A DNA stretch of 34,790 bases. Origin: Alphaproteobacteria bacterium (GTDB taxonomy: Bacteria > Pseudomonadota > Alphaproteobacteria > SMXP01). The stretch lies in contig JAJFIO010000030.1 in assembly GCA_021774915.1 (NCBI GenBank), positions 1-34,790 on the forward strand, written 5' to 3'. A program made the position numbers and the translations under genes. Below the pieces are notes generated by a model. It worked only from the letters and a program-made list of their open reading frames with translations, did no database searches and was not told the DNA's origin. Below, one piece after another: positions 1 through 34,790 of this stretch. Positions within the stretch are counted from its first letter, which is position 1. Each line of letters begins with the position of its first letter.

Positions 1-1134
1 TTTCAGGCCTTCCTGGCCGATGAGTATGACATCAGAGCGGAAAGCAGCTCAAAAGCCTGGGCGACCCAATATGATGTGCCGGCGGTTGAAGACGGGCGTA
101 TCAAAAAACGCTTTATTGAAGACAAGCAGCCCGCACCCATGCAGGGGTTTTTCTTTAATACACGGGCAGAGAAGTTTAAAGACCGCCGCGTGCGTGAAGC
201 CATCGGCCTGGCTTTTAATTTTGAATGGGCGAATAAATATCTCTTTTATGGTCAGTACAAGCGCCTCACCAGCTATTTCGATAATTCCGAATTGGCGGCA
301 AAGGGCCTGCCCACAGTAGAAGAATTTGAATTACTGGCGCCTTTCAAGGATCAACTCCCGCCCGAGATCTTTTCTCAAACCTTTCAACCGCCACAAACAG
401 ACGGCACGGGCAAATACCGCAAAAACCTGGTGAAAGCCCTTGGCCTTCTGAAGCAAGCCGGGTGGTCGCTCCAAAACGGCGTGATGACCCACGAGAAAAC
501 CGGTGAGGTGCTGACCATCGAGTTTTTGCTGGTGCAGCCGGCATTCGAGCGTGTGGTGCAGCCCTTCTTGCGGGATTTGGAGCGGATTGGTATTTATGGC
601 TCCATCCGCATTGTCGATGTCTCGCAATACCTCAACCGGCGCGATAAGTTCGATTTTGAGATGATCGTTCATTCCGTCCGTCAATCTCTGTCGCCAGGCA
701 ATGAACAACGCGAATATTGGGCTTCAGAAACGGCCGACCAAGAGGGCGGGCGCAATGTCGCAGGAATCCATGATCCGGTGATTGACGCCCTGATCGACAA
801 AATCATCTTTGCAAAAGATCGCGCCGCACTGCTCACTGCTACTCATGCGCTCGACCGGGCCTTGCTGTGGGGCCATTATGTGGTGCCGCAATGGTATACA
901 GGCGGGGATCGCTACGCCTATTGGGATCGATTTGACTTTCCGCCCAAGCCGCCCCCTTATAATGCCGGCATTCCAAGCACGTGGTGGTCTCGCGAAGCGG
1001 CTCACGATCTCAACGACACCGCACCTCAGGACATGACGGCGCAGGACGAGACCGGCGACGACACCCAGCCGGACCTGCTGCGCGGCGGGCTTGATCTGGA
1101 AGCCGGGGATGATATGGGGGAGGAATTGCCATGA
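1..1134 (+). CDS. Extracellular solute-binding protein family 5 (YejA-like), 5'-truncated at window edge
   Basis: Frame +1 is open from base 1 (FQAFLADEYDIRAESSSKAWATQYDVPAVEDGR...). It aligns by eye along its length with the downstream SBP (WATQYDxPAVxDGR, REA(I/L)GLAF(N/D)F(E/D)W, VVPQW/YWVPQW, STWWSR/DTWWVK). Stop at 1134 overlaps the next ATG. Confidence 0.88.
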   Translation, partial: FQAFLADEYDIRAESSSKAWATQYDVPAVEDGRIKKRFIEDKQPAPMQGFFFNTRAEKFKDRRVREAIGLAFNFEWANKYLFYGQYKRLTSYFDNSELAAKGLPTVEEFELLAPFKDQLPPEIFSQTFQPPQTDGTGKYRKNLVKALGLLKQAGWSLQNGVMTHEKTGEVLTIEFLLVQPAFERVVQPFLRDLERIGIYGSIRIVDVSQYLNRRDKFDFEMIVHSVRQSLSPGNEQREYWASETADQEGGRNVAGIHDPVIDALIDKIIFAKDRAALLTATHALDRALLWGHYVVPQWYTGGDRYAYWDRFDFPPKPPPYNAGIPSTWWSREAAHDLNDTAPQDMTAQDETGDDTQPDLLRGGLDLEAGDDMGEELP

Positions 1135-3029
1135 CCATGCGGCGCACTTTTTGGCAACGCACAGGGGGAGCCATGTTGAGCGCCCTCCTGCTGGTGTCCA
1201 CCGGGGCCAGCGCTGAAGAACAAGGCGAACCCACCACCATTACCCACGGTCTGTCGGCCTTTGGAGACCTGAAATATCCACTTAATTTTTCTCATTTTGA
1301 GTACAGTAATCCGCAAGCCCCGAAAGGCGGCACGCTGTCTCTCACCGGCATCATCGGCCGCACCACCTATGACAGTCTCAACGCCTATATCCTGAAAGGC
1401 GATGGCGCGGAGGGTATAATACTGCTCCCCGTGGATGGTTTGAGTCTCATCTTTGACACGTTGATGGTACGCGCCGGGGACGCGCCGGACGCACTGTATG
1501 GTCTAGTGGCCAGAGAGGCGGAAATCCCTGCGGATAAGTCCTGGATCATCTTCCGGTTGCGCGAGGAAGCACAGTTCCATGACGGCACGCCATTGAGCGC
1601 CGAGGATATCTCCTTCTCCTTCACACTCCTGATGGAAAAAGGTCACCCGCAATACCGGCAGGCCTTAGCCGATGTCGAGGAGGTCGAGATTCTCGGTCCC
1701 CATGAGATCAAATTTATTTTTGCGCAAGGCGCCGAGACGCGCGATTTGCCGCTGGCCGTGGCGGAATTGCCGATTTTTTCCAAAGCCTATTACACCGTCC
1801 ATGCTTTTGATGAGAGCACCATGGAGCCGCCTTTGGGCAGCGGGCCTTATAAAATCGGCAATCTGGAGCAGGGACGTTTTATCGAATACACCCGCGTCAC
1901 CGATTACTGGGCCAAAGACCTGCCGGTTAACCGAGGGCGGTGGAATTTCGATACCATTCGCTATGATTACTTCCGTGACCGGACGATCGCCTTTCAGGCG
2001 TTCACGGGCCACGAATATGATTTAAGGGAAGAATTTACCTCGCGGGTCTGGGCGACTCAGTATGATTTTCCCGCCGTTATGGACGGCCGCGTGAAACGCT
2101 CTTTAATCAAAGACGAAACGCCCTCGGGCTTTCAAGGCTATTATTACAATATGCGCCGGCCGCAATTTGCCGATGCACGCGTGCGCGAAGCCTTAGGTCT
2201 GGCCTTTGATTTTGATTGGACCAACAAGAACCTTTTCTATGGCGCCTATCAGCGCACCACCAGTTTCTTTCAAGGCGCATCTGAATTGATGGCGACCGGC
2301 GCGCCTACCGGTTTGGAGTTGGCGGCGCTGGAGCCTTATCGCGCGGGACTGCCGCCTGCACTCTTCACCCGCGCCTATACGCCGCCCCAATCCGACGGCT
2401 CAGGGCGGATCCGGTCAAGCTTGCAACAAGCGCGACAGCTCTTTGCGCAAGCAGGCTGGCGGGCGGAAGAGGGCAAGCTTGTTGATGAGAACGGCGCGCC
2501 CTTTAAAATCGAATTTCTTATTTTTTCGCCAAGCTCTGAACGGATCATCGCCGCCTATATTAAAAATCTGACCCTTCTGGGCATAGACGCTGAGATCCGC
2601 CTCGTCGATCCATCACAATATATACGCCGTATGGAAGAGTTTGATTTTGACGTCATCACCGCACGTTATACACAGAGCAACACGCCAGGCCTTGGGTTGC
2701 GCAGTTTTTTTAGTACGGCGGCCGGCAAAATACCGGGAACACAAAATCTTGCGGGCATCAAAGACCCTGTCGTGGATGCTCTCATCGAAGCTGTCGTCGC
2801 GGCCTCCTCCCGCGATGAACTGAACGCACGCGTGCGCGCCCTTGACCGGGTGTTACGCGAAGGCCATTACTGGGTACCGCAATGGACCAGCGGCAAATTT
2901 CATCTCGCTTTCTGGGATAAATTCGCCTGGCCCGAGATCAAACCCAAATATCAACGCGGCATTATTGACACGTGGTGGGTAAAAGATGTGAACGCGCCGC
3001 AAAATACCGGTGACGAGGAGCAGGAATAA
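1131..3029 (+). CDS. yejA: Extracellular solute-binding protein family 5, YejA-like periplasmic peptide-binding protein
   Basis: 632 aa ORF with N-terminal signal peptide (MLSALLLVSTGASAEEQ) and SBP_bac_5 features (GTLSLTG, FHDGTPLSAEDISFSF, GSGPYKIG). Followed directly by permease genes. Confidence 0.9.
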   Translation: MTMRRTFWQRTGGAMLSALLLVSTGASAEEQGEPTTITHGLSAFGDLKYPLNFSHFEYSNPQAPKGGTLSLTGIIGRTTYDSLNAYILKGDGAEGIILLPVDGLSLIFDTLMVRAGDAPDALYGLVAREAEIPADKSWIIFRLREEAQFHDGTPLSAEDISFSFTLLMEKGHPQYRQALADVEEVEILGPHEIKFIFAQGAETRDLPLAVAELPIFSKAYYTVHAFDESTMEPPLGSGPYKIGNLEQGRFIEYTRVTDYWAKDLPVNRGRWNFDTIRYDYFRDRTIAFQAFTGHEYDLREEFTSRVWATQYDFPAVMDGRVKRSLIKDETPSGFQGYYYNMRRPQFADARVREALGLAFDFDWTNKNLFYGAYQRTTSFFQGASELMATGAPTGLELAALEPYRAGLPPALFTRAYTPPQSDGSGRIRSSLQQARQLFAQAGWRAEEGKLVDENGAPFKIEFLIFSPSSERIIAAYIKNLTLLGIDAEIRLVDPSQYIRRMEEFDFDVITARYTQSNTPGLGLRSFFSTAAGKIPGTQNLAGIKDPVVDALIEAVVAASSRDELNARVRALDRVLREGHYWVPQWTSGKFHLAFWDKFAWPEIKPKYQRGIIDTWWVKDVNAPQNTGDEEQE

Positions 3030-3035
3030 ACCCAA

Positions 3036-4148
3036 ATGACGGCTTACATTATCCGGCGCCTCCTGCTCATGATCCCGACCATATTCGGGATCATGCTGGT
3101 GAGTTTCACAGTGATCCAGTTTGCCCCCGGCGGCCCGGTGGAGCGCATCATCGCGCAAGTTCAGGGTTTGGACGTATCGGCCACCGCCCGCATCAGCGGC
3201 TCGGCTTCGGGCGATTTCAGTGCTGCGCGGAGCCAAGTGTTTCGCGGAGACAGCACCGTGAACAGTAAATACCGGGGCGCCCAGGGGCTCGATCCTGAAT
3301 TCATCGCCGAGCTGGAACGGCAATTTGGATTCGATAAACCCGTGCATGAACGCTTCTTCATCATGATAAAGAATTTCATCCAATTTGATTTTGGCATGAG
3401 TTATTTTCGCTCTGTCAAAGTGATCGATCTTATTCTGGAAAAAATGCCGGTCTCCATATCTCTTGGTCTTTGGACGACACTGCTCGCCTATCTGATTTCC
3501 ATTCCTTTAGGCATACGTAAAGCGGTTCACGATGGCAGTGCATTTGATGTCTGGAGCAGCGGCGTGATTGTTGTCGGCTATGCCATTCCGGGTTTTCTGC
3601 TGGCGGTTCTGCTGATCGTTCTGTTTTCGGGCGGCACGTATTTTGACTGGTTCCCTTTGCGGGGTCTGACGTCAGACAATTGGGAGGAACTTGGGCTATT
3701 CGCAAAAGTTAAAGACTATTTCTGGCATATGGCCTTGCCCCTCATATCACTCAGTATCAGCGGATTCGCTACAACAACGTTGCTGACCAAGAACTCCTTC
3801 CTTGACGAAATTAAAAAGCAATATGTCACCACCGCGCGCGCCAAGGGTTTATCCGAGCGGCGCGTTCTTTACGGGCATGTGTTTCGCAACGCCATGCTGA
3901 TCGTTGTCGCTGGATTCCCCGCCGCGTTTTTAGGCGTTTTTTTCACGGGCGTCCTCCTCATAGAAACCATCTTTTCTTTAGACGGCTTAGGGCTTTTGGG
4001 TTTTGAGTCTCTGGTCAATCGCGATTATCCGGTGATTTTTGGTACACTCTTTATCTTCTCTCTGGCCGGTCTCATCATCGCGCTTATCAGTGACCTGACA
4101 TATACATTGATCGATCCGCGTATCGATTTCGAAACGCGGGATGTTTAA
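3036..4148 (+). CDS. yejB: ABC transporter permease, YejB-like
   Basis: 370 aa; MTAYIIRRLLLMIPTIFGIMLVSFTVIQFAPGGPVE is typical of DppB/YejB permeases. The EAA loop TTARAKGLSERRVLYGHVFRNAM is present, along with the YejB-type periplasmic insertion. Confidence 0.92.
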   Translation: MTAYIIRRLLLMIPTIFGIMLVSFTVIQFAPGGPVERIIAQVQGLDVSATARISGSASGDFSAARSQVFRGDSTVNSKYRGAQGLDPEFIAELERQFGFDKPVHERFFIMIKNFIQFDFGMSYFRSVKVIDLILEKMPVSISLGLWTTLLAYLISIPLGIRKAVHDGSAFDVWSSGVIVVGYAIPGFLLAVLLIVLFSGGTYFDWFPLRGLTSDNWEELGLFAKVKDYFWHMALPLISLSISGFATTTLLTKNSFLDEIKKQYVTTARAKGLSERRVLYGHVFRNAMLIVVAGFPAAFLGVFFTGVLLIETIFSLDGLGLLGFESLVNRDYPVIFGTLFIFSLAGLIIALISDLTYTLIDPRIDFETRDV

Positions 4149-4151
4149 GCC

Positions 4152-5255
4152 GTGACGCAAAAAGAAATGGCATCAGATGAAGATATCGCAAACGGCGCCC
4201 ATGGACTTGCGGATGCCCCGGAACGCCGGAGGCTTCATATCAGCCCCTTGAACCAGCGGCGTCTTCATAATTTCAAGAAGAACAAGCGCGGCGTATGGTC
4301 TTTATGGATTTTTCTGATCCTGTTTTTTATCTCTCTCTTTGCCGAGTTCATCGCCAATGACAAACCTCTGGTCGTTTCCTTTGAGGGGGGTTTTTATTTT
4401 CCTGTTTTCGCGGCATATCCGGAAACGGCATTTGGCGGCGACTTCCCGACAGAAGCGGATTATCGCGATCCCTTTGTTCAAGAATTGATCGAGAAAGAAG
4501 GGGGATGGGTTCTTTGGCCCCCTATTCACTATAGCTATCAGACCATCAACCTTGATCCGCCGACGCCAGCCCCGTCTCCTCCCAGTTCTGAGAACTGGTT
4601 GGGCACGGATGATCAAAGCCGCGATGTGCTGGCCCGCTTGATCTATGGGTTCAGGATATCCGTTCTGTTCGGTCTGACATTGACTATATTCTCCACCTTT
4701 GTCGGCGTTGCGGCCGGCGCCGTGCAGGGCTATTTCGGCGGCTGGGTAGATCTGCTGTTTCAACGTTTTATTGAAATCTGGACGAGCATTCCTCAGCTTT
4801 ATCTTATCATTATCATTGCAGCGGTGATCGAACCAAATTTCTGGATTCTTCTATTCATACTCCTGTTGTTCAGCTGGGTGGCGCTAGTCGGTGTGGTCAG
4901 GGCGGAATTTTTGAGGGCGCGGAATTTCGAATATGTCATGGCGGCGCGCGCCATGGGAGTGGGCAACACCAAGATCATGGTGCGGCATCTCTTGCCCAAC
5001 GCCATGGTGGCAACCCTCACCTTCATACCGTTTATTCTGAACGGGTCCATCACCACATTAACGTCTCTGGATTTTCTGGGCTTTGGTCTGCCCCCGGGAT
5101 CCCCGTCACTGGGCGAGTTGCTCAAGCAGGGCAAGGACAATCTTCAGGCGCCCTGGCTGGGCGTAACGGCGTTTATGACCATTGCAGTGATGCTGAGCCT
5201 GCTGGTGTTCGTTGGCGAAGCGGTGCGTGATGCCTTCGACCCGAGAAAGAACTAA
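4152..5255 (+). CDS. yejE: ABC transporter permease, YejE-like
   Basis: 367 aa with GTG start; SPLNQRRLHNFKKNKRGVWSLWIF..., ENWLGTDDQSRDVLARLIYGFRISVLFG, EAA loop AARAMGVGNTKIMVRHLLPNAM. Confidence 0.92.
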   Translation: MTQKEMASDEDIANGAHGLADAPERRRLHISPLNQRRLHNFKKNKRGVWSLWIFLILFFISLFAEFIANDKPLVVSFEGGFYFPVFAAYPETAFGGDFPTEADYRDPFVQELIEKEGGWVLWPPIHYSYQTINLDPPTPAPSPPSSENWLGTDDQSRDVLARLIYGFRISVLFGLTLTIFSTFVGVAAGAVQGYFGGWVDLLFQRFIEIWTSIPQLYLIIIIAAVIEPNFWILLFILLLFSWVALVGVVRAEFLRARNFEYVMAARAMGVGNTKIMVRHLLPNAMVATLTFIPFILNGSITTLTSLDFLGFGLPPGSPSLGELLKQGKDNLQAPWLGVTAFMTIAVMLSLLVFVGEAVRDAFDPRKN

Positions 5256-5258
5256 GCC

Positions 5259-6872
5259 ATGCACGAACCGCTTATTGACGTTCAGGATCTCTCCGTGAGT
5301 TTTTCTGTTGACGGCAAGGTCACGCAAGCCGTTCACGGCATATCTTTTTATATCAACAAAGGGGAAACGGTCGCGCTGGTGGGAGAATCGGGTTCCGGAA
5401 AATCGGTCAGCGCCTTGTCGATCATGAGGTTACTCCCCTACCCGCAAGCGTCTCACCCCTCGGGGCGCATAAAATTTCAAAAACAGGATTTGATCACGGC
5501 CTCCGAACAGAACATGCGCGGCGTACGGGGCAATCACATCTCTATGGTTTTTCAAGAACCCATGAGTTCGCTCAACCCCCTACACACCATCGAGCAACAG
5601 GTGAGCGAAATACTGCAAATCCATCAGGGTTTGGGAAAACAGGATGCTCGGTCACGGGCATTGGACTTACTCGATAAAGTCGGGCTGGACGAGCCTGAAA
5701 AACGCCTCGGCGCTTACCCGCACCAATTATCCGGCGGACAGCGCCAACGTGTGATGATCGCCATGGCGCTGGCCAATAAGCCGGATTTGCTGATCGCGGA
5801 TGAACCAACCACGGCACTTGATGTCACCGTACAAGCACAAATTCTAAACCTCCTGAAAGAATTACAAGCCGAGATGGGCATGGCCATTCTTCTCATCACC
5901 CATGATCTCGCCGTGGTGCGCAAAATGGCTGATCGGGTTTGCGTGATGACACAAGGCCAGATCGTTGAGCGGGGGGATACGGAAGAAGTTTTTCAAGCCC
6001 CGGCACACGCCTATACACAACATCTCATCGCCGCCGAGCCGAAGGGCGAGCCGCCGACAAGCGACCCGCAGGCATCAGTGGTTATTTCCACCGAGCATAT
6101 GCGTGTCTGGTTCCCCATCAAAAAGGGTGTTCTGCGCCGAACGGTAGATTACGTCAAAGCGGTGGACGATGTCAGTTTTGAACTGCGCGCCGGAGAAACC
6201 TTAGGAATTGTCGGTGAATCGGGTTCGGGTAAAACCACCTTGGGCTTGGGGCTGCTGCGTTTGATTTCGGCCCAAGGCCACATCACCTTTGACGACAAAA
6301 ACATTGAAACATACAAGGCGAAAGACATGCGCCCGTTGCGCCGGGAAATGCAGATCGTCTTTCAAGATCCGTTTGGCTCATTAAGCCCGCGTCTGCCTGT
6401 GGGAGACATTGTGATGGAAGGGCTCACCGTTCATGGGGACGCGCTCAAAGGCATTGAGCGCCGCAGCATGATCGGCGACGTTCTGGAAGAAGTAGGCCTG
6501 ACCTCTGACATGCAGGATCGGTATCCTCATGAATTTTCCGGTGGCCAACGCCAGCGCATTGCCATTGCACGCGCCTTGATCCTCAAACCCAAATTCATCA
6601 TGCTGGATGAACCCACAAGCGCGCTCGACATGTCGGTGCAGGCGCAGATTGTCGATCTGCTGCGTGATTTGCAGCAACGCCATCACTTGGCATATTTGTT
6701 TATCAGCCACGACCTTAAGGTTGTGCGGGCCATGGCCAATTATGTTCTGGTCATGAAGGCCGGAAAAGTGGTGGAACAAGGACCCGCCGCGAAAATATTC
6801 GATCACCCCGAAACAGATTACACGCGCGCCTTGATGGCCGCCGCCTTCGATCTGGAAACGGCATCGCAATAA
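5259..6872 (+). CDS. yejF: ABC transporter ATP-binding protein with two nucleotide-binding domains, YejF-like
   Basis: 537 aa with two Walker A ([16 protein letters not shown]), two signature motifs ([16 protein letters not shown]) and two Walker B ([15 protein letters not shown]). Confidence 0.95.
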
Positions 6873-7008
6873 ATCAGCCCCTATTTATGATGATCTTTGA
6901 CCCGCATCATTTTGTGTTTATTGAGGGGTTGGTGATATTTATGCCTAGATTTGTTGACCCTGGCACGCTCCGCTACTAAAACTACAACCAGCGACAGCCA
7001 GTGAGGGT

Positions 7009-8328
7009 ATGGCCATGATAGTAATTTTTAGCGGCTTACCGGGCTCAGGCAAAACCACCCGGCTGATCACTAAGGCGAAAGAAAACAAAGCGTCCGGCAT
7101 TCCGGTTTGTCTGTTCCTGAACGGAGAGAACCCGGATTTGGCGCGTCGGCCCCATGTCAAACCGGGGGGTTATATGGGCTGCCGCACAAAAGGTCTGGGC
7201 CTTCGTATTGACCATACGGCAGGGACTAGGGAGACCTCTGAGCTTTTGCTCGAAATGAAAAAGGGCAGTTGTGCGGTCTTCGATGAAGCTCAATATTATG
7301 ACACAGACATAGTTAATGGCTGGGTACAGGCCAGTAAAAATGGCATTACTGTCCTTGTGGGCTCCCCTTCTCAAGCCCAACTCAAGGCACTTAATAAATT
7401 TGCAAAACATTCTCCGTCATCTGTTCAGTTTGAGAAACTAGATACAACCTGTTCTTCTTGCGAAAAAGTTGCAACGCGCGTCACTTATAATGGTGATTAT
7501 CGCTTCCCTATTCATCTTTGTGAGGACTGCCTAAAAATGAAGCATGATACCGATATCAAAAATTTGCTGGACGACATGAAAGCCGGGAATCCATTTCCCA
7601 ATGAACTAAAAACTTACCAACCCTTTTATGACATCCCTATGGATAAGTGGGAACTTGTACGGGGGGATTCCCTGTCGCGATACCAAATCATGGAAGCGGC
7701 TATCTCATCCTATGAGCCGAATGCGCCTGATGTAATCACACAACCCCAACATTATACCTATCTGGATCTGGGATGCTGTTCAGGATTCTTTTGTGACGCC
7801 ATGGCAAACAAGGGATACCATGCGACGGGTGTTGACGTTACCAAGCACTTTATTGAATGGGCTACACGGCTTGCTGAAATCAAAGGCCAACCAATTACCT
7901 ATGTAAAAGAAGATGCGCTGAAATTTATATCTGAAATCGATACGACCTACGATATCACTTCAACCTTCGCGACAGTACAATGGGTGATGGTGCAAAAAGG
8001 CTATGAGTCAGGCATGGAATGCTTTCGTCATCTATTTCGCAAAACACGCCACATCTGTGTTGTCGAGATGGGATACACGACAGAAGATATTTACAAAGAC
8101 AAGATTGAAGGATTGGAAGGCGACATTGATCGGGACTGGGTGCTGAATTTAATGGAGACAGAAGGGGATTTCGAAACCATTGCCTTGGTGGAAAGTGGAT
8201 CCAATGGAATTTGGCGCGATTTGTTTATCGGATTTAAAAAAGAGACGGAAATCAATCTTGAAAACAAGCTATTTAAGATCAACATGATGTCAAAAGCCAA
8301 GAAGCTGGCGAAAAAGGTTTTAGGGTAA
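7009..8328 (+). CDS. Putative fusion: thymidine kinase 1-like P-loop/zinc-ribbon domain plus class I SAM-dependent methyltransferase
   Basis: 439 aa. N-term Walker A FSGLPGSGKTT; TK1-like VFDEAQYYD; G-x-TVLVGS followed by FEKLDTTCSSCEKVATRVTY ... YRFPIHLCEDC (CxxC/CxxC). C-term motif I YLDLGCCSGFFCDAMANKGYHATGVDVT. The start may instead be the second ATG at 7015, which is better spaced from GAGGG. Confidence 0.8.
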   Translation: MAMIVIFSGLPGSGKTTRLITKAKENKASGIPVCLFLNGENPDLARRPHVKPGGYMGCRTKGLGLRIDHTAGTRETSELLLEMKKGSCAVFDEAQYYDTDIVNGWVQASKNGITVLVGSPSQAQLKALNKFAKHSPSSVQFEKLDTTCSSCEKVATRVTYNGDYRFPIHLCEDCLKMKHDTDIKNLLDDMKAGNPFPNELKTYQPFYDIPMDKWELVRGDSLSRYQIMEAAISSYEPNAPDVITQPQHYTYLDLGCCSGFFCDAMANKGYHATGVDVTKHFIEWATRLAEIKGQPITYVKEDALKFISEIDTTYDITSTFATVQWVMVQKGYESGMECFRHLFRKTRHICVVEMGYTTEDIYKDKIEGLEGDIDRDWVLNLMETEGDFETIALVESGSNGIWRDLFIGFKKETEINLENKLFKINMMSKAKKLAKKVLG

Positions 8329-8385
8329 CGCCGCTGCCTAATAAGAACGTTAAATGTTTTTCTCAAGAACGGATGAAAAAAACAA

Positions 8386-8994
8386 TCAACTCATCTCATT
8401 TTTGATGGTGCGCCGTTCCTTTAGAGTTTTTGTCAGGGCCTTTTGAGGCTCAACGCCTAAACGCACGCGGGCAATGGGTAAGAGTACGGAGTTTTCAAAA
8501 GCGAGATGTTGACGTATATGCTCAGCAAAGGTGCGAACGCGTCTTGCACCGTCTGGGTTCAATGCCTGCCCACCCAGAAGGCCTTTAAGCAGATCGACTA
8601 CCTTTTCGAAAACCTCTTTATCGTGACTGTGCTCAGCGAGCAACCGCTCTATCAGCGCATCGATATTATCTTCCGGCGGGCAGTGCTGGCGTAGTAGAGG
8701 AAAGAGACCAAGCTCTTCATCATCAAAATGAGGCATGAAGTCGATTTCCAGGAAAGCCACTAATTCTTCGACACCCTCGCGATCATGTTCACCATCCGCA
8801 ATTCTCATAAGGAGTGCGCTGGCCTGACGTTGGCGACCGTGGTCCGCAAAAATAAAATCTAGTGGCGTATCGAGCATCGCTGAGGGAATTGGCCTGAGGC
8901 GCCATAGATCATGGGTATCAACGCCAGCATCAGCCGGTCCCTTTTCTGACTGCAAATCGAAATCAGTTTTTCCAGCGCTGCCCATTTCGATCAT
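8386..8994 (-). CDS. Hemerythrin-like (HHE) domain protein
   Basis: LDFIFADHGRQRQ...FMPHFDDEELGLFPLLRQ...LLAEHSHDKEVFE...FAEHIRQHLAFENSVLLPIA carries the His/Glu ligand pattern of HHE domains. ATG at 8994 with upstream GGGAG; the ORF track uses TTG at 8997. Confidence 0.82.
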   Translation of the reverse strand: MIEMGSAGKTDFDLQSEKGPADAGVDTHDLWRLRPIPSAMLDTPLDFIFADHGRQRQASALLMRIADGEHDREGVEELVAFLEIDFMPHFDDEELGLFPLLRQHCPPEDNIDALIERLLAEHSHDKEVFEKVVDLLKGLLGGQALNPDGARRVRTFAEHIRQHLAFENSVLLPIARVRLGVEPQKALTKTLKERRTIKNEMS

Positions 8995-9003
8995 CAACGC
9001 TCC

Positions 9004-10266
9004 CTAATATTGGAACCTCAAAGACGCCCAAATCAGATTACGGTCGGCGGGACCTGATCCGCCGCCATCATAAAGGGCGCCCTTGATCTCCGCCGACCAA
9101 TATTTGTTAATTTTCACTGCCATCCCCGCATCAAATTCTTCACCAAGATCAAGCGACCCCAAATCGGACTGAAAGTCATGGTAGGTGGCGAAGAGTTTGA
9201 TGATTGTTCCAAAAGGGGCTTCTTTCCAGTCATAGCTGATCGTGCCATACAGATCCTCAAGCCCCGTGGCAGGCGTCGCCAGAAAGACGTCGGCGAAACC
9301 CTGAAATTTATGAAGCGTGGCAAGCGGTGTTGAGAACGCGATCGTTCCGTTGCCCCCAAGGCGTTCATAGCCGAGCTTGCCGGTGAAGGGAGAAACGCTC
9401 AGTGATGCCTCTCCGTGCACATAGGATTCTCTGTAATTCGTGGGGTTCGCCGCAGAATCGGCTTGTGTCGCAAATTCAGCAATAACACCTAGCTTGATCC
9501 CCGCCTCATCATCAAGGGTGAACGTATTTTCATAACGCGCGCCCCAGGTGGCGGATGAGAGCGCCGGCGCCTCTTTGAGATCAAGCATGACGCCATACCC
9601 TTTGAGCGTGCCGAATTCGCCGCCGTCGAACGCCGCAGAAACCACATGACTGTCGCTGTCGAATTCACCCAGGGGATGATTGTCACCGAAAACCCGGTGA
9701 ACCCGGCTGATATAAAGATAGTCGAGCGTAACGCGTTCAATCAGCTTGGTTGACACACGCGCGGCATCAAAGGTTTGCTGGTTTTGGCGAAAATCAACCG
9801 CGCCGACAAAACGATGATTATTGAGATTGAAACGCTGGCGGCCAATCGTGATCGCCGTTTTGTCGATGCCGGTGAACGTGACCTGCGCCCGGTTGATCTC
9901 CGTCGCGTCCGGGTCGGCAATGACCGGAAACTGCGTGCGGCCGTTGGTCGTGCTGTTGAAGTGATCATTGCCTATCGAGGCGACGTTTTCGAACTCAACG
10001 AGAACTTTGAAATTATAGAATTCGCCTGTTTCGAAGCCGAACCGCGTGCGCACCGTATTGGCGGTGGCGTCTTTAGTAAAGCCCGCCTGATCCTTTGTTT
10101 CAAAGCGGTAGCGCACATCAATCAACGGCTTGCCTTTTTTAATCGCCTCAATGATGGGGCCGTCATTGCTGCTGGGCAAACCCTCTTCAGCAAACACAGG
10201 TTGGATCGCCGCAGTAGCGAGACATGACACGGCTAGGAAAATTATCGATTTCATCACTTGTTCCAT
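9004..10266 (-). CDS. Porin-like / beta-barrel outer-membrane protein (alginate-export-like)
   Basis: 420 aa with signal peptide (SIIFLAVSCLATAAIQPVFAEEG). Repeated amphipathic strands, IDVRYRFETKDQ, AVDFRQNQQTFDAARV, C-terminal aromatic LIWASLRFQY typical of OM barrels. Confidence 0.7.
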   Translation of the reverse strand: MEQVMKSIIFLAVSCLATAAIQPVFAEEGLPSSNDGPIIEAIKKGKPLIDVRYRFETKDQAGFTKDATANTVRTRFGFETGEFYNFKVLVEFENVASIGNDHFNSTTNGRTQFPVIADPDATEINRAQVTFTGIDKTAITIGRQRFNLNNHRFVGAVDFRQNQQTFDAARVSTKLIERVTLDYLYISRVHRVFGDNHPLGEFDSDSHVVSAAFDGGEFGTLKGYGVMLDLKEAPALSSATWGARYENTFTLDDEAGIKLGVIAEFATQADSAANPTNYRESYVHGEASLSVSPFTGKLGYERLGGNGTIAFSTPLATLHKFQGFADVFLATPATGLEDLYGTISYDWKEAPFGTIIKLFATYHDFQSDLGSLDLGEEFDAGMAVKINKYWSAEIKGALYDGGGSGPADRNLIWASLRFQY

Positions 10267-10287
10267 TTCTTAAAGGATGCCTGCTTT

Positions 10288-11010
10288 TTATTTTACTGGC
10301 GCGACACTTGATTGATTGCCAGAGTGTTGTTTGCGCGTGCGCACGATCTGATAGCCAGGCCGGCCAATATACCAAACTGGCGCGCTGAGCATGTGCACGA
10401 GCCGGGTAAAGGGAAAGACGAGAAAGATCGTGAGTCCGAGGAAGAGATGCGCCTTAAAAATCGGATGTACATCAGCGACAAGAAGCGCAGCGCCGCCACG
10501 GAAAGTCACTATTCTTTGCGCCCATTCCATGAACTTGACCATCTCTTGACCATCAAGATGGTTCAATGAAACGAAGATCGTTAAAAGACCGAGGCTGAGC
10601 TGCGCAAACAGAAGCAATAAAATCGCCGTGTCGCCAAAGCTTGATGTCGCCCAGATGCGCTGATCGAAAAGGCGGCGGTGAATGAGAAGAACAATACCGA
10701 TAAAACAAAGGATTCCAGCAAACCCGCCGGCGACGATAGCCAAAATCTGTTTGGCGCCGTGGGAAATGCCGAGCGCATCAAAGACCCAGATTGGCGTGAG
10801 CAGGCCGCCGAGGTGACCCAGAAAGATGATCAGAATCCCAACGTGGAAGAGGACGCTCCCGAACATCAATTGTCTGCGGCGCAACAATTGGCTTGATCCG
10901 CTGCGCCAGGAATATTGTCCGTGCTCGAAACGCAAGATGCTGCCGATGATGCATACGGTGAGGCAAAGATAGGGATAGTATCCAAAGATGAATTGATTGA
11001 GATAGTCCAT
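10288..11010 (-). CDS. narI: Respiratory nitrate reductase gamma subunit (cytochrome b)
   Basis: MDYLNQFIFGYYPYLCLTVCIIGSILRFEHGQYSWRSGSSQLL...; multi-TM; HPIFKAHLFLGLTIFLVFPFTRLVHMLSAP. Start refined to ATG at 11010, overlapping the narJ stop (TAATG). Confidence 0.95.
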   Translation of the reverse strand: MDYLNQFIFGYYPYLCLTVCIIGSILRFEHGQYSWRSGSSQLLRRRQLMFGSVLFHVGILIIFLGHLGGLLTPIWVFDALGISHGAKQILAIVAGGFAGILCFIGIVLLIHRRLFDQRIWATSSFGDTAILLLLFAQLSLGLLTIFVSLNHLDGQEMVKFMEWAQRIVTFRGGAALLVADVHPIFKAHLFLGLTIFLVFPFTRLVHMLSAPVWYIGRPGYQIVRTRKQHSGNQSSVAPVK

Positions 11011-11723
11011 TATGACTGCCCTCCTCCCTGCGCCGCATGTCGCGCAGCCGCATCGCGCGGATGCATGCGATTCAGCATCTGGTCGACTTTCGGGCACCCT
11101 TCCTCGCCGGGACCAAAGGTCACCGCCTGGTCTTCCCAGGCGGCGTCGAGGGCCTGGAAATCATTCGGGTCGTCATCGGGCGCCTTGCGGAGTTCATCAA
11201 GTTCCGCCTGTGCTGGCTTGCCACCAGCGATGGCCTCCAGAACCCGAAACAAGGCGGCATAGGACGTCTTGCGCTTTGCGAGACGCTCTTTCAGGGTCAC
11301 GATGACGCTGAGAGGCTCGGCAAGAAGCGTGCGCGCCTCAATCGCGCTCCGCGTTGAAAGATATTCGAGAAACAGCGGCAGAAAGTCCGGCAACTCGCTC
11401 GCCTCTATGTCGAGGCCGCTTTCAGCGTAAAGGGTCTTAAGGTCCACCAGTGCCTGACCCCGGTCCCGCGACTCGCCATGGACATGCTCAAACAGGTGGA
11501 GCGATAAAGACCGTGTCCGATCGAACAAAAAGACATAGCGTTCCTGAAGCTCGAAAATATCAAGCTTTTTAAGGTCGCCAATGAGTGGCTCTATCTTGCG
11601 TAAGATCTTTTCCGGAGCCAGCGCCTCTTTGCGTATCATGTAATATATTTCGTCAGCAGATTCTTTGAGTTCGGCTGTCGGATAAGAAAGAAGCGCGCTA
11701 AGGGCCTTGTATGTGTTGGTCAT
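11010..11723 (-). CDS. narJ: Nitrate reductase molybdenum cofactor assembly chaperone
   Basis: 237 aa; MTNTYKALSALLSYPTAEL..., ERYVFLFDRTRSLSLHLFEHVHGESRDRGQALVDL is characteristic of NarJ. Confidence 0.95.
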   Translation of the reverse strand: MTNTYKALSALLSYPTAELKESADEIYYMIRKEALAPEKILRKIEPLIGDLKKLDIFELQERYVFLFDRTRSLSLHLFEHVHGESRDRGQALVDLKTLYAESGLDIEASELPDFLPLFLEYLSTRSAIEARTLLAEPLSVIVTLKERLAKRKTSYAALFRVLEAIAGGKPAQAELDELRKAPDDDPNDFQALDAAWEDQAVTFGPGEEGCPKVDQMLNRMHPRDAAARHAAQGGGQS

Positions 11724-11738
11724 GTTGCTCGCATCCTG

Positions 11739-13256
11739 TTAAGCGTTTTCTTTTCCGGGATTTTTGGCGAAAAGGCCCGTCCACTCGACGGCGTGCTTCG
11801 GCTCGCCGCAGCCATCACCAAAGCTGAAACCGCAATCACCGCGCAGGTCGTAGGCGTTCTCCGCGTATTCCCGGTGCGAAGTGGGAATAACAAAGCGGTC
11901 TTCATAATTGGCGATCGCCATCAGACGATACATCTCATCGACCTGATCCGGCGTCATGCCGACTTTACCAGGGATCGTCACGTCCTCTGCGCCCTCATAG
12001 GATTTCGAGCGCATATAGGCGCGCATCGCAATTAGCTTTTCGAGCGCCTTGGCCACCGGTTCTTCATCCCCCGCCGTCAGCAGGTTCGCGAGATATTTGA
12101 GCGGGATACGAAGTTCGCGGACATTCGGCATGGCGCCTTTTTCACCAAACGCGCCCGCCTCCGCCATCGACTGAATGGGTGACAGGGGCGGCACATACCA
12201 GACCATGGGGAGGGTGCGGTATTCCGGATGCAACGGAAAGGCAATTTTCCACTCCATCGCCATTTTCCAAATTGGCGACTTTTGCGCCGCCTCGAGCCAT
12301 GCTTCAGGAATGCCATCCGCGCGCGCCTGAGCCTGCACTTGTCTGTCATTCGGATCGAGAAAGATATCAAGATGGCTCTGGTAAAGATCGGTTTCTTTCT
12401 CTGCGCTCGCCGCCTCACCAATACGGTCGGCGTCGTAAAGAACCACACCGAGATAGCGTATCCGCCCAACGCAGGTTTCCGAACAAACCGTTGGCTGTCC
12501 GGATTCAAGGCGCGGATAGCACAAGATGCACTTTTCTGATTTTCCTGTGCTCCAGTTGTAATAAATCTTCTTGTAAGGACAACCAGACACGCACATGCGC
12601 CAGCCGCGGCACTTGTCCTGGTCGATCAGCACGACGCCGTCTTCTTCACGCTTATAAATGGCCCCGGACGGACACACAGCCACGCAAGACGGATTGAGGC
12701 AATGCTCGCACAGGCGTGGCAGATACATCATGAAGGTGTTTTCAAACTGGCCGTAAATTTCCTTTTCTACCGTTTCAAAATTATAGTCTTTCGAGCGCTT
12801 GGAAAATTCGCCACCGAGAATTTCCTCCCAATTAGGGCCTTTGTTTATTTTCTCCATACGGTCGCCGGTAATCAACGAACGCGGGCGAGCGGTCGGCACG
12901 GCTTTCGATTCAGGCGCATTTTGCAGGTGTTCGTAGTCGAACGTGAAAGGTTCATAATAGTCGTCTATCTCCGGCAGATCGGGATTGGCGAAGATTTTGG
13001 CAAGGACAGACATCTTGCCGCCCATTTTCGGTTGCAACTTGCCATTTGTCTTGCGCTCCCAACCGCCATTCCAGCGGGCTTGGTTTTCCCAGTCGTCCGG
13101 ATAGCCAATGCCGGGTTTTGTTTCGACATTATTGAACCAGGCGTATTCAACACCCTCGCGGTTGGTCCAGACATTCTTGCAGGTGACAGAACATGTGTGG
13201 CACCCGATGCATTTGTCGAGATTGAGCACCATCGAAATTTGCGCACGGATCTTCAT
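11739..13256 (-). CDS. narH: Respiratory nitrate reductase beta subunit (Fe-S)
   Basis: 505 aa; MKIRAQISMVLNLDKCIGCHTCSVTCKNVWTNREG, CEHCLNPSCVAVCPSGA, CRGWRMCVSGCPYKK (the NarH-type Cys-to-Trp variant). Confidence 0.97.
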   Translation of the reverse strand: MKIRAQISMVLNLDKCIGCHTCSVTCKNVWTNREGVEYAWFNNVETKPGIGYPDDWENQARWNGGWERKTNGKLQPKMGGKMSVLAKIFANPDLPEIDDYYEPFTFDYEHLQNAPESKAVPTARPRSLITGDRMEKINKGPNWEEILGGEFSKRSKDYNFETVEKEIYGQFENTFMMYLPRLCEHCLNPSCVAVCPSGAIYKREEDGVVLIDQDKCRGWRMCVSGCPYKKIYYNWSTGKSEKCILCYPRLESGQPTVCSETCVGRIRYLGVVLYDADRIGEAASAEKETDLYQSHLDIFLDPNDRQVQAQARADGIPEAWLEAAQKSPIWKMAMEWKIAFPLHPEYRTLPMVWYVPPLSPIQSMAEAGAFGEKGAMPNVRELRIPLKYLANLLTAGDEEPVAKALEKLIAMRAYMRSKSYEGAEDVTIPGKVGMTPDQVDEMYRLMAIANYEDRFVIPTSHREYAENAYDLRGDCGFSFGDGCGEPKHAVEWTGLFAKNPGKENA

Positions 13257-16200
13257 GTCACCGCCTCTTGAGTTTTAGCAGGGCCTTCAAGCCAATCGAC
13301 TTTGTCCATTTTACGGACAATGACGAATTCATCCCGGTTCGAACCCACCGTGCCGTAATAATTGAAGCCGTAAGATTGCTGAGCGTAACCGCCGATCATA
13401 TGCGTGGGTTTCAAGACCGTGCGCGTCACAGAATTGTGGATGCCACCGCGTTTGCCGGTCACTTCAGAGCCCGGTACGTTCACGATCTTTTCCTGGGCGT
13501 GATACATCATGATCATGCCCGGCTTGATCCGCTGGGAAACCACGGCGCGCGCCGTCAAGGCGCCATTCGCGTTATACGCCTCAACCCAGTCATTATCCTC
13601 AATGCCTGCTAGCGCCGCATCGTCCTCGCTGAGCCAGACGATCGGTCCCCCGCGCGAAAGGGTCAGCATCAAAAGGTTATCCGTATAGGTCGAGTGTATG
13701 CCCCATTTCTGGTGCGGCGTGATGAAGTTGAGGACAATTTGCTTGTTGCCGTTTTCTTTTCCGTCGATCACCGGCGCTATCGTTTTAGTATCAATAGGCG
13801 GACGGTACACAACGAGGGTCTCGCCAAACGCGCGCATCCACAAATGATCCTGATAAAGCTGTTGCCGCCCGGTGAGGGTGCGCCACGGAATCAATTCGTG
13901 CACATTGGTGTAGCCCGCATTGTAACAGACCTTTTCCGATTCGATGCCCGACCAGGTCGGCGAGGAGATGATTTTGCGTGGCTGGGCGACGATATCCCGG
14001 AACCTTATTTTTTCGTCTTCTTTTGACGCCGCCAGATGCGCATGTTCACGCCCCGTTAGTTTGGAGAGCGCATTCCAAGCTTTCACCGCAACCTCGCCAT
14101 TGGTTTCCGGCGCCAGCATCAAGATCACTTCCGTCGCATCAATATCACTGTCGATACGGGGCATGCCTTTGGTGGGGCCCTCTTCCGTCACGACGCCGTT
14201 CAGCGCCTTTAAGTGTTCGACCTCATGCTCGGTATTCCACGCAATGCCTTTGCCGCCATTGCCGATCTTGGTCATCAGCGGCCCCAGCGCGGTGAAGCGC
14301 TTGTATAGATTGGGATAGTCCCGCTCGACCACAGCAACCGCCGGCATGGTCTTACCGGGGATGGGTTCAACCTCCCCCCGCTTCCAGTCTTTGACGTCAA
14401 ACGGTTGGCTGAGCTCCCCCGGCGTGTCGTGCAGGGTTGGCGTCAGCACAACGTCCTTCTCGACGCCAAGCACTTCGGGGGCAATTTCGGAAAATGACTT
14501 GGCAATGCCTTTGAAAATATCCCAGTCGCTTTTGCATTCCCAAAGTGGATCGACCGCGCTCGATAGCGGGTGGATAAAGGGGTGCATATCCGACGTATTG
14601 AGATCATTCTTTTCGTACCAGGTTGCCGTCGGCAGGGCGATATCGGAGTAAACGCACGTCGTTGACATGCGAAAATCAATCGACACCAGAAGATCGAGCT
14701 TTCCTTCCGGCGCTTGGCTATGCCAGATAACCTCTTCCGGCTTTTGCCCGCTCGTCTCCCCAAGATCTTTGCCCTGCACGCCATGGGAGGTCCCGAGCAG
14801 GTGTTTCAAAAAATATTCATGGCCTTTGCCGGACGACCCGAGCAGGTTTGAGCGCCAGACGAACAGATTGCGCGGCCAGTTCGCCGGGTCATCCGGGTCT
14901 TCGCAGGACATTTTGAGGCTTCCGGATTTCAGCTCACGGGCGACATAATCTTTCGCCTCCAAACCCGCCGCCGCCGCGTCTTTCGAGATCTCAAGAGGAT
15001 TGCGTTGAAGCTGGGGCGCTGAAGGGAGCCACCCCATGCGTTCCGCACGTGCATTGAAGTCGATGAGGCTGCCGCTCCAATTTCCATCAGGCGCGACCGG
15101 TGACAGGATTTCATCAATCTCAAGCGTTTCATAACGCCACTGATCCGAGTGCGCGTAGAAAAACGAGGTTGAATTCATCTGACGCGGCGGACGTGCCCAA
15201 TCAAGACCAAAAGCGAGTGGCAGCCAGCCTGTTTGCGGGCGCAGTTTTTCCTGGCCCACATAATGCGACCAGCCGCCCCCCGATTGACCGACGCATCCGC
15301 ACATCACCAGCATGTTGATGATGCCGCGGTAGTTCATATCCATATGGTACCAGTGATTAAGCCCGGCTCCGAGGATAACCATGGATTTGCCGCGGGTCTT
15401 CTCCGCATTGTCCGCAAAGCCGCGGGCGACGGCGATCACCTTGTCACGCGGCACGCCAGTGATTTTTTCCTGCCAGGCGGGTGTATAAGGAATGTCTTCG
15501 TCGAATGATTTGGCTGCCCAGTCGCCGCCAAGGCCACGACCAAGGCCGTAATTGGCGATGAGCAGATCAAAAACCGTGGCGACGAGAGTTTCTCCCTCGT
15601 TCAATTGAAGGCGCTTGACCGGCACCCGCCGCTCAAGCACATCCGGGTGATCGGTGCCGGTGAAATGGTCATGCTCACGATTGCCGAAATAGGGAAACGC
15701 CACATCAGCCGCGTCGTCGCTTCTGTCGATCAGTGATATGACAAGATCCGTTTCGGCGCCGTCGGCGGCTTTTTCTTCCAGATTCCACTTGCCCTGTTCA
15801 CCCCAGCGGAAACCGATGGAACCACGCGGGCAAACCACGCGTCCCGCTTTTTCGTCAAAAGCGACGGTTTTCCAGTCAGGGTTATTTTCTTCGTTGAGGG
15901 CATCGTTAAAATCTGACGCGCGCAACAGCCGATCCGGAATCAGGCGGCCGTCTTTTTTCACCAGCCGCACCAGCATCGGCATGTCGGTATATTTCCGCGC
16001 ATAGTCCTGGAAATAGTCTACCTGCCGGTCGAGATAAAACTCGCGCAAGATGACATGACCGAACGCCATGGCGAGGGCGGCGTCCGTACCCTGTTTTGGC
16101 GACAGCCACATATCGCCGAATTTCGACGCCTCGCTGTAATCAGGTGAGATGACCACGCTTTTCGCACCCTTGTAACGAGCCTCCGTATAGAAATGGGCAT

Positions 16201-16987
16201 CAGGGGTTCGCGTCTGCGGCACATTCGAGCCCCAGAGCAGCAAGAAGCCGGAATTATACCAGTCCGCGCTTTCCGGCACGTCCGTCTGTTCGCCCCAGGT
16301 CATAGGGCTCGCCGGGGGCAGGTCGCAATACCAATCGTAAAAGCTCATGCAGGTCCCGCCGAGAAGCGACAGATAGCGCGAGCCCGCCGCGTAAGAGACC
16401 ATAGACATCGCTGGAATGGGCGAAAACCCGATAACGCGGTCCGGTCCGTGTTTTTTCGCGGTGTAGGCGTTGGCCGAAGCGATGATTTCGTTCACTTCAG
16501 TCCAATCAGCGCGGACAAAACCGCCATGGCCGCGCACCTTTACATAGGAAGCGCGCGTGGACGGGTTTTCAACGATCGACGCCCACGCCGCTACCGGCTC
16601 AAGAATCGCTCGCGCCGCGCGCCAGGCTTTCAGCAGGCGGCTGCGAACAAGCGGATGCTTCAATCGATTGCCGCTGTAAAGATACCAGCTATAGCTTGCC
16701 CCGCGCGAGCAACCCCGCGGTTCGTGATTCGGTAGATCTGGCCGCGTGCGAGGGTAATCAGTCTGCTGCGTTTCCCAAGTGACAATCCCGCCTTTGACAT
16801 AGATCTTCCAGCTGCATGAGCCAGTACAATTGACGCCATGGGTTGAGCGTACGATTTTATCATGCTGCCAGCGCTTGCGGTAAGCGTCCTCCCAAGTGCG
16901 GTCTTCTTTCGTCAGGATACCGTGTCCCTCTGAGAATTCGCTGACGCGGTTCTTGAAATAAGATAGTCGGTTAAGAATATGGCTCAT
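13253..16987 (-). CDS. narG: Respiratory nitrate reductase alpha subunit (molybdopterin)
   Basis: 1244 aa; THGVNCTGSCSWKIYVKGGIVTWETQQTDYPRTRPDLPNHEPRGC; 4-bp overlap with narH. Confidence 0.97.
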   Translation of the reverse strand: MSHILNRLSYFKNRVSEFSEGHGILTKEDRTWEDAYRKRWQHDKIVRSTHGVNCTGSCSWKIYVKGGIVTWETQQTDYPRTRPDLPNHEPRGCSRGASYSWYLYSGNRLKHPLVRSRLLKAWRAARAILEPVAAWASIVENPSTRASYVKVRGHGGFVRADWTEVNEIIASANAYTAKKHGPDRVIGFSPIPAMSMVSYAAGSRYLSLLGGTCMSFYDWYCDLPPASPMTWGEQTDVPESADWYNSGFLLLWGSNVPQTRTPDAHFYTEARYKGAKSVVISPDYSEASKFGDMWLSPKQGTDAALAMAFGHVILREFYLDRQVDYFQDYARKYTDMPMLVRLVKKDGRLIPDRLLRASDFNDALNEENNPDWKTVAFDEKAGRVVCPRGSIGFRWGEQGKWNLEEKAADGAETDLVISLIDRSDDAADVAFPYFGNREHDHFTGTDHPDVLERRVPVKRLQLNEGETLVATVFDLLIANYGLGRGLGGDWAAKSFDEDIPYTPAWQEKITGVPRDKVIAVARGFADNAEKTRGKSMVILGAGLNHWYHMDMNYRGIINMLVMCGCVGQSGGGWSHYVGQEKLRPQTGWLPLAFGLDWARPPRQMNSTSFFYAHSDQWRYETLEIDEILSPVAPDGNWSGSLIDFNARAERMGWLPSAPQLQRNPLEISKDAAAAGLEAKDYVARELKSGSLKMSCEDPDDPANWPRNLFVWRSNLLGSSGKGHEYFLKHLLGTSHGVQGKDLGETSGQKPEEVIWHSQAPEGKLDLLVSIDFRMSTTCVYSDIALPTATWYEKNDLNTSDMHPFIHPLSSAVDPLWECKSDWDIFKGIAKSFSEIAPEVLGVEKDVVLTPTLHDTPGELSQPFDVKDWKRGEVEPIPGKTMPAVAVVERDYPNLYKRFTALGPLMTKIGNGGKGIAWNTEHEVEHLKALNGVVTEEGPTKGMPRIDSDIDATEVILMLAPETNGEVAVKAWNALSKLTGREHAHLAASKEDEKIRFRDIVAQPRKIISSPTWSGIESEKVCYNAGYTNVHELIPWRTLTGRQQLYQDHLWMRAFGETLVVYRPPIDTKTIAPVIDGKENGNKQIVLNFITPHQKWGIHSTYTDNLLMLTLSRGGPIVWLSEDDAALAGIEDNDWVEAYNANGALTARAVVSQRIKPGMIMMYHAQEKIVNVPGSEVTGKRGGIHNSVTRTVLKPTHMIGGYAQQSYGFNYYGTVGSNRDEFVIVRKMDKVDWLEGPAKTQEAVT

Positions 16988-19740
16988 GCGCTATCTCCCT
17001 GAGGAAGATCGGTAGTTTTTGTTTGGGGCATGGGCTTACGGCCGCGTTCGATGTCGTGAAGCATTCCACCCTTACGCGAATATATGAACCAGGTGAGCGC
17101 CGCGCATGTGACGTAAAAAATTAGGAAAACCCACAACGCGCCCTCCGGTCCGCCGGTCAACGAAATAGACGTGCCGTAGGATTTTGGGATGAAGAACGCG
17201 CCATAAGCCGCGATCGCCGAAGTAAAGCCGATGATCGCGGCGGATTCTTTTTCCGCCTGCTGCACCTGCGCACCGCCTGAAAGCGCCGGCATCAGCCGGG
17301 GCATGTCTTCACGCATGATGATCGGGATCATCTGGAAGGTCGAGGCGTTGCCGACGCCTGTTGCAAAGAACAGGATCATGAACATCGCGAAGAAACCCCA
17401 GAAAGCGCCTGGCTGATCCTTGACCCCGAGGAAATAGAGCACGCCGCCGACAGCAAAGACCATCAAAACGAAGGTCCAGAAGGTCACGCGCGCGCCGCCC
17501 CATTTATCGGAGACCCAGCCGGTCATCGATCGCGATAGGGCGCCGACCAGCGGCCCAAGGAAGGCGAATTGCAGCGCGTTGACGTCGGGGAATTGTGTTT
17601 TGATCAGCAAAGGAAAGCCCGCTGAATACCCAATAAAGGAACCAAATGTACCAGTGTACAGCCAACTCATGATCCAGTTGTGACGGCGGGAGAAAATCAC
17701 CGACTGTTCAGCGAAAGAGGATTTAGCCGAGGCGATGTCGTTCATGCCGAACCAGGCGGCGACGGTGGCGATTAAAAGAAACGGCACCCACACGAAACCG
17801 GCGTTCTGCAACCACAGCATCTCACCGTTGCTCGTGGTCTGCGGCTCGCCGCCAAGAGCGCCAAAAACGCCGATAGTAATAACCAGCGGCACCACGAACT
17901 GCATAACACTCACGCCGAGATTACCCAGTCCGGCGTTGAGAGCTAATGCATTGCCCTTTTGCTCTTTCGGGAAGAAGAAACTGATATTCGCCATTGAGGA
18001 GGCGAAATTACCGCCGCCAAAACCGCACAGCAGCGCCAGCACCAGGAAGAGGAAATAGGGTGTATCGGGATTTTGCACCGCATAGCCAATGCCGAAGGCC
18101 GGGATAAGCAACGATGCGGTCGTCAGTGTCGTCCACAGGCGGCCTCCGAATATTGGCACCATGAAGGAATAAAAGATGCGCAGCGTCGCGCCAGAAAGCC
18201 CGGGCAGCGCCGCCAGCCAGAACAGCTGATCCGTTGTGTAGTTGAAACCCACCGAGGGAAGCTTTGCAACGACCACGCTCCACACCAACCAGACGGAAAA
18301 AGCGAGAAGAAGCGCAGGAATTGAAATCCAGAGATTACGATTGGCAATGCGTCGGCCTTTTTCCTCCCAGAAAGTCTTGTCTTCGGGACGCCAGTCTTCA
18401 AGAACCGGGTTCACGCGCGCTTCATGTTCTTTGGTATGAATCTCCTTCATTTCAGGAAATTGCGGCAGTTTATCGAGTTCTGTGCTCAACGCTTCACGTT
18501 CCATCTGGCGGATGGTGAAGTGCATCCATATCATAGCGACCACGACGATCCCAAAAAGCAGCATGAAAGAACTTGTCCAAATACCTGTCAGGTCGTTCAT
18601 CACGCCGAAAGTAATCGGCAGAACAAAACCGCCAAGACCTCCAACCATGCCTACAAGGCCGCCAACCGAGCCTACATGATCCGGGTAATAGACGGGTATA
18701 TGCTTGTAGACGGCCGCCTTGCCGAGGGACATAAAGAAACCAAGTACAAAGATAATGATGACAAAGGGCACAAGCCCCATTTGTGTTGAAAACGCGATTG
18801 GCCCTTCAATACCATGTATTATATAATCTGTATGCGGATAGGAAAGCATAAAGGTGCAAATCGCTGATACACCGAAAGTCCAGTACATGACCTGGCGCGC
18901 ACCATATTTGTCAGACAGATGCCCGCCATAAGCCCGAAAGATGCTGGCTGGCACTGCATAAAAGGCGGCAAGCATGCCCGCAGTTTGAATATCGAGCCCG
19001 TAAACCCCAATTAAATATCGCGGCAACCACAAAGCGAGCGCGACAAAGGCCCCGAAAACGAAGAAATAGTAGAGCGAAAAACGCCAGACTTGCATTTTTT
19101 TAAGTGGAGACAATTGCGCGAAGGCGGCGCGCGGTTTCTCACCCTTACTTTTACGCGAAACAGTCGAGGGGTCTTCCTTGGCGAACAAGAAAAACGCGAT
19201 AGCCGTGATGAACAGAACCAAGGCATAAACCTGCGCTGTTTGTTCCCATCCGATCGCAACCAGCAAAAACGGCGCGCCGAAATTCGTCACTGCCGCGCCG
19301 ACATTTCCCATGCCGAAAATGCCAAGCGCCGTGCCCTGGTGTTCCCTGTCATACCATGTGGAGGTATAGGCAATGCCCACAGCAAAGGACCCGCCCGCCA
19401 AGCCAACGCCGAGCGCCGCGAGAAGGAACATCGGATACGTCGACACTGTGGAGAGCAGATAGACAGCGACCGAGGTCAACAGCATGACCATGGTGAACAC
19501 ACGCCGTCCACCGAATTGGTCGGTCCAGATGCCCAGAAAGATTCTGCTGAGCGACCCCGTCAGCACCGGCGTCGCGACAAGAACACCGAACTGCGTATCC
19601 GAAAGCCCTAAATCTTGTTTGATTTTGACGCCGATAATCGAGAATATCGTCCATACGGCAAAGCAGACAGTGAATGAAAATGTGCTCGCTCCGAGCGCGC
19701 GCTTTTGCTGACCTGGCGTGACGCCTTCTAGCTCGTTCAT
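16984..19740 (-). CDS. narK: Fused nitrate/nitrite transporter (NarK1-NarK2 type double MFS)
   Basis: 918 aa containing two MFS modules. First half: TFSFTVCFAVWTIFSIIGVKIKQDLGLSDTQFGVL. Second half: LLLAFSVWLVWSVVVAKLPSVGFNYTTDQLFWLAALPGLSGATLRIFYSFMVPIFGGR. 4-bp overlap with narG. Confidence 0.94.
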   Translation of the reverse strand: MNELEGVTPGQQKRALGASTFSFTVCFAVWTIFSIIGVKIKQDLGLSDTQFGVLVATPVLTGSLSRIFLGIWTDQFGGRRVFTMVMLLTSVAVYLLSTVSTYPMFLLAALGVGLAGGSFAVGIAYTSTWYDREHQGTALGIFGMGNVGAAVTNFGAPFLLVAIGWEQTAQVYALVLFITAIAFFLFAKEDPSTVSRKSKGEKPRAAFAQLSPLKKMQVWRFSLYYFFVFGAFVALALWLPRYLIGVYGLDIQTAGMLAAFYAVPASIFRAYGGHLSDKYGARQVMYWTFGVSAICTFMLSYPHTDYIIHGIEGPIAFSTQMGLVPFVIIIFVLGFFMSLGKAAVYKHIPVYYPDHVGSVGGLVGMVGGLGGFVLPITFGVMNDLTGIWTSSFMLLFGIVVVAMIWMHFTIRQMEREALSTELDKLPQFPEMKEIHTKEHEARVNPVLEDWRPEDKTFWEEKGRRIANRNLWISIPALLLAFSVWLVWSVVVAKLPSVGFNYTTDQLFWLAALPGLSGATLRIFYSFMVPIFGGRLWTTLTTASLLIPAFGIGYAVQNPDTPYFLFLVLALLCGFGGGNFASSMANISFFFPKEQKGNALALNAGLGNLGVSVMQFVVPLVITIGVFGALGGEPQTTSNGEMLWLQNAGFVWVPFLLIATVAAWFGMNDIASAKSSFAEQSVIFSRRHNWIMSWLYTGTFGSFIGYSAGFPLLIKTQFPDVNALQFAFLGPLVGALSRSMTGWVSDKWGGARVTFWTFVLMVFAVGGVLYFLGVKDQPGAFWGFFAMFMILFFATGVGNASTFQMIPIIMREDMPRLMPALSGGAQVQQAEKESAAIIGFTSAIAAYGAFFIPKSYGTSISLTGGPEGALWVFLIFYVTCAALTWFIYSRKGGMLHDIERGRKPMPQTKTTDLPQGDSA

Positions 19741-19890
19741 CTTTTGCCCCGTGTGCTGATCGAATCGAATTGAGATGCGAACACGATGGTCTGGAATGCA
19801 TTTTCATTAAATCAGGCGTTTGGTCACAGTTTGCTTGATTGGCATTTTGCATTCCGTATTTTGAGGATCGGATGTCCGTCAATGATAATT

Positions 19891-19904
19891 TTGACGCCCG
19901 TCAT
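19891..19904. promoter_or_regulatory. Candidate FNR/NNR-family box TTGAC-GCCC-GTCAT
   Basis: Read directly: ttgacgcccgtcat, 4 of 5 arms symmetrical. Lies on the narK-proximal side of the divergent intergenic region. Confidence 0.5.
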
Positions 19905-19924
19905 GAATAAGGCGAGAATTATCC

Positions 19925-19938
19925 TTGACATTTATCAA
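19925..19938. promoter_or_regulatory. Candidate FNR-family box TTGAC-ATTT-ATCAA
   Basis: Read directly: ttgacatttatcaa, matching TTGAY-N4-ATCAA. A TATAAT hexamer sits at 19966-19971, upstream of the Crp/Fnr gene. Confidence 0.65.
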
Positions 19939-19991
19939 GAGGCGCGTGCAAAAATATCAAACTAATATAATGAAGCCATAACAAAAGGGAG

Positions 19992-20708
19992 GTGGGATTG
20001 CGCGACGAAGATAGTCAAATCGTTCGCAAACTGGATCTTTTTCGCAATATGGACGAAGCGCGTTTCGAGGGACTTCTCAACGCCGCCTTTCTGCAACGCT
20101 TTCCCGAGCGTGTCGTCTTGATCCAGGAAGGCGAACCTTCAGATTTTCTGCATATTGTCATTGACGGAAGCGTTGAGCTTTTCGCGACATTGGCTCATCG
20201 CGAAACCACGCTGACGGTATTGTCCCCAGTTTCGACGTTTATCCTGGCGGCCGTGCTGAAAGACGCGATCTATTTGATGTCGGCGCGCACGCGCACACCG
20301 TCGCGTATTTTGATGATTCCATCGGAAAACGTTCGAAAGGCCATGGCGGAGGATGCCGCTTTCGCCCGCTCGATCGTGAATGAGCTTGCAACATGTTACC
20401 GGGGCGTCGTGCGCAATCAGAAGAATCTCAAACTGCGCACCGGCGTTGAGCGCCTTGCGAGTTACCTAGCCCATCAACATGTCCGCCAAGGAGCGAATGG
20501 CCGGTTGACCCTTCCCATTGACAAGCGAACGCTGGCTTCGATGTTGGGAATGACGCCCGAGAATTTGTCGCGCGCATTCGCCGCGTTACGCCGGAATGGT
20601 GTCACCGTGGCTGGTCCCGACATCATGATCGATTCCGAGGAGACCTTGATTGAACTGGCGCGTCACGCGCCATTAATCGATAATTTCCCAGAACCCCACC
20701 AAGATTAA
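19992..20708 (+). CDS. Crp/Fnr-family transcriptional regulator, NarR/NNR-like
   Basis: 238 aa; cNMP-fold N-terminus (VLIQEGEPSDFLHIVIDGSVELF) and C-terminal HTH (TLASMLGMTPENLSRAFAALRR) with FNR-like ExxSR. Only one Cys, so no FNR [4Fe-4S] motif. GTG at 19992, or TTG at 19998, which is better spaced from AAGGGAGG. Confidence 0.88.
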   Translation: MGLRDEDSQIVRKLDLFRNMDEARFEGLLNAAFLQRFPERVVLIQEGEPSDFLHIVIDGSVELFATLAHRETTLTVLSPVSTFILAAVLKDAIYLMSARTRTPSRILMIPSENVRKAMAEDAAFARSIVNELATCYRGVVRNQKNLKLRTGVERLASYLAHQHVRQGANGRLTLPIDKRTLASMLGMTPENLSRAFAALRRNGVTVAGPDIMIDSEETLIELARHAPLIDNFPEPHQD

Positions 20709-20759
20709 GCACAAAGGTGCGGCCTCCATCATCATTGGTCTGGCGGACCTGGATCACCT

Positions 20760-21647
20760 CTAAAGGCGCTTGAACCAGGTCGCCGCATGGTCCACAAAGG
20801 CGCGCACTTTAGCTGCCAAATGCCGACTGTGGGGATAGACCACATAGACGCCCCGGTCATAAGCTTCAAAGTCTTTGAGAAGTCTCACCAATCGGCCGTG
20901 GGCTATATCATCCTCGACCGTCGGAAGCAGGCAAAGCCCGATGCCGTGCCCGGCCGCCACCATATTTCGGATAGGGCGCGCGGCGTTCACACGGGCCCGG
21001 GGCTTCACCGTAATCGATGTGGGTTTTCCGTCCACCAGGAATTCCCACCTATTGGTCGGACTGATGGCCGCATTCACGATACAAATATGCCCGGCCAGAT
21101 GGCTCGGGTGCTCCGGTCGCCCGGTTTTTTTGAGATAGTCGGGCGAAGCGCACAACACGTAGCGATAGGATGCAACGCGCCTGGCGATCAGGCTACTGTC
21201 TTCCAGAGCGCCAATGCGCACAGCCACATCAAAGCCTTCAGCCACGATATCGACACGGCGTTCTTCAAGCGCCAGATCAACGGTGATCTGCTCATGGCGG
21301 GCCAGAAAATCATTCACGCAATCAGCCAAAACCTCCTCACCCATAATGCGCGGGCCGGCTATGCGCAAATGCCCGCGCGGGGTTCCTGTTTGCAGCTGAA
21401 TGGCGTCTTCGAGTTCATCGATGCGTTCGATGATGTCTACACATCGCTGGTAATAGGCGCGGCCCACTTCGGTGGGGTTGACCTTGCGCGTCGTGCGGTT
21501 GAGCAGCCGGGCATCAATCCGGTCTTCAAGCTGGGCGATATATTTGCTCGCCAACGCATTAGAGATGCCCAGCCGCCGCGCGGCGCCTGAAAAACTGCCC
21601 GCTTCGACGACATTGGCGAAAACCCGCATGCCAATAAGAGTGTCCAT
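20760..21647 (-). CDS. LysR-family transcriptional regulator
   Basis: 295 aa; MDTLIGMRVFANVVEAGSFSGAARRLGISNALASKYIAQLEDRIDARLLNRTTRKV is the LTTR HTH. Confidence 0.93.
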   Translation of the reverse strand: MDTLIGMRVFANVVEAGSFSGAARRLGISNALASKYIAQLEDRIDARLLNRTTRKVNPTEVGRAYYQRCVDIIERIDELEDAIQLQTGTPRGHLRIAGPRIMGEEVLADCVNDFLARHEQITVDLALEERRVDIVAEGFDVAVRIGALEDSSLIARRVASYRYVLCASPDYLKKTGRPEHPSHLAGHICIVNAAISPTNRWEFLVDGKPTSITVKPRARVNAARPIRNMVAAGHGIGLCLLPTVEDDIAHGRLVRLLKDFEAYDRGVYVVYPHSRHLAAKVRAFVDHAATWFKRL

Positions 21648-21661
21648 TCATAATCAACATT

Positions 21662-21685
21662 TTATTGATAGTTAGTTCTCAATAA
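21662..21685. promoter_or_regulatory. Inverted repeat TTATTGA-N10-TCAATAA in LysR/GST divergent intergenic region (candidate LTTR site)
   Basis: Direct reading: ttattgatagttagttctcaataa, a perfect 7-bp dyad between divergent lysR and GST genes. Confidence 0.5.
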
Positions 21686-21794
21686 GATGGATTATCAATA
21701 TTATGCCGAAGATGTAAATGATAATTCACGACGGCACGAACGAGAAAACTACAGATCGTGCCCGGACAAAAACAATGAACACAGGAGCTTAACG

Positions 21795-22409
21795 ATGATC
21801 ACACTCTACCGTCATGCCCTTTCGGGCCATTCTCACAGGGTTGAACTGATGCTTTCACTGCTCGGGCTGGAATTCGATCTCGTCGATGTCGATCTGGCCA
21901 GCGGCGCCCATAAGAAGCCGGAATTCCTCGCTAAAAACCCCTTTGGCCAGGTGCCCGCACTTGATGATGACGGTGTCATCGTCTGGGATTCCAATGCCAT
22001 TCTGGTTTACCTAGCCAAGAAATACGGCACTGAACACTGGCTGCCAAACGACCCTGCGGGCGCCGCGGCGGTGCAAGCCTGGCTTTCGGTTGCCGCAGGC
22101 CGGATCGCTTCCGGGCCCGCCGCGGCGCGCCTGGTAACCGTTTTCGGCGCCAACCTGGATCATGAGAACGCCAAAAACAGCGCCAACGCTCTGTTTGCGA
22201 CAATGGACCAGATACTCGCTCATCGCGCATATCTTGCAGGGAACGAAGTGACAATTGCCGACGTGGCCGGCTACGCTTATATCGCCCACGCGCCGGAAGG
22301 CGGGGTGTCGCTGGACCCTTATCCCCATATACGGGCCTGGCTCGGGCGCATCGAAGCACTCGAGAGTTTCGTACCAATGCAACAGACAGCTGTAGGACTG
22401 GCGGCCTAA
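21795..22409 (+). CDS. Glutathione S-transferase family protein
   Basis: MITLYRHALSGHSHRVELMLSLLGLEFDLVDVDLASGAHKKPEFLAKNPFGQVPALDDDGVIVWDSNAILVYLAKKYG is the GST N-domain. ATG at 21795 preceded by AGGAG; the upstream extension in the ORF track is unlikely to be coding. Confidence 0.92.
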   Translation: MITLYRHALSGHSHRVELMLSLLGLEFDLVDVDLASGAHKKPEFLAKNPFGQVPALDDDGVIVWDSNAILVYLAKKYGTEHWLPNDPAGAAAVQAWLSVAAGRIASGPAAARLVTVFGANLDHENAKNSANALFATMDQILAHRAYLAGNEVTIADVAGYAYIAHAPEGGVSLDPYPHIRAWLGRIEALESFVPMQQTAVGLAA

Positions 22410-22423
22410 ACCGCAAAAGCACA

Positions 22424-22453
22424 CGGGCGGAGCGATTTGGAACGCTCCGCCCG
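22424..22453. repeat. Perfect 11-bp inverted repeat / hairpin (CGGGCGGAGCG-atttggaa-CGCTCCGCCCG) between GST and the next gene
   Basis: Direct reading; 8-nt loop; no T-tract follows. Confidence 0.7.
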
Positions 22454-22477
22454 ATACGCCATAACGGGAGGCAACTG

Positions 22478-24577
22478 ATGGTCAATTTCAGCCAGGACAC
22501 GTTAGCAACGCCGTTTCACAGGGGCGAGCTGGACATACAAGAACGCCTGGGCATGCGCGAAAAAGTGCATTCTTACGCACCCGGCTTCATCCGCGATCAC
22601 CTACCCGACCAGCACCGGGAATTCTATGCACAGCTGCCGCAGCTCATTGTGGGTTCGGTAGATGAACAGGGCCGACCCTGGGCCTCCATGCTTGTGGGAC
22701 GCCCCGGGTTCATTTCTTCGCCCGATTCCAAAACTATGTCAGTATCTGGGCAACCTCTCTACGGCGATCCGTTGGCTGATAATCTAAAAGATAATGCGCC
22801 TCTTGGCTTTCTCGGGATCGAGTTTCAAAGGCGTCGGCGCAACCGCATGAATGGAAAAATCTCAAAAATTCGAGATGATGGTTTTGAGATTGCGGCTGAT
22901 CAATCCTTCGGCAATTGCCCGCAATATATCCAGGCGCGCGGATTCCAGATCACTGACGCCGTGAATGCTCCTGAAACCCCGCGCCCGCTTGAGCGGAATT
23001 CCACACTCAGCCATGCGGCGCGCACAGCCATCGAAAGCGCTGACACCTTTTTTATCGCCTCAATGTTTTCTGAAGATCAGAGCGATAACAGGCATGGTGT
23101 TGACGTATCGCACCGGGGCGGAAAACCGGGATTTGTCCGGGTCGTCGATGAGCGAACACTTTTGTTCCCTGATTTTGCTGGAAATTTCCATTTCAACACC
23201 CTTGGCAATATTGCGCTTTATCCAAAGGCGGGACTTCTGTTCCCCGATTTCGAGACCGGCGATCTGCTCTACATAACCGGCGCCGCCGAAATTATCTGGG
23301 AGGGCGAGGAGGTGCAGGCCTTTGAGGGCGCTGAGCGTCTGGTCCGCATAAATGTGGACGAAGTGGTCCGCGTCGAGGAGAGCCTGCCCCTGCGCTGGGA
23401 TTTCCAGGGATATGCGCCTGACCTGGAGCGCACCGGATCGTGGCAAGAAGTGGCCGAGACGATCGAAATCAACCACAACCGCAACAATTGGAGGCGGTTC
23501 TCGGTCGTTCGTATAGAGAATGAAAGCGAAACGATTTCGTCCTTCTATCTGGCATCCGAAGACGGCAAAGCGCTTGCTTCATACAAACCCGGGCAATATC
23601 TGCCTATCCGCCTGGATATACCTGGAGAAGACGCCTCCCTCAACAGAACCTACACACTATCCCAAGCACCGAACGGAAAAATTTACCGTCTCTCGATCAA
23701 GCGCGAAGCCAAAGGCTTGGCGTCCCAGCGCTTCCACGACCAGATGAAGCCCGGCTCCATACTGGAGGCGATGGCGCCACGCGGCAAATTCACGCTCCAG
23801 GAGAAAAGCCCCCGGCCCATCGTCCTGCTGTCAGGCGGTGTCGGCATCACGCCCATGATCGCGATGCTTGAGCATGTGCTCCTTGAGGACGCCAGGACCG
23901 GATCACCCCGCTCGGTTTATTTTATTCACGGAGCACAAAATGGCCGGGAGCACGCTTTTGGACGGCATGTTCGAAAGCTGGCGCGCGAATGCGCATCGCT
24001 CACCGCCCATATCCGATACTCAAAACCCCAGAAAAGTGATCAGGAGGGGATCGATTTCGATAGCACCGGCCATATAGATATGGAGCTTCTCAAATCAATA
24101 CTCCCGCTCGATGATTACGATTTCTATCTCTGCGGACCCTCCCCTTTCATGCAGGCGCTCTACGAAGGCCTTGCCACGCTTGGTGTCGGGGAAAACCGTA
24201 TCCATTATGAATCCTTCGGTCCGGCCATGGTTTTAAAACCCAGCGCGCAGACAAATAAGCGGCAACGTGCCGAGCATCCGGCACAAGGCCCCGTCCCGGT
24301 TTGCTTTGCTAAATCAGGAATTGAGATCGAATGGTGGCCCGAGAAGGGTACGCTTTTGGATCTGGCCGAAGGGGCAGGACTGACCCCGGCCTTTTCGTGC
24401 CGCAATGGTGTGTGTGGTACCTGCGCCACTAAGGTGAAGTGCGGCGCCGTCGACTATCTTGATGATCCAATTGCCCCCCATGGCGATGACGAGGCGCTGA
24501 TCTGCTGTTCAACACCTCGGAGTGCACAAGGAGAGGAAACGTGCGGTGAGGATTTTGGCGTGATACTGGATCTCTGA
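22478..24577 (+). CDS. Multidomain flavoprotein: PPOX/FMN-binding domain, ferredoxin-NAD(P)H reductase, C-terminal plant-type 2Fe-2S ferredoxin
   Basis: 699 aa. N-term pyridoxamine-phosphate-oxidase-like (IVGSVDEQGRPWASMLVGRPGF...LLFPDFETGDLLYITGAAEI); FAD/NAD module (NRTYTLSQAPNGK, VLLSGGVGITPMIAML, YLCGPSPFM); ferredoxin CRNGVCGTC...CC. Confidence 0.88.
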   Translation: MVNFSQDTLATPFHRGELDIQERLGMREKVHSYAPGFIRDHLPDQHREFYAQLPQLIVGSVDEQGRPWASMLVGRPGFISSPDSKTMSVSGQPLYGDPLADNLKDNAPLGFLGIEFQRRRRNRMNGKISKIRDDGFEIAADQSFGNCPQYIQARGFQITDAVNAPETPRPLERNSTLSHAARTAIESADTFFIASMFSEDQSDNRHGVDVSHRGGKPGFVRVVDERTLLFPDFAGNFHFNTLGNIALYPKAGLLFPDFETGDLLYITGAAEIIWEGEEVQAFEGAERLVRINVDEVVRVEESLPLRWDFQGYAPDLERTGSWQEVAETIEINHNRNNWRRFSVVRIENESETISSFYLASEDGKALASYKPGQYLPIRLDIPGEDASLNRTYTLSQAPNGKIYRLSIKREAKGLASQRFHDQMKPGSILEAMAPRGKFTLQEKSPRPIVLLSGGVGITPMIAMLEHVLLEDARTGSPRSVYFIHGAQNGREHAFGRHVRKLARECASLTAHIRYSKPQKSDQEGIDFDSTGHIDMELLKSILPLDDYDFYLCGPSPFMQALYEGLATLGVGENRIHYESFGPAMVLKPSAQTNKRQRAEHPAQGPVPVCFAKSGIEIEWWPEKGTLLDLAEGAGLTPAFSCRNGVCGTCATKVKCGAVDYLDDPIAPHGDDEALICCSTPRSAQGEETCGEDFGVILDL

Positions 24578-24604
24578 AAGACATTCGGCGATCCGGTTAT
24601 AGAA

Positions 24605-26290
24605 TCAATCGTTCATGCGATCCAGCTCTGCCAACATTGCATCGCGCATGGCGAATTTCTGGATCTTGCCCGTCACGGTCATCGGATATTCTTGAACAAA
24701 CCGAATATGCCGCGGAATTTTGAAATACGTGATTTGTTCCTTACAGAAGATTTTCACGTCCTCTCCCGACAGATTTTCCCCTTCACGCAGCTGAATCCAC
24801 GCACATACTTCTTCCCCCAATTTTTCATCTGGAATTCCAAAGATCTGTACATCTAGAATTTTTGGATGGGTATAAAGAAACTCTTCAACTTCCCTCGGAT
24901 AAATATTCTCGCCTCCCCTGATAATCATATCCTTGATGCGCCCGACAATCTGGACATAACCTTCTTCATCCATGATGCCCAAATCGCCCGAATGCAGCCA
25001 GCCGCCTGCATCAATCGTGTCACGCGTTCGTTCTTCATCATTCCAGTATCCACGCATCACGGAATACCCACGGGTACAGATTTCTCCCTTTTCTCCGATA
25101 GGCGCAACGCGGCCATCATCCCCCGTTATCTTAACTTCAATACGCGGTACGGCCCTGCCCACTGTGCCCACGCGTTTTTCTATGGGATCTTCAGGCAATG
25201 TCAGATGATTGAGCGGACTGAGCTCAGTCTGCCCATAGCCGATCAGGATGTGTTCCATCCCCATATCATTGATCACGCGGTTCATCACTTCCACCGGGCA
25301 CGGCGCGCCCGCCATAATGCCTGTGCGCAATGACGAAAGATCATATTGATTGAAATCCGGATGATCCAGCTCAGCAATAAACATGGTTGGCACGCCATGA
25401 AGGCCCGTGCACCTTTCATCCTGAACCGCCGCCAAGGTTTCCGACGGGTCAAATCCAGGTCCGGGATAAACGGCTGTTGCGCCATGCGCCACGCACAAGA
25501 GGTTTCCCAAAACCATCCCGAAACAATGGTAAAGCGGGACCGGAATACATAGTCGGTCTTCATGCGTGAACTTCATCCCGCATCCTGAAAGCCATCCATT
25601 ATTGAGGATATTACAGGAGGTTAGCGTCGCGCCTTTCGGACTGCCCGTGGTGCCGCTGGTGAACTGGATATTGATCGGATCATCAGGCAACAATTCATCT
25701 TTCAGTCTCTCCATCTCGCGGATTTCAGACTCTCCACCCAGCCCCAGAACATCCCGATAGTTCAACATGCCCGGCGTATGATCGTCGCCCATGCGAATAA
25801 CAGATTGCAGATAGGGCAGGCGTTTCGCCTTCAGGTTCCCCGGCGCGCAACTCTCAAGCTCCGGCAACAACTCTTGCAACATTTCAATGTATCGGCTGCT
25901 CTTAAACCGGTCCGCCGTGACGATGGCGCGGCATTCAACTTTTTTCAACGCATATTCAAGCTCATACAATCGATAAGCCGGATTGATACAGACAAGGAGT
26001 GCGCCGATTTTCGCCGTGGCAAATTGCGTAACCGCCCATTCGGCACTATTAGGCCCCCAGACTCCTACGCGATCACCAGGTTTAATTCCAAGCTTTAACA
26101 AGCCCGTCGCCAGCGCATCAACCTGTTCTTTATAATCATTATACGTCCAGCGGATATTCTGATGTCTGACGATCAGCGCATCGTTGTCGCCAAAGCGTGC
26201 AACAATATCATCAAAATAATTCCCGATCGTCTCGTAAATCAGGGGCTCATCGCCTGCGCCGCATACATAACTCTTTGTCAACTTAGCCAT
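24605..26290 (-). CDS. AMP-binding fatty acyl-CoA synthetase
   Basis: 561 aa; INIQFTSGTTGSPKGATLTSCNILNN (A3), GYGQTELSP (A5), LHSGDLGIMDEEGYVQIVGRIKDMIIRGGENIYPREVEE, TGKIQKFAMRD. Confidence 0.92.
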   Translation of the reverse strand: MAKLTKSYVCGAGDEPLIYETIGNYFDDIVARFGDNDALIVRHQNIRWTYNDYKEQVDALATGLLKLGIKPGDRVGVWGPNSAEWAVTQFATAKIGALLVCINPAYRLYELEYALKKVECRAIVTADRFKSSRYIEMLQELLPELESCAPGNLKAKRLPYLQSVIRMGDDHTPGMLNYRDVLGLGGESEIREMERLKDELLPDDPINIQFTSGTTGSPKGATLTSCNILNNGWLSGCGMKFTHEDRLCIPVPLYHCFGMVLGNLLCVAHGATAVYPGPGFDPSETLAAVQDERCTGLHGVPTMFIAELDHPDFNQYDLSSLRTGIMAGAPCPVEVMNRVINDMGMEHILIGYGQTELSPLNHLTLPEDPIEKRVGTVGRAVPRIEVKITGDDGRVAPIGEKGEICTRGYSVMRGYWNDEERTRDTIDAGGWLHSGDLGIMDEEGYVQIVGRIKDMIIRGGENIYPREVEEFLYTHPKILDVQIFGIPDEKLGEEVCAWIQLREGENLSGEDVKIFCKEQITYFKIPRHIRFVQEYPMTVTGKIQKFAMRDAMLAELDRMND

Positions 26291-26496
26291 CAGTACACAC
26301 CTTCACCATATGAAGAAGCTTGTTACAAAAAGAAGGGGCACGGGCGGCCCCTTCTTCTCTGGATATCAACAGATCTCCATACGAGATATCTCTCTAACGA
26401 GGCATTACCACCTAGTGCATCACTCGTTATTTTGGAATCACTTGCGATGCTCTCGTTCTTGTTGGTCGCGCCGTTTTAAGCGCAAAACCGCACACA

Positions 26497-26517
26497 CCCA
26501 CGGATCAAGTCCGAGGG
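26497..26517. repeat. Short hairpin CCCACGGA-TCAAG-TCCGAGGG, possible REP-like extragenic element, flanked by GCGCAAAA (26480-26487) ... TTTTGCGC (26523-26530)
   Basis: Direct reading of nested inverted repeats in the intergenic region between the acyl-CoA synthetase and the small secreted protein gene. The inner stem has one A-A mismatch. Confidence 0.5.
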
Positions 26518-26538
26518 CATGCTTTTGCGCACGGCGCT

Positions 26539-26835
26539 CTAGTGCTCAACTGCACATTCATCAAGAACTGCTTTCAGCGCATCACTTGACTGTTCATACG
26601 CTTCATCGTCGTTTGACGCAGTTTTAGTAACCGCCCAGATTTCTTCATTAAGCGCTGCATTAGCATCCCCTTTAGCGCCGAGGCATGAACACTGCGACGC
26701 CACATCGCCCGTACTCTGCCACTCAATAGAGATGCGATTGCACATTTCTTCCGTTGATTCTGCCAAGCTTGGCGAAACAAAAGCAAAAACCGCTCCAAGA
26801 ACTGCACCACAAGTTAGGATATTTTTGATATTCAC
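26539..26835 (-). CDS. Small secreted/periplasmic hypothetical protein with four cysteines in the predicted mature part
   Basis: 98 aa; signal peptide MNIKNILTCGAVLGAVFAFVSPSLAES; mature MCNR, QCSC, DEC. GTG start with upstream GGAG. Confidence 0.65.
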   Translation of the reverse strand: MNIKNILTCGAVLGAVFAFVSPSLAESTEEMCNRISIEWQSTGDVASQCSCLGAKGDANAALNEEIWAVTKTASNDDEAYEQSSDALKAVLDECAVEH

Positions 26836-26956
26836 TTCACAATCTCCATTTTTGCAACTTCCTCAATCCCACGCACAGCATACAGGATCGCCGAAATTAG
26901 AAACAGTTTCAATATAAAACTTCTCCTCTAACAATTTAATTTGTACACGGGCCTAT

Positions 26957-28144
26957 TTAACTGGTGCGTTCAATTGCCATGGCTGTCGCCTCCCCACCGC
27001 CAATGCACAGGCTAGCCACGCCTTTTTTAAGATCGTAGTGCTCGAGCGCCGCGATAAGCGTGACCAATACACGCGCTCCCGAGGCCCCTATGGGATGTCC
27101 CAAAGCGCAGGCCCCGCCATGCACATTGACTTTATCAAAAGGTATATCCAACTCTTTCATCGCGATCATGGGAACCACGGCAAAAGCCTCATTGACCTCG
27201 AAAAGTTCCACATCGCCGGCAGTCCATCCGGTTTTGCCAAACAGCGCCTTGATGGCGCCCACCGGTGCGGAGGTAAATTGCGACGGCTTGCGTGCATGAA
27301 CGCTGTGTCCTCGAATGGTCGCCAGCGGCGTTTTTCCCAGTTTTTCGGCTTGCGAACGGCGCATCAAAACGAGCGCCGCGCCGCCGTCGGAAATCGAACT
27401 GGAATTAGCCGCCGTCACTGTACCCTCGATGGCAAAAGCTGGCCGCAGGGTCGGGATTTTTTCAGGCCGCGCCTTACCCGGCTGCTCATCCACACCGACA
27501 GCCAAGACCCCTTTTCGGGTTTTAACCTCCACCGGCGTGACCTCCCGATCAAAAGCACCGCTTGCAATAGCTTTATTGGCCCGCTCCAGAGATGTAATCG
27601 CATAAGCATCCTGTTCTTCGCGGGTCAATTGATAGGCCTGCGCCGCTTCTTCGGCAAAGCTTCCCATCAAGCGACCCTGCTCATAGGCGTCTTCCAATCC
27701 ATCCAGAAACATATGGTCTTTGACTTCGCCATGGCCAAGGCGTAAACCCCCGCGCACTTTGGGCAGAAGGTAGGGCGCATTGGTCATGCTCTCCATACCG
27801 CCCGCGACCATCACGTCGTGAGAGCCCGCGCAGATTGCATCATGCGCCACCATCACCGCCTGCATACCGGAACCGCACATCTTGTTGACCGTTGTGCACG
27901 GCGTCGCGACATCAAGTCCCGCCCCCAGCGCCGCCTGCCGGGCCGGGGCTTGCCCCAGACCCGCGCTCAGCACAAGGCCCATGATCGCGCTGTCCACGGA
28001 CTGGCCATCCACACCAGCTTGCCCCAGCGCGGCTTTGATCGCCGTGGCGCCCAATTCCGGCGCGGTTATTGACGAGAGTTCACCCTGAAACCCGCCCATG
28101 GGCGTGCGGGCCATGCCGACAATCACGATAGGATCTTCATTCAT
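26957..28144 (-). CDS. Acetyl-CoA C-acyltransferase (thiolase)
   Basis: Thiolase motifs: TVNKMCGSGMQAVMVAHDAI, NVHGGACALGHPIGASGARVLVTL, GVASLCIGGGEATAMAIER. Start refined to MNEDPIVIVG. Confidence 0.93.
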   Translation of the reverse strand: MNEDPIVIVGMARTPMGGFQGELSSITAPELGATAIKAALGQAGVDGQSVDSAIMGLVLSAGLGQAPARQAALGAGLDVATPCTTVNKMCGSGMQAVMVAHDAICAGSHDVMVAGGMESMTNAPYLLPKVRGGLRLGHGEVKDHMFLDGLEDAYEQGRLMGSFAEEAAQAYQLTREEQDAYAITSLERANKAIASGAFDREVTPVEVKTRKGVLAVGVDEQPGKARPEKIPTLRPAFAIEGTVTAANSSSISDGGAALVLMRRSQAEKLGKTPLATIRGHSVHARKPSQFTSAPVGAIKALFGKTGWTAGDVELFEVNEAFAVVPMIAMKELDIPFDKVNVHGGACALGHPIGASGARVLVTLIAALEHYDLKKGVASLCIGGGEATAMAIERTS

Positions 28145-28192
28145 ACCATTTCTCCGTTTTCCAACAGCCCACATCTACATCAAATCGAGATC

Positions 28193-29083
28193 TTAGGCAT
28201 CTCCTTCAAGCATTTTAATGATGCCGGAAAAATCAAGTGCGCCCTGGCCTGCTTCATCGAATTTGGCGTAAACGGACATGGCTTTGGCCCCCAAAGGGGT
28301 CGTCGCGCCGGTTTCCTGCGCTGCATCCTGCGCCAGCTTCAGGTCTTTGAGCATCATCGCCACCGTGAACCCGGGCTGATACTCCCGATTGGCGGGCGAG
28401 GTGGGCACGGGCCCCGGCACCGGGCAATAATTGGTCAAAGACCAGTTCTGCCCTGATGCATTGCTCGCGATGTCAAAAAGCTTTTGCCGTTCAAGCCCCA
28501 ATCTGTCGGCAAGAAGAAAAGCTTCACAGGTGCCGATCATGGTGATGCCGAGAAGCATGTTATTGCACACCTTGGCCGCCTGGCCCGCGCCTGAAGGCCC
28601 GGCATGGATAATTTTTTGCCCCATGGCGCCCAGAATCGGCTGCGCGCGCTCAAATGCTGACTCAGAGCCCCCGACCATGAAAGTGAGCGTGCCCGCTTCA
28701 GCCGCCGCAACGCCGCCGGACACCGGCGCATCCACCATCATCATGCCCGCCTCTTCAGCCACCTCGCCAACCGCGCGGGCAGTGGCGACATCAATGGTCG
28801 AGCAATCCATAAACAGTGTGCCTTGTGATGCGGCGCCGAGGATACCATCTTTACCCTGATAAATCGCGCGCACATGTTCACCGGCGGGCAGCATGGTCAC
28901 GACCGCCTCCACATCAGACACGGCATCAGCCGCATCACTAGCCAATTGCGCCCCTTGGGACCCAAGTTTTTGCATCGCGTCTTCAGACAGATCGAAAACC
29001 TTGAGCTGGTGACCATTTTTGAGAAGGTTCAGCGCCATTGGCCCGCCCATATTCCCGAGCCCTATAAATCCTATCTTAGTCAT
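28193..29083 (-). CDS. mmsB: 3-hydroxyisobutyrate dehydrogenase
   Basis: [55 protein letters not shown]. Start refined to ATG at 29083, with GGAGA upstream. Confidence 0.92.
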   Translation of the reverse strand: MTKIGFIGLGNMGGPMALNLLKNGHQLKVFDLSEDAMQKLGSQGAQLASDAADAVSDVEAVVTMLPAGEHVRAIYQGKDGILGAASQGTLFMDCSTIDVATARAVGEVAEEAGMMMVDAPVSGGVAAAEAGTLTFMVGGSESAFERAQPILGAMGQKIIHAGPSGAGQAAKVCNNMLLGITMIGTCEAFLLADRLGLERQKLFDIASNASGQNWSLTNYCPVPGPVPTSPANREYQPGFTVAMMLKDLKLAQDAAQETGATTPLGAKAMSVYAKFDEAGQGALDFSGIIKMLEGDA

Positions 29084-30149
29084 GGAGATTCTCCTTTTGG
29101 CCAACTTGCCGATCAAAGCGCAACTCATCGGCATCCAGAGATGCAAAATAAGCATCGACAGACGCCGTGGAAACGTCTTCAAGCCGCGCCGGCTTCCAAT
29201 GAGGCGTATTGTCCTTGTCAATCACAATGGCGCGCACACCTTCAAAGAACTCATACCCCTTCATGATCCGGCTGATGATACGGTACTCCAGAGCCATGCA
29301 CTCACGAAAAGAAAGTTTTGCTCCTTCCCGCAATTGTCGCATTGTAATTTTGAGAGACGTGGGAGATTTGGTGCGCAGGGTCATCACCATCTCTTGCGCC
29401 CACGCGTCATCCGATGCTGAAAGGGTATTCAAAATATCTTCGACCGCATTGCCGGCAAAAAATCCATCGATCCTGTTTTGAAGGGCGGCAAGTGAGGCAG
29501 CTCCAGGGTCAACGGCAAACTTTGCACACATCCGGTCCACATCCCCGCCCGCGCTCAAATTCCGCAAAAGTTCGTCTTGGGCATGACTGGGCGCATAGTG
29601 CGTCGCAATCCCGGCGTAAAGACAATCCGCCACCTTCAGCCGTGCGCCCGTCAGACCGAGATAACACCCAAGTTCCCCGCGCAGCCGCGGCAGAAAATAC
29701 GTCCCGCCAACATCCGGGATCAGGCCGATGCCGGTTTCCGGCATGGCAAACAGAGTACTCTCGCCTGCAATGCGGTACTTCCCGTGGACGGAAACGCCAA
29801 CCCCGCCTCCCATTACAATTCCATCGATAAAGGCGATATAGGGTTTGGTATATTCCTTGATGAACGTATTCAGCCGATATTCATGCCAATAAAATTGCAT
29901 GACATCCTTTGAGCCTGCCTGCCCCGCCTCGTAAAGCGATCTGATATCACCACCCGCACAAAAAGCCCGGGTGCCGGCACCGCGTATCGCCACCGCGTGC
30001 ACATGTTCCGCTTGCGCCCAGCGCTCAAGCTGATCCAACAGTGCCAAGCACATGTTTGTCGTCAGAGCATTCAGCGCGTCCGGCCGGTTCAAGGTGATCA
30101 GACCCAGCGCGCCCATTTCCTCAAACAGAATGTCGGCATCTGCATTCAT
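29076..30149 (-). CDS. 3-hydroxyisobutyryl-CoA hydrolase (enoyl-CoA hydratase/isomerase family)
   Basis: 357 aa; [84 protein letters not shown] is HIBCH-like. Confidence 0.9.
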
Positions 30150-31285
30150 GGCTTCAACAGGTTCCGGGCGATAATCATCCGCATAATCTCATTCGTGCCT
30201 TCAAGAATCTGATGAACGCGCACATCCCGCAAATGGCGCTCAATCGGATAATCTTTGAGGTAGCCATAACCACCATGTATTTGCAGCGCCTCATTGACCA
30301 CTTCGAATCCGGTATCCGTCGCCAGACGCTTGGCCATGGCGCAGTACATGCTGGCCTTCGGATCTTTATTCTCTAATTTATACGCCGCCTGATAGAGAAG
30401 CAGCCGGGCGGCTTCCAACTCAGTCGCCATATCGGCCAGTTTGAATTGCAGCGCTTGAAAGTGGCTGAGCTTGCGGCCAAATTGTTCGCGCTCCAGCATA
30501 TAGGCCCTGGCTGCCTCCAAGGCCGCTCCCGCTGTTCCCAAAGAGCAGGCCCCGATATTGAGCCGCCCGCCATCAAGTCCCTGTAAGGCAATTTTAAAAC
30601 CGTCTCCCTCGGCTCCGATAAGGTTGGCCACGGGCACACGGGCATTTTCAAAAATAACTTGCGTCGTCGGCTGAGAATTCCAGCCCATCTTGCGCTCTTC
30701 GGCGCCAAAGCTAAGGCCTGCTGCGCCCTTTTCAACCACAAGACAAGAGATGCCCTTAGCCCCGTCGCCGCCCGTCCGCACCATGCAGACATAGACATCG
30801 GAGTGGCCGCCGCCTGAAATAAACGCCTTCGTGCCGTTAAGGATATAGTCATCGCCCTCGCGCACGGCTTTGGTTCTCAAAGAGGCAGCATCGGACCCCG
30901 CGCCGGGTTCCGTCAGGCAATAGCTGGCGATCAATTCCATCGTGGTGAGGCGCGGCAACCAGTGGCGGCGCTGCGCTTCAGAGCCAAAGCAGTCGATCAT
31001 CCACGACGCCATATTGTGAATGGAAATAAACGCCGCCGTCGACGTGCAGCCCGCCGACAGAGCTTCAAAAATCAGCGCCGCGTCAAGGCGGCTCAAATTT
31101 GATCCACCAACGTCCTCTTTTACATAGATTCCACCAAAGCCCAGCACGGCCGCCTCGCGCAATGTCTCCACGGGGAAAAACTTGTCCTCATCCCACTCGG
31201 CCGCGAAAGGCGCCAGGCGATTTTCAGAAAACTGCCGCGCCGTCTCCTGAAACGCCCGCTGGTCTTCATTCAAGTCAAAATGCAT
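30146..31285 (-). CDS. Acyl-CoA dehydrogenase, probably isobutyryl-CoA dehydrogenase by context
   Basis: 379 aa; [80 protein letters not shown]. Confidence 0.9.
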
Positions 31286-31306
31286 TGCATGCCTCCACCA
31301 GCCTAG

Positions 31307-32806
31307 CTATTTCATCGTCGGAATCACGAATGATGCGTCTTCCCTCTGACCTTGTGGCCAGCGTGACGTGACCGTCTTGATTTTTGTGTAAAAACGCACG
31401 CCTTCCGGCCCGTGCTGATTGACATCGCCAAAGGCCGAGCGCTTCCACCCGCCAAAGGTATGATAGGCCAATGGCACGGGGATGGGCACATTAATACCGA
31501 CCATACCGACATTCACCCGAGAGGCAAACTCACGCGCCGTATCGCCATCGCGCGTGAAGATCGCCACACCGTTTCCGTATTGATGTTCAGAGGGCAGGCG
31601 CAGCGCTTCTTCAAAATCTTTGGCCCGCACAATCTGAAGGACAGGGCCAAATATTTCTTGCTCGTAGGTCACCATATCAGTGGTGACCCGGTCGAACAGG
31701 CATGGCCCCATAAAGAAACCATTCTCGAAGCCCTGCATGGAAAAATCACGCCCGTCGATGAGAAGTTCTGCACCCTCTTCAACACCTTTGGCGACATAAT
31801 TTTTGATTTTATCCAGATGCGCCGCGCTCACCACCGGCCCATATTGGGCTTCGGCATCGGTTGAAATTCCAACTTTGAGATTTTTGATCCGTGGGGTGAG
31901 CGCTTCGATCAACCGATCGGCAGTTTCATCGCCCACCGGCACCGCTACCGGCAGCGCCATGCAGCGTTCACCGGCCGATCCATAGGCCGAGCCCAGAAAA
32001 TCATTGACGACCTGTTCCATATCCGCATCAGGCATGACAATGCCGTGGTTCTTCGCCCCGCCCATGGCCTGCACGCGCTTACCATGGGCCGTGCCTTGAG
32101 CAAAAACATATTGAGCAATATCCGATGACCCAACAAAGCTGACCGCTTTAATATCAGGATCGGTCAAGATGGCATCGACAGCTTGCTTGTCCCCATTGAC
32201 CACGTTCAAGACCCCGGCCGGCGCGCCCGCCTCCATGAACAGCTCCGCCAGACGCAAGGGCACGCTCGGATCCTTTTCAGATGGCTTGCAGATAAATGTG
32301 TTTCCGCAGGCAATGGCCACACCGAACATCCACATCGGAATCATGGCGGGAAAATTGAACGGCGTGATTCCCGCCACCACGCCCAAAGGCTGGCGCATGG
32401 AATAAATATCAATGCCGGGCCCGGCGCCTTCCGTGAACTCGCCTTTGAGCAAATGAGGTATCCCGCAGGCAAACTCGATAACCTCAAGCCCGCGCTGAAT
32501 GTCACCCTTGGAATCGGCGACAACCTTGCCATGCTCGGCAGATAACATGTGCGCCAGCTCGTCAATATTCTGCTCCAGCAAGTCTTTGAACCTGAACATG
32601 ACGCGGGCGCGGCGCTGGGGGTTCATAGCTGACCAGGCTCCAAACGCGCTTAAAGCTGCCTCGACCGCTTTGCGCATTTCTTGTGCATTCGCTAACGGGA
32701 CTTTGGCTTGAACTTCGCCCGTATTGGGGTTGTACACATCGCCAAAGCGGCCACTGTCGCCGCTCACCCGCTCCCCATTGATAAAATGCATCAATTCTCT
32801 AGCCAT
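31307..32806 (-). CDS. mmsA: CoA-acylating methylmalonate-semialdehyde dehydrogenase
   Basis: MARELMHFINGERVSGDSGRFGDVYNPNTGEVQAKVPLA; ITPFNFPAMIPMWMFGVAIACGNTFICKPSEKDPSVPL; GSAGERCMALPVAVPVG. Start refined to ATG at 32806 with GGGAG upstream. Confidence 0.94.
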   Translation of the reverse strand: MARELMHFINGERVSGDSGRFGDVYNPNTGEVQAKVPLANAQEMRKAVEAALSAFGAWSAMNPQRRARVMFRFKDLLEQNIDELAHMLSAEHGKVVADSKGDIQRGLEVIEFACGIPHLLKGEFTEGAGPGIDIYSMRQPLGVVAGITPFNFPAMIPMWMFGVAIACGNTFICKPSEKDPSVPLRLAELFMEAGAPAGVLNVVNGDKQAVDAILTDPDIKAVSFVGSSDIAQYVFAQGTAHGKRVQAMGGAKNHGIVMPDADMEQVVNDFLGSAYGSAGERCMALPVAVPVGDETADRLIEALTPRIKNLKVGISTDAEAQYGPVVSAAHLDKIKNYVAKGVEEGAELLIDGRDFSMQGFENGFFMGPCLFDRVTTDMVTYEQEIFGPVLQIVRAKDFEEALRLPSEHQYGNGVAIFTRDGDTAREFASRVNVGMVGINVPIPVPLAYHTFGGWKRSAFGDVNQHGPEGVRFYTKIKTVTSRWPQGQREDASFVIPTMK

Positions 32807-32893
32807 GGTCTCCCTTTCCCACATTTCAGCAAAAACAAGAAATGAGATGTCTTAAAGCTTGAATTTTATCGTGCAAATACGCCAATGTAACCT

Positions 32894-32913
32894 GGTATTA
32901 TTCCGATATTACC
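32894..32913. promoter_or_regulatory. Near-perfect palindrome GGTATTAT-TCCG-ATATTACC in mmsA/lysR divergent region (candidate LTTR site)
   Basis: Direct reading; 7 of 8 arm positions pair. Confidence 0.5.
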
Positions 32914-32952
32914 ATGCATTTTTGCAGTCACTGTTCTTTCAAGGATACGCTC

Positions 32953-33858
32953 ATGCAACGGCAAAATCTCAACTGGGACGATTTGCGGGTCTTTCTGGAA
33001 GTCAGCCGTACCCAATTGCTTTCCAAAGCCGCCAGCCGTCTCAATCTCGATCAAACGACAGTCAGCCGACGCTTGCAACGTCTGGAAGATAAATTGTCCG
33101 TGCAACTTTTTGAACGCTCGCGCCGTGGGCACAAACTGACCCAAGCCGGCTGCGCATTAAGGCCTTACGCCGAGAAGGTGGAATCGGCAACTTTTTCGGC
33201 GCAGGAATCTCTAACTGGAACGGATCAGGCCCTCTCAGGCATGATCCGGGTGAATGTGGCAGACGGGTTTGGCGCCCATTTTGTTGCCCCGCGCCTTGCC
33301 GAATTCACATCGCTTCACCCAGCCATCGAGGTTGAATTGGTGTCCAATCTCAATTTCCTCAACGTCTCCCAGAGAGAAACCGACATTGCCGTGCATCTGG
33401 CGCGCCCTTCTGCGGACAATTTGATTGTTCAAAAACTCACCGATTATCACTTGAAACTCTATGCGTCGAAAGACTATCTCGCAAAATCAGAGCCGATCAA
33501 TGGTCCTAATGATCTGAGCGGGCATACCTTTGTCGGCTATATTGATGATTTCATTTACGCCTCTGAATTGCGCTATATGGAGGACACTGTCTTGAATGAG
33601 CCTTCACGCGTGAGGCTCTCCAGCACCGTGGCGCAATATCATGCGGTGAGAAACGGCGCCGGGCTGTGCATTCTGCCATGTTTCATGGCGCATGGAGATT
33701 CTGCTCTGGTTCCGCTGCTGGAAGAGGTCGTCCTGGTGACACGCACGTTCTGGCTGATCATGCCTAAAGACCTCAAAAATGTCGCCCGCGTGCAATCATT
33801 CGCCGGTTTTCTCACCCGCATTTGCCAAAGGGAAAAATCGCTCCTTCTCGGGACTTGA
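32953..33858 (+). CDS. LysR-family transcriptional regulator
   Basis: MQRQNLNWDDLRVFLEVSRTQLLSKAASRLNLDQTTVSRRLQRLEDKLSVQLFERSRRG. Start refined to ATG at 32953; the ORF track begins at 32914. Confidence 0.9.
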   Translation: MQRQNLNWDDLRVFLEVSRTQLLSKAASRLNLDQTTVSRRLQRLEDKLSVQLFERSRRGHKLTQAGCALRPYAEKVESATFSAQESLTGTDQALSGMIRVNVADGFGAHFVAPRLAEFTSLHPAIEVELVSNLNFLNVSQRETDIAVHLARPSADNLIVQKLTDYHLKLYASKDYLAKSEPINGPNDLSGHTFVGYIDDFIYASELRYMEDTVLNEPSRVRLSSTVAQYHAVRNGAGLCILPCFMAHGDSALVPLLEEVVLVTRTFWLIMPKDLKNVARVQSFAGFLTRICQREKSLLLGT

Positions 33859-33869
33859 AAAATATATAA

Positions 33870-33892
33870 CCAATTGTTTTAATTGGATTTTT
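33870..33892 (+). terminator. Candidate intrinsic terminator after lysR
   Basis: CCAATT-gttttAATTGG-ATTTTTT: AT-rich 6-bp stem followed by a T-run. Confidence 0.5.
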
Positions 33893-33929
33893 TATGAAAT
33901 AATCGATTTTTCCATAAAACACTAAAAAG

Positions 33930-33945
33930 TGTGACGGCCGTCACA
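33930..33945. promoter_or_regulatory. Perfect CRP-type palindrome TGTGA-CGGCCG-TCACA
   Basis: Direct reading: tgtgacggccgtcaca is a 16-bp perfect dyad. A hexamer TAAGTT at 33967-33972 would give a centre-to-TSS distance near 41.5. Confidence 0.7.
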
Positions 33946-34006
33946 TCGCGAAAAACACCCCCGTCCTAAGTTGTCCTTAACGAAACACACACCAAGGGGA
34001 CGACAC

Positions 34007-34084
34007 ATGTTGGGACATATTTTTTCACTCATTCTTTCCATCGGCATCATGACTGGTTCGTTTTCACTTTATTTCCTGTTTTAA
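34007..34084 (+). CDS. Candidate small membrane protein, 25 aa
   Basis: ATG...TAA encodes MLGHIFSLILSIGIMTGSFSLYFLF. SD AAGGGGA at 33994-34000, 6-nt spacing; flanked by CRP-like box and terminator. Below the ORF-track length cutoff. Confidence 0.55.
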   Translation: MLGHIFSLILSIGIMTGSFSLYFLF

Positions 34085-34135
34085 AAATCAATTCCTCATA
34101 ACCCCGAGACCCCCCAGCCGCGCATAGCGGCGCCA

Positions 34136-34169
34136 GAAAGGGCGCTCTTCCCGGGAAGAGCGTCCTTTC
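34136..34169 (+). terminator. Long inverted repeat / intrinsic terminator
   Basis: GAAAGG-G-CGCTCTTCCCGGGAAGAGCG-T-CCTTTC: perfect 20-bp core palindrome extended by 6 bp with one G-T (G-U) position. T-rich downstream on + strand; may act on both convergent units. Confidence 0.7.
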
Positions 34170-34190
34170 ACTTTTCTCTTCGAGATTTTT

Positions 34191-34790
34191 TCAGTCTTCT
34201 TCTGAAGCCCGACCAGAAAGCGCCACAAGCGCATCCCTTTCATCGATATAAAGGGTCCGTCCTTTTTTCTCGACAACCCCCTCGCCCGCCAACTGGCTGA
34301 TCACACGGGCGACCGTCTCTCGCGTGGTGCTGACTTTCGCGGCCAAATTGCTCTGTGTCGGCAGGGGGTAAATCATCCATCGCCCGCGCATCACGGGATC
34401 GGGCGCGGCCAAACGCAATAGCTCGGCATAGATGCGCTGATGCGCCCCAAGGGTGCTGAGATCCATGATGCGCTCATCATTGGTGCGAATGATGGCAGCC
34501 AGCTTATGAAGTACGCGCAAAGCAATATCAGGATAGCGGCACAGAACACCCTCAAAAGCTTCAGGGGTCAACGAAGCAAGAAGACAAGGTTTGACTGCGA
34601 CGACATGAGCCGAGCGCGGCTTTTTGTCGATCGCCGCCAGTTCGCCAAAATATTCGCCTTCTTCCATGATCGTATAGGCGATCTCGCGCCCGCTGGCTGA
34701 AAAATTGACAATGCTCACAGCCCCCTCAACTACGAAGAAAACTTCCCTTCTGGTGCTTTTCCGGGCGAGAATCTCTTCGCCTTTGGCAAA
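34191..34790 (-). CDS. Crp/Fnr-family transcriptional regulator (5' end outside window)
   Basis: Frame stays open to the window end (FAKGEEILARKSTRREVFFVVEGAVSIVNFSASGREI...). HTH SNLAAKVSTTRETVARVISQLAGEGVVEKKGRTLYI has a CRP-like RETVxR recognition helix. Confidence 0.9.
   Translation of the reverse strand, partial: FAKGEEILARKSTRREVFFVVEGAVSIVNFSASGREIAYTIMEEGEYFGELAAIDKKPRSAHVVAVKPCLLASLTPEAFEGVLCRYPDIALRVLHKLAAIIRTNDERIMDLSTLGAHQRIYAELLRLAAPDPVMRGRWMIYPLPTQSNLAAKVSTTRETVARVISQLAGEGVVEKKGRTLYIDERDALVALSGRASEED

Follow-up and report, generated by a model that had tools for sequence, protein, structure and literature searches.

The locus and its reading frame

The window, a stretch of 34,790 nucleotides, is a contig of an alphaproteobacterial genome of 3.0 Mb, assembled in 324 contigs with an estimated completeness of 92%. 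Near its start (76-6872) lies a yej operon that encodes two solute-binding proteins, two permeases and a double ATPase; the first of the binding-protein genes is short or truncated where the contig begins. Directly behind yejF, after a gap of 136 bp and codirectional with yejABEF, we found one uninterrupted reading frame of 439 aa (Table 1). Profiles of thymidine kinase (TK) and of methyltransferases each match their own half of this frame separately. An earlier reading, made from the sequence alone, had quoted a set of motifs in this protein, and we located them at residues 9-17 (GLPGSGKTT), 91-98 (FDEAQYYD), 115-119 (VLVGS), 148-151 (CSSC), 171-174 (CEDC) and 252-261 (LDLGCCSGFF), followed by the C-terminal tail MMSKAKKLAKKVLG.

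Table 1. Features of the gene behind yejF, in window coordinates
Feature	Position	Strand	Basis or remark
Whole ORF	7009..8328	+	439 aa; likely true start 7015 (M3), giving 437 aa
N-domain, TK1-like P-loop and zinc ribbon, residues ~3-192	7015..7584	+	Pfam TK, PHROG 592, NF003296, hhalign
Walker A GLPGSGKT, residues 9-16	7033..7056	+	Sequence; the Met typical of TK P-loops (xMx[SA]GK) is absent
D92-E93-A94-Q95, Walker B / TK catalytic Glu position	7282..7293	+	Aligned with DEAQF of TKs
CxxC...CxxC zinc-ribbon motif, C148 C151 C171 C174	7450..7530	+	19-residue spacer, too short for the TK lasso
Class I SAM methyltransferase domain, residues ~210-415	7636..8256	+	Pfam, NCBIfam, PDB phmmer
Methyltransferase motif I LDLGCCSGFF	7762-7791	+	Sequence
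C-terminal tail LENKLFKINMMSKAKKLAKKVLG	8257..8325	+	Basic, moderately amphipathic
Promoter-like element TTGACC-17-TAAAAC	6954..6982	+	Weak; TTGACG-17-TAAAAC in the sister genome

An orthologue with 83% identity is present in a sister metagenome-assembled genome (G001; its gene pieces are those seen in the Alphaproteobacteria metagenome-assembled genome OFTM124), the one congeneric genome in the comparison, where it also stands behind yejF. There the gene falls on two contig ends: a single open frame (L004) covers residues 2-370, and residues 369-439 lie on another contig (L005). An artefact of assembly or of a frameshift is an unlikely source of the fusion, since L004 has the P-loop domain together with methyltransferase motif I in one frame. 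The first ATG (M1) reads AAG in the sister, and the ATG of M3 is kept in both genomes, preceded by a G-rich Shine-Dalgarno-like stretch. Because M1 is not conserved, M3 is the likelier start. Between the two genomes, dN/dS of the gene is ~0.07, similar to that of neighbouring yejF, and the methyltransferase half is under constraint at least equal to that of the N-terminal half. The reading frame is a real gene under strong purifying selection, and we propose that it encodes a cytosolic two-domain enzyme.

The N-terminal domain resembles type II thymidine kinases

For residues 1-200, Pfam TK was the best family, with 26 bits against a cut-off of 20.6 over residues 12-158; the whole protein also exceeded this cut-off with the same model (PF00265, 23.2 bits). 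The top matches of the N-terminal half in PHROGs and NCBIfam were PHROG 592 and NF003296, both thymidine kinase, the latter with a score far under the NCBIfam cut-off (24 vs. 183 bits). Weaker Pfam matches were Viral_helicase1 (21.9 bits, cut-off 21), then AAA_14 and AAA_30. The Pfam TK score alone is not decisive, because PilT ATPases in whole-genome searches match the model equally well (E 6e-5), likewise exceeding its cut-off, and shuffled sequences that keep Walker A come close. The best of 2000 such shuffles reached 10.6 bits, compared with 12.9 bits for the real domain, in a single-sequence test with a model built from 19 TK rows (18 distinct).

We then compared profiles with profiles (hhalign). 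The N-domain matched TK at 96.9% (E 2e-10) over residues 1-158, in an alignment that extends through the first CxxC pair. Control families gave 89% (RecD/AAA_30, E 2e-6), 71% (PilT), 70% (Zot) and 17% (ABC), the PilT and Zot sets being thin, with three and two sequences, respectively. When Walker A was removed, the TK match stayed at 93.5% and the best control, RecD, reached 16%. A search of 177,635 PDB sequences with the N-domain profile gave two matches at E<=10, both thymidine kinases and neither significant singly (E 0.83 and 1.4). The similarity to TK is thus above chance: it is the top family in three libraries and lies far above four control P-loop families. A P-loop family other than TK and lacking a zinc ribbon, the result that the sequence-only reading had named as speaking against it, was not the best match in the sequence tests. 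To judge by these profiles, residues 1-158 look genuinely TK1-like, and the N-terminal half is likely to descend from a TK1-like (type II thymidine kinase) P-loop domain.

Structure prediction added little. Two AlphaFold runs with two sequences each gave a pLDDT of 38.0 with a pTM of 0.27 and a pLDDT of 44.5 with a pTM of 0.48; thymidine kinases were left out of the alignment, as padding it with them would make a TK fold circular. There being no confident model, the assignment of a TK-like fold rests on sequence profiles. The Foldseek lists of both low-confidence models are rich in TK1 structures, with no match of any kind at E<=0.001 and with bad superpositions, and clamp-loader chains top the second list.

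Kept and lost parts of the kinase

The N-domain and type II TKs (PF00265) have the same order of elements: Walker A, DE(A)Q, a strand, KLxTxCxxC and a second CxxC. In the Leishmania TK, C140, C143, C173 and C176 bind the zinc, E85 is the catalytic base, and the lasso over thymidine is a long loop that links strand 10 to strand 11 (PMC4433323). The catalytic-base position of TKs corresponds to E93 in our alignment. The sister orthologue has the same Walker A, the same DE pair and the same four Cys. The N-domain differs from type II TKs by the absence of the lasso, of the P-loop Met and of the thymine-pocket aromatics (DF....F, after strand 5), which are missing or replaced, and by its fusion to a methyltransferase. 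The spacer between its Cys pairs is 19 residues, compared with 28-34 in the 17 distinct TKs measurable, and the GEQVxIGG segment conserved in TKs is missing. The sequence-only reading had seen a TK1-like domain with a P-loop, a DE pair and a zinc/lasso region. The P-loop, the DE pair and the zinc ribbon hold up in the family searches, the profile controls and the sister orthologue; the lasso does not, and that region is a zinc ribbon only. As aligned, the N-domain keeps the NTP-binding and predicted zinc parts and has lost the thymidine-clamping lasso and the thymine-pocket residues, which makes it unlikely to be a thymidine kinase proper.

The methyltransferase domain and the C-terminal tail

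That the C-terminal half carries a class I SAM methyltransferase, as had been read from motif I, was borne out by Methyltransf_11 (PF08241, 39.8 bits, cut-off 21.2) and Methyltransf_25 (PF13649, 37.9 bits, cut-off 27). With these families it shares motif I, an acidic end of strand 2 (D276) and the Rossmann order. NCBIfam gave partial matches to UbiG and to the mycofactocin-oligosaccharide methyltransferase MftM, both far under their cut-offs, and the best PDB match by phmmer was 6uak (E 2e-5). LahSB was a further partial match; all named subfamilies stay far under cut-off, and there is no close relative. By these matches, this half is a generic class I SAM methyltransferase, probably of the small-molecule-like kind. 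A DNA amino-methyltransferase (N6A/N4C) was considered and rejected, the protein having no motif IV [DNS]PP[YFW] (NPPY/DPPY). We also rejected the MADS defence system, suggested by a PADLOC match to mad2: just 65 residues around motif I match, and no defence genes are nearby.

In a search with the C-terminal third, the last 120 residues had no match outside the genus except a chance match to a membrane protein. The tail is basic and amphipathic, as noted earlier, if moderately so; the helical moment at its end, 0.50-0.54, is not the highest of the protein. Its last 23 residues are identical in both genomes. This character and the full conservation are suggestive only.

Genomic context

The gene follows yejF directly in both genomes (the gap is ~65 bp in the sister), and what comes after it differs. 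It had been described as monocistronic-looking. This agrees with a promoter-like element that both genomes have in front of the gene and that a consensus promoter scan did not report; the element is a weak candidate for the promoter of the gene. As the gene shares its direction with yejABEF, co-transcription with yejABEF is possible. Among the neighbours there are no nucleotide-metabolism genes, as the sequence-only reading had stated, and no defence genes. Six relatives have a long enough stretch behind yejF for comparison, G004 from the same family and G005, G007, G013, G015 and G020 from the same class; at that place, tblastn found neither the gene nor its downstream neighbours in the sister, which encode LysR, GST and PNPOx. 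The gene has a GC3 of 0.47 in the window and of 0.48 in the sister, compared with ~0.60-0.66 for most neighbours; because it is low in both genomes, we infer that the gene may have been acquired before the two lineages split.

Between the gene and LysR, the window has a nitrate-respiration block of ~12.3 kb (8386-20708) with hemerythrin, an Opr-type porin, narI, further nar genes and a Crp-type regulator. LysR follows directly in the sister, where the block is absent at that place (L005), by either insertion here or loss there. The adjoining hemerythrin gene (8386-8997) has an equally low GC3 (0.47), unlike most other neighbours. Further on (22478-24577), a protein of 699 aa joins a PNPOx-like part to FAD/NAD-binding and 2Fe-2S domains; in the sister, the corresponding frame (L005:1896-2984) has 362 aa and matches the first part only.

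No second TK-family match was found in the 92%-complete genome of the window, which does have a match to thymidylate synthase. This match (L120, G000:C66:11943-12365) lies in an open frame of 143 codons and covers positions 1-142 of 266; in the sister, the match is full length.

Distribution of the fusion

A search of 395 Alphaproteobacteria genomes with the N-terminal half returned this genus and three further matches (E 2e-4 to 0.009), which we regard as chance, one of them having internal stops. Pfam TK matches were found in 158 of the 399 genomes sampled from the phylum, so that absence of TK is common. Most TKs in this survey sit in open frames of ~190-300 codons; weak matches in frames of ~350-410 codons were PilT-type in all three read, a reading that left out two longer frames, of 835 codons in G583 and 426 codons in G607. 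With the whole protein, its halves and conserved stretches as queries, the fusion was not found in phages, plasmids or viral contigs, and besides generic methyltransferases these searches returned nothing but weak matches to TK or Zot and matches by chance. Matches in Aeromonas jumbo phages were set aside as chance, the proteins having neither the P-loop nor the Cys pairs. The neighbourhoods of the plasmid methyltransferases offered no substrate clue. Within the genomes, phages, plasmids and viral contigs searched, the fusion is restricted to one genus of uncultured alphaproteobacteria. Distant versions could exist, as the scan of genome contigs used exact short peptides and detects close relatives only. 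A literature search that covered few subscription journals found no paper describing a TK-methyltransferase fusion. The description of the gene as an orphan was nearly right: it has one orthologue, in the same genus and at the same place.

Possible functions

We tentatively favour a two-step kinase/methyltransferase that acts on one non-thymidine acceptor. The N-domain, presumed to be active as a kinase, would phosphorylate the acceptor, and the methyltransferase would then methylate the phosphorylated product or a nearby group, provided that the two domains share a substrate. No neighbour gene names such a substrate. A similar logic is known from WbdD, the chain terminator of the E. coli O9a O-antigen, which adds a phosphate to the end of the glycan and then a methyl group to that phosphate (PMC3482155). 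Like our protein, WbdD has a kinase and a class I methyltransferase in one chain, a likeness of logic only. Its kinase is unrelated to ours: it is eukaryotic-protein-kinase-like and follows the methyltransferase in the chain, whereas ours is an N-terminal P-loop domain, and Pfam finds no protein-kinase match in the protein; WbdD is encoded in a glycan gene neighbourhood, and there is none at this locus. It is conceivable, if improbable, that the fusion represents a new enzyme class, in which a lasso-free TK1-derived kinase phosphorylates a new acceptor and the fused methyltransferase methylates it, possibly forming a methyl-phosphate cap as WbdD does.

The main rival, which we find somewhat doubtful, is an NTP-sensing regulator: a degenerate TK-like domain would bind or hydrolyse NTP and switch the methyltransferase, with no phosphorylation of a substrate. 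Loss of the acceptor pocket would fit such a pure sensor about equally well, for the thymidine-binding elements are gone and Walker A, the DE pair and the zinc ribbon are conserved; constraint on the methyltransferase half, at least as strong as on the N-terminal half, also agrees with it. The Glu kept at the catalytic-base position of TKs argues for a kinase, although a Glu serves at this position in Walker B ATPases as well. It seems quite improbable that the protein is a true nucleoside kinase whose acceptor pocket was rebuilt, for salvage or for making a modified nucleotide, with the methyltransferase acting on the nucleotide. Its TK1 ancestry and the lack of a second TK-family match in the genome are in its favour, but a 19-residue spacer is too short for a lasso, other residues stand in place of the P-loop Met and of the aromatics that follow strand 5, and nucleotide-metabolism neighbours are lacking. 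Moreover, the genome has a thymidylate-synthase match, and genomes of the phylum commonly have no TK match.

Could the N-terminal half be a non-TK P-loop ATPase, RecD/SF1-like or other, whose similarity to TK is convergence of the P-loop motif? The weaker AAA_30 and Viral_helicase1 matches, the 89% of the RecD-type profile and the clamp-loader chains at the head of the second Foldseek list point that way. We consider this very unlikely, given that the RecD match collapses without Walker A when that of TK persists and that the alignment with TK takes in the first CxxC pair. The least probable reading makes the protein a helper of the adjacent YejABEF peptide transporter that modifies, for example, an imported peptide or peptidyl-nucleotide for detoxification or use. 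Yej takes up microcin C and other antimicrobial peptides (PMC10924461, PMC10128002), and the gene stands directly behind yejF in both genomes, although the downstream genes differ. However, it is known from two genomes of one genus only, the six other yejF-bearing relatives do not have it there, the promoter-like element may uncouple it from yej, and the protein has no peptide-modifying hallmark. For the roles in defence or nucleotide synthesis that the sequence-only reading had also entertained, we found nothing in favour here.

The protein is of modest size and testable, but only two metagenome genomes, both from one genus, are known to carry it. In every type II TK measured, at least 28 residues separate the Cys pairs; in the N-domain, 19 do. 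A conserved, lasso-free TK derivative joined to a methyltransferase suggests that the TK fold may be re-aimed at another acceptor or at NTP sensing.

Follow-up and report, generated by a model that had tools for sequence, protein, structure and literature searches.

A family of 25-residue hydrophobic microproteins in one group of alphaproteobacteria, with predicted CRP-activated promoters on some of its genes

The stretch of DNA analysed here, hereafter the window, comprises 34,790 nucleotides of an alphaproteobacterial draft genome of 3.04 Mb (G000). At 34007–34084 on the plus strand it contains a 25-codon open reading frame, MLGHIFSLILSIGIMTGSFSLYFLF, which sequence comparison identifies as a real protein-coding gene and as a member of a newly recognised microprotein family that none of the curated libraries searched contains. 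Some copies of the family, the window's included, appear from their promoters to be activated by the cAMP signalling protein Crp. The product is probably a single-span membrane microprotein, made under cAMP-CRP activation, that packs on another helix belonging either to a partner protein or to a second molecule of its own kind. The gene is so short that standard annotation would miss it, as the first-pass annotation of this DNA had suspected, and it is thanks to paralogues and relatives that a coding unit of such dimensions and its promoter can be demonstrated from sequence alone. That initial reading overlooked the paralogues of the ORF elsewhere in the same genome and the identity of the flanking minus-strand gene, which is crp.

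The locus is compact, and all the elements listed at first reading are present. The CRP-type operator TGTGACGGCCGTCACA (33930–33945; no strand assigned) matches the palindrome TGTGA-N6-TCACA exactly and is the sole exact box in the window. The −10 element TAAGTT (33967–33972, plus strand) conforms to TAnnnT and lies 21 bp 3′ of the box, at the class II spacing that had been suggested, and the Shine–Dalgarno sequence AAGGGGA (33994–34000, plus strand) is positioned 6 nt 5′ of the ATG at 34007. Downstream of the ORF two structures on the plus strand are predicted by folding: a small 3′UTR hairpin, GCCGC-gcata-GCGGC (34117–34131), and an intrinsic terminator with a 15-bp stem followed by ACTTTTCTCTT (34136–34169). 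The crp gene comes next in convergent orientation (34191–34790, minus strand) and is cut by the contig end; possibly the terminator serves this gene as well. As the terminator and a convergent gene come 3′ of it, the microprotein gene is monocistronic. Comparison with a congeneric genome (G001) delineates a conserved block that consists of box, core promoter, 5′UTR, ORF, hairpin and terminator. Identity amounts to 14/16 in the box, where both changes fall inside N6, 26/27 in the 5′UTR, 75/78 in the ORF, 14/15 in the small hairpin (stem intact, loop altered) and 30/34 in the terminator (stem intact). Outside these parts it is 23/39 on the upstream side, 17/32 within the 3′ linker and 12/31 farther on.

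The coding nature of the ORF emerges from its pattern of substitution. The protein of G001 is identical to that of the window (100%), with three synonymous and no non-synonymous changes. A whole-genome peptide search disclosed related 25-codon ORFs in G000, G001, G002 and G003, and a more distant copy, MVGQIVSMAVSFSVMAASIALYLIY, is harboured by G004. The family stands at 13 complete copies plus one, the third copy of G000, that is cut at a contig end; all five genomes of a single GTDB family contain members, so that several copies are found within one group of alphaproteobacteria. Every one of the 13 complete copies is exactly 25 codons long and is preceded by an SD-like sequence. Differences among them number 680, 421 and 1046 at codon positions 1, 2 and 3, mean pN over mean pS is 0.46, and pN is lower than pS in 77 of the 78 pairs. 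The conservation and dN/dS tests proposed by the first-pass annotation have hence been carried out with a positive outcome: the frame is kept among the relatives, and so is the exact box upstream of five copies.

Profile A1, constructed from the members recovered by the peptide search, scored members of the GTDB family at E 1e-13 to 1e-9; full-length profile matches (E 1e-13 to 1e-8) were restricted to that family, and approximately 380 further genomes of the class yielded no credible member. The G004 copy, which has an SD and exactly 25 codons, reached E 0.09 with A1 and was then added to profile A2, so that its later E-value is by construction. A degenerate DNA pattern applied to 84,980 species, which would miss members as divergent as the G004 copy, retrieved no credible member outside the GTDB family: its matches were three metagenome-assembled genomes (Alphaproteobacteria bacterium OFTM124, PL25a_bin.55 and N075bin68) and two loci in named bacteria (L065 and L066) that were dismissed as chance, their ORF lengths and sequences being different. 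Weak profile matches in G270, G198, G239, G149, contig C27 of G001 and similar cases were discarded as partial, located in long ORFs, or devoid of a start and an SD. The second short ORFs situated behind the crp2 copy of G001 and the crp copy of G002 were also set aside: they are mutually unlike, and no homologue of the G001 one turned up in the other genomes searched. Among the curated resources, Pfam and PADLOC contain no match for the family, NCBIfam none for the three members tested and PHROGs nothing credible (E 0.04–0.2 at best), and profile A2 found none among all PDB chains at E≤10.

Synonymous divergence in the window copy is much lower than in its neighbours. Between G000 and G001 dS is 0.20 for this copy, 0.81 for the flanking LysR gene and 0.99 for the flanking crp, and three synonymous changes are seen where 8–9 are expected over ∼17 synonymous sites (p ∼0.006, from a simple hand-worked binomial). 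This low dS hints at some extra nucleotide-level constraint, which is left outside the account of a CRP-activated membrane microprotein. Leu2 is encoded by TTA or TTG in every copy that has leucine there and Phe6 by TTT in every copy that has phenylalanine there; combined with the window copy's low dS, this usage is a hint that codons or RNA are under constraint at the 5′ end.

Three further readings were weighed. The scarcity of synonymous changes would suit a dual-function or mainly regulatory RNA, in which an sRNA activity resides in the transcript under CRP control or in its stable 3′ end. Such a 3′ end would offer two hairpins together with single-stranded C-rich sequence, conservation in G001 extends to the hairpin and the terminator but not to the 3′ linker, and the transcript of the window copy folds with z = −2.5. 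However, most of this fold is explained by an ordinary terminator, Rfam includes no family matching the RNA, and what the other copies visibly share is the 25-codon frame, not the 3′ parts; this reading is accordingly given a low probability. As the coding frame is what the paralogues share, the purely non-coding Crp/Fnr-controlled sRNA envisaged by the first-pass annotation is unlikely, and the operator is of the CRP type, not the Fnr type. What persists of that proposal is a possible second function of an mRNA endowed with a stable 3′ end. A few copies are located just upstream of larger genes (GST-like in G002, DUF1287, NAD-glutamate dehydrogenase), an arrangement reminiscent of a leader peptide or of translation-coupled regulation of the gene that follows. 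This role is very improbable: the window gene has no downstream target, since what comes after it is a strong terminator and then a convergent gene, and the sequence exhibits helical-face conservation rather than regulatory codon runs. Short ORFs are frequent, and one might have arisen by chance beside a genuine CRP site, but the family-wide conservation of frame and the invariant length contradict this notion and leave it with hardly any credibility.

Exact TGTGA-N6-TCACA boxes are scarce: the 3.04 Mb of G000 contain three, and a reversed-pattern control gave one. Five family copies in four genomes, the window's among them, carry such a box 77–87 bp 5′ of the ATG, each with a TAnnnT sequence that starts exactly 21 bp after the box; in 200,000 shuffles of the spacers no common TAnnnT offset was ever obtained. 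When all exact boxes of the five genomes are considered, TAnnnT occurs at +21 bp in 13 of 58 oriented sites and at any other offset in 0–3, only one of two overlapping loci having been used in this set to prevent double counting. The 13 sites include the five peptide promoters, and the other eight include several that precede very short ORFs. Box and −10 spacing together constitute, at the level of sequence, a class II CRP geometry as defined in PMC12360894, with the box centred at −41.5 and transcription predicted to start near 33979, in agreement with the promoter type proposed at first reading. The arrangement shares with enterobacterial class II promoters (PMC12360894) the TGTGA-N6-TCACA box over the −35 region and the fixed distance to the −10; it differs in that the Crp is alphaproteobacterial and encoded near a CHASE2-class III cyclase, and in that exact sites are few, several of them ahead of very short ORFs. 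No CRP box precedes eight of the complete copies or the truncated one (at least three mismatches; none within two), and cAMP control is therefore not a family-defining trait.

The candidate regulator is encoded next door. The convergent gene specifies a protein with cNMP_binding (PF00027) and HTH_Crp_2 (PF13545) domains, in which the motifs FGELAAIDKKPRSA and TTRETVARV are discernible; across the four genomes formed by the window's and those of the orthologues in G001, G002 and G003, the FGELAAID-K-RS pocket and the RETVAR recognition helix are invariant. R-E-x-x-x-R is the pattern by which E. coli CRP reads TGTGA, and the window Crp has the same one. The window contig ends inside crp and shares an exact overlap of 141 bp with the start of contig C51, on which crp is followed by one further gene and then by a CHASE2-class III nucleotide cyclase. 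This neighbourhood recurs in G002 and G003, and in G001 crp and the same intervening gene are present as far as the contig reaches. Class III cyclases produce cAMP or cGMP; cAMP is assumed here to be the effector. The microprotein family is in this way tied to a Crp-cyclase module, in a lineage represented here, among named genomes, by metagenome assemblies. Copies on the crp side are found in G000 and G001. In G000, G001 and G003 a further set adjoins genes for NAD-glutamate dehydrogenase and DUF1287, and in G000 and G001 yet another neighbours a short-chain dehydrogenase gene, the dehydrogenase being identified by Pfam in G000 and by length and position elsewhere. The remaining copies have unrelated neighbours. 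Overall, the genes adjoining the copies examined are regulators, dehydrogenases, peptidases and the crp/cyclase pair, and as they vary between copies they point to no particular partner.

The peptides are markedly hydrophobic, with GRAVY values of 1.3–2.1 across the family, no acidic residues and position 4 taken by H, R or Q. Column conservation is most strongly periodic at 100 degrees (shuffle p ∼0.003) and defines a face composed of G3, F6, S7, S11, I14, M15, S18, L21 and Y22. Because conservation follows this helical period, it points to a single predicted membrane helix with one docking face. The window peptide can be described as a conserved, hydrophobic, putative single helix well within 50 residues, whose translation we infer from the substitution pattern. 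The small membrane protein suggested by the first-pass annotation is upheld to this extent, as frame, length and helical-face conservation make a membrane location probable; its example of a respiratory-complex accessory subunit did not survive, since no respiratory genes were recognised beside the copies examined and no similarity was detected to solved chains, those of solved oxidase small subunits included.

According to the favoured account, the cyclic nucleotide would rise, a CHASE2-class III cyclase gene being located near crp; Crp would then bind 33930–33945 and recruit RNA polymerase at 33967–33972, and a short mRNA spanning ∼33979–34175 would be made and ended by the hairpin at 34136–34169. 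The peptide would insert into the inner membrane as one helix, probably with its N-terminus inside, given H, R or Q at position 4. Its conserved face would pack on another membrane helix, most likely that of a membrane protein whose activity the peptide adjusts or, alternatively, that of a second copy or paralogue. The outcome would be a membrane adjusted to the nutrient state.

A serious rival, to which we assign a lesser though appreciable likelihood, is a starvation-induced microprotein that homo-oligomerises and, needing no dedicated partner protein, reduces both membrane potential and growth rate; it might belong to a type I toxin-antitoxin pair as one of the two components. The precedent is YohP of the E. 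coli inner membrane, a 27-residue peptide produced during starvation, which dimerises via a glycine motif and reduces the membrane potential (PMC12719787). The present family has near-identical size, one hydrophobic helix, a small-residue face suited to self-association, a putative link to starvation and several dispersed copies per genome; its multiple paralogues and the class II CRP promoter on some copies set it apart from YohP. Against a toxin-like peptide, a consensus scan of the region, admittedly a weak test, detected no antisense promoter-like site, the SD-containing 5′UTR measures only ∼28 nt, and fold-back of the 3′UTR onto the SD is not above shuffles in most copies. The C-rich fold-back found in some type I toxin mRNAs was discarded for the window copy too, on the same measure. 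Moreover, Pfam and PADLOC are silent, the PHROGs scores are those given above, and the placements beside crp and beside glutamate dehydrogenase persist across genomes rather than being patchy. Docking on a partner is preferred over a self-acting peptide because fixed loci persist and no antisense signs were seen. A more speculative extension, regarded as rather doubtful, is that paralogous 25-residue helices on different promoters represent a lineage-specific output of cAMP and other signals, swapping in one complex or hetero-oligomerising. If so, with one paralogue wired to Crp, one beside glutamate dehydrogenase and others elsewhere, the cell would retune a membrane function by changing which helix gets made. 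In any event, the paralogues offer ready material to learn which positions count in a minimal membrane helix.

Partner docking has parallels in CydX and AcrZ (PMC4325964, PMC7267776), single helices of fewer than 50 residues: like them, the window peptide could adjust a larger membrane complex, but it is shorter, has no adjoining partner gene and resembles no PDB chain. Another tiny peptide in a CRP circuit is the 15-residue SpfP encoded on Spot 42 RNA (cited in PMC11955535). SpfP regulates CRP, whereas the window peptide, a hydrophobic one, is encoded by a predicted target of CRP.

Several further features were noted. In the window, an acyl-CoA/branched-chain degradation cluster (24605–32824, minus strand), comprising genes for aldehyde dehydrogenase, acyl-CoA dehydrogenase, hydratase, a hydroxyisobutyrate-type dehydrogenase, thiolase and an AMP-binding ligase, is divergent from the LysR gene at 32914–33858. 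On contig C61 of G002 (L077, 1776, plus strand) an exact CRP box and a class II −10, TACAGT, precede ORFs of 29, 43 and 63 residues, the first two hydrophobic, and a second class II-type box is situated 281 bp upstream. On contig C71 of the same genome (L107, 1090, plus strand) a CRP box and class II −10 are followed by a 33-residue hydrophobic ORF (MSFWNAIELV...) for which the other four genomes offer no homologue. G000 and G001 share orthologous CRP promoters of class II (L121 and L120; minus strand, reverse-strand positions 863 and 1617), placed to drive a gene whose product has a signal-like segment at its N-terminus (MAGFIKTLIALGLSILALIMPGAGKAEE...). Finally, on contig C4 of G004 (L135, 2079) an exact CRP box lies between divergent crp-like and cyclase genes, which suggests autoregulation.
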